Position numbers and translations under genes: made by a program
DNA from: Duganella sp. OV510
GTDB taxonomy: Bacteria; Pseudomonadota; Gammaproteobacteria; Burkholderiales; Burkholderiaceae_D
Assembly: GCF_900100205.1 (NCBI RefSeq)
Contig: NZ_FNEQ01000001.1
Coordinates: forward strand, 1,302,001 to 1,366,000
Length of the DNA stretch: 64,000 nt
Direction of reading: 5' to 3'
Shown: positions 1-64,000 of the stretch, in pieces
Layout: every line of letters starts with the position of its first letter
Position numbering within the stretch: position 1 is the stretch's first letter
The notes under the pieces: generated by a model
Told to the model about the DNA's origin: nothing
Databases searched by the model: none
Seen by the model: only the letters and a program-made list of their open reading frames with translations

Positions 1-411
1 ATGACCATTCGTTTTGATTCCTGGCCTGAACGCGCCCATCCTGTCATTGCTGTCATGCTGGCGGTGGCGATTTGTGCGGTGCCGGTCGTGCTGCCGCACT
101 TTGATCTGGCCAACCTGCCGGCCAACCTGTTTGCCTACGTCTTCTGCTGCGTGCTGGCCTATCCGTTCGCGGCGCTGCTGCGCCACCGCCTCACCAGCCT
201 GCCGGTGGTATGGGGCATTGCCGCGCTGCTCCTGCTGGCGGCCTGTTTCTACCATACCAATATCATCGCCGAAACCGCCAACAGCGCGTGGCCGCAACGG
301 CGCGACGTCACGCTCGACAAATTCCTGTTCAATTTGCCGCAATTGACGATCGGAGTGTTGTGTTGGTGGCTATTAGTGCTACGTCCCGACCGCCGCAATC
401 GGAGAGTGTGA
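1..411 (+). CDS. Small integral membrane protein of unknown function
   Basis: I do not recognise this 136-residue protein. It is hydrophobic, with about four predicted membrane segments: near residues 15-32, 38-58, 66-85 and 113-126. A polar stretch lies between the last two, and the short tail is arginine-rich, as expected for a cytoplasmic end. The reading frame opens with the first base of the window, so the ATG at position 1 may be internal and the real start may lie outside. The PilZ gene follows after 33 bases on the same strand, so the two may be co-transcribed. Confidence is good that it is coding and low for any role. Confidence 0.55.
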   Translation: MTIRFDSWPERAHPVIAVMLAVAICAVPVVLPHFDLANLPANLFAYVFCCVLAYPFAALLRHRLTSLPVVWGIAALLLLAACFYHTNIIAETANSAWPQRRDVTLDKFLFNLPQLTIGVLCWWLLVLRPDRRNRRV

Positions 412-444
412 TAATCTTTCCATAATCGAACTTCCGCTAGCACC

Positions 445-777
445 ATGACTCAGAAAGCCCGCACAGCCCGCCGCCACGACGTGCGCCAGCCAGCCGTGCT
501 GACCATGACCGACGAGAGCCGCCACGAAGTCCACACGCTGGACCTGTCCCACGGTGGCATCAGCCTGCAAACCGGAAGCCAGATGCGCCTGGCGCAATAC
601 TGCGCCGTCTCCTTCAAGGTCCAGCTGGGCGAAGTCGACCACAACGTGCTGGCCATGGGCCAGGTGATCTACAGCGATCCCGACGCCGAACTCGGCTTCA
701 AAACCGGCGTCCAGTTCCTGCGCATCGACGATGACAGCCGCGCCATATTCCACCAGCTGCTGCAAGAAAATCAATAA
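445..777 (+). CDS. PilZ-domain protein, probable c-di-GMP receptor
   Basis: This 110-residue protein is essentially a single PilZ domain. Both c-di-GMP binding signatures are visible: the RxxxR motif at residues 10-14 (RHDVR) and the [D/N]xSxxG motif at 33-38 (DLSHGG). Hydrophobic strands of the beta-barrel follow. PilZ proteins of this length act as stand-alone effectors that couple the second messenger to motility, exopolysaccharide or pilus function. No partner domain is fused, and the neighbours do not show which process is controlled. There is no good ribosome-binding site before the ATG. Binding of c-di-GMP is inferred from the intact motifs; the target is unknown. Confidence 0.85.
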   Translation: MTQKARTARRHDVRQPAVLTMTDESRHEVHTLDLSHGGISLQTGSQMRLAQYCAVSFKVQLGEVDHNVLAMGQVIYSDPDAELGFKTGVQFLRIDDDSRAIFHQLLQENQ

Positions 778-804
778 TCCCCACCGGTTGCATGCCAGAC
801 GAAT

Positions 805-850
805 TTCCGCTATATTGAACAAAGTTTCGCTATAACGGATTTTCGCTATA
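805..850. repeat. Three direct copies of TTTCGCTATA
   Basis: The 10-mer TTTCGCTATA occurs exactly at 825-834 and 841-850. A variant, TTCCGCTATA, lies at 805-814. The spacing between starts is 20 and 16 bases. They lie between the PilZ gene and the next gene, where a promoter is expected. Iterated short repeats of this kind are typical of binding sites for an activator or repressor; which one cannot be told. Confidence 0.45.
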
Positions 851-867
851 GCTCATCAGCATCAAGA

Positions 868-907
868 GTCGGTTCAACCGACGCCAACCTGCCTCCCCGG
901 GCAAGGT
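868..907 (+). promoter_or_regulatory. Two-hairpin leader upstream of the 998 gene
   Basis: Two adjacent inverted repeats can be drawn. The first is GTCGG/CCGAC at 868-882 with a five-base loop. The second is ACCTGCC (887-893) pairing with GGC-A-AGGT (900-907), with one bulged A and a six-base loop. They sit about 90 bases before the start codon at 998 and after the TTTCGCTATA repeats, so they would lie in the 5' untranslated RNA. I could not match them to a riboswitch class I know. Confidence 0.3.
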
Positions 908-997
908 GGAAGCCTCTACGGCGATGCGGCCTTTTCACGGCAACGAAGCGGGTGTGACATGGTTACTCCAAATCGAGCCAAGCTTGCAGGAGAAATC

Positions 998-1306
998 ATG
1001 AGCACATTTACCGCCCTTTCCCCAGATACCAGGCCACTGGACAGCCAGTTCCGCATGACGCACACCTTTCATCTGTCGGTAGGCGCCAATGAGCCTGCAG
1101 CCGGCCAACTCGAATCGACCTTGAAAAGCGCCAGCGCACGCGTCGACAAATGGCAGATTTTGCGTCGAGGCGGCTGTTATGAGCACAGCATCACTGTCGG
1201 CGGCATCGGCGAAACCTCCGCCCGCGCGCTGCGCAAGGCGCTCGCCAGCCTGAACAGCGAAATCAAGGTCCGCGTCGAACACATGCTGCACTTTGACGCC
1301 CGGTAA
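998..1306 (+). CDS. Small conserved-looking protein of unknown function
   Basis: The protein has 102 residues when started at the ATG at 998, which has a good ribosome-binding site (AGGAG, six bases upstream). A start at 959 in the same frame has none. No signal peptide or membrane segment is seen. The sequence alternates strands and helices: a strand near residues 21-27, a helix at 33-43, strands at 48-63, a helix at 68-79, a strand at 83-90. This suggests a small ferredoxin-like or ACT-like fold. A single cysteine occurs in the RRGGCYEHS stretch. I do not recognise the family. The structured leader and the repeats upstream imply regulated expression. Confidence 0.55.
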   Translation: MSTFTALSPDTRPLDSQFRMTHTFHLSVGANEPAAGQLESTLKSASARVDKWQILRRGGCYEHSITVGGIGETSARALRKALASLNSEIKVRVEHMLHFDAR

Positions 1307-1360
1307 CCACCAGCGCATTGAGTGTGATATTGTTTTGGCAATCCAACTTCCCCCCGCACT

Positions 1361-2542
1361 ATGATTGCCAAAGCTCTTCGCAAGACAATTCTTTGCCTAT
1401 GCTGTATCTCGTCCGCCATCGCCACAGCCGCGCAGATACAGACCCGCGAACAACTTGCAGCCGTTCTCGCATCCGGTGAGCCGACACCACTGGACGCGTT
1501 GACGCCCTACGGCAAGCGCTCTTTCCTTGCTGGCCTGCGGTGGCGCGACAACCATGTAATCAGCTTCAACCATGCGGCGCTGACTGACGAACTGAATCCA
1601 GGGCAACTCGAAGCGGCATTGGCCTTCATGGGACTCGGCGAGCATCTGCCGCAGCTCACGCAAGGGCTGGTCGGCGAACCGCTACGATTGCCTGAACCAT
1701 CCGCCGATACAGAACGGCGTCTGCATTTGCTGAAAGAATTCGCCGATCATCCGCAGGATAACGGGCCGGCGTCGGCCACGCGCATCAACACGGCGCTACT
1801 ACAACGCTACGATGAACTATTCAGGGACAGGATGAGCAGCCAGGCGCTGATGCTTCAGCCGGATGGGGACTTGCCGCTGCTATTCAGTGCCACCATGCTG
1901 GTGCATCAGGAGCTTCCCGGTTCGGCGGCCTATATCGACATGCTGGCGCTGCACGCGGAATTTTCCCGGCGCGGCATCGATACCCGGCGCGGCATCGACA
2001 GAACAGTCTTCACCGCGATGCTGGCCGCACGTGCATTCGAAGCGGCGCGCGCATTTGCCGCCCGCCATCCGCTACTGGCGGACAAGGCCATACCCAAGGT
2101 GATCGACCAACTCGGGCCCGACTTCGTTGGCCGCACAGTATTCGACTACAACGCCGCCAGCAACACGCTGACGCGGCGCGCCTTGCCCGCTGCCAAAGAT
2201 ACCGAACTGCTGATGGTGGTGGACGCCGGCTGCCATCCCTCCCGCAACGCGCTCGACGCCCTGCACGATGACCGCAAGTTCCTGGCACGACTGCGCATGG
2301 CCAATCTGACCCTGATCATCCCGCCCAGCGCCTCCATCCCTTTCGACTTCGTGGCAGGCTGGAACAGGGAACACCCACAAACGCCGATGTCCATCCCCTA
2401 CAACGTCAGCGAATGGCAAGCGTTCAACGTCGGCGCGGTGCCGCAATTCTATCTGCTGAAAGACGGCCGCCCGGTCGCGCAATTGACCGGCTGGTCGCAG
2501 GAAGACGGCAAAGCGGCGCTGCTTAATCTGATCAAGCAATAA
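1361..2542 (+). CDS. Exported protein with a C-terminal thioredoxin-like domain
   Basis: The protein has 393 residues, with a signal peptide at about 1-23 (positive start, hydrophobic core, cleavage after a TAAA-like site). Residues 30-270 are helical and unrecognised. The last 115 residues look like a thioredoxin fold. A strand (ELLMVVDAGC) is followed by a helix carrying a single cysteine at about 291 in AGCHPS where CxxC would sit. A cis-proline motif (GAVPQFYL) occurs near 360, then a KDGRPVAQLTGW hairpin and a final helix. With one cysteine it cannot be a normal dithiol oxidoreductase; it may act through a mixed disulfide or be a structural relative. A strong terminator follows the stop codon directly. 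Function unknown. Confidence 0.6.
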   Translation: MIAKALRKTILCLCCISSAIATAAQIQTREQLAAVLASGEPTPLDALTPYGKRSFLAGLRWRDNHVISFNHAALTDELNPGQLEAALAFMGLGEHLPQLTQGLVGEPLRLPEPSADTERRLHLLKEFADHPQDNGPASATRINTALLQRYDELFRDRMSSQALMLQPDGDLPLLFSATMLVHQELPGSAAYIDMLALHAEFSRRGIDTRRGIDRTVFTAMLAARAFEAARAFAARHPLLADKAIPKVIDQLGPDFVGRTVFDYNAASNTLTRRALPAAKDTELLMVVDAGCHPSRNALDALHDDRKFLARLRMANLTLIIPPSASIPFDFVAGWNREHPQTPMSIPYNVSEWQAFNVGAVPQFYLLKDGRPVAQLTGWSQEDGKAALLNLIKQ

Positions 2543-2568
2543 AAAAACGGGCCGAAGCCCGTTTTTTT
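2541..2568. terminator. Bidirectional intrinsic terminator
   Basis: A perfect 12-bp stem (arms 2541-2552 and 2557-2568, loop CGAA) has seven A at its left end and seven T at its right end. It therefore works in both directions. It lies between the convergent thioredoxin-like gene and gltA, ending 21 bases from the gltA stop codon. Confidence 0.9.
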
Positions 2569-2589
2569 ATGCTGCGTGCTAACCGTGGA

Positions 2590-3891
2590 TTAACGCTTGT
2601 CCAGCGGTGGCACGTCGCGCACGGTCGAGCCGATGAACAGCTGGCGTGGACGGCCGATTTTCTGCTCTGGATCGGCGATCATTTCGTTCCACTGGGCGAT
2701 CCAGCCGATGGTACGCGCCATCGCGAAGATGCCGGTGAACAGCGACACTGGAATGCCCAGCGCCGATTGCACGATGCCCGAGTAGAAGTCGACGTTCGGG
2801 TACAGTTTGCGCGAAACGAAGTATTCGTCGTTCAGTGCAATCTTTTCCAGTTCCATCGCCAGTTTGAACAGCGGGTCGTCTTGCAGGCCCAGTTCGTTCA
2901 GCACTTCGTAGCAGGTTTCACGCATCAGCTTCGCACGTGGGTCGAAGTTTTTGTAGACGCGGTGACCGAAGCCCATCAGCTTGACGCCGGAGTTCTTGTC
3001 TTTAACCTGGGCGATGAAGGCCGGGATGTTGTCCACCGAGCCGATTTCTTTCAGCATGGTCAGTGCCGCTTCGTTGGCGCCGCCGTGGGCAGGGCCCCAC
3101 AGGCAGGCGATACCGGCAGCGATACAGGCGAACGGGTTGGCGCCCGACGAACCGGCCAGACGCACGGTCGAGGTCGAAGCATTCTGTTCGTGGTCAGCGT
3201 GCAGGATCAGGATACGGTCCAGCGCGCGCACCAGCACGTCGTTGACTTTGTATTCTTCGCATGGATTGCCGAACATCATGCGCATGAAGTTGGCCGAGTA
3301 CGACAGGTCGTTGCGTGGGTACACGAACGGCTGGCCGATCGAGTATTTGTACGCCATCGCCACCAGCGTAGGCATCTTGGCGATCAGGCGGATGGCCGAT
3401 ACTTCGCGATGCTTGGCGTCGTTGATGTCCAGCGAGTCGTGGTAGAACGAAGCCAGCGCGCCGACGGTGCCGACCAGTACCGACATCGGGTGCGCGTCAC
3501 GACGGAAGCCGCGGAAGAAGAATTGCATCTGCTCGTGCACCATGGTGTGCTTGGTGACGGTCTCAACGAATTCCTTTTTCTGCACGCCGTTCGGCAGTTC
3601 GCCGTTCAGCAGCAGGTAGCACGATTCCATGAAGTCGGCGTTCACCGCCAGCTGTTCGATCGGGTAGCCGCGATATTGCAGTTCGCCCTTGTCGCCGTCG
3701 ATGTAGGTGATCGACGAGTTGCACGCTGCGGTCGACATGAAGCCTGGATCGTAGGTGAACTTGCCGGTCGCGCCGTACAGTTTACGGATGTCGACGACGT
3801 CAGGACCAACGGTGCCTTTGTAGATCGGGAATTCGACCGATGCGCTGCCATCGGAGAACGAGAGAGTGGCTTTGTTATCAGAGATATTCAT
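2590..3891 (-). CDS. gltA: Citrate synthase (type II)
   Basis: Citrate synthase condenses oxaloacetate and acetyl-CoA to citrate, the entry step of the TCA cycle, in the cytoplasm. The 433-residue length and sequence fit the hexameric type of Gram-negative bacteria. Visible are the [10 protein letters not shown] segment, the catalytic-histidine segment [10 protein letters not shown], the [13 protein letters not shown] segment and the VDFYSG segment that carries the catalytic aspartate. The start at 3891 is preferred because AAGGAAG lies seven bases before it; a start ten codons upstream would include the ribosome-binding site. It is the last gene of the sdh group, 53 bases after sdhE, and is closed by the bidirectional terminator. 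Confidence 0.97.
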
Positions 3892-3944
3892 GGACTCTTC
3901 CTTCTTGGAGAGATGATGCAAGTAAAAGAAACTGGGTGTGCTGC

Positions 3945-4226
3945 TTACGCTTGGCGCAACTGCTGCAGCAACGCGCGAACGTGCGGCAGGTCAATCTCGC
4001 CTTCCGGCTCCTTGCGGGCCAGTACCAGATCCATCAGGGCATTGTCCGACAAGTCGAGGAGCCGCGTTAACGCGTCCACTTCCTCGTCGGTCAATTCAGT
4101 TTCACGCGCATCCAGAAAACGGGTGAGGATGATGTCGTTTTCCAGCAGACCCCGGCGGGCGCGCCAGCGCAGGCGGGCACGGTTGGCTGGGTCGGACTGA
4201 TGCGCTGCGTGATTCGTTTCAGTCAT
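3945..4226 (-). CDS. sdhE: SdhE, FAD assembly factor for succinate dehydrogenase
   Basis: This 93-residue protein matches the SdhE/Sdh5 family, which promotes covalent attachment of FAD to SdhA. The hallmark RGxxE motif is present at residues 25-29 (RGLLE), followed by the helical bundle with the acidic [14 protein letters not shown] stretch. Its place directly after sdhCDAB and before gltA is the usual one in Burkholderiales. A hairpin with a T-run on the minus strand separates it from sdhB, so sdhE-gltA may be expressed partly on its own. Confidence 0.93.
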
Positions 4227-4287
4227 AAGTTTATTACTTTACACTGTGCGCGCCATTCTTGCTGGAGCGCAGATTCTAAAACGGTGA

Positions 4288-4320
4288 AACAAAAACGGGC
4301 GGCGCTTGCGCTGCCGCCCG
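4288..4320 (-). terminator. Intrinsic terminator or attenuator between sdhB and sdhE
   Basis: An 8-bp GC-rich stem (arms 4296-4303 and 4313-4320) is followed on the minus strand by a run of T (the A-tract at 4291-4295). It lies 11 bases past the sdhB stop codon. It could end the sdhCDAB message or lower expression of sdhE-gltA. Confidence 0.7.
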
Positions 4321-4331
4321 CAGGGTGCGCG

Positions 4332-5042
4332 TTAGATTGCGCGGCGTACCATCAGCTCTTTGATTTTGCCGATTGCCTTGTTCGGGTTCAGACCTTTAGG
4401 GCAGACATCGACGCAGTTCATGATCGAGTGGCAGCGGAACAAACGGTACGGATCTTCCAGGTTGTCCAGACGCTGGCCGGTGGCTTCGTCGCGCGAGTCG
4501 GCGATGAAGCGGTAGGCTTGCAGCAGGCCGGCAGGACCGACGAACTTGTCCGGATTCCACCAGAACGAAGGGCACGAAGTCGAGCAGCACGCGCACAGGA
4601 TGCACTCGTACAGGCCATCCAGCTCTTCGCGCTGTTCCGGGGTTTGCAGGCGTTCTTTTTCAGGACGGATCGAATCGTTGATCAGGTAAGGCTTGATCGA
4701 ATCGTACTGCTTGAAGAACTGGGTCATGTCGACGATCAGGTCGCGGATCACCGGCAGGCCTGGCAGCGGACGCAGCACGATAGGCTCGCTCAGCTCGTTC
4801 AGGTTGGTGGTGCAAGCCAGGCCGTTCTTGCCGTTGATGTTCATCGCGTCCGAACCGCACACGCCTTCGCGGCACGAGCGGCGCAGGGCCAGCGAGTCAT
4901 CGACGTCGGACTTGATGCGCTGCAGCGCGTCCAGCAGCATCTTGTCGGTGTCTTTCAACTCGACGGTGACATCCTGCATGTACGGCTTGGCGTCCTGATC
5001 CGGATCGTAGCGGTAGATTTTAAGTTTGAGAGTGCGTGCCAT
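4332..5042 (-). CDS. sdhB: Succinate dehydrogenase iron-sulfur subunit
   Basis: SdhB passes electrons from FAD in SdhA to quinone bound at SdhC/SdhD. The 236 residues carry all three cluster-binding sets. The [2Fe-2S] loop is CREGVCGSDA near residue 55-64. The [4Fe-4S] motif is CxxCxCCxxxCP, seen as CILCACCSTSCP near 148-159. The third set, CHSIMNCVDVCPKGLNP, serves the [3Fe-4S] cluster. The length is standard. It follows sdhA by 11 bases and is the last of the four structural genes. Confidence 0.97.
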   Translation of the reverse strand: MARTLKLKIYRYDPDQDAKPYMQDVTVELKDTDKMLLDALQRIKSDVDDSLALRRSCREGVCGSDAMNINGKNGLACTTNLNELSEPIVLRPLPGLPVIRDLIVDMTQFFKQYDSIKPYLINDSIRPEKERLQTPEQREELDGLYECILCACCSTSCPSFWWNPDKFVGPAGLLQAYRFIADSRDEATGQRLDNLEDPYRLFRCHSIMNCVDVCPKGLNPNKAIGKIKELMVRRAI

Positions 5043-5053
5043 GTTGTATAGCC

Positions 5054-6832
5054 TTAGAAAGTACGTGGTTTCGGTTTGAAGGTATCAACCGTCAGCGGCT
5101 TGGTCACGACGGCTTTGTAATCCAGTCGGTTGCCTTCCGAGTACCACAGGGTATGCTTCATCCAGTTGTCGTCGTCGCGGTGCGGGTAATCATCCTGCGC
5201 GTGGGCGCCGCGCGATTCTTTACGGGCAGCTGCCGACACGATGGTGGCTTTCGCGGTTTCGATCAGGTTGTCCAGTTCCAGCGCTTCCACGCGGGCGGTG
5301 TTGAACACCTTCGATTTGTCCTTGAAGGAGACGTGCTTGCGGCGCTCGTCCAGCTTCATGATTTCTTCGACGCCCTTGTTCAGCATCTCGTCGGTACGGA
5401 ACACGCCGCAGTACTTCTGCATGGTGGCGCGGATATCGTTGGCGACGCCCTGCACTTTTTCGGTGCCGGTCGAGGTTTCCAGATGGTTCAGGCGGTTCAG
5501 CGCGAAGTCCGATGCGTCTTTCGGCAGCGGCTTGTTTTCCTTCTGCTTCAGGTTCGATGCCACCAGGTGGTTACCGGCTGCGCGGCCGAACACCAGCAAG
5601 TCCAGCAGCGAGTTGGTGCCCAGGCGGTTGGCGCCGTGCACCGAGACGCAGGCGCATTCGCCGATCGCGTACAGGCCGTTGACCACTTTCTGCGTGCCGT
5701 CGCCGTTCGGCGTGACCACTTGACCGTGGATATTGGTCGGGATGCCGCCCATCTGATAGTGGATGGTCGGCACGACAGGGATCGGTTCCTTGGTCGCATC
5801 GACGTTGGCGAACTTGTGGCCGATTTCCAGAATCGATGGCAGACGCTTCTCGATGGTGTCCTTGCCGATGTGGCGCAGGTCCAGCATGACGTGGTCCTTG
5901 TTCGGACCGCAGCCACGGCCTTCCTTGATCTCCTGGTCCATCGAGCGGGACACGAAGTCGCGCGGCGCCAGATCCTTCAGCGTCGGCGCATAGCGCTCCA
6001 TGAAGCGTTCGCCTTCCGAGTTGATCAGGATACCGCCCTCACCGCGTACACCCTCGGTGATCAGCACGCCCGCGCCGGCCACGCCGGTCGGGTGGAACTG
6101 CCAGAATTCCATGTCCTGCAGCGGCAGGCCGGCGCGTGCGGCCATGCCCATGCCGTCGCCGGTGTTGATGAAGGCATTGGTCGAAGCAGCGAAGATACGG
6201 CCAGCGCCACCGGTGGCGAAGACGGTGGTCTTGGCTTCCAGGATCATCACGTCGCCGGTTTCCATTTCCAGCGCGACCACGCCCACCACGTCGCCTTCGG
6301 CGTCGCGGATCAGGTCCAGCGCCATCCACTCGACGAAGAAGTGGGTGCGGGCGCGAACGTTGCGCTGGTACAGCGTGTGCAGCAGTGCGTGGCCGGTACG
6401 GTCAGCTGCGGCGCAAGCGCGCTGCACAGCTTTTTCACCGAAGTTGGCGGTGTGGCCGCCGAACGGACGCTGGTAGATGGTGCCGTCAGGATTACGGTCG
6501 AACGGCATGCCGAAGTGTTCCAGCTCGTAGACCACCTTCGGTGCTTCGCGGCACATGAATTCGATCGCATCCTGGTCGCCCAGGTAGTCGCCACCCTTGA
6601 CGGTGTCGAACATATGCCAGAACCAGTTGTCTTCGGCCATATTGCCCAGCGAGGCGCCGATGCCGCCCTGTGCCGCAACGGTGTGCGAACGGGTCGGGAA
6701 CACTTTCGACAGCACCGCGACGTTCAGGCCGGCTTCGGCCAGTTGCAGCGATGCGCGCATGCCGGAGCCGCCGGCGCCGACGATTACCGCGTCAAAGCGG
6801 CGGGTTGGAATACCAGATTTAATAGCTGCCAC
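5054..6832 (-). CDS. sdhA: Succinate dehydrogenase flavoprotein subunit
   Basis: SdhA oxidises succinate to fumarate with covalently bound FAD. The N-terminal Rossmann motif [14 protein letters not shown], the flavin-histidine region ([16 protein letters not shown]), the capping domain and the catalytic [10 protein letters not shown] and [15 protein letters not shown] segments are all visible. I chose the GTG at 6832, giving 592 residues ([15 protein letters not shown]). It lies two bases after the sdhD stop with GGAG upstream. The ATG at 6865 would add eleven residues and overlap sdhD. The tight spacing suggests translational coupling. Confidence 0.95.
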
Positions 6833-6834
6833 GA

Positions 6835-7206
6835 TTACACACTCCAGATAATTTGAATCGACCACACAGCGCAGCCAATCAGCCAGGCCATGGTGGCGAT
6901 TTGCAGGAACAGGCGCAGGCCAATGGCGCGCACATAGTCCATCCAGACGTCACGCATGCCTACCCAGGCGTGGTAGAACAGGCCGATCAGCGTCACTGCG
7001 GTGAGCAGCTTGAACCATTGTTGGGCGAACAGGCCAGCCCAGCCTTCATAGGTAAAGTTCTGGCCGGTGAGGAAAGCCAGCACCAGGGCGGCGGTGTAGA
7101 TCACCATGATGACTGCGGTGACGCGTTGCGCCAGCCAGTCACGCATGCCATAGTGCGCGCCGACTACGCGGCGCTTAGGACCGATACCGTTATCGTTAAT
7201 GGACAT
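6835..7206 (-). CDS. sdhD: Succinate dehydrogenase membrane anchor subunit
   Basis: SdhD, with SdhC, anchors the complex and forms the quinone and haem b site. The 123-residue protein starts at MSINDNG and has three membrane segments: about 27-49, 55-78 and 95-117. The motif [15 protein letters not shown] after the second helix is the usual SdhD signature with the histidine near the haem. The ATG at 7206 is one base past the sdhC stop, with GGAG inside the end of sdhC. An ATG five codons earlier overlaps sdhC and is less likely. Confidence 0.93.
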
Positions 7207-7207
7207 T

Positions 7208-7630
7208 TCAGAATACTCCAAACAGTTTCAGGGCGATCAGGGCAGTCAGCACCAGGCTGATGACCAGCACGGTCGCGGAGGATTTACGCGCCGAGTGCTT
7301 GTCCAGGCCGACGTGCAGGTCCATCACCAGGTGACGGATGCCGGCGCACATATGGTGCAGGAAGCTCCAGCTCAGGCCGAGGATGATCAGCTTGACCAGC
7401 GGGTAGGTCACGAAACCTTCGTAGTACGCGAAAGAGATCTCGGAACGCAGCGAATTCTGCAAGAGATACAGCACGAAAGGCAGCAGCACGAACATGCCCA
7501 CGCCGGAAATACGGTGCAGGATGGACACGATGGCAGCCAGTGGCATGCGGTAGTTGGACAGTTCGGTAACGTGGATGTTACGGAACTCCGGCCGTTCTTT
7601 TTTAGGGGCTTCCCTTACGGCTTCTGACAT
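7208..7630 (-). CDS. sdhC: Succinate dehydrogenase cytochrome b556 subunit
   Basis: SdhC is the other haem b and ubiquinone binding anchor. The 140-residue protein shows the family signature SILHRISGVGMF near residues 36-47 and the haem-ligand region FLHHMCAGIRHLVMDLH. It has three membrane helices. It is the first gene of sdhCDAB and has a strong ribosome-binding site (GAGGAGG, seven bases before ATG). The 200 bases upstream, reaching to the GntR gene, must hold the operon promoter; they are AT-rich around 7700-7740. Confidence 0.95.
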   Translation of the reverse strand: MSEAVREAPKKERPEFRNIHVTELSNYRMPLAAIVSILHRISGVGMFVLLPFVLYLLQNSLRSEISFAYYEGFVTYPLVKLIILGLSWSFLHHMCAGIRHLVMDLHVGLDKHSARKSSATVLVISLVLTALIALKLFGVF

Positions 7631-7834
7631 AACAAGACCTCCTCAGGCTTATACAAAATTTTGGTAAGACTACGATTTTCGCCGATTTCCACTCTCATAA
7701 CCAATATCTATTGTTACATATAATAAAAATAGTGGTCGGCATCACAACTGGCGGCTACTTTCCGTAGCTCAACGTATTATCAGCGCAACAATGCTACGGG
7801 CGTATGACCGGCGCCCAGTTACGCTGTGTCTCCT

Positions 7835-8620
7835 TCAATTCAACTCGTTGTGATAGTGATGGCGTTCAGTCAGGTACAGGCCGCGGCGCAGCTCGACCGG
7901 CTTGTCGCCATACGTGAACGACACCCGCTCCGACGCCAGCAGCGGCGTGTTCGCGGCAATTTTCAACAGCGCGGCGTCGCCCTCGGCGGCGCAAACGGCG
8001 CGGATTTTTTCGGTGGCACGGATCATGCGCGTGCCGAATTCGGACTCAAACAGCCCGTACATCGGACCCTTGTATTCTTCCAGCCGCTCCGCAGTCAGCC
8101 CCTTGAAGGTGATGCCTGGCAGCCAGATTTCCTCGACGATGGTTGGCACGGCGTCAAAATGTTGCACACGTTTGACAAATATCACGGCGTCGCCGGACTT
8201 CAGGTCCAGCAACCGCGCTACGTCGGCCGGCGCACGGGTGCGCTTGACTTCGATAAACTGGCTGACGCCTGGGTGCGGCACGCCTTCGTCCGGCATCAGC
8301 CGCAGGAAACGGAACTGGGCGCGCTCTTCGTGGTGGGTGGAGACGAAAGTCCCCTTGCCCTGCTTGCGCATCACCAGGTTTTCGGCGGCCAGCTCGTCGA
8401 TCGCCTTGCGCACCGTGCCCTGGCTGACCTTGAAGCGGTTGGCCAGTTCGACTTCGCTGGGGATCAGTTCACCCGGCTTCCATTCGCCGGACTGCAGGCT
8501 TTTGGTGATCAGGGCCTTGATTTGCTGGTAAAGCGGGGAGAAAGTTGGCGACACCGAAGCAGCACTACCGGCGCTGGCAGCGGTAGCATTGTTGTTCGAA
8601 TTGGGTGGCGCGGAACTCAT
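7835..8620 (-). CDS. GntR-family regulator, HutC subfamily
   Basis: The 261-residue protein has an Ala/Ser/Asn-rich start. A winged-helix domain follows at about residues 25-95 (the GELIPSEVELANRFKVSQGTVRKAIDEL helix-turn-helix region, then a KQGKGTFV wing). A UTRA-type ligand domain comes next (FQ/EVKRTRAPADVARLL onward). HutC-type regulators usually respond to a small metabolite. It lies between sdhC and the divergent mdh, next to a 16-bp palindrome (8680-8695), so control of itself, mdh and perhaps sdh is likely. The ATG at 8620 is chosen over a GTG at 8638; neither has a strong ribosome-binding site. Confidence 0.88.
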   Translation of the reverse strand: MSSAPPNSNNNATAASAGSAASVSPTFSPLYQQIKALITKSLQSGEWKPGELIPSEVELANRFKVSQGTVRKAIDELAAENLVMRKQGKGTFVSTHHEERAQFRFLRLMPDEGVPHPGVSQFIEVKRTRAPADVARLLDLKSGDAVIFVKRVQHFDAVPTIVEEIWLPGITFKGLTAERLEEYKGPMYGLFESEFGTRMIRATEKIRAVCAAEGDAALLKIAANTPLLASERVSFTYGDKPVELRRGLYLTERHHYHNELN

Positions 8621-8679
8621 AGACCAAGATTTCACCACAAATGAACAGTGCCGTCCAGAAAAAACGGCAATAACTTATC

Positions 8680-8695
8680 TGTCTTATATAAGACA
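8680..8695. promoter_or_regulatory. 16-bp perfect palindrome, candidate GntR operator
   Basis: TGTCTTATATAAGACA is self-complementary over all 16 bases. It lies between gntR (minus) and mdh (plus), ten bases upstream of the mdh -35 box. The form, with a TGT half-site spaced to ACA, is of the kind bound by HutC-type GntR dimers. Binding by the neighbouring regulator is inferred from position. Confidence 0.7.
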
Positions 8696-8705
8696 TAAGA
8701 TAGGA

Positions 8706-8734
8706 TTGACAGATAGTGGCAGCAGGCCTACACT
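8706..8734 (+). promoter_or_regulatory. Sigma-70 type promoter of mdh
   Basis: A consensus -35 box TTGACA (8706-8711) is followed after 17 bases by TACACT (8729-8734), a four-of-six match to the -10 consensus. Transcription would start near 8740, leaving a leader of nearly 120 bases before the mdh ATG. Confidence 0.6.
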
Positions 8735-8740
8735 CGCCGC

Positions 8741-8772
8741 CAACGCTTATCGATACATCATTATAAGCGTTG
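8741..8772. repeat. 10-bp inverted repeat at the start of the mdh leader
   Basis: CAACGCTTAT (8741-8750) and ATAAGCGTTG (8763-8772) are perfect complements separated by 12 bases. The repeat sits just past the predicted -10 box. It could be a second operator or an RNA hairpin at the 5' end. A further small hairpin, GGACCG/CGGTCC, lies at 8800-8816. Confidence 0.5.
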
Positions 8773-8857
8773 AATTTTGCAGTATGATTACGATTTCCCG
8801 GACCGGGCAACGGTCCAGCTTCAAGAACGTTTTACTTACACACTTTGGAGATTCATC

Positions 8858-9847
8858 ATGGCTAAAACCCCATTGCGCGTTGCTGTCACCGGTGCCGCCG
8901 GTCAAATTGGCTACGCACTGCTGTTCCGCATCGCCAACGGCGACATGCTCGGCAAGGACCAACCAGTTATTCTGCAACTGCTGGAAATCGCCGACGAGAA
9001 GGCACAAAAAGCGCTGAAAGGCGTCATGATGGAGATCGACGACTGCGCATTCCCGCTGCTGGCCGAGATGACCGCCCACGCCGACCCGCTGACCGCCTTC
9101 AAGGATGTCGACTACGCAGTGCTGGTCGGCGCCCGTCCACGCGGCCCAGGCATGGAGCGTAAAGACCTGCTGGAAGCCAACGCCCAGATCTTCACCGCCC
9201 AAGGTAAAGCACTGGACGCCGTCGCTTCGCGCAACGTCAAAGTCCTGGTGGTCGGCAACCCGGCCAACACCAACGCTTACATCGCCATGAAATCGGCGCC
9301 ATCGCTGCCAGCCAAGAACTTCACCGCCATGCTGCGCCTGGACCACAACCGCGCGCTGTCGCAAGTGGCTGCCAAAACCGGCACCCAGGTGAAAGACATC
9401 GAGAAGCTGACCGTGTGGGGCAACCACTCGCCAACCATGTACGCTGACTACCGCTTCGCCACCGTGGGCGGCAAAAACGTCAAGGACCTGATCAACGACC
9501 AGGAATGGAATGCCAACACCTTCCTGCCGACGGTCGGCAAGCGCGGCGCCGCGATCATCGAAGCGCGCGGCCTGTCGTCGGCTGCTTCGGCTGCCAACGC
9601 CGCCATCGACCACGTGCATGACTGGCACGTCGGCACCAACGGCAAGTGGACCACCATGGGCGTGCCTTCGGATGGTTCGTACGGCATCCCTGAAGGCATC
9701 GTGTTCGGCTTCCCTGTGACCACCGAAAACGGCGAATACAAAATCGTTCAAGGCCTGGACATCGATGCATTCTCGCAAGAGCGCATCAACCTGACCCTGA
9801 AAGAACTGACCGAAGAGCGCGAAGGCGTCAAGCACCTGCTGCCGTAA
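8858..9847 (+). CDS. mdh: Malate dehydrogenase
   Basis: Mdh interconverts malate and oxaloacetate with NAD in the TCA cycle. The 329-residue protein starts at [18 protein letters not shown], with the NAD-binding glycine motif at about residues 11-17. Also visible are the substrate loop with arginines ([15 protein letters not shown]), NPANTN and the catalytic histidine region ([15 protein letters not shown]). This is the longer, LDH-like Mdh type found in Burkholderiales. The start at 8858 has TTTGGAG eight bases upstream; an earlier in-frame ATG at 8777 lacks one. A terminator follows. Confidence 0.96.
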
Positions 9848-9894
9848 TCCTTCTCCCCTCTCGTGGAACCGGTTAAACAACCGATCCGCCGTAC

Positions 9895-9932
9895 CCGCCG
9901 CGCTGCCGAGAGCAGCGCGGCGGTTATTTCTT
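9895..9932 (+). terminator. Intrinsic terminator after mdh
   Basis: A perfect 12-bp GC-rich stem (arms 9895-9906 and 9912-9923, loop of five bases) is followed by the T-rich stretch TTATTTCTT. It lies about 50 bases past the mdh stop and 30 before the next gene, so it would separate mdh from the genes that follow. Confidence 0.85.
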
Positions 9933-9961
9933 CTACCGACCGATTATCAGATTCCACCCGC

Positions 9962-10966
9962 ATGCACCCATCCGAGGTTTTATTCCAGGGTAACCGCCAG
10001 CCGCTACTGCTGCCCGCCTGCGATCACTATGCCGGCTCCGAAAAGCTGATGCGCAAGTCGATCGCCCTGCAACAAGAACTTGGTCCACTGTTCGACATCA
10101 CCCTCGATTGCGAAGACGGCGCCAGCGCCGGCAACGAGGAAGCCCACGCCCGGCTGGTGGTGGAACTGCTCAACTCCGACGACAACCAGTTCAACCGCAT
10201 CGGCGCTCGCGTGCACGACATCGCCAGCCCGCACTTTGCGCAGGACGTCGAGATCATCTGCAGCGCCGCCAAGCGGCTGGCTTACATCGCCATCCCCAAG
10301 GTCAACAGCATCGACGAACTGGCGCGCGCCATCAAGCTGATCAACACGCACGCCGCCAAGGCCGGCCGCAAGGACCTGCCGGTGCACGTGCTGATCGAAA
10401 CCCACGGCGCGCTACACGACGTCTACGCGATCGCCGCCCTGCCCCAGGTGCAGTGCCTGTCGTTCGGCATCATGGACTTCGTCTCGTCGCACTACGGTGC
10501 GATCCCCGGCGCGGCGATGCGCACGCCTGGCCAGTTCACCCACCCGCTGGTGGTGCGGGCCAAGCTGGACATCGCCGCCGCCTGCCACGCGCACGGCAAG
10601 GTGCCGTCGCACAATGTGACCACCGAGATCAAGGACACTGCGGTGGCGGCGAATGACGCCCAGCGCGCCGCCGCCGAATTCGGCTACACGCGCATGTGGA
10701 GCATCCACCCGAACCAGATCAAGCCGATCATCAAGACGTTCACGCCGCGCCTGTCGGAAGTCAGCGAGGCGGCCGCCATCCTGCACGAAGCCGCAGCCGT
10801 GCAATGGGGTCCCATCTCCCAAAATGGGCGCTTGCACGACCGCGCCAGCTATAGATATTATTGGACCGTTCTACAGCGCGCCAAACTGGCGGGCCTGAGC
10901 CTGCCGGAATCGGTGGCGCCGCTGTTCAACGGTCCGTCCACCGACCAGCCACAGGAAGCAAACTAA
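9962..10966 (+). CDS. CitE-like aldolase/lyase (HpcH/HpaI family)
   Basis: The 334-residue protein belongs to the HpcH/HpaI and citrate-lyase-beta superfamily of Mg-dependent C-C lyases acting on CoA thioesters or oxo-acids. The N-terminal barrel is visible, with LLLPACDHYAGSEKLMRKS and the metal-region strand DITLDCEDGAS. Later come IPKVNS, HVLIETHGAL (metal-binding Glu) and SFGIMDFVSSHYG. The C-terminal region (RMWSIHPNQIKPI) is typical of malyl-CoA or citramalyl-CoA lyase relatives. The exact substrate cannot be told. Its place between mdh and acnA suggests a link to C4/C5 acids. No ribosome-binding site is obvious. Its stop codon overlaps the start of the next gene. Confidence 0.8.
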   Translation: MHPSEVLFQGNRQPLLLPACDHYAGSEKLMRKSIALQQELGPLFDITLDCEDGASAGNEEAHARLVVELLNSDDNQFNRIGARVHDIASPHFAQDVEIICSAAKRLAYIAIPKVNSIDELARAIKLINTHAAKAGRKDLPVHVLIETHGALHDVYAIAALPQVQCLSFGIMDFVSSHYGAIPGAAMRTPGQFTHPLVVRAKLDIAAACHAHGKVPSHNVTTEIKDTAVAANDAQRAAAEFGYTRMWSIHPNQIKPIIKTFTPRLSEVSEAAAILHEAAAVQWGPISQNGRLHDRASYRYYWTVLQRAKLAGLSLPESVAPLFNGPSTDQPQEAN

Positions 10967-11478
10967 TGTCGATCTCCAAATTATTCATGGCCTGCAGCCT
11001 CGCTCTGGCCTCGCTGACCCTTGCCGCCGGCGCCCACGCCGAAACCGAGGTCAAAAAACCCGTCAAGAAGGAAGCCGCCAAAAAGCCGGCCGCCAAGGCC
11101 AAGAAGGTCGCCGCCAAGCCGGTCGAGCCGAAAGCGCCGAACGAGGAAGAAGACGAGCCGGTCATCACCGATACCGCCGCCACCGACTTCGACTGCGAAC
11201 TGGGCAACAAGATCACCATCTACCAGAACGCCAGCGACGATGGCCACATCGCGCTGCGCTGGAAGAAGCGCCTGCACCGCCTGACCCGCGTTGGCACCAC
11301 CACCGGCGCGCTGCGCTTCGAGAACAAGCTGTATGGCCTGATCTGGATCGGCATCCCGGCCAAGGGCATGCTGCTGGACTCCAAGCAGAACCGCCAGCTG
11401 GCCAACGAATGCCGCAACGCCGAACAACTGAAGCCGCTGGCCACCGCCGCCGACGCGCCGGCCAACACGCTTCAATAA
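10966..11478 (+). CDS. Secreted MliC-like protein with a lysine-rich linker
   Basis: The protein has 170 residues. A signal peptide ends near residue 25 (AHA cleavage). A Lys/Ala/Pro-rich linker covers about 29-57, with an acidic patch after it. The C-terminal domain, about 74-150, begins with FDCELGNKITIY and ends with ANEC. It has cysteines at 77 and 149 and a central GALRFEN...LIWIGIPAKGMLL stretch. This layout resembles the MliC/PliC lysozyme-inhibitor domain, which has two end cysteines and an SGxxY-like loop before a W-x-K/G strand. The match is by pattern only. The start codon shares one base with the stop of the CitE-like gene (TAATG), implying coupled translation. Confidence 0.55.
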   Translation: MSISKLFMACSLALASLTLAAGAHAETEVKKPVKKEAAKKPAAKAKKVAAKPVEPKAPNEEEDEPVITDTAATDFDCELGNKITIYQNASDDGHIALRWKKRLHRLTRVGTTTGALRFENKLYGLIWIGIPAKGMLLDSKQNRQLANECRNAEQLKPLATAADAPANTLQ

Positions 11479-11542
11479 CGCATTACGAACGCAGCACCAC
11501 GCTTTTTAACAAATAGACGATACCCAATACGAAGGAGAGGTC

Positions 11543-14251
<2,709 letters not shown>

Positions 14252-14271
14252 CTTTCAGCGCTCGACACCTG

Positions 14272-14300
14272 AAACGCCGGGCTGGTCCCGGCGTTTTTTT
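14272..14300 (+). terminator. Intrinsic terminator after acnA
   Basis: A 9-bp stem (AACGCCGGG at 14273-14281 with CCCGGCGTT from 14287) is followed by a run of T to 14300. It lies about 20 bases past the acnA stop codon. Confidence 0.88.
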
Positions 14301-14397
14301 ATGCACGTTTGCCGAATGATCTACAATATGTCGCATAAGGGTTATGATCTGTATGACTGATCCGTTTTTTTCACTTTTATGAGACTCTTATTGCGCT

Positions 14398-15660
14398 ATG
14401 CGTCGTTCATCTAAAGCTTCATCCCAAAAATTGTCTGCCGAGAGCCAGCGTCTCGCCACCTACGCCCAGGCTGTCGGGCAGGCGGCCAGCCGTATCGAAG
14501 AGCGGGCCTGGGAGCACTCTCTCGATGCACAGCTCCAGAAACTGCTGAAGACCGGCCACCAGGACACCATCGACGCCACCCTCAACGCGCTGTTCAAGGA
14601 AGACCTGAACGCCTACGACGTGGTGATGGACGGCGTGGAAGCGGTCAGCGAATCGAGTCACATCAGCATCGAAACGGCCGACGGCGTCAGCAAGCAGTTC
14701 GACGTGCTGCTGGTGGCCGCACCCATCCTCGCCTGGACACGCTTCGCCATCGCCTCCGGCCCTGTCCCGTCCGACATCCTGCAAACGCTGACGGCGCATT
14801 TCGCCGCGCACCTGCTGGCTGAGGGCACGCAACTGGCCATGTCGCCAACGCTGTTCTCGATCGACCAGCTGCCACGCAGCCATGTCGAAACCTACGGCAA
14901 GGTACACAAGCTGGCGCAAGCCGCCATCAAAGGCACGGCGCTGAAGGCCGACACCAAGGTGCCGGAAACCGCCCCCTTCCTGGCTGACACCCGCTACCTG
15001 CTGGTGGCCGTGGTGGCGCCGGCCGGCGCACCGCTGTTCCGCTGGCAGATGCCTGAGCACCAGTCGAACTTCGCCGCCGAGCGTTCGTCCGCGCTGGAGC
15101 AATGGCGCACACAGGCCACGTCGACCGTCAGCCGCCTGCTGCCGGGTTGCGGCGTCGAGCTGCTGCTGCCGGAAGCCTATTACATGGCCTGCCGCGAAGC
15201 GGACAAGCTGATCCGCCCGGTATCGATCCGCGCCGCCGTGCACTACCTGACCCACACGCTGGACGTGCAACCGTCGGAACTGCGCGCGGTGATTGCCGGC
15301 TTCGGCGAGGAAAGCGCCGAAGCGCAGGTGGACGAATACCGCGTCGCCTTCACGCAGCGTTCGTCGAGCGATGTGATCTATGGCGTGGTATGGCCGCTGT
15401 ACGGCCAGGAAGATGAGGAAGGCACGCCGCCGGAAGGTCCGGGCGCGCTGACCGCGTTGCTGAAGCCGCTGACCCCGGTGGACGACATCATCGCCCACCT
15501 GAACGCGGCTGGCGTCACGCAGATCAAGAAGCACAACGAGCGTTATGTGGTCGAGTTCTGCGACGACTGCGGCGCCCCGCTGTTCGCCGACCCGCAAGGC
15601 GAACTGGCCCACGCCGAAATGCCCGAAGACGCGCCCGCCGGCACCGAGCACTTCCACTAA
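14398..15660 (+). CDS. DUF2863 family protein
   Basis: This 420-residue protein looks like the DUF2863 family, which I know only from Burkholderiales and relatives and which has no assigned function. It starts with a basic Ser/Arg/Lys-rich tail. The middle is a mix of helices and strands with several LLVAAP/LLVAVVAPAGAP-type hydrophobic strands. The C-terminus carries a CDDCGAPLFADPQGELAHAEMPED segment whose CxxC pair might bind a metal. No signal peptide or clear membrane helix is seen. It is a single gene between two terminators. Confidence 0.75.
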   Translation: MRRSSKASSQKLSAESQRLATYAQAVGQAASRIEERAWEHSLDAQLQKLLKTGHQDTIDATLNALFKEDLNAYDVVMDGVEAVSESSHISIETADGVSKQFDVLLVAAPILAWTRFAIASGPVPSDILQTLTAHFAAHLLAEGTQLAMSPTLFSIDQLPRSHVETYGKVHKLAQAAIKGTALKADTKVPETAPFLADTRYLLVAVVAPAGAPLFRWQMPEHQSNFAAERSSALEQWRTQATSTVSRLLPGCGVELLLPEAYYMACREADKLIRPVSIRAAVHYLTHTLDVQPSELRAVIAGFGEESAEAQVDEYRVAFTQRSSSDVIYGVVWPLYGQEDEEGTPPEGPGALTALLKPLTPVDDIIAHLNAAGVTQIKKHNERYVVEFCDDCGAPLFADPQGELAHAEMPEDAPAGTEHFH

Positions 15661-15663
15661 GCC

Positions 15664-15701
15664 AACAGTAACAAAGCCCCTCACGGGGCTTTGTTACTGT
15701 T
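15664..15701. terminator. Long hairpin terminator shared by convergent genes
   Basis: A perfect 17-bp stem (arms 15664-15680 and 15685-15701, loop TCAC) lies right after the DUF2863 stop codon. The opposite gene, on the minus strand, has its stop codon (15694-15696) inside the right arm, so its last codon is also part of the hairpin. There is only a short T-tract on either side. Confidence 0.75.
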
Positions 15702-16008
15702 TGGGCGGCGTAACATAAATCACAATTGGCTGCGGCCCCTGGGCTTGTGCGGCTGGAACGGCAGGCGGCGGGGACTGCACTTGTATCGCCGGCGGCGCCT
15801 GGCTGCGTTCAGCCTGCGAGCGGCTGGCGGCAAAATACAAGCCTCCGAAGCCGATGAACATCGCCACCATCGACGCCACCATCCAACGATACCCCTCAGC
15901 CGACATCTTGTGCATTTCCGCGCGCAAAATCTCGATGTCGGCCTTCGTTGCTAACGTTGGCACGATCGCGTCGATATGCGCCTTGAGCGCTGCAACCTCG
16001 TTATCCAT
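15694..16008 (-). CDS. Small coiled-coil protein with one membrane helix
   Basis: The protein has 104 residues. An N-terminal amphipathic coiled-coil-like helix (about 1-37, VAALKAHIDAIV...TKADIEILRAEMHKM) is followed by one membrane helix at about 42-62 and a Pro/Gln/Ala-rich tail. This arrangement resembles small inner-membrane proteins sometimes grouped as DUF1640-like. The segment TKADI-x-x-L also occurs in the protein at 57989, as TKTDIAEL, so the two share a design. Function unknown. The ribosome-binding site is weak. Confidence 0.6.
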   Translation of the reverse strand: MDNEVAALKAHIDAIVPTLATKADIEILRAEMHKMSAEGYRWMVASMVAMFIGFGGLYFAASRSQAERSQAPPAIQVQSPPPAVPAAQAQGPQPIVIYVTPPKQ

Positions 16009-16036
16009 CCTGATAGCTTAGGACAGAAGCAAGCAC

Positions 16037-16501
16037 TTACCAAGTGGAGAACGGCTGCTTAATCAGGTTCGAGTTGAAATAGCGCAGATCGGCGGTGACT
16101 TCCGCGCCGATCCAGTCGGGCTTGTCGAACTGCTGGTCTTCCGACTGCAATTCAATTTCCGCCACCACCAGCCCGGCGTTCACGCCAAGGAACTCATCCA
16201 CTTCCCACACATTGCCGGCGAACGTAATGCGGCGACGGTACTTCTCGATCAACGGCTGCTCGCACAAACCGTCGAGCAGCTCGGCCGCGTCGGCGACAGG
16301 AATCTCATACTCCCACTCGCCGCGCGTTGCGCCCTTGTTGGCGCTCTTGATCGTGATCACCGCCCGCTCGCCCTCAATGCGCACACGCACCACGCGCTCC
16401 TTGTTCGACGACAGATAACCCTGCTTGAAGAACACCGGCTCGCCCAGGCGCATCCAGCCATCGCCGGACAGCAAAAACTTGCGTTCGATCTCGACGCCCA
16501 T
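16037..16501 (-). CDS. CYTH-domain protein (triphosphate tunnel metalloenzyme family)
   Basis: The 154-residue protein consists of one CYTH domain. The diagnostic ExExK motif is at residues 4-8 (EIERK). The tunnel strands with alternating charged residues follow: RVVRVRIEGERAVITIK, GEWEYEIP, and IEKYRRRI with VWEVDEF. Bacterial members hydrolyse inorganic triphosphate or related compounds, or make cyclic nucleotides; short stand-alone forms are mostly triphosphatases. It begins two bases after the M14 peptidase stop codon on the same strand, so the two are probably translated together. Confidence 0.88.
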   Translation of the reverse strand: MGVEIERKFLLSGDGWMRLGEPVFFKQGYLSSNKERVVRVRIEGERAVITIKSANKGATRGEWEYEIPVADAAELLDGLCEQPLIEKYRRRITFAGNVWEVDEFLGVNAGLVVAEIELQSEDQQFDKPDWIGAEVTADLRYFNSNLIKQPFSTW

Positions 16502-16503
16502 GA

Positions 16504-17631
16504 TCAGTAATCGTTCAGCGACAGCAGAATCGGCTGCAGGATCGCCGCGCCCAGCGCCGCGCTACGCGCACCATTCCAGCCCACGTTCGGATCAGGCAGG
16601 TCGGCGTTGTCCTTGAACGGCATCTCCAGCGTCAGCGCCAGGCAGCCGAAGTGATGGCCGACATACTTCGACGCCAGCGTCAGCATGTCTTCCTTGTACT
16701 TGCTGGCCGCATAGCCCACCTTGTCCTGGAAGTCTGGCGACGCATCCTTGTAGCGATCGATAAAGGCCTGCTGCTTGGCGCGGCGCTCATCGCTGAAGTT
16801 CTCCAGCATCTCATTACCAGCCACGAAGTTGTAAGGCAGCGCCTCATCACCGTGGATGTCGAAGAACATATCGATGCCGGTTTCATGCATCTTCTGCTTC
16901 ACGTACAGCACTTCCGGGCTGCGCTCGACCGAAGGCGTCATCCACTCGCGATTCAGGTTGGCGCCAGCCGCGTTGGTGCGCAGGTTGCCGCGCACCGAAC
17001 CGTCCGGATTCATGTTCGGCACGATGTAGAACACGCAGCGCTGCAACAACTTGCGGGCGATCGGATTCGCATCGTCCAGCAGCGAATCGATCAGGCCTTC
17101 GATAAACCACTCGGCCATCGACTCGCCAGGATGCTGGCGCGCGATGAACCAGATCTTCTTTTCCGCTTCCGGCTTGCCGATGACCACCAGGTTCATGTCA
17201 CGGCCATCGACCGTCGAACCCAGGTCATGCACGCGCGCCAGCGGATGCTCACCCACTTCGCCCAGCAGGCGCAGATGGCGCTCGAACGAATACGGCTCGA
17301 AGTAAGCGTAGTAGATGCTGTCGGTATCCGGCGTATGGCTGATCGTCATGACCGCGCCATCGAATTTGGTCGGCACGCGGAACCAGTTCTCGGTATCGTA
17401 GCTGGCCACTGCCTGATAATCCTCGTAACCCTTGGCGTACGTGGCCTGGCCGGCGTTCAGGAAGCGCATCGTCAGCTTCTGACCACGCGCGCCCTGCACG
17501 CGGAAGTGGAACCACTGGTGAATATCCGCGTGCGAGTCCTTGCGCAGGTTCAGTTCAATCGTGGCTGCACTGTCGGCGCGCAGCACTTCAATGGCGCCGG
17601 AGTCGAAGTTCTGGCTGATTTTAATGGTCAT
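16504..17631 (-). CDS. M14-family zinc carboxypeptidase (cytosolic carboxypeptidase type)
   Basis: The 375-residue protein has an N-terminal beta-sandwich of about 120 residues, typical of the CCP/AGBL branch. The M14 catalytic domain follows. The zinc ligands HxxE are in ARQHPGESMAEW near residue 167-170, and the third ligand is the His of FFDIHGDEALP. NMNPDGSVRGNLRTN and the Asn-Arg pair NREW bind the substrate, and the catalytic glutamate is in LALTLEMPFKDN. There is no signal peptide, so it is cytoplasmic. Eukaryotic relatives remove glutamates from side chains; bacterial substrates are unknown. Forms a two-gene unit with the CYTH gene. Confidence 0.88.
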   Translation of the reverse strand: MTIKISQNFDSGAIEVLRADSAATIELNLRKDSHADIHQWFHFRVQGARGQKLTMRFLNAGQATYAKGYEDYQAVASYDTENWFRVPTKFDGAVMTISHTPDTDSIYYAYFEPYSFERHLRLLGEVGEHPLARVHDLGSTVDGRDMNLVVIGKPEAEKKIWFIARQHPGESMAEWFIEGLIDSLLDDANPIARKLLQRCVFYIVPNMNPDGSVRGNLRTNAAGANLNREWMTPSVERSPEVLYVKQKMHETGIDMFFDIHGDEALPYNFVAGNEMLENFSDERRAKQQAFIDRYKDASPDFQDKVGYAASKYKEDMLTLASKYVGHHFGCLALTLEMPFKDNADLPDPNVGWNGARSAALGAAILQPILLSLNDY

Positions 17632-17664
17632 GTTGATCCAATACTAAGTGAACGCTAATGACCA

Positions 17665-19158
17665 TTATTTTACCAGCATGCTTCCTTCGCGTTGATAGCG
17701 GGCGTGCCACGACAAAGCCTTCTCCAGCACATGCGGCGTCTGGCCGCCGCCCTGCTTCGCCTCCTCGAAATAGGCGCGCAGTTGCGGGCGATAGTCGGGA
17801 TGCGCGCAGTGCTCGATAATCAGCGGCGCGCGCTCGCGCGGCGCCAGTCCGCGCAAGTCGGCCAGGCCCCATTCGGACACCAGCACATCGACATCATGCT
17901 CGGTGTGGTCGACGTGCGCCGCAAACGGCACCACGCTGGAAATTGCACCATCCTTCGCTACTGACTTGCTGACAAATATCGACAGCTGGCCATTGCGCGC
18001 GAAGTCGCCCGAGCCGCCGATGCCGTTCATCATGTGTGTACCGCCGACGTGAGTCGAATTGACGTTGCCGTAGATGTCAAACTCCAGCGCCGTGTTCAGC
18101 GCGATGATGCCAAGCCGGCGCACAATCTCCGGATGGTTGCTGATCTCCTGCGGCCGCAGCACGATGCGCTCGCGGTACTGCTCAATATTGTGCAAGAATT
18201 TCTCATGCATGGCCGCCGACAGCGTGATCGACGACGCCGACGCCATCTTCAGCTGGCCGGAATCCAGCAGCTCGATAGCGCTATCCTGCAGCACTTCCGA
18301 GTACATGGTCATGTCACGGAACGGCGAATCGATCAGGCCATGCAGCACGGCGTTGGCGATGGTGCCAATGCCTGCCTGCAGCGGACGCAGATCATTCTCC
18401 ATCCGCCCCGCTTTCACCTCGCCTTCAAGGAAGGTGATAACGTGACGCGCGATGGCGTCGGTCTCGTCGTCGGGCGGCAGCGCGTTGGAGGGGCTGTCCG
18501 GGCTGTCGGTGATCACGATGGCGGCGATACGCTCCGGCGGCACCGTAATCACCGCCGTGCCGATGCGCTGCAATGGCGTCAGCAAGGGAATAGCCTCGCG
18601 GTGGGGACGTGCACCGGGCACGTAAATATCATGAAAGCCTTCAAGCGCCAGCGGCGCGCTCAGGTTGATCTCGACGATCACCTTGCCGGCCTGCTGCACG
18701 AAGTTCGCCGTGTTCCCGACCGACATGGTGGGGATGATGCCGCCATCAGGCGTGATCGCCACCGCTTCGATGACCGCGATATCCACCGGCTTCAGGTCGC
18801 CGGAACGCAGTTGCTCGGCCGTCTCCGACAAGTGCTGATCGATGAACATCACCTCGCCGGAATTGATCTTGCGGCGTAGCGCGGCGTCGGCCTGGAAAGG
18901 CATGCGGCGCGCGACCACGCCGGCATTGGCCATCAGGCCATCGCTGTCATTGCCCAGCGATGCGCCGGTCAGCAAAGTCAGGTGCAGCGGGGCCGAGCGC
19001 GCACGCTCGACCAACGCTGCGGGCAGCGCCTTGGCATCACCGGCTCGGGTAAAGCCGCTCATGCCTACTGTCATGCCGTCCTTGAATAAAAGGGCGGCCT
19101 GCTCCGCGCTCATCAGCTTGTTCATGAGCGCCGGACGGCGGATGCGATCTTCATACAT
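17665..19158 (-). CDS. Acetyl-CoA hydrolase/succinyl-CoA:acetate-type CoA-transferase
   Basis: The 497-residue protein matches the class I CoA-transferases of the Cat1/AarC/ScpC group, which move CoA between succinate and acetate or propionate. Two halves are visible. The N-terminal half (KDGMTVGMSGFTRAGDAKALP) binds CoA. The C-terminal half carries the segment MYSEVLQDSAIELLD, where the catalytic glutamate of the family lies, and GIGGSGDFARNGQLSIFV. It ends with the family block VLVSEWGLADLRGLAPRERA. The substrate pair cannot be told from sequence. The TCA location and the divergent LysR gene suggest acetate or propionate control. Good ribosome-binding site GAGGAG. Confidence 0.88.
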   Translation of the reverse strand: MYEDRIRRPALMNKLMSAEQAALLFKDGMTVGMSGFTRAGDAKALPAALVERARSAPLHLTLLTGASLGNDSDGLMANAGVVARRMPFQADAALRRKINSGEVMFIDQHLSETAEQLRSGDLKPVDIAVIEAVAITPDGGIIPTMSVGNTANFVQQAGKVIVEINLSAPLALEGFHDIYVPGARPHREAIPLLTPLQRIGTAVITVPPERIAAIVITDSPDSPSNALPPDDETDAIARHVITFLEGEVKAGRMENDLRPLQAGIGTIANAVLHGLIDSPFRDMTMYSEVLQDSAIELLDSGQLKMASASSITLSAAMHEKFLHNIEQYRERIVLRPQEISNHPEIVRRLGIIALNTALEFDIYGNVNSTHVGGTHMMNGIGGSGDFARNGQLSIFVSKSVAKDGAISSVVPFAAHVDHTEHDVDVLVSEWGLADLRGLAPRERAPLIIEHCAHPDYRPQLRAYFEEAKQGGGQTPHVLEKALSWHARYQREGSMLVK

Positions 19159-19200
19159 ATGTGGGTTCTCCTCATTCTTTTGTTTCAGTATAGAATCAGA

Positions 19201-19214
19201 AAAACTGTAGTTTT
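19201..19214. promoter_or_regulatory. Palindrome in the divergent CoA-transferase/lysR region
   Basis: AAAACT-GT-AGTTTT is a perfect 14-bp inverted repeat in the 91 bases between the divergent CoA-transferase and LysR genes. LysR regulators usually bind such inverted repeats between themselves and their target, so this is the best operator candidate here. Confidence 0.45.
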
Positions 19215-19249
19215 ATGACTTAAATTCTCAACTTCCATTCCTTTTATTC

Positions 19250-20146
19250 ATGGACCTGCGCTCGCTCCGCTACTTTGCCGAAACCGTCCGCCTGAACAGC
19301 TTCACGCAGGCGGCGGAGTCGCTGCACGTCACGCAATCGACCATCAGCAAGATGGTGAAACAGCTGGAAGAGGAAGTCGGCGCGCAACTGCTGATACGCG
19401 AAGGCCGCCGATTGACGCTGACCGACACCGGCCAGGTGGTCTACGCACGTGGCGTGGAGATGCTGGCGACCATGCGCCAGCTGGCGGTCGAAGTGCGCGA
19501 CACGCAGACGGTCGACCGTGGTCAACTGACGGTCGGCATCCCGCCGATGATCAACCTGCTGTTCACGCCCGTGCTGAAAGCCTTCCGCCAGCGCCACCCC
19601 AACATCACGCTGACACTACAGGAAGATGCCGGCCAGGCGATTGAACGCCAGGTGGCGCAAGGCGAGCTGGAAATCGGCATGACCGTGCTGCCTGCCGATC
19701 CCGAACTCGGCCTGCAATCGTCACCAATCGCCAGCTACCCGGTATGGGCGCTGGCCGCGCAAGGCACCTTCCAGAAAAACCGCAGCACCATCAAACTGAA
19801 AGCGCTGGCCAATACGCCGCTGGTATTGCTGAAGGACGATTTCGCCATGACGCGCACGCTGCGCGCCGCCTTTGCCACCGCCGGCTTTGAACCGCAGATC
19901 GCCGCACAAAGCGGCCAGTGGGACTGGCTGGTGGCGATGGCCTCCGCCGGCATGGGCGTGGCGCTGCTGCCCGAGCCCTTTATCCACCGCCTCGCCATCG
20001 GCCACCTCGATGCGGTGAAAGTCGCCGATCCCGAACTGGCGTGGCAACCGGCCCATGTCTGGCGAGCCAGCTACCTGTCGCACGCCGCCCGCGCGTGGCT
20101 GGCAGTCTGCGACGAAGTGCTCAGTGCTCCGGCAGTTCGTGGATAG
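19250..20146 (+). CDS. LysR-family transcriptional regulator
   Basis: The 298-residue protein has the LysR winged helix-turn-helix at residues 1-60 (LRSLRYFAETV, SFTQAAESLHVTQSTISKMVKQLEEEVGAQLL). A linker helix is followed by a periplasmic-binding-like effector domain from about 92 (GQLTVGIPPMINLLFTPVLKAFRQRHP). It is divergent from the CoA-transferase gene, the usual arrangement for a LysR regulator and its target; the effector may be an acyl-CoA or short-chain acid. No ribosome-binding site is seen. Its 3' end overlaps the convergent patatin gene by 26 bases. Confidence 0.93.
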   Translation: MDLRSLRYFAETVRLNSFTQAAESLHVTQSTISKMVKQLEEEVGAQLLIREGRRLTLTDTGQVVYARGVEMLATMRQLAVEVRDTQTVDRGQLTVGIPPMINLLFTPVLKAFRQRHPNITLTLQEDAGQAIERQVAQGELEIGMTVLPADPELGLQSSPIASYPVWALAAQGTFQKNRSTIKLKALANTPLVLLKDDFAMTRTLRAAFATAGFEPQIAAQSGQWDWLVAMASAGMGVALLPEPFIHRLAIGHLDAVKVADPELAWQPAHVWRASYLSHAARAWLAVCDEVLSAPAVRG

Positions 20147-21227
20147 CGATGCCCTCGATCGGATCAATCGGCTGTTCCCATGGGCGTAGCTTGAGGAAGC
20201 GCTGGGTGTCGTCGTAGCCGGCCTGCCAGCGGGCGCGGATGCCGCTGGCGCTGAAGTCGATGTCCTTGGTGTGGTCCTCGTTGCCGATGCGCGGCGCGCG
20301 TAGCGACACCACATGCATGTCGGTGCCGCAGCCCCACGAGGCCAGCTCGCGTACTTCCTGCTGCGCCAGCTCTTCCGCCGGCAAGTGTCTGGTCAGCTCA
20401 CGGATAACATGACGCAGCCGGTGCAGCTTGCGCTGCTGCTCGATGTTGCTGGCGCGGCTGGCGTACTGGATCTCCTTCTGCTTATCCAGCACATCGAGCA
20501 CGCTTTGCGGCTCGCTGCCATCCGGATTCCACACCTGCACAGAGAAGATCACCGACTGCCGACGCGGCTCATCATCCAGCACCGCCTCGATCGGCGTGTT
20601 GGAATAAATGCCGCCGTCCCAGTATGGCTCGCCGTCGATGCGGATCGCCGGAAACGCCGGTGGCAACGCGCCGGACGCCATCACGTGTTCAACGCACAAG
20701 GGCTCCTTGCGGCTGTCGAAATAGCGCATGGCGCCGGTGCGCGCGTTGACCGCGCCAACCGTCATGCGCATGTGCTTGTCGTTCAGGTAATCGAAATCGA
20801 CCAGGTCTTCAAGCGTCGTGCGCAACGGCGTGGTCTGATAGAAGGACGCATGCTCGACGCCGACATGCGCGTCGGGATTCCACCACGACGCCAGGTTCGG
20901 TTCAAAGAAAGCGGGAATGCCCTGCCCCAGCGTGATGGCATTCGCCACCGCACGCGGCATGGTGGCGAAGCCAAAGGAATTGCGCTCCATCCGATGCCAG
21001 AATTCGCGTAGCTGGTCCAGCCGGCGCTCGGGCGCATTGCCGGCGATGATGGCGCCGTTGATGGCGCCGATGGAAGTGCCGATCACCCAGTCCGGCTCAA
21101 TGCCGGCTTCGTGCAAGGCCTGGTAAACGCCCAGCTGATAGGCGCCCAAAGCGCCGCCGCCCTGCAAGACCAGGACGACCTGGCCCGGCAAGGCGGACGA
21201 CGGCGGAAAAGCGGCTTTCTGTTTCAA
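20121..21227 (-). CDS. Patatin-like phospholipase with DUF3734-type C-terminus
   Basis: The patatin domain is in residues 15-230. The oxyanion-hole motif is GGGALGAYQ, the catalytic serine motif is GTSIG and the second dyad residue is the Asp of YWDGGIYSNTP. The C-terminal third (SVLDVLDKQKEIQYASRASN onward) is the extension usual in this subfamily. Patatin hydrolases release fatty acids from phospholipids or other acyl lipids. There is no signal peptide. I place the start at the TTG at 21227 (368 residues) because GGAGG lies six bases upstream; a TTG two codons earlier touches the ribosome-binding site. Confidence 0.88.
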   Translation of the reverse strand: MKQKAAFPPSSALPGQVVLVLQGGGALGAYQLGVYQALHEAGIEPDWVIGTSIGAINGAIIAGNAPERRLDQLREFWHRMERNSFGFATMPRAVANAITLGQGIPAFFEPNLASWWNPDAHVGVEHASFYQTTPLRTTLEDLVDFDYLNDKHMRMTVGAVNARTGAMRYFDSRKEPLCVEHVMASGALPPAFPAIRIDGEPYWDGGIYSNTPIEAVLDDEPRRQSVIFSVQVWNPDGSEPQSVLDVLDKQKEIQYASRASNIEQQRKLHRLRHVIRELTRHLPAEELAQQEVRELASWGCGTDMHVVSLRAPRIGNEDHTKDIDFSASGIRARWQAGYDDTQRFLKLRPWEQPIDPIEGIAIHELPEH

Positions 21228-21273
21228 GTCCAACCTCCACGATGCGCTGCAACATGGAGATTGTAAGCCATCT

Positions 21274-22737
21274 TTACGCTACATTGACGCCGCGCGCTTG
21301 CAACGCTGCGCGCACGCCGGCGCCGTAGGCTGGATCGGCCTGGTCGAAGTGCGCCAGCTGGCGGGCGATGATCTCGGCATTCACCTGGCTCAATGGACCG
21401 GCGATGTTGTTGAACAGGTTTTGCTGTTCATCGGCCGGCATCAGGCGGAACAGGTCACCCGCCTGGGTGTAGTCGTCTTCCTTGCCACGTCCATCGTAGC
21501 GGCCGGCCGCGCCGTCCAGCGCCAGCGGCGGTTCGCCGTGGCCCATGCCGTGCGGATTGCTGCCGGCGGCTTGTACCGGGTCGTAGTTCTGCGCCGCGCC
21601 GCCATTGGCGCCAGCCATGGCGCCGTCGCGCTGCTGGTTGTGGAACGGGCAGCGTGGCGCGTTCACCGGCAGGTGCTGGTGGTTGGTGCCCACGCGGTAC
21701 AACTGCGCGTCGTGGTAAGCGAACAGGCGCGCTTGCAGCATCTTGTCCGGCGAGTAGCCCATGCCCGGCACCACGTGCGATGGCGACAAAGCGGCCTGCT
21801 CTACTTCAGCGTGGTAGTTGACCGGGTTGCGGTTCAGTTCCAGCACGCCGACTTGCAGCAGCGGGAAGTCGGCGTGCGGCCATACCTTGGTCAGGTCGAA
21901 CGGATTCCAGCCGGTGCGCGCTTCCCATGCGGCCAGTTCGGCGTCGGTGGCGACTTGCACCTTGACGTCCCAGCGCGGGAAGTCGCCGCCGGCGATGGCG
22001 TTGAACAGATCGCGCTGCGCGTAATCCGGATCGGTGCCGGCGATGCGCGTGGCTTCGTCAGCGCTGAGGTTCTTGATGCCTTGCTGCGTCAGGAAGTGCC
22101 ATTTGACATAGACACGTTCGCCGGCGGCGTTTATCAGGCTGTAGGTGTGGCTGCCGAAACCGTGCATGTGGCGGTAGCCGTCCGGCGTGCCACGGCTGGA
22201 GAACAACGTGGTTACCTGGTGCAGGCTTTCCGGCGTGCGGCTCCAGAAATCAAACATCGCGGTTGGCGATTTCAGGTTGGTCTGCGGATCGCGCTTTTGC
22301 GTGTGGATGAAGTCCGGGAACTTGATGCCGTCCTTCAGGAAGAATACCGGCGTGTTGTTGCCGACCAGGTCCCAATTGCCTTCCTCGGTGTAGAAGCGCA
22401 CGGCGAAGCCGCGTGGATCGCGCTCGGTATCGGCGCTGCCCTTCTCGCCGCCCACGGTGGAGAAGCGCAGGAAGGTCTCGGTCTGCTTGCCGACTTCGGC
22501 GAACAGTTTGGCCTTGGTGTACTTGGTGATGTCGTGCGTGATGGTGAACGTGCCGTAGGCGCCCGAGCCTTTGGCGTGCACCACGCGCTCTGGAATGCGT
22601 TCGCGGTTGAAGTGTTGCAGCTTCTCGATCAGGTGGAAGTCTTGCAACAGGACGGGACCGCGAGGGCCGGCGGTCAGGGAATTCTGGTTGTCGGCGACTG
22701 GAATGCCGGAGGCGGTGGTGATAGGTGGCTGACTCAT
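21274..22737 (-). CDS. Haem catalase, small-subunit (clade 3) type
   Basis: Catalase breaks hydrogen peroxide into water and oxygen. The 487-residue length fits clade 3. The distal histidine is in ERVVHAKGSGAYGTF near residue 54 and the distal asparagine in LVGNNTPVFF. The haem-ligand tyrosine is in the RLFAYHDAQLYRVG segment near 340. The NADPH-binding region is also plausible. The start at 22737 has GAGGAGCC eight bases upstream; an ATG five codons earlier would include that site. An OxyR-like ATAG-N7-CTAT element lies about 25 bases upstream, so peroxide induction is likely. Confidence 0.95.
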   Translation of the reverse strand: MSQPPITTASGIPVADNQNSLTAGPRGPVLLQDFHLIEKLQHFNRERIPERVVHAKGSGAYGTFTITHDITKYTKAKLFAEVGKQTETFLRFSTVGGEKGSADTERDPRGFAVRFYTEEGNWDLVGNNTPVFFLKDGIKFPDFIHTQKRDPQTNLKSPTAMFDFWSRTPESLHQVTTLFSSRGTPDGYRHMHGFGSHTYSLINAAGERVYVKWHFLTQQGIKNLSADEATRIAGTDPDYAQRDLFNAIAGGDFPRWDVKVQVATDAELAAWEARTGWNPFDLTKVWPHADFPLLQVGVLELNRNPVNYHAEVEQAALSPSHVVPGMGYSPDKMLQARLFAYHDAQLYRVGTNHQHLPVNAPRCPFHNQQRDGAMAGANGGAAQNYDPVQAAGSNPHGMGHGEPPLALDGAAGRYDGRGKEDDYTQAGDLFRLMPADEQQNLFNNIAGPLSQVNAEIIARQLAHFDQADPAYGAGVRAALQARGVNVA

Positions 22738-22758
22738 ACTATGGCTCCTCATTGTTTA

Positions 22759-22773
22759 ATAGCGTAAAACTAT
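22759..22773 (-). promoter_or_regulatory. OxyR-like half-operator and palindrome before the catalase gene
   Basis: ATAG-N7-CTAT fits one of the two units of the known OxyR operator exactly. It overlaps a second palindrome, GTAAAA-CTA-TTTTAC (22764-22778). A second ATAG-N7-CTAT unit at the expected spacing is not seen. Confidence 0.5.
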
Positions 22774-22846
22774 TTTACTCAGCCATCTCGATAAATAAAA
22801 CCTATATATATTAATGGCGATGATAGTCAATTTCTATACGCGATTG

Positions 22847-22861
22847 CTGTGACTTGAACAG
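22847..22861. promoter_or_regulatory. Site A of a shared CTGTT-N5-AACAG motif
   Basis: CTGTGACTTGAACAG is a 15-bp near-palindrome (arms CTGTG/AACAG, one mismatch) upstream of the DszB-like gene. It resembles sites B (32884-32898) and C (35687-35701) in front of the other genes of this locus. Confidence 0.45.
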
Positions 22862-22991
22862 CTGCTGCTGCCGGCGCAGCAATCTGCTGGCGAAAACCAA
22901 GCACAATGGGCGGTTTTCGCCCGGTACGCTTTCTGCATCAGGACTGGCAGCGGCGCCGCCGGCGCAGCACACCATTTCAAGAGGAAGACAT

Positions 22992-24047
22992 ATGAGCAAG
23001 ACAGATACGATCTGGTTCACCCGCTGCCCGGTGCCGACCGCCACCGGCCTGGCCTACAAGCTCGGTTGGCTGGACCAGGAATTCGCCACCGAAGGCATCG
23101 CTCTCAAGACCTTGCAGGAAGTCGGCGGCGAGCTGGCCCGCCAGCACTACGACCACGAGCTGACCACGCTGATACGCGAAGGCGGCAACCTGTTCGCGCT
23201 GCCAGCACGCGCACAAGGCGCCAACACGCGCCTGATCGGCCTGACCTGGATCGACGAGTGGCAATCGATCCTGGTTCGTCCCGGTTCACAGATCAGCAGC
23301 CCGGCCGACCTGGCCGGCAAGCGCCTGGCGCTGCCGCGCTTCCGGGACATCGACCTGGCCGAAAACAAACGCGGACGCAGCATCGCGCGCGGCATGAGCC
23401 TGGCCGGTTACCACGGCGCGCTGGCTTCGGCCGGTCTGACGCTGGAAGATGTGACGCTGGTGGAAGTCGGCAGCACCACGCCACAAACGCAAGGCGACGC
23501 GCCAGGCGCGGGCCTCTGGCACGGCATCGAGGCGCTGATCCTCGGCGAGGTGGACGCGGTCTACGTCAAGGGCGCGGCAGCAGCCGATGCCGCGCGCGCC
23601 GCCGGCGCCGTGGTTGGCATCAACCTGGACCAGTTGCCGCAGCGCCGTCACCGCGTCAACAACGGCACGCCGCGTCCGATCACCGTGCACCAGGATTTCC
23701 TCGACCAGCATTTCGACCTGGTGGTGCGCTTCCTGGCACAGACGCTGCGCGCTGCCGATTGGGCGCGCAGCCATGAAGCCGAAGTGCGCGCCATCCTGCA
23801 AGCCGAAACCCGTGCCGGCAGCGAAGGCGTGGCGGCGGCGTATCGCGACGGCTTCCACCTGTCGCTGGCGCCGGACCTGTCGGACGAACGCCTGTCGCTG
23901 TTTGAACTGCAGAAGAACTTCCAGCTGCGCCACGGCTTCCTCGACCGCGATGTCGACGTGCGCGCCTGGGCCGATCACGCGCCGCTGAAAGCCGCGCACG
24001 CGCTGCTGCAACAGCAGGCCAAAGAGGAGCTTACCCATGCCAGTTGA
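22992..24047 (+). CDS. DszB-like sulfinate desulfinase homologue
   Basis: The 351-residue protein has the periplasmic-binding-protein fold of the SsuA/TauA type but no signal peptide, so it should be cytoplasmic. Known DszB (2'-hydroxybiphenyl-2-sulfinate desulfinase) uses Cys27, His60 and Arg70. Here Cys12 is in the same CPVP context. His52 and Arg62 keep the ten-residue spacing, and two glycines follow the arginine as in DszB. The segment TRLIGLT...SPADLAGKRLALP also matches. I infer a C-S bond-cleaving enzyme. Automated annotation would probably call it an ABC substrate-binding protein. It overlaps the next gene by 11 bases. The start has GAGGAAG upstream. Confidence 0.72.
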   Translation: MSKTDTIWFTRCPVPTATGLAYKLGWLDQEFATEGIALKTLQEVGGELARQHYDHELTTLIREGGNLFALPARAQGANTRLIGLTWIDEWQSILVRPGSQISSPADLAGKRLALPRFRDIDLAENKRGRSIARGMSLAGYHGALASAGLTLEDVTLVEVGSTTPQTQGDAPGAGLWHGIEALILGEVDAVYVKGAAAADAARAAGAVVGINLDQLPQRRHRVNNGTPRPITVHQDFLDQHFDLVVRFLAQTLRAADWARSHEAEVRAILQAETRAGSEGVAAAYRDGFHLSLAPDLSDERLSLFELQKNFQLRHGFLDRDVDVRAWADHAPLKAAHALLQQQAKEELTHAS

Positions 24048-25116
24048 ATTTGTCGGCGGGCTGTTCCCGCGCAACCAGCTCGCGCCGCGCCAGGCTTATG
24101 GCGCGCCGCTGGACCTGACCTATCTGCGCGACCTGGCGCGCGCCCACGAACATGCGGGCTTCGACCGCGTGCTGATCGCCAGCGGCGGCGGCGATCCGGC
24201 CACGCTGGCCGCCTACGCCGCCGCCCATACCGAAAAGCTGGGCTTCATGATCGCCCATCGCCCCGGCCTGACGCCGCCTGTGCTGGCGGCGCGCGCCTTC
24301 GCCACGCTGGACCAGACCACTGGCGGCCGCATACGCCTGCACGCCATCACCGGCCATGCACCGGAACCCGAGCACGGCGAACACCTGCTGGACAAGGCCG
24401 AGCGCTACGCTCGCGCCGATGAATACCTGCAAATAGTCCGCCGCACCTGGAGCGAGGACCAGCCGTTCGACTTTGAAGGCAAATACTTCAACATCAGGAA
24501 CGCCTACTCGCCGGTCAAGCCGCTGCGCAAGACCGGCGTGCCGATCTCGCTGGGCGGTTCCTCGGACGCCGCCTACCAGGTCGCGGTGCGCCACACCGAC
24601 CTGTATGCGCTGTGGGCCGAACCGCTGGCCGACACCGCCGCCCGCATCGCCCAGCTGAAGGCGGCGGCCGACGCCATCGGCGTGACGCCGCCGCGCGTCA
24701 GCCTGTCAGTGCGGCTGATCATCGGCGAGACGGAGGAGCTGGCGTGGCAAAAGGCGCGTCACATCGTCGCCCAGCTGGAGCGCAACTACAGCGGCGCGAA
24801 AGTGCCGGGACGTGGCGGCGATCATGGCCAGAGCGGCGGCGGCCAGCGCCAGCTGGCGCTGGCGGCGCGTGGCGAGGTGTTTGACAAGGCGCTATTCCTC
24901 GGCACCTCCAGCGCCATCGGCGGCGGCACCGACTCGACCTCGCTGGTCGGTACACCAGACACCATCATCGCGGCGCTGCTGGCCTATGCCGACATCGGCG
25001 TGACCACCTTCCTCAATCGCGGCTACGATCCGCTGCATGACGCCATCGACTACGGCCGCTACATCATCCCCGCCGTGCGCGAGGAATTCCGCCGCCGTGA
25101 ACTGGCGGCGGCATAA
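24037..25116 (+). CDS. Luciferase-like (SsuD-type) flavin monooxygenase 1
   Basis: The 359-residue protein is a TIM-barrel bacterial-luciferase-family member, closest by pattern to alkanesulfonate and sulfone monooxygenases. It shows the FDRVLIASGG strand, the long helix LTPPVLAARAFATLDQTTGGRIRLHAITG and the family block GVPISLGGSSDAAYQVAVRHTDLYALWAEP. A Gly-rich loop with Ser/Asp (GGGTDSTSLVGTPDTI) comes near the end. Such enzymes use FMNH2 and oxygen to cleave C-S bonds. It starts inside the end of the DszB-like gene with GAGGAG upstream, so the two products are probably made together. The pairing suggests oxidation to a sulfinate that the partner cleaves. Confidence 0.85.
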   Translation: MPVEFVGGLFPRNQLAPRQAYGAPLDLTYLRDLARAHEHAGFDRVLIASGGGDPATLAAYAAAHTEKLGFMIAHRPGLTPPVLAARAFATLDQTTGGRIRLHAITGHAPEPEHGEHLLDKAERYARADEYLQIVRRTWSEDQPFDFEGKYFNIRNAYSPVKPLRKTGVPISLGGSSDAAYQVAVRHTDLYALWAEPLADTAARIAQLKAAADAIGVTPPRVSLSVRLIIGETEELAWQKARHIVAQLERNYSGAKVPGRGGDHGQSGGGQRQLALAARGEVFDKALFLGTSSAIGGGTDSTSLVGTPDTIIAALLAYADIGVTTFLNRGYDPLHDAIDYGRYIIPAVREEFRRRELAAA

Positions 25117-25125
25117 AAAGCAGCA

Positions 25126-26340
25126 TCAACCGCCGTTGGCCGCCAGCGGCTGCGGCGGTTGCAGCGTATCGTTGCGCGCAGCGGCGGCGCGCTCCTTGCG
25201 GAAATGCGGCAGGATGTGCTCGCCAATACGATACGCTTCCTCCAGGTGCGGATAACCGGCCAGGAAGAACAGGTCAATGCCAACGCCATGGTATTCTCGG
25301 ATGCGCTCCACCACATCGGCATAGCTGCCAACCAGCGCGCAACCAGGCGGAATGCCGATGTAGCCGAAACCGGCCCACACATTCGGATGGATGAAGAAAT
25401 CCTCGAACTGGCGTTCCTCTTTCTGCGGCTGCTGGAATTCGGTTTCGTAGCCCAGCTTGCGCGCCGAGCGCAGACCGGTAGCGGCAGCGGCCGCACGATG
25501 GGCGCCGCGCACCTGCGCCTCGTCGAAGAAACGGCGCGCTTCAGCGCGGGCTTCCTCATCGGTCGGTCGGGTGATGACGTCGATCGACAGGCCGAAACGG
25601 ATGGCATTCTCGCGGCCGTGCGCGCGAGCGCGGCGGCGTACATCGGCAATCAGTTCCGCCACCTCTTGCGGGCGTTCCGCACGCATCAGGAAATAGTCGG
25701 CATGCTTGGCACCGAAGTCGCGCGCCGCTTCGGACGAGCCGGCGGTGCAGATCAGCGGCAGCGCCGCCTTGGCCAGCGGCCCGCGCAAACCGCCGCCCTC
25801 TGCCTTGTAATATTTGCCGGCGTAATGGAAGTCCGGATTGTTCCAGTAGCCGCGCACCACGTCCATGAATTCGGTGGCGCGCGCATAGCGCTCATCGTGC
25901 GGCACGAAGTCGCCAACCTGCTGCTGCACCGTCTCCGAGCCGCCATTGATGATGTTCCACACCAGCCGGTTGCCGCTGGCACGCTGGTAGGTTGCGGCCA
26001 TCTGCACCGCCGCCCATGGGGAAAAGTGATACGGCTGGAACGCGGTGACAAAGCGCAGGCGGCGCGTTTCGCGCGCCAGCAGCGAGCACACCGTCCACGG
26101 CTCTTCTCCGGTGACGCCGTTCACCATCAACACGCCACCGAAGCCATTCAGCTCGGTGGCCTTGGCCACTTGCGCCAGGTAGTCGATGTAGCTGAAATCA
26201 TCACCGACAGCGAAGTCGGACAAGGCGCCGGTGGTCTGGCCCGGTCCCAGACCATGCCAGTCGCCGCGATTGCGGCTGTCGCCGGGAAGGTGCTGCGTTT
26301 CGCCGTGTAACGGCAGGCGCGAAAAGAAATCGATGCTCAT
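25126..26340 (-). CDS. Luciferase-like (SsuD-type) flavin monooxygenase 2
   Basis: This 404-residue member of the luciferase-like family has SsuD-type blocks. They are FVTAFQPYHFSPWAAVQMAATYQRAS, RLVWNIINGG, HDERYARATEFMDVVRGYW, and the C-terminal HPNVWAGFGYIG and LAGYPHLEEAYRIGEHILPHF. The FMNH2-dependent oxygenase role is family knowledge; the substrate is unknown. It is the last gene of a six-gene minus-strand operon, 15 bases after the ATPase gene. It faces the plus-strand monooxygenase 1 gene, with 9 bases between their stop codons. Start ATG with AGGACC upstream. Confidence 0.85.
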   Translation of the reverse strand: MSIDFFSRLPLHGETQHLPGDSRNRGDWHGLGPGQTTGALSDFAVGDDFSYIDYLAQVAKATELNGFGGVLMVNGVTGEEPWTVCSLLARETRRLRFVTAFQPYHFSPWAAVQMAATYQRASGNRLVWNIINGGSETVQQQVGDFVPHDERYARATEFMDVVRGYWNNPDFHYAGKYYKAEGGGLRGPLAKAALPLICTAGSSEAARDFGAKHADYFLMRAERPQEVAELIADVRRRARAHGRENAIRFGLSIDVITRPTDEEARAEARRFFDEAQVRGAHRAAAAATGLRSARKLGYETEFQQPQKEERQFEDFFIHPNVWAGFGYIGIPPGCALVGSYADVVERIREYHGVGIDLFFLAGYPHLEEAYRIGEHILPHFRKERAAAARNDTLQPPQPLAANGG

Positions 26341-26355
26341 GGAATGGTCCTCGGT

Positions 26356-28155
26356 TCAGTAAGGTTGGAAGGCACGGATGCTGGGCGTATCACCTACCAG
26401 CGCGCGCGTGTAGTTACGCTGTGGACGATCCAGCACCTGGCTGGCGTCGCCCTGCTCTATCACACGGCCCTGGCGCAGCACCAGCACGCGATTGGCCAGC
26501 GAACGCACCACGCCCAGGTTGTGCGTGACGAACAGGATGGCCAGTCCTTCGGCCTGTAATTGCTGTAGCAGTTCCATGATCGCCGCCTGCACCGACACAT
26601 CCAGCGCCGAGGTGATCTCGTCGCAGATCAGCAGGCGTGGTTGGCACAGCAGCGCGCGGGCGATGGCGACCCGCTGACGTTCGCCGCCGGACAAGGCGCC
26701 CGGCCAGGCATCCAGCACGCGGGCCTGCAACGCCACCTTGTGCAGCACCGCCAGGATAGCCGCTTCGCCATCCTGTTCCTGCGGCCGCACATGGCGCAGT
26801 ACATGGCGCAAGGTCTGGCCGACGGTCTGGCGCGGATTCAGCGCGCGGTAAGGATTCTGGAAAATGTACTGGATCTCGCGGCGCTCGGCGGCGCCACGGG
26901 CGCGGGCCTGCAAGGGCAGCAGCGAGCGGCCATAACGTAGCTCCGCCTGCGCCGACGCGCCCAGTCCGGCCAGCAGGCGGGATAGCGTGGTCTTGCCGGA
27001 GCCGGATTCGCCCACCACGGCCAGACATTCGCCCGGCGAGACCGACAGGCCGACATCGAACAGCACCTGCTGGCGGCCATACCAGGCGTTGGCATGCGCG
27101 ACCGACAGCAGCGGTTCGGCCGGTGGCGGCGGCGCCAGCTCAACGAATCGTACACTGGCGACTGCGGCCAGCGCTTCCGGCCGCACGCAGGCGGCGCGGT
27201 GCTGCGGCGCCACCTCCTGCAATGGCGGCACGACAGCGCAGGCGTCGATACGCCAGGCGCAACGCCCGGCAAAGGCGCAACCGGTTGCGCGTGCGCCCGG
27301 CGCCGCCGGCTGGCCGGGAATCGGCCGTGGCACGCTGGCCTTGCCGATATCAGGAATCGCCGCCAGCAGTCCCTTGGTGTAAGGATGGGCGGGATGCGCG
27401 AACAGCCGCGCGGAAGGCCCGCTTTCAACGATGCGCCCGGCGTACAGCACAATCACGCGGTCGGCCAGCTGGTGCACCACCGCCAGGTCGTGCGAGACAT
27501 ACACCGCCGCCGCACCGTAACGCTGGCATAGCTGACGCACGGTTTCGAGGATGCGCGCCTGCGTGGTGACATCCAGCGCGGTCGTCGGTTCGTCCAGCAC
27601 GATCAGGCCCGGACGCGGCAGGAAGGCCAATGCCAGCAGCACCCGCTGCTGCTGGCCGCCCGACAGCTGGTGCGGGAAACGGCGCAAAAAGTCCGGCTCC
27701 TGCGGCAGGCCAACATCGCGCAGCACCTGCGTGATGCGTTGTCCGCGTTCCCCGCGCGGCAGCGACGGCGCGTGCAGGTGCAGCACTTCCTCCAGCGCGG
27801 CGCCGATGCGTTGCAGCGGGTTGAGTGCGGTGGCCGGGTCTTGCGCCACATGGCCAATCAAGCGCCCACGTAACCGCCGCAAGGTGGCTGGCGTCGCGCG
27901 CAGCACATCCTCGCCCGCCACCATCACGCTGCCGCCACTGATGCGTGCACCCTGCCGCACATGGCCCAGCAGAGCGCTGGCGATGCTGGTTTTGCCGGAG
28001 CCGGATTCGCCGACCAGGCCGAGGATCTGTCCCGCCTCCAGTTCAAACGCGATATCCGACACCACCTCGGCGCCGTTCTGCAAGGTGATGGCAAGGCCGG
28101 AAACGGCCAGCGCGGGGCTGGCCAGCAACTGCGGCAACTGGACGGGTGCGTTCAT
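26356..28155 (-). CDS. Fused double ATPase of a dipeptide-type ABC importer
   Basis: The 599-residue protein joins two ATPase domains. The first has Walker [10 protein letters not shown] at about 49-57 and LSGGQQQR near 167. An oligopeptide-type cysteine-containing tail (GCAFAGRC...AC) ends it, as in DppD/OppD. The second has Walker [10 protein letters not shown] near 382 and LSGGERQR near 490, like DppF/OppF. Such fusions power importers of the Opp/Dpp/Nik class. The start ATG overlaps the permease stop codon (ATGA), which argues against longer upstream starts. Together with the genes at 28152-31577 it makes a complete importer. Confidence 0.93.
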
Positions 28156-28997
28156 CGTTGTTCTATCCTCGCATTGAGTCGCGCCAGGCCATCCGCCAGC
28201 AGGTTGGCGCCCAACGCGAACAGTACAATCATCAGCACCGGCGCCAGCACCGCCCATGGCTGCGCCTGTAGGCCGGCACGATTTTCATTGATCATCAGGC
28301 CCCAGTCCGCCGCCGGTGGCGCCACGCCGTAACCGAGGAAGCTCAAGCCGGACAAGATCGTCACCGCCCATGACATCATGCTGCCGAAATGGACCAGCAG
28401 CGGCGTCAGGATATTCGGCAGCACTTCGCGCAGCAGGATGTGGCGGCGCGAGTAGCCCAGCAGCTCGGCCGCCTCGACAAACTCCTGCGAAGCCACACCC
28501 AGCGCCAGGCTACGCGCCAGGCGCAACATGCCGGGCAAGAAAGCAATCGAGGTGGTCAGCACGATCAGCCACGGCGCGCGGCCCAGCATCGACACCACCA
28601 GCAGCACCAGGATCAGGTTAGGGAAAGCCAGCAGCACGTCGGCACACCAGACCAGCGCGCGGTCTATGCGGCCGCCGGCGTGCGCCGCCAGCAATCCAAG
28701 CAGCGCGCCTGCCAGCAGCGCGATGATGGCGGCGGCGATGGTCATCCACACCATCGACCAGCCGCCCAGCAGTAGCCGTGACCACACATCGCGGCCAAGG
28801 TAGTCGTAGCCCAGCGGCGCGCCTTGCGCCGGTGCGCCGTACACCGGCCCGGTGAAATCAGCCGCGCCGTGCGGCGCCAGCCAGGGGCCGGCCAGCGCCA
28901 CCAGCAGCACCAATAACGTCAGCAACAGGCCGCTACGCAGCGCGCGCTGACGCCAGACGCCGCGCAACCAATGGCGCAGCACCGCCGGGCCACTCAT
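28152..28997 (-). CDS. ABC importer permease, DppC type
   Basis: The 281-residue protein has six predicted membrane helices. The N-terminal helix near 20-40 precedes a conserved [16 protein letters not shown] segment, typical of DppC-like permeases. The EAA-type loop that contacts the ATPase is visible as the [25 protein letters not shown] stretch. It overlaps the genes on both sides by ATGA junctions, so translation of the permeases and the ATPase is coupled. Confidence 0.92.
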
Positions 28998-29998
28998 GGT
29001 TTGGCTCCGGCGCGGCCCTGGGATAGCGCGGTACGCAGACGCGGTGTCAGCAGCACCGCCAGCAGGTCGGCGCCCAGGTTGATCAGCACCACGCTGGCGG
29101 CAATCAGCAGTACCAGCGCCTGCACCACCGGCAAGTCACGCATTTCAATTGCCGCGTTCAGCGCGCTGCCAACGCCAGGATAGGCAAACACCACTTCCAC
29201 CACCAGCGTCCCGCCCAGCAGCACGCTCAGTGTCAGCGCCAGGCCCTGGATGGCCGGGATCAGTGCATTCGGCAGCGCATGGCGCCACAGGATGCGCCAC
29301 TCCGGCACGCCGCGCAGACGCGCGGCCAGCACATATTCCGATTCCAGTGCCTCGATCATGGCGGCGCGCACCAGCCGGCACAGGTAGGGCAAGCCCGCCA
29401 GCAGCAAGGTCGCCAGCGGCAGTACCAGGAAGCGTGGCTGCGCCCATGCCGAGCGGCCCGAGTCCAGCAGCGATACGGCCGGCAACCAGCGCCACACACT
29501 GGTGGCAAACAGCATCACCAGCGCGATGCCCAGCGCGAACTGCGGCACGGCCTTGACGGCAATCAGCGCACCGAGCACCTTGCGCTCCAGCCAGCTGTCG
29601 CGGTGCAGCGCCATCCACACGCCGCCACCCAGCGAAAACGGCACCAGCAGCAACAACACGCCGGCCAGCAGCGCCAGCGAATTGTCTGCGCGCGAGGCCA
29701 GCAAAGTCTGCACCGGCACATGTGAATCCAGCGATACGCCAAGATCGCCGCGCACCAGCCGGCCGCACCAGTTCAGGTACTGCACTGGCAAGGGCTGATC
29801 CAGCCCAAGTTGCCGTTGCAGCGTGCGCACCGTGGCTTCCGATGCTTCCGGTCCCAGCACCATGCGCGCCGGGTCGGATGGCAAGGCCTGGGTGGCGGCG
29901 AACACGATCACGCTGATGGCCACCACGGCCGCCGCGCCGCCCAGCAGACGTCGTCCCAGCCACAGCGCCCACGGCACCAGCGCAGTCAGTTGGCTCAT
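28994..29998 (-). CDS. ABC importer permease, DppB type
   Basis: The 334-residue protein is the DppB-like partner permease. It has an N-terminal membrane helix, the DPARMVLGPEASEATVRTLQRQLGLDQP periplasmic stretch characteristic of this group, and five further helices. The ATPase-contact loop is YVLAARLRGVPEWRILWRHALPNAL. It starts four bases after the substrate-binding protein gene, with AAGGAGC upstream. Confidence 0.92.
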   Translation of the reverse strand: MSQLTALVPWALWLGRRLLGGAAAVVAISVIVFAATQALPSDPARMVLGPEASEATVRTLQRQLGLDQPLPVQYLNWCGRLVRGDLGVSLDSHVPVQTLLASRADNSLALLAGVLLLLVPFSLGGGVWMALHRDSWLERKVLGALIAVKAVPQFALGIALVMLFATSVWRWLPAVSLLDSGRSAWAQPRFLVLPLATLLLAGLPYLCRLVRAAMIEALESEYVLAARLRGVPEWRILWRHALPNALIPAIQGLALTLSVLLGGTLVVEVVFAYPGVGSALNAAIEMRDLPVVQALVLLIAASVVLINLGADLLAVLLTPRLRTALSQGRAGAKP

Positions 29999-30002
29999 CG
30001 TG

Positions 30003-31577
30003 TCAGCTCCTTAGCCACAGGTCATCGAAGCGCCAGGTGGTGAAGTGCGAGCGTTCCGGTTTGGCGCCGCCAACACGCGGCGATATGCCGTCCACCACGT
30101 TGGCGTAGCCCCAGATCAGCAGGCCGCCGCTGTCATGCTGGATCTGCTGCGCCTCGTGCACCAGCAGCTTGCGCCGCTCGACGTCCGGCTGCGCCATCGC
30201 TTCGGTCAGCAGTTGCGTGAAGCGGGCGTCGTTGAAGTGGGTTTTGTTGAGGGCCGCCAGCGGGCCATCGGTATTGGTGGCGGTGTGCAGGAATTCGCCA
30301 CCCAGCTTATAGGTGGTACTCAAGGCCCAGCTGTCGCGCAGCGGGCCGTTGAACGTGGCGGCGTCGACCTGCTTGACGCGGATGTCGACGCCAGCCAGCC
30401 TGGCCTGATTGGCAAACACCTGCGCCGCCGCACTGCCGCCCGGTCCGGCCGCAAGTTCCAGTTGCAAGCGCTCGTGGCCCGCCGCGCGCAACAGCGACCT
30501 TGCCTGTTCCAGATCGTAGGGCCGCTGGGCGATGGCGTGGTTGTAGGTTGGATCAAGCGGCGAATACAGGTCATTGGCGATCCGCCCCTGGCCGCCCAGC
30601 GCGCGCTCCACAAGCTCCTGGCGATTCGCCAGCAGACGGAAAGCCTGCCGCACGCGCACATCGCGGAATGGTTCGGCGTTCAGGTTCATTTCAAAACCGT
30701 GCCAGCCGTGGCTTTGGCTGATGACCAGGTTGGCCACGCCGCTGGCGCGCAGCGCCGGAATCTGCTCGGGCGAGATGGCGTAGGCAGTATCGATCTGCCC
30801 CGCCAGCAAAGCCGCCACGCGCGCCGTCTGGTCCTTGAACTCGATGATTTCCAGTTCATCCGCATACGGCTTGCCGGGCTTGAAGTAGTTTTCAAAGCGG
30901 GTGAACAGCGACCGCTGCCCGGGCGTGAATTCCTTCAGCTTGTACGGCCCTGCGCCGACCGGATTGCGCACCGGGTCATAGTCGGTCGGCACGATGCCGC
31001 CGAAATTGACCCAGCCGTCCGGCAGCGGCAAAAAGCCGGCGCCATCGCGGATCGGAATGCGCACGGTGCGCTCATCCAGCTTGACGATGTTGTCGCGGTC
31101 TATGCGCTGCACCAGCGACGCAAACGGCGACGCCAGTTGCGGGTCGGACAGGCGGCGCGCCGAGAAAATCAGGTCATCGGCGCTGATGGTTTTCCCGTGA
31201 TGGAATTCCAGCCCCTTGCGCAGGCGGATGGTCCAGGCGCTGGCGTTGGCGTTGACGCTGACCTCTTCGGCCAGCGCCAGGTCCGGCGTCATATGCTCGC
31301 TCCACTCCCACAGCTTGCTGTACAGCGCGAAGCCGCGAATGATGCCGCTGCCGACCGGCTTGTGGACATCCAGATTGCCGCTATGGCTGCCGTCGACGAT
31401 GCCCAGCCGCAGGCGGCCGCCCTGGCGCGGCTTGTCGTCCAGCGCGGCAGCGGCGCTGGCGGATGCATTGCCTGCGCCGCCCTGCTGCTCGCAGCCGGCG
31501 AGCAAGCCGCCGAAGGCCAGGCCGGCGCCCAGTGCGGCGCCGCCACGTAAAAAGTCCCTGCGCGAGTGCTGTCCCAT
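30003..31577 (-). CDS. Family 5 extracellular solute-binding protein, Tat-type lipoprotein
   Basis: The 524-residue protein belongs to the DppA/OppA/NikA cluster. The signal carries a twin-arginine motif (SRRDFLRGG, residues 5-13) followed by a lipobox (LLAGC, Cys29), so it is probably exported folded and lipid-anchored. The body shows the family layout: TIRLRKGLEFHHGKTISADDLIFSARR, an IPIRDG...GAGPYKLKEF region and a QAFRLLANRQELVERAL block. The ligand could be a peptide, a metal chelate or a sulfur compound; its place between monooxygenase 3 and the permeases favours the monooxygenase substrate. A strong ribosome-binding site (AAGGAGG) precedes it. Confidence 0.9.
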   Translation of the reverse strand: MGQHSRRDFLRGGAALGAGLAFGGLLAGCEQQGGAGNASASAAAALDDKPRQGGRLRLGIVDGSHSGNLDVHKPVGSGIIRGFALYSKLWEWSEHMTPDLALAEEVSVNANASAWTIRLRKGLEFHHGKTISADDLIFSARRLSDPQLASPFASLVQRIDRDNIVKLDERTVRIPIRDGAGFLPLPDGWVNFGGIVPTDYDPVRNPVGAGPYKLKEFTPGQRSLFTRFENYFKPGKPYADELEIIEFKDQTARVAALLAGQIDTAYAISPEQIPALRASGVANLVISQSHGWHGFEMNLNAEPFRDVRVRQAFRLLANRQELVERALGGQGRIANDLYSPLDPTYNHAIAQRPYDLEQARSLLRAAGHERLQLELAAGPGGSAAAQVFANQARLAGVDIRVKQVDAATFNGPLRDSWALSTTYKLGGEFLHTATNTDGPLAALNKTHFNDARFTQLLTEAMAQPDVERRKLLVHEAQQIQHDSGGLLIWGYANVVDGISPRVGGAKPERSHFTTWRFDDLWLRS

Positions 31578-31586
31578 GCGGCCTCC

Positions 31587-32795
31587 TTACGCTGCAGCGG
31601 CCAGTGGCGCCTGTGCGGCAGGCCGGCGTCCCGGCGACAGCAACGGTACGTCGAAGCCGTGGTCCAAGTCCAGCAGCGGGAATAGCAGGTCGGCCACGCG
31701 GTACGCCTCTTCGATCAACGGCCAACCGGACAGGATGAAGGTGCCAACGCCGTGTGCCTGGAATTCGCGGATGCGCGCCGCCACGTTCTCGGCGCTGCCG
31801 ACCAGCGTGGTGCCCTGCGCCGGGCCAAGCACGTTAAAGCCGTGCAGCGCCGGGCCGGTCCAGATGTTTGGATAAATCTCATAATCGCGTGCCTTCGGCA
31901 GGCGGCCGGCACGAATCTGCTCCAGGTTGCGGTTGACCTGCGGGTCCGGGCTGACATAGGTATCGAAATGCTCGCCCGGCGGCAGTTGGCGCTCGATCGA
32001 CTGGCGCGCATACTCGACCGAGGTGCGGCTGACCAGGTACTCGGCATATTCCCACGCCTCCTCCTCGGTTTCGCGCACGATGATCTGCAAGCGCGTGCCA
32101 TATTCCAGTTGGCGTCCCAGCTTGGCCGCCTCGGCGCCGACGCGGCGGAATTTTTCACCCAGCCTGGCCGGGGTGTTGGCAAAGCTCAAATACACATCCA
32201 GCGTCTGCACCGAATGCGCCACGCCGGGGCCGGAGGTGCCAGCGCCCCACAGCGGGATAGGCGCATAACTCGGCGCAGCAGCGCCACGCTGGCTGCCACC
32301 GCCGGCATCGGCCGGACGCGGTGCGATCTGAATGTATTTGCCGTCGTAGCCAGCACCGCTGCCGCTGTACAGGCGCTTGAAGGCATCCCAGTATTCCAGG
32401 CTGTAATCGTAGCGCTCATCATGCGGCAAGTGGAAACCTTGCGACGGCAGCACCTTGTCGTTGCCATTGACGACGTTGTAGATCAGGCGATTGCCTGAGA
32501 AGCGGTTGATGGTCTGCGCGATCTGTGCCAGCTTGGCCGGCGCGATCAGGCCCGGATAGACGGCTGCCACGAACTTCATGCGCTGGGTGACCGACAGCAC
32601 CGATGCCGCCAGCACGTTGACTTCGTCGGCGCCGGTGGCCAGTAGCGCACCGTAGTAACCCAGCTTGTCGATGGTGCTGGCCAGTTGCTGCAAATGACCG
32701 TAGCCGGTCTGCCAGCGTCCATCCGCTTCCCACGGCACCTGGCCGTCCGGCGCGGTCAGATACCACAATATTTTTACGCCCGTTTTCCCGCTCAT
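31587..32795 (-). CDS. Luciferase-like (SsuD-type) flavin monooxygenase 3
   Basis: This 402-residue protein is the closest of the three to alkanesulfonate monooxygenase SsuD. It has YGHLQQLASTIDKLGYYGALLATG, RFSGNRLIYNVVNG, HDERYDYSLEYWDAFKRLY, TRLQIIVRETEEEAWEYAEYL and the C-terminal LSGWPLIEEAYRVADLLFPLLD. In SsuD the segment FGIRLHV carries Arg226 and His228; here the arginine is kept and the histidine position is glutamine. It is the first gene of the minus-strand operon, nine bases before the solute-binding protein gene. The start at 32795 has GAAGGAG seven bases upstream. Confidence 0.87.
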   Translation of the reverse strand: MSGKTGVKILWYLTAPDGQVPWEADGRWQTGYGHLQQLASTIDKLGYYGALLATGADEVNVLAASVLSVTQRMKFVAAVYPGLIAPAKLAQIAQTINRFSGNRLIYNVVNGNDKVLPSQGFHLPHDERYDYSLEYWDAFKRLYSGSGAGYDGKYIQIAPRPADAGGGSQRGAAAPSYAPIPLWGAGTSGPGVAHSVQTLDVYLSFANTPARLGEKFRRVGAEAAKLGRQLEYGTRLQIIVRETEEEAWEYAEYLVSRTSVEYARQSIERQLPPGEHFDTYVSPDPQVNRNLEQIRAGRLPKARDYEIYPNIWTGPALHGFNVLGPAQGTTLVGSAENVAARIREFQAHGVGTFILSGWPLIEEAYRVADLLFPLLDLDHGFDVPLLSPGRRPAAQAPLAAAA

Positions 32796-32883
32796 CGCCT
32801 GCTCCTTCAATGGTTATTCCTGTATTTCGCAAAAGCCGTGCCCGCGCGGGATGGCCAAAACTGCTGCGCGTGCAACGGCGCTG

Positions 32884-32898
32884 CTGCTTTTTCAACAG
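32884..32898. promoter_or_regulatory. Site B of the shared motif, before monooxygenase 3
   Basis: CTGCTTTTTCAACAG lies 89 bases upstream of the monooxygenase 3 start codon, in the 128-base gap after the TonB receptor gene. It shares TTCAACAG and the leading CTG with site C, and TTnAACAG with site A. Confidence 0.45.
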
Positions 32899-32923
32899 CG
32901 CGCTGCTGCTTGCGCAGCGGCGC

Positions 32924-35578
32924 TTAGAAGCGGTACGCCAGCGAGGCTTGCAGCGCGCGCGGCACGCCCGGCTGCAAAAACTCGGTGGTGGCGCCGGTCA
33001 ACCCGTTGACGAAGTTCTGCTCATTGGTAACGTTGAGGATGCGTAGCGCCGCATCCCACTTCGGCTGGCGGTAGTACAGCGTCAGGTTCAGGTTGTGCTC
33101 ATTCGGCACGGTAGCGTTGTGGGCCAGGCTGGTGTCCCACTTGCTGGTCCACCAGGCGGAGGCCTCGGCGCCGAAGCCTTTGCCGAAGCGCACATCGACA
33201 TAGCCGTTGAGCGAGTGCTGCGGGATGCCGGGCGCCTTGCTGGAGCCTGGTGCGGCGCGCTGGTTCAGCGTATTTCCGTCGGCGAACACGGTGGCGTTGT
33301 CGGCCACGAAGCCGTACGGCGAGAAGAAGCCGGCCGGGAAAGTGATGTAGGTGTACTTGGCGTTGATCAGCGAATAGTTCAGGCCCGCCGTCACATCACG
33401 CGTGGCTTGCAGGCGCAGCGACAGGTCGACACCACGGATCTGCATTTTCGGCACGCTGCCATCGGTCAGCGGCGCCACGTCACGCTGCTGGCGATAGGCG
33501 GCAATGGTGCCTTGCAGACGGCCGGGTATCAGCTCGGCCTTCGCGCCGACTTCAAACAAGCGGCTCAAGCTGCGGAAGTTGAGTGGATTCAGTTTGTTAT
33601 TGGCGCCCCAGGTCAGCACGTCTGCAAAGCCGCCGGTGTTGATCGAATACGAGCGGTCATAGGTCGCGTACAGCGTACTGTCCGCAGTCGGCTTATACAG
33701 CAGGCTGCCCTGTACCGCCGGCAGGTAGGCGCGCAGCGAATCCGATACTTCCTGCGCTGCGGTCAGGTAGACCGGATTGTGAATGTAGGCGTCAACGCGG
33801 GTGCCGCTCAGGCCGAGGTTCAGGCCATAGCGCTCGTCCAGCAGGAAGTTCTGCTGGGTGAACAGGCCGAGGTTTTTCCAGTCACCGTCCGAAGTGTAGA
33901 CGGCGCCGCCGGCTGCCGGTGACCCACCGCGCTCCGAATAGAAGTCGCCGCCGGCCGGATAGGCAGCAGGCAGGCTCAGATAGCCAAACGCGCTGGAATA
34001 TTGCGGCACGCCGGCAGTGCCGATCCACGAACCGGGACCGGATGGCGAGGCCAGGCCGAGCAGCGTTCCTGGCGTTTTCAAGTCCAGCGGCGCAGTCAGG
34101 TCATACGGATTGATAGTGAAGCTGTTGTTGGCCGCTTTGGTACTGAAGCGTTCGTAGCGGTAGCTGACACCGGTATTGCTGTCGTGCCGCAGCGGCAGGC
34201 CAAACAGCGTGTAACCGCCATTGCCGCGCAGTTCCAGCCGGTCTTCAAAGATGCGGTCCTCGATCTGCGTGAAGAAACTGCCGACCGAACTGCCGGTATC
34301 CTTGGAGTGCTGGTACAGGGCGCTGTTCAGCAGCGACCAGCCGCGCGTGATGTCCCATGCCACGCGCAGTTGCGAGGTCTCGCGGCGTGCCGTGTTCTTG
34401 TCGTTCGGGTTGGAGTACGCCGAATCGGACAGCGATGTCAGGCCATTGCCCTGCAAGCCCGGATCGTAGACCCAGCCGCGCACGGTGCCCGGCGTGGCAG
34501 CGTTGGTGAGGAAGGACGGCAACGCCGTACCGCTCAGCAGCGCTCCGGCGACATACTGCTTGACGCCGGCCGTGTTGGTGACGGCGGTACGCTGCTGCCA
34601 ACCCACCACCGATGAGTTATAGGCGCCCGATGCGTACACCGGCGAATAATACTTGATCGAAGCGCCACTGCCGACGCTGATGATCGGCGTCGCACGGCCA
34701 CCGTAATACTGGCCGCTGTCGATCAGCGTCTGCGTCACGCGGTTCCAGCCGTGGGTGACATTGAAATCGTAGTAGTCGTCCACCGCCAGATTCCAGTCAA
34801 CGCGCACGCCGGCGGCCGGCTTCCACGCCAGCGCGCCGTAGAAGGCGTTGTAGTTATTACTGACGCCATCGGCGTAGTCCTTGGCGCGCTGAGGCGTCAC
34901 ACTGACGCGGTAGGCCAGCGTCTCGCTCAGCGGGCCGGTCAGATCGAAGGTCAGCGAGTTGGCACCATACGAGCCACCGCCCGGCACCCAGGTGCCCAGT
35001 TGCGCGCTGACCTGGCCGTGCTGGCTCTCAAAGTCCGGCTTCTTCGACAGGTAATTGGCATAGCCGCCACTGCGCGAGGAGATGCCGAACACTTGCGGCA
35101 CCGGGCCGGCGACAATATCGACGCCCTCGAAGGCATTGGTATTAAAAGGATGGCGCACATTGTAGGTACGCTGGCCATCCTGGTATAGCTCGGACGCCTG
35201 GCCGCGTATCAGCGGCGCCACCGAGACGTTCTGGCCGCCGTTGCGCGTCACGCCAGGCGCGTACTTGACCAGGTCGTCGGCAGTCTTGATGCCATCCCGC
35301 AGCAACTGGTCGGCATTGACCTGCGATACCGAGCGTGGCGTATCCAGCAAGCTGGTATCGGTGCCGTACACCGAACTGACCGGACGCCTGGCCAGCGCAG
35401 TGCTCTGCCCTTTCACCACCACCACCGAGCCGTCGGCAATCGCTTCCACCGCTGGTGCGGCAGCGTCGTCCGCCACAGCTGCTGCGGCAGGATCAGCCTG
35501 CGCCTGCAACGCGGTCAACGCCAGGGCAACCGCCAGCGCCAGGCGGCGCGGCGTGGGTTGAGGAAGTTGGTGATTCAT
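32924..35578 (-). CDS. TonB-dependent outer-membrane receptor
   Basis: The 884-residue protein begins with a signal peptide (RRLALAVALALTALQAQA). A plug domain follows (about 60-200: SLLDTPRSVSQVNADQL, IKTADDLVKYAPGV, APLIRGQ, FEGVDIVAGP). A large beta-barrel ends in the aromatic-terminated strand ASLAYRF typical of outer-membrane proteins. By pattern it falls in the siderophore-receptor branch. No iron-uptake genes lie nearby; the neighbours are an ABC importer and monooxygenases, so it may import the organosulfur substrate. The start at 35578 has CGGAG eight bases upstream; an earlier in-frame ATG lacks one. Confidence 0.9.
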   Translation of the reverse strand: MNHQLPQPTPRRLALAVALALTALQAQADPAAAAVADDAAAPAVEAIADGSVVVVKGQSTALARRPVSSVYGTDTSLLDTPRSVSQVNADQLLRDGIKTADDLVKYAPGVTRNGGQNVSVAPLIRGQASELYQDGQRTYNVRHPFNTNAFEGVDIVAGPVPQVFGISSRSGGYANYLSKKPDFESQHGQVSAQLGTWVPGGGSYGANSLTFDLTGPLSETLAYRVSVTPQRAKDYADGVSNNYNAFYGALAWKPAAGVRVDWNLAVDDYYDFNVTHGWNRVTQTLIDSGQYYGGRATPIISVGSGASIKYYSPVYASGAYNSSVVGWQQRTAVTNTAGVKQYVAGALLSGTALPSFLTNAATPGTVRGWVYDPGLQGNGLTSLSDSAYSNPNDKNTARRETSQLRVAWDITRGWSLLNSALYQHSKDTGSSVGSFFTQIEDRIFEDRLELRGNGGYTLFGLPLRHDSNTGVSYRYERFSTKAANNSFTINPYDLTAPLDLKTPGTLLGLASPSGPGSWIGTAGVPQYSSAFGYLSLPAAYPAGGDFYSERGGSPAAGGAVYTSDGDWKNLGLFTQQNFLLDERYGLNLGLSGTRVDAYIHNPVYLTAAQEVSDSLRAYLPAVQGSLLYKPTADSTLYATYDRSYSINTGGFADVLTWGANNKLNPLNFRSLSRLFEVGAKAELIPGRLQGTIAAYRQQRDVAPLTDGSVPKMQIRGVDLSLRLQATRDVTAGLNYSLINAKYTYITFPAGFFSPYGFVADNATVFADGNTLNQRAAPGSSKAPGIPQHSLNGYVDVRFGKGFGAEASAWWTSKWDTSLAHNATVPNEHNLNLTLYYRQPKWDAALRILNVTNEQNFVNGLTGATTEFLQPGVPRALQASLAYRF

Positions 35579-35686
35579 GATTCGGCTCCGATCTTTGTGG
35601 TTGGTTGCTTGCACAAAGTGCAGTTTCCATGCCACTCAAATCGGCGCCGTTTCACGCCCGGATTGCTGGATTTGCAGCGCGAACTG

Positions 35687-35701
35687 CTGTTTATTCAACA
35701 G
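35687..35701. promoter_or_regulatory. Site C of the shared motif, before the TonB receptor
   Basis: CTGTTTATTCAACAG has perfect 5-bp inverted arms (CTGTT/AACAG) around five bases. It lies 109 bases upstream of the receptor start codon and is the best copy of the motif. Confidence 0.5.
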
Positions 35702-35733
35702 CCGGCGCCGCCCTGCGCTGTTGCGCGGGCGAC

Positions 35734-35771
35734 AAAAAAAAGGCCGCCGCATAAGCTCATGCGGCGGCCTT
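35734..35771 (-). terminator. Intrinsic terminator after cphA1
   Basis: A perfect 13-bp stem (arms 35740-35752 and 35759-35771, six-base loop) is followed on the minus strand by eight T (the A-tract at 35734-35741). It lies 17 bases past the cphA1 stop codon and ends the cyanophycin synthetase message. Confidence 0.92.
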
Positions 35772-35788
35772 CTATGGAGCGTGGAAGA

Positions 35789-38359
35789 TTATGCTTCCTT
35801 GATACGCCTGGCGATATGCGCCAGCGCGTCTTCCACCTGGTCGATCAGGATCAGGCACAGGTCACCGTCTTGCAAGCGCGCCAGCGCGGTGTCGATGGCC
35901 TTGAATTCGCCGTAGATTTCCTCAACGTGCGAAGTGCGCGGTGCGCCGGTCAGGCCGGAGCGCAGCAGCGCCACCACTTCGCCGTCGACGCGGCCACGCT
36001 GGCAGGCGTCTTCGTACAGCAGCACGTCGTCAAATGCGCGGCCAAGGATCTCGGTCTGCTGCGAGATGTCCTGGTCGCGGCGGTCGCCTGCGCCGGAAAT
36101 CACCACCACGCGGCGCTTGGCCGGCATGGTTTCCACCGCCTTGACCAGTGCCAGGATGGCGTCCGGATTGTGGCCGTAGTCGGCGATCAGCGTCGCGCCC
36201 TTGTAGTCGAACACATTGAAGCGGCCCGGCGCATTGTCCGAATCGTTGGCGAAGGTTTTCAGGCCGAGGCGGATCGCATCCCAGCCGATGCCCACGCCCC
36301 ACGCCGCAGCGACGGACGCCATGACGTTCTCCACCTGGAAGCCGATGGCGCCGTTGCGGGTGATCGGCACCTGCGACAGCGAGATGCGATGCTGCTCGCG
36401 GCCTTCCGCCGCGACGATGTCGCCATCTTCCACATACACGGTGCGGCTGCCCTGCGCCAGGTGCGTGGCGATGACGGGATGCGTGCGGTCGGCGCCGAAG
36501 AAGATCACCTTGCCACGGCAGGTGGCCGCCATGCCGGCGACGATAGGATCAACCGCGTTCAGCACCGCGTAGCCGCTTTCCGACACGTTCTGCACGATCA
36601 CGCGCTTCAGCACCGCCAGGTCTTCCACGGTGGTGATGTAATTCAGGCCCAGGTGGTCGCCCATGCCGATATTGGTGACGACTGCCACCTGGCAGCGGTC
36701 AAAGGCCAGGCCTTCGCGCAAGATGCCGCCACGCGCGGTTTCAAACACCGCCGCATCAACATCAGGATGCAGCAGCACGTTGCGCGCGCTGCGTGGACCG
36801 CTGCAATCGCCGCTATCGGTCTGGCGGCCTTCGATGTAGACGCCGTCGGTATTGGTCATGCCGGTGCGCAGGCCGCTGGCGGTCAGCAGGTGCGCGATCA
36901 GGCGCACGGTGGTGGTCTTGCCGTTGGTGCCGGTCACCGCTACCACGGGAATGCGGCCGTTTTCGCCAGGCGCAAACATGGTGTTGACGATGGCTTCTCC
37001 CACCGCGCGGCCTTTGCCAAACGATGGCGCGATGTGCATGCGCAGGCCCGGCGCGGCATTCACTTCCACCACGCCGCCACGTTGATTTTCAATTGGCTCC
37101 AGCACGTTGTCGCACACCACGTCCACGCCGCACAGATCGAGGCCGATCATTTGCGCCGCTTCCACCGCACGCGCCGCTACTTCCGGATGCACGTCATCGG
37201 TGACGTCGGTAGCGGTGCCGCCGGTCGACAGGTTGGCGTTGTTGCGCAGGATGACGCGCTGGCCCTTGGCCGGCACCGAATCCGCGTTCAGGTCTTGCAG
37301 TGCCAGGCGCGCCAGCGCGATGTCGTCGAAGCGGATCTTGGTCAGCGAAGTCGAGTGGCCCGAGCCGCGACGCGGGTCGGCATTGACGATCTCCACCAGC
37401 TGGCGCACGGTGTGCACGCCGTCGCCCACCACCAGCGGCGGATCACGGCGCGCGGCAGCCACCAGCTTGTTGCCGATGACCAGCAGGCGGTAATCGTGAC
37501 CTGGCAAGTAGCGCTCGACCATCACATCGTCGCGGAATTCCTTGGCGGTGCGGAAGGCAGCCTTCAGATGGTCTTCCGTCATGATGTTGACCGTGACACC
37601 CTTGCCCTGGTTGCCGTCCTTCGGCTTGACCACCACCGGCAGGCCGATTTCCTGCGCGGCTTTCCAGGCGTCGGCTTCATCTTCGACCGAACGGCCGATA
37701 GGCACCGGCACGCCGGCGGCGTGCAGCAGCTTCTTGGTCAGTTCCTTGTCCTGCGCGATGGTCTCGCCAATGGCGCCGGTGGTGTCCATTTCAGCGGCCT
37801 GGATGCGGCGCTGTTTCGAGCCCCAGCCAAACATCACCATCGAGCCTTCGGTCAGGCGGCGAAACGGAATGTCGCGCGCCACGGCGGCGTTGACGATGGC
37901 GCCGGTGCTTGGGCCCAGGCGCACGTCTTCATCCAGGTCGCGCAATTCGGTCAGCGCGGCTTCCAGGTCGAAGGCGGTATCGGCCAGTACCGAGACGATC
38001 AGCGCCTCGGCCAGTTCCACGGCGCGGCGGCCGACGGCTTCTTCGGTGTACTCCACCACGGTTTGATAGATGCCCTCTTCCAGCGTGGCGTGCGTGCGGC
38101 TGAACGTCACCGGGCAGCCGGCTTGCGCCTGCAGGCTCAGGGTCACCACTTCCAGCACGCGGGCCAGCGGCACGGCGCTGGAATTGCCGGTCGGGTGCAA
38201 GGCGCCAACGGCAGGAAAACGCGCGTGCAGGCGCTGTTCGAAGTTCGGCAGCGTCGCGATCGATTGTTCTTCCGGCGGGCACGAAACGATGACTTCCACT
38301 CCAGTATGGTGGCTCCAAAGATTCGGGCCGCGAAGGGCGCGGATACGTTTAACTTCCAT
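35789..38359 (-). CDS. cphA: Cyanophycin synthetase (CphA1 type)
   Basis: CphA makes the storage polymer multi-L-arginyl-poly-L-aspartate from Asp and Arg with ATP. The 856-residue protein has the three known parts. The N-terminal domain is about 1-165. The ATP-grasp domain, about 220-475, includes LPVVVKPKDGNQGKGV and ends in GGVVEVNAAPGLRMH. The Mur-ligase-like domain has an intact P-loop, GTNGKTTT, near residue 478 and a C-terminal domain with IADYGHNPDAI. It follows the shorter synthetase gene by 16 bases in the same operon. The ribosome-binding site is weak, which suggests translational coupling. Confidence 0.95.
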   Translation of the reverse strand: MEVKRIRALRGPNLWSHHTGVEVIVSCPPEEQSIATLPNFEQRLHARFPAVGALHPTGNSSAVPLARVLEVVTLSLQAQAGCPVTFSRTHATLEEGIYQTVVEYTEEAVGRRAVELAEALIVSVLADTAFDLEAALTELRDLDEDVRLGPSTGAIVNAAVARDIPFRRLTEGSMVMFGWGSKQRRIQAAEMDTTGAIGETIAQDKELTKKLLHAAGVPVPIGRSVEDEADAWKAAQEIGLPVVVKPKDGNQGKGVTVNIMTEDHLKAAFRTAKEFRDDVMVERYLPGHDYRLLVIGNKLVAAARRDPPLVVGDGVHTVRQLVEIVNADPRRGSGHSTSLTKIRFDDIALARLALQDLNADSVPAKGQRVILRNNANLSTGGTATDVTDDVHPEVAARAVEAAQMIGLDLCGVDVVCDNVLEPIENQRGGVVEVNAAPGLRMHIAPSFGKGRAVGEAIVNTMFAPGENGRIPVVAVTGTNGKTTTVRLIAHLLTASGLRTGMTNTDGVYIEGRQTDSGDCSGPRSARNVLLHPDVDAAVFETARGGILREGLAFDRCQVAVVTNIGMGDHLGLNYITTVEDLAVLKRVIVQNVSESGYAVLNAVDPIVAGMAATCRGKVIFFGADRTHPVIATHLAQGSRTVYVEDGDIVAAEGREQHRISLSQVPITRNGAIGFQVENVMASVAAAWGVGIGWDAIRLGLKTFANDSDNAPGRFNVFDYKGATLIADYGHNPDAILALVKAVETMPAKRRVVVISGAGDRRDQDISQQTEILGRAFDDVLLYEDACQRGRVDGEVVALLRSGLTGAPRTSHVEEIYGEFKAIDTALARLQDGDLCLILIDQVEDALAHIARRIKEA

Positions 38360-38375
38360 GATTATTCTTGTTCTT

Positions 38376-40538
38376 TCAATGAGGTGTTTTCTTTGGATTC
38401 GCTTCCCAGGTGCGCAAGCCGGCGCCGATCAGCTCCGGCGTCAGGCCCAGCGCCCAGCCGGCGGCAATCGCGGCCAGCACGGCTTCCGGCGGCACCAGCG
38501 GCGATAGCGGCAGCGTGCCCGCCTCGGTCTGGCCCTCGGCCATCACGATGCAGTTGGCACGCTGGAACACCACGCGTTTGCCGTCCTGGCGATGCGCGGC
38601 GATAGCAGCCAGGTGCTCGTCCACGCCGTAGAAAATCACTTCGCCGTCACACAGGTCGGCCATTTCAACCACTTGCGGATCGGCGGCATTCAACACTGCG
38701 GCGCCGCCCGGCAGCACCACGTCGACCTGCGTGCGCAGCACGTTGTACAGGCGCTCCTCGCTGTCGATGTGGAACTCGCTCACCTCTTCCAGGCCGCTGA
38801 CATCGGTGACCACGCCCACCGTGCATTTGTCGTAGGCCAGGCCTTCGGCCAGGATCATGCGTGCGCTGTTTTCAAACACGCCCGCTTCAACACTCTTGTT
38901 CAGCAGGAGGCGCTCGCCGGTTTCCCAGTCGGAGAAGCCGTCGCGCGGCAGCAGGCGGCCGTTGACGAACAGGCCATCGGCACAGGTCAGGCCGGTTTTC
39001 TTGCCGCTGATTTGCAGCAGCCAGGCGACCAGGCGCGCGGTCATCGTGGTGCCATGTTTGCCGGCGATGCCGACGATCGGCATGCGGCCGGTGGCTTCGC
39101 CAAACAGGTGCTCGACAATCGCTTCGCCGACGTTGCGCGGCTCGCCTTCGGCCGGCTTCAGGTGGGCCAGCAGGCCCGGGCTGGCGTTGACTTCGATGAT
39201 GGCGCCGCCGGTTTCTTCCAGCGGACGGGTGACGTCCGACGTCACCAGGTCGATGCCGGCGATGTCCAGGCCAACCACGCGCGCCGCCAGTGCAGCCATC
39301 GCGGCCACTTGCGGGTGCACCTTGTCGGTGACGTCGATAGCGACGTTGCCGTTCGGCTGAATAAGCACTTTCTGGCCATCGGCCGGCACCGAGCCGTGGG
39401 TCATGCCCTGGCGCTTCAGCTCCAGGATGATCTCGCCCGATTCGTCAGGCTTGACGCGGCCCAGCGGGAATTCCTCGGTTTCGCCACGGCGCGGATCGGT
39501 GTTGATTTGAGTGTTGCACAGTTCCAGCACGCTCGACTTGCCGTCGCCGGTGACCCACAGCGACTCGCCAGCAGCGGCGGCCACCACGCGGCGGCCCACC
39601 ACCAGCAGGCGGTGTTCGTCGCCGACGATGAAGCGCTCGACGATCACGCTGCTGCTGTCGCCCTCCTGCGCGGCCAGTTCATAGGCGGCGGCGACATCGG
39701 CTTCGTTGGTCAGGTTCAGCGATACGCCACGGCCATGGTTGCCGTCATACGGCTTCAGCACCACTGGCAGGCCGATGTCCTGCGCGGCTTCCCATGCTTC
39801 GGTAGCGCTGGTGACAAGCTGGCCTTCCGGCACCGGCACGCCGCACGACGACACCAGCGTTTTGGTCAGGTCTTTATCGGAGGCGATGCCTTCGGCGATG
39901 GCCGACGTGTGTTCGGTTTCGGCGGTCCAGATGCGGCGCTGCGCGGCGCCGTGGCCCAGCTGCACCAGGTTGCCGTCGGTCAGGCGGATGAAAGGAATCT
40001 TGCGCACGCCGGCGGCGTCGACGATGTTGCCAGTGCTTGGGCCGAGGCACAGGCTCTCGACCATGTCGGTCAGCGTGGCGACGGTGGCGTCCAGATCGTA
40101 AGGCTTATCTTCGATCATCGCCATCAGCAGGTCGCGGCCGGCGGCCAGCGCGGCGCGGCCGACTTCTTCCTGGCGGGTGCGGAAGGCCATTTTATACAGG
40201 CCGCTGTCCGGGCTGATTTCGCGGGTCTTGCCGAAGCCGGTTTTCATGCCGGCCAGGTTTTGCAGCTCCAGTACCACGTGTTCCAGGATGTGGCCGGCAT
40301 ACGTGCCGTCGCGCAGGCGCTCCAGGAAGCCGCCGTGCTCGCCCACGCCGCAGCGGTGGACGATCAGGCCTGGCAAAATGGTGGTCAGACGCTCATACAA
40401 ACCAGGCAACAAATTCGATGGGAAGTTCTCCAGTTCGCCAATATCCAGCCACGCCTCGATGACCGGGCGATAGGTCCAGATATTCGGACCGCGCAAATGG
40501 GTTACGCGGAGAACTTCAATGTCTTTCTTCTTAGTCAT
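38376..40538 (-). CDS. Second cyanophycin synthetase, short form with altered Mur P-loop
   Basis: The 720-residue protein is homologous to CphA over its length but about 135 residues shorter at the C-terminus. The ATP-grasp region is intact (LPVVLKPYDGNHGRGV, GGAIIEVNASPGLLAH). In the Mur-like domain the P-loop reads GKHGTTMT near residue 494, where CphA1 has GTNGKTTT, so the ATP-binding lysine is a threonine. This fits the CphA2/CphA' forms, known to have lost one ATP site; cyanobacterial CphA2 joins beta-Asp-Arg dipeptides. Whether this one does so is inference. It is the first gene of the operon and is divergent from the ABC gene. Confidence 0.88.
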   Translation of the reverse strand: MTKKKDIEVLRVTHLRGPNIWTYRPVIEAWLDIGELENFPSNLLPGLYERLTTILPGLIVHRCGVGEHGGFLERLRDGTYAGHILEHVVLELQNLAGMKTGFGKTREISPDSGLYKMAFRTRQEEVGRAALAAGRDLLMAMIEDKPYDLDATVATLTDMVESLCLGPSTGNIVDAAGVRKIPFIRLTDGNLVQLGHGAAQRRIWTAETEHTSAIAEGIASDKDLTKTLVSSCGVPVPEGQLVTSATEAWEAAQDIGLPVVLKPYDGNHGRGVSLNLTNEADVAAAYELAAQEGDSSSVIVERFIVGDEHRLLVVGRRVVAAAAGESLWVTGDGKSSVLELCNTQINTDPRRGETEEFPLGRVKPDESGEIILELKRQGMTHGSVPADGQKVLIQPNGNVAIDVTDKVHPQVAAMAALAARVVGLDIAGIDLVTSDVTRPLEETGGAIIEVNASPGLLAHLKPAEGEPRNVGEAIVEHLFGEATGRMPIVGIAGKHGTTMTARLVAWLLQISGKKTGLTCADGLFVNGRLLPRDGFSDWETGERLLLNKSVEAGVFENSARMILAEGLAYDKCTVGVVTDVSGLEEVSEFHIDSEERLYNVLRTQVDVVLPGGAAVLNAADPQVVEMADLCDGEVIFYGVDEHLAAIAAHRQDGKRVVFQRANCIVMAEGQTEAGTLPLSPLVPPEAVLAAIAAGWALGLTPELIGAGLRTWEANPKKTPH

Positions 40539-40660
40539 GTGTTGATTCTTGTAACTTTGTTATCGGCTTTGCCAGCCCGCGCCGTATTGTAAACCCTGTA
40601 TCCGTGCCCTGCTGCTGTGCGGTATACTTGCCGCCAACGCAAAACAAGCTTTTTATTGTT

Positions 40661-40689
40661 TTCTGTCAAATGTTTGATCAATGACAGAA
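40661..40689. promoter_or_regulatory. Inverted repeat in the divergent cyanophycin control region
   Basis: TTCTGTCA (40661-40668) and TGACAGAA (40682-40689) are perfect 8-bp inverted arms separated by 13 bases. Within the spacer and its edge is the palindrome TTGATCAA (40674-40681). The repeat lies between the divergent cphA operon and the ABC transporter gene, so it could coordinate both. Confidence 0.45.
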
Positions 40690-40743
40690 TACCGTAAATA
40701 AGCCGCAACAACAGCCCTTTTCCCCTCCGGAGTACGCCGCACG

Positions 40744-43014
40744 ATGACGACCGAACAACTTTCCAACGTATCCAGCCTGAGCGAGCTTCCCGAACGCTGG
40801 CGTTCCGAGATACAGGCACAACTTTCCCAAGAGGAAAACGTTGTAAGTGCCCTGGAGGTTGACCTGGATCAGCAACTTCGTTTTTCGAAGGGCGCGATGC
40901 TGGTGACGCCGGCCCGTTTGCTGGCCCGCGCGCCGGGTGCGGCCAGCTGGGAATCGTGGCCGTTTTCGCCGGGCATGGTGTTGAAACACCACGACCACGC
41001 CGGCGTCGGTCATCTCGAATTAATCAATAAACAAGGCCGACTGGGCGCATGGCGCTTCACGCTGGGTCAGAACCTGGCGGCGATCCGCCTGGTCGAGCAG
41101 TTCGACGCGCACCGCGACAGCCACGCCAGCGGCCAGCCGGTGGTGGTCGACGACAAAAACGTCTGCCCAAGCTGCAAGGCGCCGATGGAGCCGGACCAGG
41201 AAGAATGCCCGGTCTGCACCAAGGTGGTCTACACGCCGCCGTCGACGTGGACGCTGTTCCGCCTGTGGCGCTTCGCCCGGCCGTACAAATGGCAGCTGGC
41301 GCTCGGCTTCACGCTGATGCTGCTGTCGACCGGCGCGCACATGATTCCTCCTTACCTGACCATCCCGCTGATGGACAATGTGCTGATCCCGTACCAAAGC
41401 GGCAAGCCGGTCGATCCGTCGCTGGTGGCGCTGTACATGTCCGGCCTGGTGGGCGCGGCGGTGATGGCGTGGATTTTCGGCTGGGGCAAGACCTATGTAC
41501 TGGCGCTGGCCTCGGAACGTATCGGCGCCGACCTGCGCACCACGACCTATGAACACCTGCTGCAGCTGTCGCTGGAATACTTCAGCGGCAAGCGCACCGG
41601 CGACCTGATGTCGCGCATCGGCTCCGAGAGTGACCGCATCTGCGTGTTCCTGTCACTGCACCTGCTGGACTTCCTGTCCGACTGCCTGATGATCATCATG
41701 ACCGGCATCATCCTGTTCAATCTCGATCCATGGCTGGCCATCTGCACACTGGGGCCGCTGCCGTTCATCGCCTGGATGATCCACCTGGTGCGCGACCGCC
41801 TGCGCACCGGCTTCGAAAAGATCGACCGCGTGTGGGGCGAGGTCACCAACGTGCTGGCCGATACCATTCCCGGCATCCGCGTGGTGAAGGCCTTTGCGCA
41901 GGAGGCGCGCGAGGCGAACCGCTTCCGCACCGCCAACAAGCACAATCTGGCGGTCAACGATAAGCTGAACAAGGTATGGTCGCTGTTCTCGCCGACCGTG
42001 TCCTTCCTGACGGAGCTGGGCTTGCTGGTGATCTGGGTATTCGGTATTTATCAGGTCTCCAAGGGCAATATCACTGTCGGTGTGCTGACTTCCTTCATCG
42101 CTTACGCCAGCCGCTTCTACGGCCGCCTGGATTCGATGAGCCGCATCGTTTCGGTGACGCAGAAATCGGCATCGGCCGCCAAGCGTATCTTCGATATTCT
42201 GGACCACGTGTCGTCGGTGCCTGAACCGGCCAATCCGGTCAAGCTGGATAAGGTCGAGGGCAATATCTCGCTGCGCGAAGTCGGCTTCCGCTATGGGAAT
42301 CGCGCCGTTAATCGCGGCATCAACCTCGACATCAAGGCAGGCCAGATGGTTGGCCTGGTGGGGCACTCGGGCTCCGGCAAGTCCACGCTGGTCAATCTGA
42401 TCTGCCGCTTCTACGATGTGGCCGAAGGCGCGATTCTGCTGGACGGCAAGGACATCCGCTCGTTCAGGGTGGCCGACTATCGCCGCAACATCGGCCTGGT
42501 ACTGCAGGAGCCGTTCCTGTTCTTCGGCACCATTGCCGAGAATCTGGCCTACGGCAAGCCGGATGCGACGCGCGAAGAAATCATCGCCGCTGCGCGCGCC
42601 GCGCATGCGCACGAATTCATCCTGCGCCTGCCGCAAGGCTACGACTCGATGGTTGGTGAGCGTGGCCAGGGCCTGTCGGGCGGCGAGCGTCAGCGCATCT
42701 CGATCGCGCGTGCGCTGCTGATCGATCCGAAGATCCTGATCCTCGACGAAGCCACCGCCTCGGTGGACTCGGAAACCGAAAAAGAAATCCAGAAGGCGCT
42801 GGACAATCTGGTGCAAGGCCGTACCACCATCGCCATCGCCCACCGCCTGTCAACGCTGCAAAAAGCCGACCGCCTGGTGGTGCTGGATCGCGGCGTGGTG
42901 GTGGAAGATGGTCCGCATGACGAACTGATGGCGCGCGAGGGCGCGTACTACCGCCTGTATCAGGCGCAGGCCCGCAATGTGGACACGGACCTGGACGACG
43001 GTAGCAAGGAATAA
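40744..43014 (+). CDS. Cyanophycin-associated ABC exporter with N-terminal zinc ribbon
   Basis: The 756-residue protein is a full half-transporter. Residues 1-125 are a soluble, PH-like region. Residues 141-158 form a zinc ribbon (CPSC, ten residues, CPVC). A six-helix exporter domain runs from about 175 to 465. An ATPase domain follows, with Walker A GHSGSGKST near 540, LSGGERQR near 644 and the Walker B region ILILDEATAS. This matches the protein family named for its link to cyanophycin genes; the substrate is unknown. It is divergent from the two synthetase genes and followed by the DUF1854 gene after four bases. The soluble N-terminus with zinc ribbon is unusual for exporters. Confidence 0.88.
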   Translation: MTTEQLSNVSSLSELPERWRSEIQAQLSQEENVVSALEVDLDQQLRFSKGAMLVTPARLLARAPGAASWESWPFSPGMVLKHHDHAGVGHLELINKQGRLGAWRFTLGQNLAAIRLVEQFDAHRDSHASGQPVVVDDKNVCPSCKAPMEPDQEECPVCTKVVYTPPSTWTLFRLWRFARPYKWQLALGFTLMLLSTGAHMIPPYLTIPLMDNVLIPYQSGKPVDPSLVALYMSGLVGAAVMAWIFGWGKTYVLALASERIGADLRTTTYEHLLQLSLEYFSGKRTGDLMSRIGSESDRICVFLSLHLLDFLSDCLMIIMTGIILFNLDPWLAICTLGPLPFIAWMIHLVRDRLRTGFEKIDRVWGEVTNVLADTIPGIRVVKAFAQEAREANRFRTANKHNLAVNDKLNKVWSLFSPTVSFLTELGLLVIWVFGIYQVSKGNITVGVLTSFIAYASRFYGRLDSMSRIVSVTQKSASAAKRIFDILDHVSSVPEPANPVKLDKVEGNISLREVGFRYGNRAVNRGINLDIKAGQMVGLVGHSGSGKSTLVNLICRFYDVAEGAILLDGKDIRSFRVADYRRNIGLVLQEPFLFFGTIAENLAYGKPDATREEIIAAARAAHAHEFILRLPQGYDSMVGERGQGLSGGERQRISIARALLIDPKILILDEATASVDSETEKEIQKALDNLVQGRTTIAIAHRLSTLQKADRLVVLDRGVVVEDGPHDELMAREGAYYRLYQAQARNVDTDLDDGSKE

Positions 43015-43018
43015 CACG

Positions 43019-43486
43019 ATGACGACTACATTTGAACTGACCCGTAATCCCTTCGGCCGCCTGGTGCTGACCACCGTGGACGGCGTGGTGCATGAAGGCG
43101 TGTCGCCGGTGCGCGCGTTCCCGGTGCAGGCGCCGGAAGATGGTATCTCGCTGCTGAACACCGATGGCAAGGAAGTGGCGTGGATCGACTTGATCAGCGA
43201 CCTGCCGCCGGCGATTGGCGCGCTGGTGTCCGAAGAGCTCGGCGGGCGTGAATTCATGCCCGAGATCTCGCGCATCAACAGCGTGACCAGCTATGCGACG
43301 CCATGCACCTGGTCGGTGGTGACGGATCGCGGCGATACCGAATTCGTGCTGCGCGGCGAAGAAGACATCCGCCGCCTGACGGTTGACACGCTGCTGGTCT
43401 CCGACATCCACGGCATCCACTACCTGGTCCGCGACCTGCGCGAACTGGACAAGCACAGCAAAAAAATCCTCGACCGCTTCCTGTAA
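43019..43486 (+). CDS. DUF1854 protein associated with cyanophycin metabolism
   Basis: The 155-residue protein fits the DUF1854 family, found beside cyanophycin synthetase genes and the zinc-ribbon ABC exporter. It is beta-rich, with the conserved-looking FMPEISRINSVTSYATPCTWSVVTDRG stretch and a C-terminal VSDIHGIHYLVRDLRELD motif. There is no signal or membrane segment. It starts four bases after the ABC gene with AAGGA in the junction, so it belongs to the same transcript. Its role is not known; an accessory subunit of the exporter is one guess. Confidence 0.85.
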   Translation: MTTTFELTRNPFGRLVLTTVDGVVHEGVSPVRAFPVQAPEDGISLLNTDGKEVAWIDLISDLPPAIGALVSEELGGREFMPEISRINSVTSYATPCTWSVVTDRGDTEFVLRGEEDIRRLTVDTLLVSDIHGIHYLVRDLRELDKHSKKILDRFL

Positions 43487-43496
43487 TCCCCCTCCC

Positions 43497-43523
43497 GCGC
43501 CATCGGCCCAACACCGATGGCGC
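43497..43523 (+). terminator. Weak hairpin after the DUF1854 gene
   Basis: A 10-bp perfect stem (GCGCCATCGG/CCGATGGCGC, loop of seven) lies ten bases past the stop codon but has no T-run, so it may slow rather than end transcription. The rest of the gap to 43731 holds no convincing gene. Confidence 0.4.
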
Positions 43524-43730
43524 CGCCTTCCCCATCTGATCTAGCGCAAAGCATGCGCAAAAAATGCCTGCATGATGGAATCGTGCGCCCATCAAGAAGG
43601 TGCGGGAAGGCATACAATGAATCTCCTCGAACCGAAGTCACACATACCGCAGCGCCCGGCTCCCAAACGGAAGTGAAGCGCCGCAAGCCCGCGCCTGCCA
43701 AGCAGCAGCCGCCGAAGGAGGGAGCCGATC

Positions 43731-44195
43731 ATGGATGAAGACAAGGAAGAGCTGTACTTCAATTTCCGCTACGCACAACGCCTGTGTCAGCGCACCGCGC
43801 GCTTTTACCGCCGCATCCAGACTTCGTTAGTCTTCATGAGTCTGCTTGCGGGAAGCAGCGCGGTGGCGGCACTAGCGGCGCAGTTGCCGGCGCAATCGGC
43901 TTGGCTGCTGGCGACGTTTGCGGTATTCGGCTGTATCCAGCTTGCCGTGCGGCCTGCGGATCGCATCGCTGCCAATGAGGCCGACATGAGAAAGTACAGC
44001 GCCCTGCTTGCCAAGCTGAATTTGCTGGATGCGCCGGCCCTGCAACAATTACTCGACGAAGCGCGGCAATCTGACACGATTGAAGTCGAACATCTGCGTC
44101 CGGTTGCCTACAACGATGTCGTACTGGAGATAGACGAGCCGGACGCACTGATTCCACTCACGCCCATGCAAAAGCTGATGGGCGCATTGGCGTGA
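43731..44195 (+). CDS. Two-helix membrane protein of unknown function
   Basis: The 154-residue protein has a charged N-terminal helix (about 1-28). Two membrane helices follow near 31-50 and 55-73 with a very short turn. A long cytoplasmic part begins with PADRIAANEADMRKYSALLAKL. The layout resembles SLATT/DUF4231-type 2TM proteins, but I saw no signature that would confirm it. The ribosome-binding site GAAGGAGGGAG is strong. It converges on oleate hydratase with no bases between the stop codons. Confidence 0.55.
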   Translation: MDEDKEELYFNFRYAQRLCQRTARFYRRIQTSLVFMSLLAGSSAVAALAAQLPAQSAWLLATFAVFGCIQLAVRPADRIAANEADMRKYSALLAKLNLLDAPALQQLLDEARQSDTIEVEHLRPVAYNDVVLEIDEPDALIPLTPMQKLMGALA

Positions 44196-45764
44196 TTATT
44201 TAAAGGCCTTGATCACCGCATCAAACTTCACTTTAAGCGATTCGTCGTGCGGCGTGATGCGTGGTACTTCGCGCTGTACGCCAAGCAGCTGGTAGACCGC
44301 CATCTGCGCCGCACGCACCGAGTATTCGACGGTGAACACCACGTCCTCCGGCACCTCGACAAACTGGCTGACGAAGGCCAGATTGCGCGAACCGGTGGGC
44401 ACTGGCAGCGGACGGTCGCTATGCTGGCGCGGCATGAACATGCTGGTGATATACGGCATGCGGCATGGAATACAGTTCGCGCTCGACATCACCTGTTCGT
44501 AATCGAAATTCAGATGGCCGCACAGCTCGCGCAGGATCTCTTCACCACTGCACTCCGCCATCGGCTTGGCGACAAAATTACCGATGCGGTCCGGATGCAG
44601 TCCATAGCCCCAGAACACCTGCACACCTTCCGGCTGCCCGGCAAAGTGCGGCTGATGCGCCAGCACCACCGACATGAACCAGTTGGAATCCTTGAACGTC
44701 ACCAGCCCGCCCGTACCGGCCACATTGCCGGTGAATTTCTCCATGCGGTCGAAGAAGGCCGGATCTTTCAGCGTCACCGTGAACGACTCCCACCACGATT
44801 CCGCAATGCTGGAATTGAACGCCGCCGGATTGCCGAACTGCGGCCGGCCAGCAGCCAGCTTTTCCCACAACGCCCAGCCCTGGCTGTCACGCTTGTCCAG
44901 CCTGGACGGTGCGCTGTGCATGCTGCCGTAGCTGGAAGCATCGGTCATTGATCCATTCTGGAAGAACACCAGGTCTTCGGGACGGACCTGGATGGTGTGC
45001 GCCTCGCCATCGCGCAGGTAGCGGATCGCGGTCACGGTGGACGCGTCTTCGGTCAACGACAGATCCTCGACCTTGGCGCCGAGCAGCACCTGCACGCCCT
45101 GCTGCTGCAACCAGTGCTGCAATGGCCGCACCAGCGAATCGTATTGATTGTAGACCGTGCGCTTGACGCCAGCCAACGTCTCGATGCGTGAGAACTCCTT
45201 CATGAAGCGGCGCAGGTAGCGCTTGAACTCCACCGCGCTGTGCCACGGCTGGAAGGCAAACGTGGTCGCCCACATATACCAGAATTTGGTCTCGAAGAAT
45301 TCCGGCGACAGCCAGTCGGTGATTGCGCTATCGCCCAGATCCTTCTCGTCGGCCTCCTCCAGCTTGACCAGCTCCAGCCGGTCCTCCATCGAGAAGCCCA
45401 TCGAACTGACATCGACCTTGAAACGGTTGCGGTCCACCAGCCGCGCACGCGAATACGACTTGTGCAGTTCGTTGAACGCGATGGTTTCGTCGTACACCGT
45501 CTGGCCCGGATGTTCCAGCGACGGGATGCTCTTGAACAGATCCCAGGTGCACTCGTAGTTGTCAGTGGTGAGCATGCGGCCGCCGCGCAGCGTGTAGCCG
45601 CTGTCCGGATTGCCGCCGCCGTCAAGACTGCCGCCCGCCAGCGGCAGGGCTTCAAAGATGGTGATATCGCTGCCGGCCACGCCGCCATCGCGAATCATGA
45701 ACGCCGCTGCGGCCAGTGACCCGATGCCGCCGCCAACCAAATACGCTTTAACAGGATTACTCAT
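44196..45764 (-). CDS. ohyA: Oleate hydratase
   Basis: Oleate hydratase adds water to the cis-9 double bond of unsaturated fatty acids, giving 10-hydroxy acids; FAD is a structural cofactor. The 522-residue protein shows the N-terminal nucleotide motif YLVGGGIGSLAAAAF, the family block GNPDSGYTLRGGRMLT and YECTWDLF. It also has MWATTFAFQPWHSAVEFKRYLRRF and NCIPCRMPYITSMFMPR. The start at 45764 has GAGGGAG ten bases upstream; a GTG three codons earlier would overlap it. It is a single gene. Roles proposed for the family are detoxification of host or environmental fatty acids. Confidence 0.95.
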   Translation of the reverse strand: MSNPVKAYLVGGGIGSLAAAAFMIRDGGVAGSDITIFEALPLAGGSLDGGGNPDSGYTLRGGRMLTTDNYECTWDLFKSIPSLEHPGQTVYDETIAFNELHKSYSRARLVDRNRFKVDVSSMGFSMEDRLELVKLEEADEKDLGDSAITDWLSPEFFETKFWYMWATTFAFQPWHSAVEFKRYLRRFMKEFSRIETLAGVKRTVYNQYDSLVRPLQHWLQQQGVQVLLGAKVEDLSLTEDASTVTAIRYLRDGEAHTIQVRPEDLVFFQNGSMTDASSYGSMHSAPSRLDKRDSQGWALWEKLAAGRPQFGNPAAFNSSIAESWWESFTVTLKDPAFFDRMEKFTGNVAGTGGLVTFKDSNWFMSVVLAHQPHFAGQPEGVQVFWGYGLHPDRIGNFVAKPMAECSGEEILRELCGHLNFDYEQVMSSANCIPCRMPYITSMFMPRQHSDRPLPVPTGSRNLAFVSQFVEVPEDVVFTVEYSVRAAQMAVYQLLGVQREVPRITPHDESLKVKFDAVIKAFK

Positions 45765-45894
45765 GACGCACACTCCCTCAGTTGAGATGAACCGATTTTA
45801 GACAGTCAACTCAACCAAGGTCATTGCGCACGATTCAGAAAAGCCGGGATTAGAAGTGCTTACCTAAAAGGCAATCCAATCGAACAAAAATGGC

Positions 45895-47181
45895 TTATTT
45901 TTCGGTGTACATATTCGCGTACTTCAGACCGAAATACAGGATGAACAGATAGCAAGCGGCCGGCACCAGGAACGACAGTTGCAGGCTGACGGTGTCCGCC
46001 AGGTAGCCCTGCGCAAACGGCACCAGCGCACCACCGACGATCGCCATGCACAGCACGCCGGAACCCTGGCCGGTCAGCGGACCCAGTTTATTCAGCGCCA
46101 TCGAGAAGATGGTCGGGAACATGATGGAGTTGAACAGGCCCACCGCCAGAATCGACCACATCGCCAGCGAACCGCTGCTGAAGATCGCCAGCAGCACCAG
46201 CACAATCACCGCCGCCGAGTTGAAGGCCAGCGCCTTGCCTGGGCTGACGGTGCGCATCACCGCGAAGCCGATGAAACGGCCGATCATCGCGCCGCCCCAG
46301 TAGAAGCTGACGTAATGGGCCGCCGTCTCCGCCGTCAGGCCCGCCACATGCGGCTCGCCGAGGAAGTTGATCAGGAAGCTGCCAATCGACACTTCGCCGC
46401 CGACGTACAGGAAGATCGCCACGACGCCCAGCGCCAGATGTCGGTGTTTCAGCGCATCGGCAAAGGTGCCTTGCGCGCCCGCCTGTTCAGCGTCGACGAT
46501 CTTCGGCAGGCGCGCCAGCGCGAACAGGACGGCCAGCACCAGCAGCGCGGCAGCCAGCACCAGATAAGGGCCTTGCACACTGGCCGCTTCCTTGGCGCGA
46601 TACGCGGCCTGCTCCACTTCCGGCAGCTTGGCCAGATCAACAGCGCTCAAAACGCCGCCGCCCAATATCAGCATGCCGCCCAACGCAGGCGCCACGGTGG
46701 TACCCAGCGAGTTGAAGGCCTGCGTCAGCGTCAGCCGGCTGGACGCCGTGCGCGGATCACCCAGCGCCGCCACATACGGATTGGCCGCCACCTGCAAAAT
46801 GGTGATGCCACCCGCCAGCACGAAGAAGGCAATCAGGAACAGCGTGTAGCCGCTGGTCGCCGCCGGATAGAACAACACGCAGCCGGCAGCTGCTATCGTC
46901 AGTCCGGCCACGGCGCCATTCTGGTAGCCGAGCTTCTTGATCAGCATGCCCGCAGGCAGCGAGACGATGAAGTAGGCGCCGAAGAAGCAGAACTGCACCA
47001 GCATCGCCTGCACATAGGTCAGCGTGTACACCGCCTTCAGGTGCGGGATCAGCACGTCGTTCAGCGACGTGAGCAAGCCCCACATGAAGAACAGGATAGT
47101 AACGATGACCAGCGGCCCGGTATTTCCACCGGCAGTCTGTGACTGCCCCGGCGCCACCGCAGTTTGCGAATAATGTTCCAT
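45895..47181 (-). CDS. Sugar:proton symporter, GluP/FucP family
   Basis: The 428-residue protein has about twelve membrane helices and the major-facilitator pattern of the glucose/galactose (GluP) and fucose (FucP) group. The first helix is LVIVTILFFMWGLLTSLNDVLIP, then KLGYQNGAVAGL, LQVAANPYVAALG and SRLTLTQAFNSLGTTVAP. It most likely imports glucose released by the glycosidases encoded just upstream. It starts 19 bases after the GH3 gene with AAGGAGAAGG upstream and is the last gene of the GH5-GH1-GH3-transporter operon. Confidence 0.9.
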   Translation of the reverse strand: MEHYSQTAVAPGQSQTAGGNTGPLVIVTILFFMWGLLTSLNDVLIPHLKAVYTLTYVQAMLVQFCFFGAYFIVSLPAGMLIKKLGYQNGAVAGLTIAAAGCVLFYPAATSGYTLFLIAFFVLAGGITILQVAANPYVAALGDPRTASSRLTLTQAFNSLGTTVAPALGGMLILGGGVLSAVDLAKLPEVEQAAYRAKEAASVQGPYLVLAAALLVLAVLFALARLPKIVDAEQAGAQGTFADALKHRHLALGVVAIFLYVGGEVSIGSFLINFLGEPHVAGLTAETAAHYVSFYWGGAMIGRFIGFAVMRTVSPGKALAFNSAAVIVLVLLAIFSSGSLAMWSILAVGLFNSIMFPTIFSMALNKLGPLTGQGSGVLCMAIVGGALVPFAQGYLADTVSLQLSFLVPAACYLFILYFGLKYANMYTEK

Positions 47182-47200
47182 GCTTTACCTTCTCCTTTTA

Positions 47201-49699
47201 TTATTTAAGATCCGCGCACGCCAGCGCATCCTTGTCCTTGGCGGCGCCGCCAACGATCTGGATGTTGGCGAACGTCGCCGTAAACGGCGCATCGGCGGCG
47301 ATGCTGAACGGCGTACTGAATGCCGCCAGCGGCAAGCCCTTGGCGGCAAAGCAGGCCAACGGAATCTTCACCGTCTGCTTGCCCTTGCCCACCAGTTGCT
47401 TCAACACTTCGCTGGCATCCAGCTCCGTTGTCTCCATGCCCACCAAGACCTTGCCCTGCGGCGCGACCGTCACGATGGTATCAAACTGCAGCGCGCCGTC
47501 GGTGCTGGCAAACGCCGGCAGCTTGCGCGCCTTGCTGGCCTGTGCTTCCAGTTTCGCCGCGCCGGTCCAGGTCAGGCGCTTGGCGTCCTGCTGGGTGTTG
47601 ATCTGCGCAGTTTCCACTTTCACGGTCGGCAGGTTGAACACCGCGTTCAAGTCCGCCCCCAGCGCCACGCGCTGGCCGCCGCTGCTGACATACAGGCCAT
47701 ACGTCGCGCGGTCGGTCGGATTGTACACCGGCACCGCCAGCGACTTGCCGCAACCGCCTTCCGGATAACTGGTGTCCAGCTGCGGCACCGTCGCCTTGCT
47801 GCTGTAATTCAGACCATAGCCATATTTGAACAGTGGATCGTAGCCAGCATCGCCGATGTTCAGCGGCGTCTGGCAGGCCGACTTCGGCCACGAGAACGAC
47901 AGCTTGCCGCGGAAGTCCAGATTGACCTTGCCGTTCGCCTTGCGGAACAGCACATCGCTGACGCCCTTGCCTTCGGTGCCCGGCAGCCACGCGGCCACCA
48001 CGCTGTCCGACAGGTTGAGGATATCGTTGGTGTACAGCGGACGGCCGGAAATCAGCAGCGTCACCACCGGCTTGCCTTTGCCCGCTACGGCCTGCAACAC
48101 CGCCAGGTCTTCCGGATGACGGCCCGACAGGCGCAGCGTGCCAGCCGGGCCGATATCGCCGTCGCCCTCGGCGTATGGCGTTTCGCCGATCACCGCGATC
48201 ACTGCGTCATACTTGCTGACATCGACACCGGCGGCATTCTCGCTATACGTGACGTTGTCCTTGCCGGCGACTTCTTGCACGCCAGCCAGGATGGTGTCGC
48301 TGAACGGATAGTCGCTGTTCTTGTTGTCAGTGCCCTGCCAGGTCAGCGACCAGCCGCCCGATTGATTGGCCATGTTGTCGGCGCTCTTGCCGACCACCAG
48401 TATCTTCTTGCCGCGCGCCAGCGGCAACACGCCGCCGTTATTCTTCAGCAGCACCAGCGATTCCTGTACTGCCTTGCGCGCCAGCGCGCGGTCCTGCATC
48501 GCTTCCTGCTTGCCGGCGTAGATGTTCTGTGAAGGCTTCTTGCCGTCGAACAGGCCGGCGCGCAGCTTGACGCGCAGGATGCGGGTCACCGCATCATCGA
48601 TGCGCGACATCGGAATCTCGCCCTTCTCTACCTGCGCGATGGTGTTGGCGATGAAGCTCTTCCACTTCTCCGGCACCATCACCAGGTCGACGCCCGCATT
48701 GATCGATGCAGCGCAGCTGTCTTCCGCGCAGCCGGCCACTTCGCCAATGCCATTCCAGTCGCTGACCACCAGGCCGTCGAAGCCCATCTTCTCCTTTAGC
48801 GCAACGGTCAGCAGCTCGCGGCTGCCATGCAGTTTGCCGTAGTCATTCCAGCTGTTGAAGGACGCCATCACGGTCTGCACGCCAGCAGCCAACGCCGGAT
48901 AATACCCCTGCGCGTGGATGTTGATCATCTCTTCGTTGGCGGACTTGTTGACGCCACGGTCCTTGCCTTCAAAGGTGCCGCCATCGCCAACAAAGTGCTT
49001 GGCGGTGGCCACCACCGTGTTATCGGATTTCAAGTCGCCTTGCAGACCTTTGACGTAGACGCCCGCATAGTCTTTGACGATGGCCGGATCTTCGGAGAAG
49101 CTTTCGTAAGTACGTCCCCAGCGGTCGTCACGCACCACCGCCAGCGTCGGTGCAAACACCCAGTCGATGCCGGTGGCGCGCACCGCGCGTGCGACCGACT
49201 TCGCCATCTCGCCGATCAGCTTCGGATCGCGCGCAGCGCCCAGGCCGATGTTATGCGGGAACAGCGTGGCGCCGTACATATTCGAGTTGCCATGCATGGC
49301 ATCGATGCCCCAGATGACGGGAATCTGCACCTTCATGTCGGTGCTCACCGAAGCGTCGTAATAGGCGTCGGCCAGCTTGACCCAGTCGGCTGCGCTGGCG
49401 TGCTTATTCCCCTGCGGCCAGCTGCCGCCACCATTCAGCACCGAGCCAATGTAGTATTTGCGGATATCTTCCGGCGTGCTGAATTTGATTTCCGGCTGCG
49501 TCATCTGGCCGATCTTCTGCGCCAGCGTCATACCGGCGACGATCTCCTTGATGCGCGCTTCCATCGCCTTGTCCTGCTTGACGGCGCTGGTGATGTGCGG
49601 CCAGTCGGTCAAAGGCTTGGTGGCTGGTGCGGCGATGACATTGGCGCCCAGCGCCAGCGTGGCCGCAACAACAGCGCGGCGCAGGATGTGGTTATTCAT
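47201..49699 (-). CDS. GH3 exo-beta-1,3/1,4-glucanase or beta-glucosidase
   Basis: The 832-residue protein has a signal peptide (about 1-23) and is exported. The GH3 N-terminal barrel shows IWGIDAMHGNSNMYGATLFPHNIGLGA, VATAKHFVGDGGT and the nucleophile aspartate in GLVVSDWNG near residue 314. The GH3 C-terminal domain starts at about 415 (ESLVLLKNNGGVLPLARG) and includes VAAWLPGTEGKGVSDVLF. A further beta-rich domain of about 170 residues ends the protein, as in ExoP-type exoglucanases. It would release glucose from short beta-glucans. It lies between the GH1 gene and the sugar transporter. Confidence 0.93.
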   Translation of the reverse strand: MNNHILRRAVVAATLALGANVIAAPATKPLTDWPHITSAVKQDKAMEARIKEIVAGMTLAQKIGQMTQPEIKFSTPEDIRKYYIGSVLNGGGSWPQGNKHASAADWVKLADAYYDASVSTDMKVQIPVIWGIDAMHGNSNMYGATLFPHNIGLGAARDPKLIGEMAKSVARAVRATGIDWVFAPTLAVVRDDRWGRTYESFSEDPAIVKDYAGVYVKGLQGDLKSDNTVVATAKHFVGDGGTFEGKDRGVNKSANEEMINIHAQGYYPALAAGVQTVMASFNSWNDYGKLHGSRELLTVALKEKMGFDGLVVSDWNGIGEVAGCAEDSCAASINAGVDLVMVPEKWKSFIANTIAQVEKGEIPMSRIDDAVTRILRVKLRAGLFDGKKPSQNIYAGKQEAMQDRALARKAVQESLVLLKNNGGVLPLARGKKILVVGKSADNMANQSGGWSLTWQGTDNKNSDYPFSDTILAGVQEVAGKDNVTYSENAAGVDVSKYDAVIAVIGETPYAEGDGDIGPAGTLRLSGRHPEDLAVLQAVAGKGKPVVTLLISGRPLYTNDILNLSDSVVAAWLPGTEGKGVSDVLFRKANGKVNLDFRGKLSFSWPKSACQTPLNIGDAGYDPLFKYGYGLNYSSKATVPQLDTSYPEGGCGKSLAVPVYNPTDRATYGLYVSSGGQRVALGADLNAVFNLPTVKVETAQINTQQDAKRLTWTGAAKLEAQASKARKLPAFASTDGALQFDTIVTVAPQGKVLVGMETTELDASEVLKQLVGKGKQTVKIPLACFAAKGLPLAAFSTPFSIAADAPFTATFANIQIVGGAAKDKDALACADLK

Positions 49700-49712
49700 T
49701 GTATGTGTCTCC

Positions 49713-49740
49713 GTTATTGATGTTTAGTTATTGATGTTTA
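49713..49740. repeat. Tandem duplication of a 14-mer containing the GH1 stop codon
   Basis: GTTATTGATGTTTA occurs twice without a gap (49713-49726 and 49727-49740) in the junction between the GH1 and GH3 genes. Each copy holds a TAA on the minus strand, and the first is the GH1 stop codon. Confidence 0.85.
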
Positions 49741-51102
49741 GTTTTTGCCGCGCACGAAGGCGCTGTACCACTCGCCGCTTTGCTTGACGATGCGTCGCTG
49801 CGTTGCATAGTCGATATAGGTCAGTCCGAAGCGGCGCAGATAGCCTTCCGCCCATTCGAAGTTGTCCAGCAGGCTCCAGGCGAAATAGCCTTTGATCTTG
49901 CTGCCGGCGGCAATCGCATCGCGCATCGCTGCCAGGTGGCGGATCAGGTAATCACGCCGCGCGGTATCCTGCACCACACCGCCTTCAAGATGGTCGTCGT
50001 AGGACGAGCCATTTTCGGTGACATACAAGTCGCCGGTCGGATAATCGCGCGCAACGCGTTCCAGCAGCGTCACCATGCCGTCCGGCGACACTTCCCAGCC
50101 GAAGTCGGTGCGCTGGCGGTCTTGCGGATACACGATCCTGGTGCGCAGCGGGTAGTCTTCCGGCGCGTTCGCCACCTCTTCCGGGAAGTAGTAGTTCACA
50201 CCGAGGAAATCACACGGCACGGCGATCGCTTCCATGTCGCCCGGCTCAATCACCGGCGCATCGGCGCCAACCAGCGCCAGCGCTTCCGCCGGATAGCCGC
50301 GGCCATACAGCACGTCGAGGAACCAGCGATTGCGCAGCGCATCGTGGCGCGAGACGGCGGCGATATCCTCCGCGCTGTCGCTGGCCGGTTTCACCGGATG
50401 CAAGCTCAATGCGATGCCGACCTTCGCGTCCGGCACATTGGCGCGGATCAGCGGCACAGCATGTCCATGTGACACCAGCACGTTGTGGCAGACTTGCAGC
50501 GCCAGCGGCAGCGACTTGTTGCCCGGTGCGTGCATGCCATCCCAGTTGCCGTGCATCGCTGTGCACCAAGGTTCGTTGTGGGTGATCCAGTGCTTGATGC
50601 GGTCGCCCAGATGCCTGGTGATCACGTCCACATATTGCAAATAAAGCTTGATGGTATCGCGGTTATTCCATCCACCCTGATCCTGGATATATTGCGGCAG
50701 ATCCCAGTGATACAGCGTGCACCATGGCTGCAAGCCGCGCGCCAGCATGCCGTCCACCAGCTTCGAATAGAACGCCAGTCCCTTCGCATTCGGCTCCGCG
50801 TCCACGCCATTGAAAATCCGCGTCCACGCAATCGAGAACCGGTAGACGTTCAGGCCCATCGACTGTGCCAGGTCCAGATCTTCCTCCCAGCGGTGATAGT
50901 GATCGCAGGCGACAGCGCCGGTGGAGCCGTCGCGGATCTTGCCCGGCGTGGCGGAAAAGGTATCCCAGATCGACGGCACGCGGCCATCAACGGCGGCAGC
51001 GCCTTCGATCTGGTAAGCCGATGTGGAGACACCCCACAAGAAGTCGCTGGCAAAGTCGGAGCGCTTGATCGCCGTAGGCAGGTCAGTAAGAATCATGGTC
51101 AT
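49738..51102 (-). CDS. GH1 beta-glucosidase
   Basis: The 454-residue protein is a GH1 enzyme of the BglA/BglB type without a signal peptide, so it acts in the cytoplasm. The N-terminal FLWGVSTSAYQIEGA signature, the acid/base glutamate in ITHNEPWC near residue 175 and the nucleophile glutamate in YVTENGSSY near 360 are visible. FAWSLLDNFEWAEGY comes near the end. It cleaves beta-linked disaccharides or short oligomers. The start at 51102 overlaps the GH5 stop codon (ATGA). A second ATG lies two codons later, and an upstream one at 51141 lies inside GH5. Confidence 0.93.
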   Translation of the reverse strand: MTMILTDLPTAIKRSDFASDFLWGVSTSAYQIEGAAAVDGRVPSIWDTFSATPGKIRDGSTGAVACDHYHRWEEDLDLAQSMGLNVYRFSIAWTRIFNGVDAEPNAKGLAFYSKLVDGMLARGLQPWCTLYHWDLPQYIQDQGGWNNRDTIKLYLQYVDVITRHLGDRIKHWITHNEPWCTAMHGNWDGMHAPGNKSLPLALQVCHNVLVSHGHAVPLIRANVPDAKVGIALSLHPVKPASDSAEDIAAVSRHDALRNRWFLDVLYGRGYPAEALALVGADAPVIEPGDMEAIAVPCDFLGVNYYFPEEVANAPEDYPLRTRIVYPQDRQRTDFGWEVSPDGMVTLLERVARDYPTGDLYVTENGSSYDDHLEGGVVQDTARRDYLIRHLAAMRDAIAAGSKIKGYFAWSLLDNFEWAEGYLRRFGLTYIDYATQRRIVKQSGEWYSAFVRGKN

Positions 51103-52373
51103 GGTTTGAAAGGAGTAGGCGATGTTGGAGAGTTCATCCACTGGATGGCAGTCTGCTGCGGCTCATACGGCACGCTGCCAAACAGGCGGAAAAGTTTTTC
51201 GATGTCGGCCAGCGAGGCCTTGTTGAAATCTAGTTGTGGAATTTTTGCGCCGGGCGCATTGGTGACCAGGCCCCAGGTACCCTTGCCCTGTCCGCCCTTG
51301 TTGGTCACCAGCTTGTAGGCCCACGCGGTTGAGGCCCAGCCATTGGCGACATAGGTGTCGTAAGTCACGCGCAGCAACTGGCCGCCAAGCTCGGGCCCCA
51401 TGAAGGCCCACGGCTGGAATTCGCCGACGAAGAAGGCGGTATCCAGGCCGTCCAGCCGCGCCTTCCATTTGCAAACGTTGTCACCTTCGCCGGTGCATTG
51501 CAGCCAGTTCTTGTGCACCGCCAGCCCCGGCTTGCCCCAGCCGAAGTGGCCGGGATACGGATGCATCTCGAAGGCGACATTGCTCATGCCATGCTCGGAC
51601 GGCTTGCCATAAGCGTCGATGCCCTTGCTATGGCCAGGCAGGATGATGACGTGGTTGCGGTCAATCTCGCGGATTGCCTTGTACAGCGTGCCCATGACCA
51701 CCGCCAGATTCTCCGGCGTGGTGCCCCATGGTTCGTTCAGGATGCTGTAGCCGGCCACCGCGCCGCGATCCTTGTAGCGCGCGGCGATCTGCTGCCACAG
51801 CCAGATGGTGCGCGCCTGGTATTCCGGCGTGTCCCAGTATTTGTTCTGTCCCGCGCAGCCGCTGTGATGTTCCCAGCCCTGGCTACCGACGGCGCCGTGC
51901 AGGTCCAGGATCACATACATGCCGCGCTTCTCGGCCTGTTCGATGGCGTTATCCAGGTATTTCCAGGCGTCGGCACGCAGCTGGCGCGGATGCTTCTCGT
52001 CCTCCACCACGCTGTAAATGAACGGCAGCCGCACCAGGTTCAGATTCAGCTTGCGCAGCATGTCCCAGTCGCGCTCCTTGATCCAGTTATCGCGGAACAG
52101 CGTGTACAGGCGGTCGCGCTTCTCGTAGCCGAAGCGCCGGTCCAGCACCGCCTCCAGCTTGCACTGATCGTTCACGGCCTTGGTATCCTGCCCCATCATC
52201 CAGAATTCCTGGATCAGGTAATTGCCCAGATTGACGCCACGCAGCGGCGTTTGCGTGCCATCGGCGGCCAGCCATTTCGTGCCTTCGGTGCGCAACATCG
52301 GCAAGCCGCCTTGCGCTTGCGCCGCGCCGGCCAGCAGGAATGCAGCCAGAATTACCAGTCGTTTTATCAGCAT
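51099..52373 (-). CDS. GH5 glucanase, exo-beta-1,3-glucanase-like
   Basis: The 424-residue protein has a signal peptide (about 1-20, AAQA cleavage). It shows the GH5 barrel with LRGVNLGNYLIQEFW, LNLVRLPFIYSVVED, and the acid/base glutamate in SILNEPWG near 213. AFEMHPYPGHFGWG and the nucleophile glutamate in FFVGEFQPW near 316 follow. The RGVNLG start and NLVRLP strand recall the exo-1,3-glucanase branch. It is the first gene of the glucan operon, with a LacI-type operator 15 bases upstream. Confidence 0.85.
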   Translation of the reverse strand: MLIKRLVILAAFLLAGAAQAQGGLPMLRTEGTKWLAADGTQTPLRGVNLGNYLIQEFWMMGQDTKAVNDQCKLEAVLDRRFGYEKRDRLYTLFRDNWIKERDWDMLRKLNLNLVRLPFIYSVVEDEKHPRQLRADAWKYLDNAIEQAEKRGMYVILDLHGAVGSQGWEHHSGCAGQNKYWDTPEYQARTIWLWQQIAARYKDRGAVAGYSILNEPWGTTPENLAVVMGTLYKAIREIDRNHVIILPGHSKGIDAYGKPSEHGMSNVAFEMHPYPGHFGWGKPGLAVHKNWLQCTGEGDNVCKWKARLDGLDTAFFVGEFQPWAFMGPELGGQLLRVTYDTYVANGWASTAWAYKLVTNKGGQGKGTWGLVTNAPGAKIPQLDFNKASLADIEKLFRLFGSVPYEPQQTAIQWMNSPTSPTPFKP

Positions 52374-52387
52374 GCCGTCTCCGTTGA

Positions 52388-52401
52388 TGGAATCGTTTCC
52401 A
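52388..52401. promoter_or_regulatory. LacI-type operator before the glucan operon
   Basis: TGGAATCGTTTCCA fits the LacI/GalR-family operator pattern TGGAAnCGnTTCCA: a near-perfect palindrome with a central CG. It lies 15 bases before the GH5 start codon. A second copy with the same design is at 54912-54925. Confidence 0.75.
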
Positions 52402-52410
52402 ATATACTGT

Positions 52411-52441
52411 AAAAAAAGAGCATGCGGACAGCGCGTGCTCT
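52411..52441 (-). terminator. Intrinsic terminator after lacI
   Basis: A 10-bp stem with one mismatch (arms 52417-52426 and 52432-52441) is followed on the minus strand by seven T. It lies six bases past the LacI-type gene's stop and just upstream of the glucan operon operator, so the two transcripts are separate. Confidence 0.8.
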
Positions 52442-52447
52442 CGATCT

Positions 52448-53467
52448 TTACTTCTTTTTACGCGCCACCGAAGCCAGGGACGCCCGTTCAGCCACATGCA
52501 GGCGGTATTCACGCGCCACCGGACGCTTCAAACCGTAGCAATGGTTCAGCAGATAATTCAAGCCGCTCATCGTCATCTCGCTCCACGGAATATGCACGCT
52601 GGTCAGCTGCGGCGCGGTGAACTCCGCGCTGTGCGTATCATCGTAACCAAGCACCGACACCTGCTGCGGCACCTGCACGCCCGCCTTCTGGAACATCGAC
52701 AAGGCGCCTACCGCCATTTCATCATTGGCGCAAAACAGCGCTGTAAATTCTTCACCCGACTGCAACAGCTTTTCCGCACAGGTCCAGCCACCTTCCGGCG
52801 TAAAGTCGCCGTCGGCCAGCCACATCTTGCGCGTGTCGACGCCGGCCTCCTCCAGCTCCGCCTTGAAACCGGCGATACGCTGCTGGTTGTCGGTTGCCGC
52901 CGCGCGGCCCGCAATCACCGCGATCTTGCGGTGTCCCGCATCCAGCAAGGTGCGCGCCGCCAGCCGCCCGCCGGCCTCGTGGTCCACCGTAAAGCACTGC
53001 TTCGCAATGCTGGGAAAGGCCTGGTTAATCACCACCACGCGCGACTGGAACGGTCCGAGCGCCACAATGTCCTCGTCCATCATCTCGCTGCTCATCACGA
53101 TCAGCCCATCGCTGCCGCGCTCGATCAGGAAATTCAGGCCATCGATCGCCTGGTTGCGCGCATCGCCGTCGCCAACGCCGAAAGCCACCACCATGTTCAG
53201 GCCCGCTTCGCGCAGCGCGGTGTAGATCGCTTGCAGAATCGGCGTGTAGAACGTGCCGCTCAGGTAAGGGATGTACACGCCAACCATCTGCGTCGTCCCC
53301 GACAACAGCGAGCGCGCCGCGTGCGATGGACGGAACTCCAGTTCCTCGATCGCCTTCAGCACTTTCTCCTGCGTGGTCTTCGATACCGATCCCTTGCCGC
53401 TGATGACGCGCGAGGCGGTCCCTAAACCCACGCCCGCCAGCCGGGCTACGTCTTTGATGGTTGCCAC
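52448..53467 (-). CDS. LacI-family transcriptional regulator of the glucan locus
   Basis: The 339-residue protein has the LacI helix-turn-helix and hinge at residues 1-60 (ATIKDVARLAGVGLGTASRVI, RPSHAARSLLSG) and a sugar-binding core (VGVYIPYLSGTFYTPIL, GLIVMSSEMMDED, AGRAAATDNQQRIAGF, VLGYDDTHSAEFTAPQLTSV). Its likely targets are the two operators at 52388 and 54912. The inducer may be glucose or a glucan oligomer. It lies 51 bases after the sugar-binding protein gene and may share its transcript. Confidence 0.93.
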   Translation of the reverse strand: MATIKDVARLAGVGLGTASRVISGKGSVSKTTQEKVLKAIEELEFRPSHAARSLLSGTTQMVGVYIPYLSGTFYTPILQAIYTALREAGLNMVVAFGVGDGDARNQAIDGLNFLIERGSDGLIVMSSEMMDEDIVALGPFQSRVVVINQAFPSIAKQCFTVDHEAGGRLAARTLLDAGHRKIAVIAGRAAATDNQQRIAGFKAELEEAGVDTRKMWLADGDFTPEGGWTCAEKLLQSGEEFTALFCANDEMAVGALSMFQKAGVQVPQQVSVLGYDDTHSAEFTAPQLTSVHIPWSEMTMSGLNYLLNHCYGLKRPVAREYRLHVAERASLASVARKKK

Positions 53468-53518
53468 AAATTCCCTTATCCGTTCTGTCTATGCGGCGGC
53501 AAGGATAACCCGGACGGG

Positions 53519-54790
53519 TCAATCCATCAAGGCGGAGGCGACGCCCTTCTGCGCCCTTTCCACCGTCATGCGGGTATTCCAGTAGGTGGTCAGCACATCC
53601 TGCAAGGCGCCGTTCTGGTCAGGCGTCAGGTGCACTTCGATCATGCCGACCGCGCGCGACTTGTCCTTCAGGATCGCCATGCCGGCCTGCGCGCACACGT
53701 CCATGCTGGAGGCATCGACATTGCTCAGTATTGGCAGCGAACCCTTGATCTTGTTGAACTCCAGCTGCGCGCCCGGCGCCAGCATGGTGGTGGCCAGCAG
53801 CTTTTGCGCGCGCACCGCGTCCGGATTCTTTGTCTTCGGGAAGACAAAGGCGTCGCCCTGGATCAGGTACGGCACGTTCGGCCCCAGGCCGGCGATGCAG
53901 CCGAAGTCCTTGCCGGCGGTCTGCTTCGCGGCGGCGAATTCGCCCTTGGCCCAGTCGCCCATGATCTGCACGCCCGCCTTGCCGTTGATGAGCATCGCGG
54001 TGGCGTCGTTCCAGTTGCGGTTCGGCGAGCCGGTGTCCACATAGCCTTGCAGGCGCTTGAAGGCCAGCAGCACTTTCTTGAAGGTTTCCGAGTTGATCGC
54101 TTTCGGATTGCGGTCGCGCAGCACTTGCAGGTACAAGTCTTTGCCGCCGATATTCGCCAGCATGGCCTGGAACAGGATGTTCTCCTGCCACGGTTGGCCG
54201 CCGTGCGCCAGGCCGACCAGGCCGGCCGCTTTCAGCTTGTCCAGCGCGGCGAACAGCTCGTCCGGCGTGGCCGGCTCCTTGGCGATGCCAGCCTTCTGGA
54301 ACGCCGCCTTCGAATACCAGATCCAGGTCGACATATGAATGTCCACCGGCACCGCGTAGAAGTGGCCCTTGACCTTGATGACATCCAGCACCGGCTGCGG
54401 CATCAGCTGCTCCCAGCGGTCACGGATGGCGATATCGTCGACGTTATTCAGCGAGCCCTGATCGATCAGGTCGCGGAATTGTTTGGTAGTGTTGAATTGC
54501 GCGGCCGTGGGCGGATTGCCGCCGACGATGCGGTTGATGGCCACCGCCTTGGCCTGGTCAGCGCCGGCAATCGCCGTATCGCCCCACACGCCGCCGGCGG
54601 CGCGGTAGGCGTCGGCGAACTTGCGCACGGCGGCCGATTCGCTGCTGGAAGTCCACCAGTGCATCACTTCCGCCTTCGGTGCGGTCGCGGCAGCAGCTTG
54701 GGCACCGCCGCCCAGCATCAGCGCCAGCGCAGCCAGCGCCGGGCGCAACATCCAGGCGCGTCGTGGCGCGCCCGTGGTGTGCTTGTCCAT
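53519..54790 (-). CDS. Carbohydrate ABC substrate-binding protein, glucose type
   Basis: The 423-residue protein has a signal peptide (ALAALALMLGGGAQAAA, cleavage near 35). The family 1 sugar-binding layout is EVMHWWTSSSESAAVRKFADAY, YAVPVDIHMSTWIWYSKAAF, GGQPWQENILFQAML, GVQIMGDWAKGEF and GDAFVFPKTKNPDAV. It resembles the glucose-binding proteins of GtsA type. No permease or ATPase gene is adjacent, so it either works with a transporter encoded elsewhere or serves as a sensor. A LacI-type operator lies 122 bases upstream. The start has CGGAG seven bases upstream. Confidence 0.9.
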   Translation of the reverse strand: MDKHTTGAPRRAWMLRPALAALALMLGGGAQAAAATAPKAEVMHWWTSSSESAAVRKFADAYRAAGGVWGDTAIAGADQAKAVAINRIVGGNPPTAAQFNTTKQFRDLIDQGSLNNVDDIAIRDRWEQLMPQPVLDVIKVKGHFYAVPVDIHMSTWIWYSKAAFQKAGIAKEPATPDELFAALDKLKAAGLVGLAHGGQPWQENILFQAMLANIGGKDLYLQVLRDRNPKAINSETFKKVLLAFKRLQGYVDTGSPNRNWNDATAMLINGKAGVQIMGDWAKGEFAAAKQTAGKDFGCIAGLGPNVPYLIQGDAFVFPKTKNPDAVRAQKLLATTMLAPGAQLEFNKIKGSLPILSNVDASSMDVCAQAGMAILKDKSRAVGMIEVHLTPDQNGALQDVLTTYWNTRMTVERAQKGVASALMD

Positions 54791-54911
54791 CCAGTCTCCG
54801 TCTGTCTTTTTTATAGGGTGCTACGGTCTTCAACCGGGAAAAAAACCGGCGCCGTCCAAGGCGCCGGCAACTTCGCGGGGCGAAGAGACGAGGGTGCGCG
54901 TCAAACGGGAT

Positions 54912-54925
54912 TGGAAACGTTCCCA
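54912..54925. promoter_or_regulatory. LacI-type operator before the sugar-binding protein gene
   Basis: TGGAAACGTTCCCA differs from a perfect TGGAAACGTTTCCA palindrome by one base. It lies 122 bases upstream of the sugar-binding protein start. With the copy at 52388 it links this gene, lacI and the glucan operon in one regulon. Confidence 0.75.
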
Positions 54926-54980
54926 ATCCTGTGGCAAATATAGCACCCCTTGATTTTGAGTGTCAACGGAAACAACAAGT

Positions 54981-55003
54981 AAAAAAGCGGCCGCAGCCGC
55001 TTT
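54981..55003 (-). terminator. Intrinsic terminator after the VOC gene
   Basis: An 8-bp stem (AAAGCGGC/GCCGCTTT, arms 54984-54991 and 54996-55003, loop CGCA) has an A-tract on its left, a T-run on the minus strand. It directly follows the VOC stop codon. Confidence 0.88.
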
Positions 55004-55005
55004 CA

Positions 55006-55371
55006 TCATACTTCCAGCACCAGCACGCGCAGGCGGTGGCCATCGCGATCCAGCGCCACGAAGGTGTAACCGAAGTCCGCCGCAGTCGGCCGCTGGGCGA
55101 TGGCCAGGCCGCGCGCCGACCAGTCAGCATACATATCGTTGACCACGCTGCGGTCGTCCACCGCAAACACCAGCTCGCTGCCGCCGCCGTTGGCCAGCAC
55201 CTTGGGCTCGGCCGTATGGCGCGACCACAGGCCCAGCTTCATGCCGGACGCCAGCACAAACAGCACAAAGGTTGGCGACGACTGCACTGGCTGCAGACTC
55301 AGCAGGTCGATGTAGAAGGCTTCGCTGGCGACAGCATTATCGACGTATAACAGCACGTAATCAGGGCTCAT
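55006..55371 (-). CDS. VOC-family (glyoxalase/bleomycin-resistance-like) protein
   Basis: The 121-residue protein has the paired beta-alpha-beta-beta-beta modules of the vicinal-oxygen-chelate fold: YVLLYVDNAVASEAFYIDLL and, after residue 64, SELVFAVDDRSVVNDMYADW and FGYTFVALDRDGHRLRVLVLE. The DGHRLRV end is typical of PhnB-like members. Functions in the family range from lyases to drug binding; nothing here narrows it. It is a single gene with its own terminator. Confidence 0.85.
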   Translation of the reverse strand: MSPDYVLLYVDNAVASEAFYIDLLSLQPVQSSPTFVLFVLASGMKLGLWSRHTAEPKVLANGGGSELVFAVDDRSVVNDMYADWSARGLAIAQRPTAADFGYTFVALDRDGHRLRVLVLEV

Positions 55372-55511
55372 GTGGTTCTCCGTTCAAGGTTGGCAATGCA
55401 GCCATGGTACGGCCAGGTCATGACAGTTTCTGTCAGGAGCCTTGCGCCTGGTCAACAGTTAATATTTCCTGCTGGATAAAATTGGACGGTGCCCCTCGCC
55501 AGGAGAAGACT

Positions 55512-56987
55512 GTGCTTGTTTTCCATCCGTCCCGGCGCCGCCAGCGCGGCGTGATCGCCATCCTGTGTGGCGCGACGCTGCTTGGCATGCTGGCCCTGCT
55601 CGGGCTGGCGCTGGACCTGGCGCAGCTCTACAACCGCAAGGCGGAACTACAGATACTGGCGGACGCTACCGCCCTCGCCGCCGCGCGCGAACTGAACGGC
55701 ACCGAAAGCGGCATCGCCAACGCTGTCACGGCGGCCGCAACGGCGGCCAGCAGGCTGCCTTATCGCTACAATCTGTCCACGGTGAGCTGGTCCAATGACG
55801 CCTTGCGCTTCGCCGCCACACCGGCTACGCCGGACGACGGCTGGGCCGATGTCGCCGCCGCCCAAGGCGCACCAGCGCGCATGATGTACGCCAAAATCGA
55901 TACCCGCCGGCTGGCTTCCGACCCCGGCCTGGTGGACGCGGTTTTCATGCATCTTGGCGGCAGAGGACGTGGCGCCAGCTACACCGCCGCGCGCGCGGTG
56001 GCCGGACGCGCAGCGACGCTGGTGACGCCACTGGCGATCTGCGCGCAATCGACGGCAGCAGCAGCCTCGCGCGCCAATGTCAGCGGCAATGCCAGCTTCA
56101 ACGAACTGGTGGAATTCGGCTTCCGTCGCGGCGTTGCCTACGACCTGATGAATCTGAATCCACACGGCCTGACGCCGGAAAACTTCCTCATCGATCCTTT
56201 GGCCTCGCCCGGCATGTCCGGCAACGCAGCGGACTTCGCCACCGCCGTGGTTGGCCCCTTCGTTTGCGCCGGCCAGTTGGCCATGCCGACCGTCATCGGC
56301 GGCACGCTGACCGTGCAGCGCGGCTTTCCGCTCGCCGCGCTATACCAGCACCTGAACGCGCGTTTCGACGACTACAGCGCCAATGCCTGCATGCCGGAAA
56401 CCGCGCCGCCCGACAGCAACATCAAGCCCTATCCAACGACACCGGCCTGGATGACACCGGCGCCGGCAGCGCAAACTGCGGCCAGCTGGACCAGTGGCGG
56501 CACACGCTTATGGACGCGCGCCGATCCCCTGCCCGGCGACGCCAGCAACACCGCATCACAATACGGCCTGTTGTGGGCGGGCGCCAGAGCCGTGCCCTAC
56601 TCGGCTTACGTGGCGCAGCCGGTGGAGCCTGCCGCCGGCTACAGCGTGTTCGCCACCAGCGCATGGTCCAGCCTGTACACACCCGGACCGCCAGCCGCCA
56701 GCGGCTACCCGAACAACAAGAGCACCGCCACACCATACAACCAGGCCAGCGGCAGCAATTTCCAGGCGCCCGCGCCAGCGCGCCAGCCCGGCGTCGCCAA
56801 CCGGCGCATGCTCAATGTCGCGCTGCTGGCTTGCCCGGTGCCGGCCGGCGCCACGGCCAGCGCCACCGTGCTGGGCGTGGGCCGCTTCTTCATGGCGGTG
56901 CCTGCCACCGCCAGCAGTCTGAGCGCGGAGTTTGCCGGCATCGCGCCGCCATCGTCGCTGAGCGGCGTGCCGGAGTTGCAGCCATGA
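55512..56987 (+). CDS. TadG-like pilus-assembly protein
   Basis: The 491-residue protein begins with the N-terminal Tad-like motif (RQRGVIAILCGATLLGMLALLGLALD, one membrane helix near 15-37, then LYNRKAELQILADATALAAARELNG). The rest is a large exported part of unknown fold with many Ala/Pro residues. It resembles TadG/TadE-like proteins of tight-adherence (Flp) pilus systems. The GTG start at 55512 has AGGAGAAG six bases upstream; upstream ATGs lack one. It overlaps the next gene by four bases (ATGA). No tadA/B/C or flp gene is nearby. Confidence 0.8.
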   Translation: MLVFHPSRRRQRGVIAILCGATLLGMLALLGLALDLAQLYNRKAELQILADATALAAARELNGTESGIANAVTAAATAASRLPYRYNLSTVSWSNDALRFAATPATPDDGWADVAAAQGAPARMMYAKIDTRRLASDPGLVDAVFMHLGGRGRGASYTAARAVAGRAATLVTPLAICAQSTAAAASRANVSGNASFNELVEFGFRRGVAYDLMNLNPHGLTPENFLIDPLASPGMSGNAADFATAVVGPFVCAGQLAMPTVIGGTLTVQRGFPLAALYQHLNARFDDYSANACMPETAPPDSNIKPYPTTPAWMTPAPAAQTAASWTSGGTRLWTRADPLPGDASNTASQYGLLWAGARAVPYSAYVAQPVEPAAGYSVFATSAWSSLYTPGPPAASGYPNNKSTATPYNQASGSNFQAPAPARQPGVANRRMLNVALLACPVPAGATASATVLGVGRFFMAVPATASSLSAEFAGIAPPSSLSGVPELQP

Positions 56988-57433
56988 ACAGCCGACGCCG
57001 GCAAGGCGGCGTGGTCGCGCTGGAACTGGCGCTGTCATTGCCGGTGCTGCTGTCCATGCTGGTCGTGCTGACGTTTTATGGTCGCGTCATGTATAACTAT
57101 GAAGTGGTGCAGAAGGCGGCTTGGGCTGGCGCCCGCTACCTGTCCAGCGTGCCGGCGGTGAATATGAAGAATCCCCAACTGGCGGCGCAGGAGGTGGCGC
57201 TGGCCAGCCATCTGATCGAACAGGAACTGGGCGCGCTCGCACCTGCGCCGGGCAACCTGATCGTTGCCGTCACCTGCGACGGCGTACCTTGCAGCGCGCT
57301 GTTCAACTATGTGCCGGCCATGGTTACGGTCGTCGTCATGATCGAAGTGCCGAGCGGACTGTCCGACTACGCCGGCAATCTCGGCAACATCCGCGTGCGG
57401 GCCAGCCACAATGTGCGCTATGTGGGCAACTGA
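56984..57433 (+). CDS. TadE-family protein 1
   Basis: The 149-residue protein starts with RRRQGGVVALELALSLPVLLSMLVVLTFYG, the TadE motif of a short basic lead, glycine and glutamate before one membrane helix (about 12-34). An exported beta-rich part follows, with two cysteines (TCDGVPC). TadE proteins are pseudopilin-like assembly factors. It is translationally coupled to the TadG-like gene by an ATGA overlap. Confidence 0.85.
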   Translation: MNSRRRQGGVVALELALSLPVLLSMLVVLTFYGRVMYNYEVVQKAAWAGARYLSSVPAVNMKNPQLAAQEVALASHLIEQELGALAPAPGNLIVAVTCDGVPCSALFNYVPAMVTVVVMIEVPSGLSDYAGNLGNIRVRASHNVRYVGN

Positions 57434-57998
57434 ACGCCAACGCGGCGCCACCGTGGCGGAATTCGCGCTGTGCGTGGTGATTTTTATCGGTGTGATGTTT
57501 TTCGTGCTGGAAGCGGCACGGGCGCTGTACCTGTGGAATACCTTGCAGGAGGTCACGCGACGCGCAGCTTACGCGGCGGCTGTCAGCGATTTCAGCAGCC
57601 CGGCGGTGATGAACGGCGTGCGGCAATCAGCCGTCATGCGCGACAGCGCCGGCACGTTGCTGCTGGGTGCGCCGGTCAGCGATGCGCATGTGCGCATCGA
57701 CTACCTGTCGCTGACGCGCAATGCGGATGGCAGCCTGACGCCATCTCAGATTCCGGCGGGCAGCCTGCCGGCCTGCCCGGCGCAGGCGCGCCTCAACTGC
57801 ATCAGCAATCCCTACGGCGCCAGTTGCATCCGCCTGGTGCGTGCTCGCATCTGCGCGCCGGGCACGCAAGACTGCGGCGAGGTCGCCTACCAGCCCATGT
57901 TCCCTTTGAGCGGCATCAATTTCAGCTTGCCGCAAGCCGTTACGCTGGCAAAAGCCGAGTCACTCGGCTTTCAACCGGGGAGCACGTTATGTCCATGA
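57420..57998 (+). CDS. TadE-family protein 2
   Basis: With the start at 57420 (192 residues) the protein opens MWATERQRGATVAEFALCVVIFIGVMFFVLEAARALY, a TadE motif and membrane helix. An exported part with six cysteines in pairs (PACPAQARLNC, ASCIRLVRARIC, TQDC) follows, suggesting disulfides. The ATG at 57411 is an equal candidate; neither has a clear ribosome-binding site, and both overlap the previous gene. It completes the three-gene Tad set. Confidence 0.82.
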   Translation: MWATERQRGATVAEFALCVVIFIGVMFFVLEAARALYLWNTLQEVTRRAAYAAAVSDFSSPAVMNGVRQSAVMRDSAGTLLLGAPVSDAHVRIDYLSLTRNADGSLTPSQIPAGSLPACPAQARLNCISNPYGASCIRLVRARICAPGTQDCGEVAYQPMFPLSGINFSLPQAVTLAKAESLGFQPGSTLCP

Positions 57999-58264
57999 AA
58001 TTTGACGACGAGAGGCCCGAGGCATACGCTTGGCGCATGAATATCGAAGCGTGCCTGGGGAAACTCGAAGCGGATGTCGCAGCCATCAAGCTGGATATCG
58101 CCTTTCTTAAAGCGAATAGCGCCACCAAGACCGATATCGCAGAGCTGAAAGGCGAACTGAAAGCGGCCCTCGCCGAGGCAAAGTCGTCCATCATCATATG
58201 GGTGGTGGGAGCGATCTTTGTCACGCAGCTACTGCCGTCACTGCTGAAACTGTTCGTCGGCTAG
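57989..58264 (+). CDS. Small coiled-coil protein with a C-terminal membrane helix
   Basis: The 91-residue protein has a long amphipathic helix (about 8-67, with CLGKLEADVAAIKLDIAFLKAN and TKTDIAELKGELKAALAEAK) and one membrane helix at about 70-88. It overlaps the end of TadE 2 by ten bases and has GGGGAG upstream, so it is probably part of the Tad transcript. The design matches the protein at 15694, with the order of parts similar and the tail missing. Function unknown. Confidence 0.7.
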   Translation: MSMKFDDERPEAYAWRMNIEACLGKLEADVAAIKLDIAFLKANSATKTDIAELKGELKAALAEAKSSIIIWVVGAIFVTQLLPSLLKLFVG

Positions 58265-58476
58265 TTCGGCTTGTCCGCGAGCATTTCAGAAATCGCCGTG
58301 ACCACGTGTTGCGCCTGGGTTTTGGGGATGATGATGATGCTGTCTTCGTTCCCGTCCATGCCCTGCTGGCGCAGCACGATTTCTCCGCTGCTGTTGGCGT
58401 AAATCGCCAGCGCATCCACGCGCGGCAGCACCAGCGATTCCCTTGCGGACGTACTACTCCAATCCCAATCAGCCAT
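58261..58476 (-). CDS. Small protein of unknown function
   Basis: The 71-residue protein (MADWDWSSTSARESLVLPRV then ALAIYANSSGEIVLRQQG, then SIIIIPKTQAQHVVTAISEML) has strand-strand-helix character and no signal or membrane part. I do not recognise it. Its stop codon overlaps that of the coiled-coil gene on the opposite strand by three bases. GGGGAA lies upstream of the ATG. A real gene is likely from its even amino-acid use; confidence in function is nil. Confidence 0.6.
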   Translation of the reverse strand: MADWDWSSTSARESLVLPRVDALAIYANSSGEIVLRQQGMDGNEDSIIIIPKTQAQHVVTAISEMLADKPN

Positions 58477-58510
58477 ACCGTTCCCCAGTTATTGACGAAA
58501 GAAAACATCA

Positions 58511-58547
58511 TAGCCGAAAAAGAAAAAGGCCAGCTAGTGGCTGGCCT
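58511..58547 (-). terminator. Intrinsic terminator downstream of tRNA-Pro
   Basis: An 8-bp stem (AGGCCAGC/GCTGGCCT, arms 58527-58534 and 58540-58547) is followed on the minus strand by a T-rich tail (TTTTTCTTTTT). It lies 20 bases past the 3' end of the tRNA. Confidence 0.85.
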
Positions 58548-58566
58548 AAGTCCTTGATTTGATTGT

Positions 58567-58643
<77 letters not shown>

Positions 58644-58654
58644 ACGAACAGCTA

Positions 58655-58683
58655 ATTATAGCAGCGGGTTTAAGTATTTGTCA
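58655..58683 (-). promoter_or_regulatory. Near-consensus promoter of tRNA-Pro
   Basis: On the minus strand TGACAA (58678-58683), 17 bases, then TATAAT (58655-58660). The -10 box ends 11 bases before the tRNA 5' end, so the processed leader is only a few bases long. Confidence 0.85.
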
Positions 58684-58712
58684 TGTTTGCCTGTCGCGGC
58701 TAAGATGGTGGC

Positions 58713-59537
58713 ATGCACGCATCTGATCTTGAGCGCGCCGCCGCGCTCGTCCAACAAGCCGATCTGTTGATCGCCGCCGCCGGCGCCGGCATCGGCGTGG
58801 ATTCCGGCCTGCCGGATTTTCGCGGCAACGAGGGCTTCTGGAAGGCCTATCCCGCCCTCGCCCAGGCGCGCATGGCGTTCAGCAGCGTCGCCTCGCCATC
58901 GACTTTTCATGAAGACCCGGCGCTGGCATGGGGATTCTACGGTCACCGCCTGAATCTGTACCGCGCCACCGTGCCGCACGAGGGTTTCCGCCTGCTGAAG
59001 CAATGGGGCGAGCGCATGGAACATGGCTACGGCGTTTTCACCAGCAATGTCGATGGCCAGTTCCAGCTCGCCGGCTTCGATCCGCAGCGCATTCATGAAT
59101 GCCACGGTTCCATCCACCACCTGCAATGCTTGCAACCCTGCGGCGCCGATATCTGGCGCGCGGACGCTTACAAGCCGCAAGTCGACAATTCCGCGTGCCA
59201 GCTAATGAACGCGCCGCCCACCTGCCCACATTGTGGCGGCTTGGCGCGGCCGAATATCCTGATGTTTGGTGATGGCGGCTGGATCGAACGCCGCGCCGCC
59301 GCGCAGGAAGCGCGCCTGAGCCGGCTGTTGCGGCAGGCCGAGCGTCCGCTGGTGATCGAACTGGGCGCAGGCGTGGCGATACCGTCGGTGCGCTACTTCG
59401 GCCAGTCGGTCGTCAGTCACTACAACGGCCGCATGGTGCGCATCAACCCGCGTGAACCGCAAGTCGCCAGCCCGCGCGATGTCGGGCTGGCGGCGGGATC
59501 ATTGCAAGCGTTGAGCGCAATCAACGCTTTGCTATAA
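58713..59537 (+). CDS. Sir2-family NAD-dependent deacylase homologue
   Basis: The 274-residue protein shows the sirtuin NAD motif GAGIGVDSGLPDFRG near residue 24-38, SNVDGQ where classical members have QNIDxLH, and the catalytic histidine in ECHGSIHHL. Two cysteine pairs (CLQPC and CPHC) could bind the structural zinc. A third NAD contact, VIELGAGVAIPSVR, replaces the usual GTS/VxP block. The lost LH of the second motif makes it a divergent member; activity may be deacylation, ADP-ribosylation or another NAD use. It is a single gene. Confidence 0.85.
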   Translation: MHASDLERAAALVQQADLLIAAAGAGIGVDSGLPDFRGNEGFWKAYPALAQARMAFSSVASPSTFHEDPALAWGFYGHRLNLYRATVPHEGFRLLKQWGERMEHGYGVFTSNVDGQFQLAGFDPQRIHECHGSIHHLQCLQPCGADIWRADAYKPQVDNSACQLMNAPPTCPHCGGLARPNILMFGDGGWIERRAAAQEARLSRLLRQAERPLVIELGAGVAIPSVRYFGQSVVSHYNGRMVRINPREPQVASPRDVGLAAGSLQALSAINALL

Positions 59538-59542
59538 ACGGT

Positions 59543-60250
59543 TTATACCAATTTCACCGTGATCGGCGACAGGCCGGCGACCTTGCCTTCCAGGACATTG
59601 CCGCGCACCACCGCGCCCACACCTTCCGGCGTGCCGCTGAAAATCAGGTCGCCAGGCGCCAGCGTAAAGTAGGTCGACAGGTTGGCGATGGTTTCGCTGA
59701 TTGACCAGATCAGTTGCGAGATCGACGACGACTGCTTGGTCACGCCATCCACATCCAGCTGGATGGCGGCGTTGTTGATGTCGCCCGCTTCATCAGCGCG
59801 ATGTATCAGGCCGATCGGCGCAGAAAAGTCGAACGCCTTGCCGATTTCCCATGGGCGGCCGGCGTCACGCATCTTGAATTGCAGGTCGCGGCGCGTCATG
59901 TCGAAGCCGACCGCGTAGCCGAAGATGTGCGACGCCGCATCGGCCACCGCGATATTCGCGCCGCCCTTGCCGATGGCGACCACCAGCTCACATTCATAGT
60001 GCAGGTTTTCGGTCAGCGGCGGATACGGCAGCTCCAGCACGCGGTTCGGCGCGGCCGGCACCACGGCTTGCGCGTCGCCGGGCTTGGAGAAGAAGAATGG
60101 TGGCTCGCGCGTCGGGTCGGAACCCATTTCACGCGCATGGCCGGCGTAGTTGCGGCCGACGCAGTAGACGCGGCGGACAGGGAACAAATCGGAAGTACCG
60201 GCTACCGGCAGGCCGACGATGTCGTGGGCGGGAATTACGTAGGAAGTCAT
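59543..60250 (-). CDS. Fumarylacetoacetate-hydrolase-family enzyme
   Basis: The 235-residue protein matches the FAH superfamily. Visible are VYCVGRNYAGHAREMG, PPFFFSKPGDAQAV and the metal glutamates in LHYECELVVAIGKGG. The aspartate of GYAVGFDMTRRDLQ and the C-terminal LAPGDLIFSGTPEGVGAV follow. The short form fits fumarylpyruvate or acylpyruvate hydrolases of the NagK/FAHD1 type, which cut 2,4-dioxo acids or oxaloacetate. The start at 60250 has GAGGAGC four bases upstream; an ATG eleven codons earlier lacks one. No pathway neighbours are present. Confidence 0.88.
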   Translation of the reverse strand: MTSYVIPAHDIVGLPVAGTSDLFPVRRVYCVGRNYAGHAREMGSDPTREPPFFFSKPGDAQAVVPAAPNRVLELPYPPLTENLHYECELVVAIGKGGANIAVADAASHIFGYAVGFDMTRRDLQFKMRDAGRPWEIGKAFDFSAPIGLIHRADEAGDINNAAIQLDVDGVTKQSSSISQLIWSISETIANLSTYFTLAPGDLIFSGTPEGVGAVVRGNVLEGKVAGLSPITVKLV

Positions 60251-60334
60251 GATGCTCCTCAGCTGGAAAGACACATCATGCATGGTACAACAGCGCGCGC
60301 GCCCTTGCAGCGGCGCGAAACATTAAGAGACAAA

Positions 60335-60946
60335 TCAGGTCAGCAGCAAGGCCTTCAGCGCGACCCGCCACCCTTCCACAAGGGAGTCGCGCTGCATGTC
60401 GGGACGCTGTATGGCACGGATCGACAAGCCCTGGAACAGCGACACCATGGTATCGATGCGGCCATCCAGCAAGGCGTCGTCCACAGACAGCCCGCGCTTC
60501 TCGCGCTCGCGCTTGATGATCGGGCGGAAGCGTTCCCCCACTCTGCGGTCGGCGCAACGCAGCGCCTCGGCGATCTTCGGATTGCGCGCGGCTTCGGCAA
60601 ACATCTCCAGCGGCAGATCGGTCGGCTGCGGATGAAGATGTTGTTCGATATGTTCCGGCGCACCGTCGATCATCGATTGCAGCGGATCTTCCTGGCTGTC
60701 CAGCTCACCCAGCTTGATCAGTACATCCTCGGCGTGCAGGTCGACAAACGCCATGATGATGGCGTCCTTGCTGTCGAAGTAGTTGTAGATGTGGCCCGCG
60801 CTCATGCCGGCCTCTTTCGAGATCTCCGACATGCTGGCGGCATGAAAGCCGCTACGGGCAAAACACACGGCGGCCGCCTGCAATACCTGATTGCGGCGGT
60901 TTTGCGCGCGCTCTGGGTCTGTGCGTCGTTTGACCGGGGTGTTCAT
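60335..60946 (-). CDS. TetR-family regulator, probable efflux repressor
   Basis: The 203-residue protein has the TetR helix-turn-helix at about 18-65 (VLQAAAVCFARSGFHAASMSEISKEAGMSAGHIYNYFDSKDAI) and a helical ligand domain. It lies on the same strand as, and 78 bases downstream of, the RND outer-membrane factor gene, so it may share that transcript and regulate the pump; this is inference from position. The N-terminus is basic (KRRTDPERAQNRRNQ). Confidence 0.9.
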   Translation of the reverse strand: MNTPVKRRTDPERAQNRRNQVLQAAAVCFARSGFHAASMSEISKEAGMSAGHIYNYFDSKDAIIMAFVDLHAEDVLIKLGELDSQEDPLQSMIDGAPEHIEQHLHPQPTDLPLEMFAEAARNPKIAEALRCADRRVGERFRPIIKREREKRGLSVDDALLDGRIDTMVSLFQGLSIRAIQRPDMQRDSLVEGWRVALKALLLT

Positions 60947-61024
60947 TGGTGTCCTTGGTAATGTGCCTGGGGCAGATAAAGATAGTATAGACGGCGGGCG
61001 CGAAATGGCGCCCGCCGCGCCGGA

Positions 61025-62467
61025 TCAGCCTTGCGGCTGTTGCTGTGGCAGCTCCGGCTGCCAGCCGCCGCCCAGCACCTTGTACAAGGTGACGGCGTTG
61101 CTGGTTTTTGCAAGGCGCGTGGTAATCAGGCCCTGCTGCGCGGTGTACAGCGCGCGTTGCGACACCAGCGCGTTCAGGTAGGTATCCGCACCCTGGCGAT
61201 AGCGCGCCTCGTTGATGGTGTAGCTCTTCTGCGACGCTTCCACCAGCGCGGTCTGCGACGACAGGCGCTCGTCCAGCGTGCCGCGCGTGGCCAGTGCGTC
61301 AGCCACTTCACGGAACGCGGTCTGCACCGACTTCTCGTACTGCGCCACCGAGATGTCGCGGTCAGCCTTGGCGATATTCAGGTTGGCGCGGTTGACGCCC
61401 GCGTCGAAGATCGGCAGGTTGATCTGCGGCGCGAAGCTCCAGGTCGACGAGCCAGCCTTGAACAAGCCCGACAAGGTGGTGCTGGCGCTGCCGCCGGACG
61501 CGGTCAGCGAAATGCTCGGGAAGAAGGCGGCACGCGCCACGCCGATATTGGCGTTGGCGGCGCGCAGCGCACGTTCGGCTTCCTGCACGTCCGGACGGGA
61601 ACGCAGCAGGTCCGACGGCAGGCCGGCCGGAATCGCAGCCAGCTGCGTCACCTCTTCCAGCTCGCCGGTCGGCAGCAGGTCGTCAGGCACGGCGCCGCCG
61701 ACCAGCAGCGTCAGCGCATTCAGGTCCAGCGCCACTTGCGCGGTGTAGACCGCTGCATCGTTGCGCGCGGTTTCCACGCTGGTCTGCGCATCGTACATAT
61801 CTGTGCCGGCCACCACGCCCGAGGCAAAACGCTTCCTGCTCAGGTCATAGGAGGTCTGCTGCGACTTCAGCGTTTCCTGCGCCAGCTTCAGGCGCTGCTG
61901 ATCGGCGATCAGCGTCGAATAGGCATTCGCCACTTCCGCCACCAAAGTGATCTGCTGCGTGCGGCGCGCTTCCTCGGTGCCGAGGTAAGTCTGCAGGCCG
62001 GCTTCCGACTGGTTGCGCACCTTGCCGAAGAAGTCCAGCTCATACGAGGACATCACCAGGCCGCCGGTGTACTGGCGGCTGATGGCGGCTTCGCCGGTGC
62101 CGGTCATGGTCGACGGCGTGCGCGTGGCGGTCTGGTTGACATTGGCCGACAGCTTCGGCAGCAGCGCCGCCGAATCGATGTTGTACTGCGCCTTGGCCTT
62201 CTCGATGTTCAGCACCGATACGCGCAGGTCGCGGTTGTTGGCCAGCGCCAGCTCGATCACCTGGCGCAGTTTGGCGTCAGCGAAGTATTCGCGCCACAGG
62301 ATTTGCGACACCGGCTTGGCGTCAGCGGCCGCCGGCGGCACGCCCTTGTAGGCGTCGCCGTTCGGGAAAGCCTGCGGCACCGGTTGCGCCGGGCGTTCGT
62401 ACACCGGCGCCAGGCTGCAACCGGCCAACATCGCCAGCGCCGCCATCGTCATCAAAGATTTTTTCAT
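61025..62467 (-). CDS. Outer-membrane factor of an RND efflux pump (OprM/NodT family)
   Basis: The 480-residue lipoprotein has a signal with lipobox (LAGC, Cys17) and the duplicated helical and beta-barrel repeats of the TolC/OprM family: residues 60-260 (WREYFADAKLRQVIELALANNRDL) and 270-460 (LLRSRPDVQEAERALRAANANIGVARAAFFPSI, and a RYRQGADTYLNAL end). It forms the exit channel for the pump whose inner part lies just upstream, one base away. Confidence 0.93.
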   Translation of the reverse strand: MKKSLMTMAALAMLAGCSLAPVYERPAQPVPQAFPNGDAYKGVPPAAADAKPVSQILWREYFADAKLRQVIELALANNRDLRVSVLNIEKAKAQYNIDSAALLPKLSANVNQTATRTPSTMTGTGEAAISRQYTGGLVMSSYELDFFGKVRNQSEAGLQTYLGTEEARRTQQITLVAEVANAYSTLIADQQRLKLAQETLKSQQTSYDLSRKRFASGVVAGTDMYDAQTSVETARNDAAVYTAQVALDLNALTLLVGGAVPDDLLPTGELEEVTQLAAIPAGLPSDLLRSRPDVQEAERALRAANANIGVARAAFFPSISLTASGGSASTTLSGLFKAGSSTWSFAPQINLPIFDAGVNRANLNIAKADRDISVAQYEKSVQTAFREVADALATRGTLDERLSSQTALVEASQKSYTINEARYRQGADTYLNALVSQRALYTAQQGLITTRLAKTSNAVTLYKVLGGGWQPELPQQQPQG

Positions 62468-62468
62468 A

Positions 62469-64000
62469 TTAATGCACCTCTACAGCGGTTTCCGGAGCGG
62501 CCGGCTTCTTCGGAGTGAAGTAGCCACGCACCAGCACAAAGAACAGCGGCACGAAGAAGATGCCCAGGAAGGTCGCAGTCAGCATGCCGCCCAACACGCC
62601 CACGCCGATGGCGTTCTGGCTGCCGGAACCGGCGCCGCTGCTGATTGCCAGCGGCAGCACGCCCAGGCCGAACGCGATCGACGTCATCAGGATCGGACGC
62701 AGACGCAGCTTGACTGCGTGCAGCGTGGCCTTCTTCAGGTCCTCGCCCTTGTCCTGCAATTCCTTGGCAAACTCCACGATCAGAATCGCATTCTTCGCCG
62801 ACAGGCCAATCACGGTCAGCAGGCCGACCTGGAAGTAGACGTCGTTCGACAGCTTGAACAGCATGGTGGCCAGCACCGTACCGATCACACCCAGCGGCAC
62901 CACCAGCAGCACCGAGAACGGCACCGACCAGCTTTCATACAGCGCGGCCAGGCACAGGAACACGATCAGGATCGAGATCGCATACAGCTGCGTGGTCTGC
63001 GAGCCGGAGTCGCGTTCTTCGGTCGACAGGCCGGTCCACTCGTAGCCGATACCTGGCGGCAGTTTTTCCGCCAGCTTTTCGATTTCCGCCATGGCGGCGC
63101 CCGAGCTCTGGCCCGGCGCAGGCGCGCCCAGGATCTCGGTCGACGGCAGGCCGTTGTAGCGCTCCAGGCGCGGCGAGGCGTAGATCCACTTGCCGGTCGA
63201 GAAGGCCGAGAATGGCACCATCTCGCCGTCGGTGTTACGTACGAACCACTTGTTCAGGTCTTCCGGCGTCATGCGGGCTTCCGGCGCACCTTGCAGGTAC
63301 ACCTTCTTCACGCGGCCACGATCAACGAAGTCGTTGACGTACGAGCTGCCCCAGGCGGTGCTCAGCACCTTGTTCACATCATCCACCTTCAGGCCCAAAG
63401 CGATGGCCTTCTGCTGGTCGACAGTGATCTTGTACTGCGGCGTATCTTCCATGCCGTTCGGACGCACGCCGACCAGCACCTTGCTCTGCGAGGCCATGCC
63501 CAGCATCTGGTTACGCGCAGCCATCAGCGCATCGTGACCGACGCCGCCGATATCCTGCAGCTGCAAGTCGAAGCCGGAGGCGTTACCCAGTTCCAGCACG
63601 GCTGGTGGCGCGAAGGCGAACACCATCGCATCCTTGATCTGCATCAGCGCGCCCATCGCGCGGCCGGCAATCGCGCTGACGCGATTATCCTTGCCCGGAC
63701 GCTCGGACCAGTCCTTCATGCGGACGAAGGCGATGCCGCTGTTCTGGCCATTACCCGCGAAGCTGAAGCCGGCCACCGCGAATACCGAAGCGACGTTGTT
63801 CTTCTCGTTGACCAGGAAGTGGTTTTCCACTTTCTCGATCACCTTCAGCGTACGCTCTTGCGTAGCGCCGGTCGGCAGCTGGATCTGCGAGAACAGCACG
63901 CCCTGGTCTTCTTCCGGCAGGAAGGAAGTCGGCAGGCGCACGAAGGCCAGGCCCATCACCACCAGGATGGCGGCGTAGATGATCAGCGAACGGCCGCTGC
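62469..64000 (-). CDS. RND multidrug efflux permease (AcrB/MexB type), partial
   Basis: The reading frame runs off the window at base 64000; 510 residues of the C-terminal half are seen and the gene's start lies outside. Visible features are [22 protein letters not shown] at the start of the second periplasmic half, and the drug-porter strands [11 protein letters not shown] and [14 protein letters not shown]. The transmembrane block begins near [22 protein letters not shown] blocks then follow: [36 protein letters not shown] and [18 protein letters not shown]. Such pumps export drugs and solvents with proton drive. The adaptor gene should lie further upstream, beyond the window. Confidence 0.93.

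Follow-up and report, generated by a model that had tools for sequence, protein, structure and literature searches.

In the 64,000-nucleotide stretch of Duganella sp. OV510 analyzed here (the window), reading frames and domain searches located nine genes at 22992-35578: one for a DszB-like desulfinase, three for luciferase-like monooxygenases, four for a Dpp-type importer (fused double ATPase included), and one for a TonB receptor. Table 1 shows their positions. The plus-strand dszB-like and monooxygenase 1 genes are convergent with a minus-strand series that runs from the TonB receptor to monooxygenase 3, the receptor gene preceding monooxygenase 2 and hence the importer operon. Gene content, positions, and layout are those that a first-pass annotation of the same DNA had described, but the span that it gave to the unit was too narrow, as the promoters and a hairpin also belong to it.

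Table 1. Features of the organosulfur island and their positions in the window
Feature	Position	Strand	Remarks
Inserted organosulfur island	22827-35785	.	ca. 12.96 kb; promoters and terminator-like hairpin (right end) included
Weak sigma54-like site	22922-22937	+	3 mismatches; upstream of dszB-like gene; without paired dyad in the window
DszB-like sulfinate desulfinase (predicted)	22992-24047	+	Cys12, His52, Arg62-x-Gly64-Gly65; hydrophobic N-terminus absent
Monooxygenase 1, luciferase-like	24037-25116	+	11-bp overlap with dszB-like gene
Monooxygenase 3, luciferase-like	25126-26340	-	
Fused double ATPase, Dpp/Opp type	26356-28257	-	two ABC_tran stretches, oligo_HPY between
DppC/NikC-type permease	28152-28997	-	
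DppB/NikB-type permease	28994-29998	-	
Family-5 solute-binding protein	30003-31577	-	Tat signal, then lipobox-like LLAGC
Monooxygenase 2, luciferase-like	31587-32795	-	SsuD Arg226 kept; Trp196 and Arg297 not
Sigma54-like -24/-12 site GGGCACGGCTTTTGCG	32828-32843	-	2 mismatches; upstream of monooxygenase 2/importer operon
Dyad TGTTGAAAAAGCAGCA, presumed activator site	32882-32897	-	conserved; importer-operon promoter
TonB-dependent outer-membrane receptor	32924-35578	-	plug domain; barrel in low-confidence model
Sigma54-like -24/-12 site TGGCATGGAAACTGCA	35619-35634	-	1 mismatch; upstream of TonB receptor
Dyad TGTTGAATAAACAGCA, presumed activator site	35685-35700	-	conserved; receptor promoter
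Terminator-like hairpin	35738-35773	-	16 pairs, T tract; between cyanophycin synthetase gene and island promoter

The genes flanking this unit are 87 to 208 bp apart in 17 of the 39 other genomes of the genus, compared with ca. 13 kb in the window. Against one such empty site (L082), homology stops at window position 22826 and restarts at 35786, with 4 bp in between in L082, and the breakpoints from three further empty sites agreed to within 15 bp (left) and 7 bp (right). This sharp break marks the unit as an island, a single insertion that separates two conserved neighbor genes. Its G+C content is 0.659, versus 0.608 in the left flank and 0.627 in the right flank. Six of the 39 genomes have filled sites of 4.5 to 16 kb, and in the five compared (G340 was left out), the desulfinase, importer, and monooxygenase queries found no match of >80 bits. 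There was no recombinase among the nine annotated island genes, and the repeat search covered families of at least 14 bases (the best 20 of at least 60), too long for short target duplications. Our best reading of the sequence is that the island was laterally acquired and has spread laterally.

DszB-type desulfinases are best known from Gram-positive bacteria that desulfurize fuels. Here, a PDB sequence search (E value of ≤0.001) matched the product of 22992-24047 only to DszB (2de2, E value of 1e-13; 2de3/2de4, 3e-12), and the three best folds for its predicted structure (pLDDT of 91.5) were all DszB (2de3 and 2de2), followed by SsuA. The structural alignment gave 25% identity to DszB. Homology to DszB ranked above that to the SsuA/Thi5 relatives in both sequence and fold. 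The protein also keeps the counterparts of DszB Cys27, His60, and Arg70-x-Gly-Gly, which we take to be the functional residues; a C27S mutant of DszB is named in the title of a PDB entry matched by the fold search. Among 52 homologues, the Cys was found in 47, the His in 50, and Arg-x-Gly-Gly in 50 (two rows are incomplete there). Thus, the assignment as a DszB homologue already proposed in the first-pass annotation is firm at the level of sequence and modeled structure.

The three monooxygenases had been called SsuD type. At SsuD positions 196, 226, and 297, the alignment gives Trp/Ser/Gly for monooxygenase 1, Phe/Arg/Gly for monooxygenase 2, and Arg/Ser/Gly for monooxygenase 3. Position 226 is Ser in 31/31 rows of the monooxygenase 1 family, position 196 is Phe in 50/50 rows of the monooxygenase 2 family, and position 297 is Gly or Lys in 51/51 rows of the monooxygenase 3 family. 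Fourteen rows of the last family read Trp/Arg/Lys at these positions; by number, they correspond to the hits of 40 to 42% identity, and their orthology to the enzyme in the window is improbable. In MsuD, the equivalent W195, R225, and R296 are reported to be essential (PMC8234197). Since the complete set Trp196/Arg226/Arg297 occurs in the alignment rows of none of the three families, we rejected a sulfonate monooxygenase function for these enzymes, and the earlier name fits their luciferase-like fold but not their chemistry. All three also missed the equivalog cutoff of NCBIfam TIGR03565 (518.2 bits), with 178.5, 244.9, and 249.0 bits for monooxygenases 1, 2, and 3, respectively.

The importer components fall into the families SBP_bac_5, BPD_transp_1, and ATPases with oligo_HPY, which bears out the earlier description as Opp/Dpp type rather than the SsuABC type of ssu/tau systems; that such an importer implies a large substrate is a guess. 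The signal sequence indicates that the binding protein is probably Tat exported and lipid anchored, and the true start of the ATPase may lie inside its reading frame. For the TonB gene, a longer GTG frame (to 35635) is probably too long because the ATG at 35578 has a sigma54-like site and a stretch resembling a ribosome-binding site in front of it.

Sigma54-like sites with at most one mismatch, counted within 300 bp upstream of related genes, were common for the dszB-like gene (32/37 hits), monooxygenase 3 (21/51), SfnB-like genes (15/34), the TonB receptor (10/38), and monooxygenase 2 (9/51) and rare for the two permeases (0/67 each), the ATPase (1/76), monooxygenase 1 (1/31), and the binding protein (4/95), with a random control of 1.3% of 2,760 stretches. 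Such promoters recur in other genera. A dyad, TGCT-N8-AGCA, was present in 57 of the 108 regions upstream of sigma54-like sites versus 10 of 540 random regions. Within the window, a site paired with the dyad was found only at the two island promoters (mean of 0.23 and maximum of 2 in 60 Markov sequences), a test that is mildly circular since the dyad was learned from the 108 regions, 2 of which are the window's own. Against our best reading, at least one of the Markov sequences also held two such pairs. The number of sites in the window was not significant by itself (7 found and 6.31 expected, with 38 of 100 shuffles reaching 7), so only position and the paired dyad are informative. A whole-genome search, with a pattern relaxed beforehand to fit the two island promoters, returned exactly these two, and the reversed control pattern returned one match. 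The site of a second organosulfur cluster in the genome (L074:6311) has ATGC at -12 and was missed by this pattern. In silico, the receptor gene and the importer operon thus have the -24/-12 promoter and upstream activator site of a sigma54/SfnR regulon, while the evidence for the dszB-like gene is weak, and we read the island as probably sigma54 controlled. A sigma54 activator gene is found in the second organosulfur cluster, on contig C8; we call it SfnR-like from its architecture and neighborhood, and no SfnR model appeared among the 25 NCBIfam matches listed for its representative.

Homology-only gene calling in related loci was rejected, as it chose antisense reading frames where G+C was high, and a rule based on codon-position G+C was used instead. 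Since this rule fails on Acinetobacter loci, gene counts in the 69 binding-protein loci were taken from tblastn hits (at least 70 bits and 35% coverage). Permease B and an ATPase of >45% identity accompanied the binding protein in 66/69 loci. We quote this stricter figure because two loci (L010 and L012), with a binding protein but no importer operon, have weak transporter hits that enter the simple per-gene counts. As a control, three genes of the window that lie beyond the island were present in 0/69 loci. An SfnB/DszC-like oxidoreductase was found in 33 of the loci, and in 32 a class II aldolase-like gene, which plays no part in the chain proposed below, was close to the dszB-like gene. All genomes that contain the 69 loci had a DszB orthologue, located 2.0 to 2.7 kb from the binding protein in all 12 binding-protein genomes of the Pseudomonas sample. 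The TonB receptor was present in 40/69 loci, and in 6/69 the dszB-like gene accompanied it, many loci having short flanks. Genome comparison had been suggested earlier as a check on whether the parts travel together; desulfinase and importer do, while the receptor does so only in part. Along with the one-piece insertion, these sequence comparisons support the original idea of an organosulfur uptake-and-desulfurization locus behaving as one unit.

Several other explanations have to be weighed. The desulfinase and importer units could be functionally separate sulfur starvation genes in a common regulon and island, with monooxygenases 2 and 3 alone processing the import and the DszB-like protein handling sulfinates from elsewhere. 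The two convergent transcription units are compatible with such a division, as are two further strong DszB-like matches in the same genome and the DszB orthologues without a binding protein in 4/16 Pseudomonas genomes and 5/6 genomes of the family sample. However, the binding protein was never found without a DszB orthologue in the genome, and the orthologue adjoins the monooxygenase 2-importer operon in many Pseudomonas loci and both Acinetobacter loci. We regard this separation as rather unlikely. Rated as very unlikely is a role in metal nutrition, in which the receptor and a Dpp/Nik-type importer would take up a metallophore or siderophore to be modified by the monooxygenases and the DszB-like protein. 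Its basis is that the receptor model (mean pLDDT of 61.8; low-confidence plug) had PiuA, PiuD, Fiu, the enantiopyochelin receptor, and FoxA as best folds, that the receptor matched the TonB-siderophore model below its cutoff (81 of 223.5 bits), that the ATPase exceeded the NCBIfam NikD and NikE cutoffs with a score summing two domains, and that nickel-type or Opp models were best for the binding protein and permeases, all below cutoff. Yet the fold matches, which include the pyrroloquinoline quinone (PQQ) receptor PqqU, point only to a TonB receptor of siderophore-receptor shape, the desulfinase retains its active-site residues, SfnB-like oxidoreductases adjoin relatives, and organosulfur genes, SfnB/DszC-like ones among them, have the same sigma54-like promoters.

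We consider it most improbable that the DszB-like protein is an SsuA/NMT1-type binding protein rather than an enzyme. A Pfam NMT1 match, an NCBIfam SsuA-family match below cutoff, the rank of SsuA directly after DszB in the fold search, and the missing Cys in 3 of the 50 homologues with a residue at that position would fit a binding protein, but the protein lacks the hydrophobic N-terminus seen in its SsuA-like paralogue, conserves Cys, His, and Arg-x-Gly-Gly, and matches DszB above SsuA in fold and DszB alone in the sequence search.

It is likely, in our judgment, that the locus serves sulfur scavenging as an island acquired laterally and controlled by sigma54, and that its chemistry ends in a 4S-like way, from sulfinate to sulfite. 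We infer the following reactions, direction of flux, regulator, and sulfur limitation signal. An organosulfur compound would pass the outer membrane through the TonB receptor, be captured by the binding protein (Tat exported and probably lipid anchored), and be imported by the permease pair with its fused double ATPase. The FMNH2-dependent monooxygenases 1 to 3, supplied with reduced flavin by a reductase encoded outside the island, would then oxygenate the compound to a sulfinate; the compound is probably not a sulfonate but a C-S compound of the sulfone or heterocyclic type. Hydrolysis of the sulfinate by the DszB-like enzyme, by means of its Cys, would yield a desulfinated product and sulfite, which would enter cysteine synthesis. 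Sulfur limitation, through an SfnR-type activator, probably that of the second organosulfur cluster, would turn on expression. On contig C8, which is not the contig of the island, an FMN-reductase-family gene, an SfnB-like gene (below its family cutoff), and a true SsuD lie close together. It counts against the proposed chain that the nine island genes include no S-oxidizing DszC/SfnB-like enzyme, which the 4S pathway has alongside its desulfinase. A bolder version, which we hold to be distinctly unlikely, is a self-contained outer-membrane-to-sulfite system moving between Proteobacteria as a single block and mining sulfur from a natural product too bulky to pass porins, for example, a metabolite or siderophore of neighbors that contains a thiazoline or thiophene, with the hydrolytic 4S-like ending replacing sulfonate oxygenation.

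With this locus, a DszB active site is seen in a protein family of Proteobacteria that goes with one particular importer and a shared promoter signature. If the scavenging-island reading is true, 4S-like chemistry would extend to ordinary environmental sulfur scavenging, the sigma54-plus-dyad promoter would be a handle for predicting whole regulons, the island would offer a transport-coupled desulfurization cassette, and the binding protein would give a direct route to substrate identification.

The earlier claim that no described system has this composition was too strong for the parts, which have precedents in the ats/sft cluster (TonB receptor) and in Gordonia (peptide-type transporters with a desulfinase); the combination was not found in the literature searched, which excluded most subscription journals and is therefore weak evidence of novelty. 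The GsiABCD glutathione importer, which can feed sulfur, is likewise of the Dpp family with a fused double ATPase, but the island proteins, although matching the Gsi models, score far below all four cutoffs, and we know of no desulfurizing enzymes attached to GsiABCD. The ssuEADCB/tauABCD systems share an importer and, in ssu, an FMNH2 monooxygenase of the SsuD fold, whereas the island has a Dpp/Opp-type importer and lacks the full sulfonate-binding set, and a true SsuD is encoded separately in the genome.

Dsz/4S (dszABC, Rhodococcus) and bdsABC (Gordonia terrae C-6) also combine a DszB-like desulfinase with luciferase-like flavin monooxygenases, and peptide-type ABC transporters are reported to be upregulated with the desulfinase in G. 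terrae C-6 on benzothiophene (PMC3868597). The island differs from them: it has no DszC-like enzyme, its block also carries transport genes (Dpp-type importer and TonB receptor), and it has sigma54-like promoters. The Pseudomonas sfn/msu genes (SfnG, MsuC, MsuD, and SfnR) are described as a group in which the sigma54-dependent activator gene sfnR accompanies genes for C-S-cleaving two-component flavin monooxygenases (PMC8234197, PMC13352529). While sfn/msu ends in sulfonate oxygenation by MsuD, the island desulfinase would free sulfite directly from a sulfinate; the island also adds an importer and a receptor, and its monooxygenases lack the full sulfonate-binding set. Finally, the ats/sft sulfate ester cluster (atsACBR-sftR-atsK-sftP), reported to include genes for a TonB-dependent receptor and an ABC importer (PMC3596284), resembles the island as a sulfur-scavenging system with both kinds of transport but acts on sulfate esters through sulfatases, has a sulfonate-type importer and a LysR-type regulator, and lacks a desulfinase.

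Every gene named by the first-pass annotation was recovered when the open reading frames were searched against Pfam and NCBIfam. The overlapping DszB-like and monooxygenase 1 genes, on the plus strand, converge on a minus-strand series that holds, in order, a TonB receptor (ATG at 35578), monooxygenase 2, a family-5 binding protein with a Tat signal and a lipobox-like LLAGC, two permeases (B and C), a double ATPase, and monooxygenase 3.

Coordinates of the island genes, promoter elements, and flanking genes in the window
Feature	Position	Strand	Remark
Catalase gene	21274-22752		left flank of island
DszB-like gene	22992-24047	+	overlaps monooxygenase 1 gene
Luciferase-like monooxygenase 1 gene	24037-25116	+	overlapped by DszB-like gene
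Importer-operon promoter, sigma54-like site	32828-32843	-	
Importer-operon promoter, dyad	32882-32897	-	
Receptor promoter, sigma54-like site	35619-35634	-	
Receptor promoter, dyad	35685-35700	-	
Terminator-like hairpin	35738-35773	-	right end of island
Cyanophycin synthetase gene	35789-38359	-	right flank of island

At an E value of ≤0.001, the only PDB sequences matching the DszB-like protein were those of DszB. Its AlphaFold model (mean pLDDT of 91.5), computed from 20 sequences of the window and the fetched loci, retrieved 2de3_B, 2de3_A, and 2de2 at the top of the Foldseek ranking (TM-scores by query of 0.75, 0.71, and 0.69; 25% identity), followed by SsuA (0.64) and Thi5 (about 0.5). The catalytic residues of DszB are a Cys, a His, and an Arg-x-Gly-Gly motif, and a C27S mutant complex is named in a PDB title. 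An alignment of 52 DszB-like homologues to the window protein and DszB showed the residue equivalent to Cys27 in 47 rows and the His and the Arg-x-Gly-Gly motif in 50 each; the Cys was replaced in three (L005_17643, L038_20415, and L074_19019), and two further rows were truncated there. The protein has no hydrophobic N terminus, while its SsuA-like paralogue has one.

The best structure matches of all three monooxygenases were SsuD/MsuD. Sulfonate turnover by MsuD requires W195, R225, and R296 (PMC8234197). At these places, monooxygenase 1 has Trp/Ser/Gly, monooxygenase 2 has Phe/Arg/Gly, and monooxygenase 3 has Arg/Ser/Gly. Because of a Ser at the second place among the relatives of monooxygenase 1 (31/31 rows), a Phe at the first for monooxygenase 2 (50/50), and a Gly or Lys at the third for monooxygenase 3 (51/51), none of these enzymes or their relatives keeps the full set, and the label “SsuD-type,” taken as sulfonate chemistry, is not supported. 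We infer from these residues that the three enzymes do not oxygenate sulfonates; the simplest candidates are a sulfone-type compound or a ring C-S bond, whose oxygenation would yield a sulfinate on which the desulfinase would act.

Among 145 sampled family genomes, the binding protein (E value of ≤1e-60) was found only in the own genome, and the DszB-like gene (E value of ≤1e-20) was found in five others. Six short binding-protein patterns, run over genome contigs in a scan that was nonexhaustive by design, provided 69 related loci, 52 of them titled Pseudomonas, the closest being that of Pseudoduganella umbonata (82%). Counted over the stored stretches, many of which have short flanks, permease B and a >45%-identical ATPase occurred together in 66/69 loci, and monooxygenases 2, 3, and 1 in 58, 52, and 31. 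The TonB receptor was present in 40 of these stretches and an SfnB/DszC-like oxidoreductase in 33; the dszB-like gene occurred in 31. None of the 69 had the control genes from the window outside the island (catalase, patatin, and cyanophycin synthetase). Receptor and dszB-like genes were found jointly in only 6/69 stored stretches, partly because of the short flanks. The 38 loci without a dszB-like match (37 listed, since L061 shares its record with L029) were traced by whole-genome search to 36 genomes, all of which carried the gene, at 59 to 69% identity in 35 and split into two pieces (62 and 68%) in one; some of these matches lay 1 to 3 kb past the stored flank. Of 149 Pseudomonas genomes, 12 had the binding protein, and all 12 were among the 16 with a DszB orthologue (E value of ≤1e-90), and the nearest pair was always 2.0 to 2.7 kb apart (12/12; Fisher P value of 1e-14, which ignores relatedness). 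For desulfinase and importer, the idea that the units travel together holds in one direction, a DszB-like gene being present wherever the binding protein was found, but not in the converse one, as 4 of the 16 genomes with a DszB orthologue had no binding protein.

Several neighbors recurred at these loci. One is a class II aldolase/adducin-like gene (L045:7552-8283 and equivalents; 32/69 loci), which in both Acinetobacter and many Pseudomonas loci adjoins the dszB-like gene. In about 25/69 loci, SfnB-like and dszB-like genes are accompanied by an ABC exporter-type gene pair (L034:1455-5200 and equivalents). The P. umbonata locus (L005:15200-21458) has the same gene set but differs from the window in holding, between the dszB-like gene and that of monooxygenase 1, a sigma54 activator gene of its own and a DszB-like copy without the Cys; no cyanophycin synthetase match was found in the 5.8 kb beyond its receptor gene. 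In another family genome, seven DszB-like matches in about 53 kb (L077 to L079; G030:C1:1545000-1604999) are interleaved with TonB-receptor, aldolase-like, SsuA-like, and ABC-exporter matches, and this stretch is a predicted large organosulfur region.

Sigma54-like sites were defined as TGGCAYRNNNNTTGCW, with GG and GC required and at most one mismatch, within 300 bp upstream. In the related loci, they preceded 32/37 dszB-like, 21/51 monooxygenase 3, 15/34 SfnB-like, 10/38 TonB, and 9/51 monooxygenase 2 matches, against 4/95 for the binding protein, 1.3% of 2,760 random stretches, and very few of the usually operon-internal control genes (0/67 permease B, 0/67 permease C, 1/76 ATPase, 1/31 aldolase, and 1/31 monooxygenase 1). 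The sites were present in Pseudoduganella, methylotroph, Novosphingobium, Pseudomonas, and Acinetobacter loci, although related sequences are not independent. The dyad TGCT-N8-AGCA (consensus of about TGCTG-N6-CAGCA) lay upstream in 57/108 distinct site regions versus 10/540 random stretches. In the window, site and dyad are paired at two places only, ahead of the receptor and of the importer operon; since the mean over 60 first-order Markov sequences was 0.23 pairs and the maximum was also 2, the location counts more than the number. A motif-independent repeat search likewise paired the two promoter regions (D8), and a relaxed pattern fitted to both had no other match in the 6.43-Mb genome (reversed control, 1). 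The dszB-like gene of the window has only a weak sigma54-like site.

Two other readings bear on the importer. It could serve, with the receptor, for metallophore uptake, that is, metal nutrition; the receptor shape fits, the fused ATPase exceeds the NikD and NikE cutoffs with a score summed over two domains, and the other importer parts score best, below the cutoff, with nickel-type or Opp models. However, metallophore uptake leaves the desulfinase, the shared promoters, and the company of SfnB unexplained, and we consider it very improbable. That the desulfinase and the importer serve different substrates is somewhat less remote but still unlikely.

On the best-supported account, in which the island is a putative organosulfur uptake and desulfurization locus, some functions could come from elsewhere in the genome. 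A second organosulfur cluster on contig C8 (L074, G000:C8:135000-154999, and L075) contains a sigma54 activator and two monooxygenases of the SsuD fold, along with nitroreductase-family and aldolase-like genes, two TonB receptors, a permease, an MFS transporter, and SsuA-like proteins. It also has two DszB-like genes, one of them Cys-less. A sigma54-like site (two mismatches), accompanied by two dyads, is found at L074:6311, upstream of a later, likely start for the first monooxygenase of the cluster. The same contig carries, about 30 kb away, an SfnB-like gene whose 310 bits fall short of the cutoff of 430.9, an FMN-reductase-family gene (near 105.7 kb), and a true SsuD, which exceeds its cutoff with 628.5 bits. 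Therefore, the flavin reductase, the S-oxidizing enzyme, and the activator could all be supplied to the island in trans.

The flanking catalase and cyanophycin synthetase families were both matched in 40/40 genomes of the genus sample, own included (E value of ≤1e-100). Among the 39 others, the best matches were 87 to 208 bp apart in 17, about 1 and 2 kb apart in two, and 4.5 to 16 kb apart in six (distances computed for these 25 neighboring pairs); in 14, read from the match lists, they were distant, on different contigs, or without a close catalase. The distance in the window is 13.0 kb. When both flanks were compared with ten fetched sites, homology to the empty site L082 stopped at 22826 and restarted at 35786; in L082, four bases separate the two stretches, and empty sites L083 to L085 gave the same boundaries within 15 bp. 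The G+C content of the island is 0.659, versus 0.608 and 0.627 in the flanks, and no recombinase is among its nine annotated genes. The natural reading is that all nine genes arrived laterally, as a single block. In the six genomes with the larger gaps, other DNA fills the site (L087 to L091), such as Tle1-like lipase and DUF3304/DUF4123 genes in L087 or a very long Ig-repeat protein in L090, and 22753-35788 may be an integration hotspot. On the right, 35789-40538 (minus strand) holds two cyanophycin-synthetase-like genes side by side (856 and 720 amino acids), a pairing shared by many genomes of the genus.

The first reading knew of no described system of this composition. In the open-license literature, we did not find a mobile block that unites a DszB-like desulfinase, a Dpp-type importer, and a TonB receptor with sigma54/dyad promoters, and it is this combination that may be new, but the parts have precedents. 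In Gordonia C-6 on benzothiophene, a desulfinase is upregulated along with peptide-type ABC transporters (PMC3868597), and, judging from reference titles, dimethylsulfone use is known to involve SfnR and sigma54 (PMC13352529). The island shares with the 4S/bds theme the association of a luciferase-like monooxygenase with a desulfinase, and with the ats/sft sulfur-scavenging cluster the inclusion of a TonB receptor (PMC3596284).
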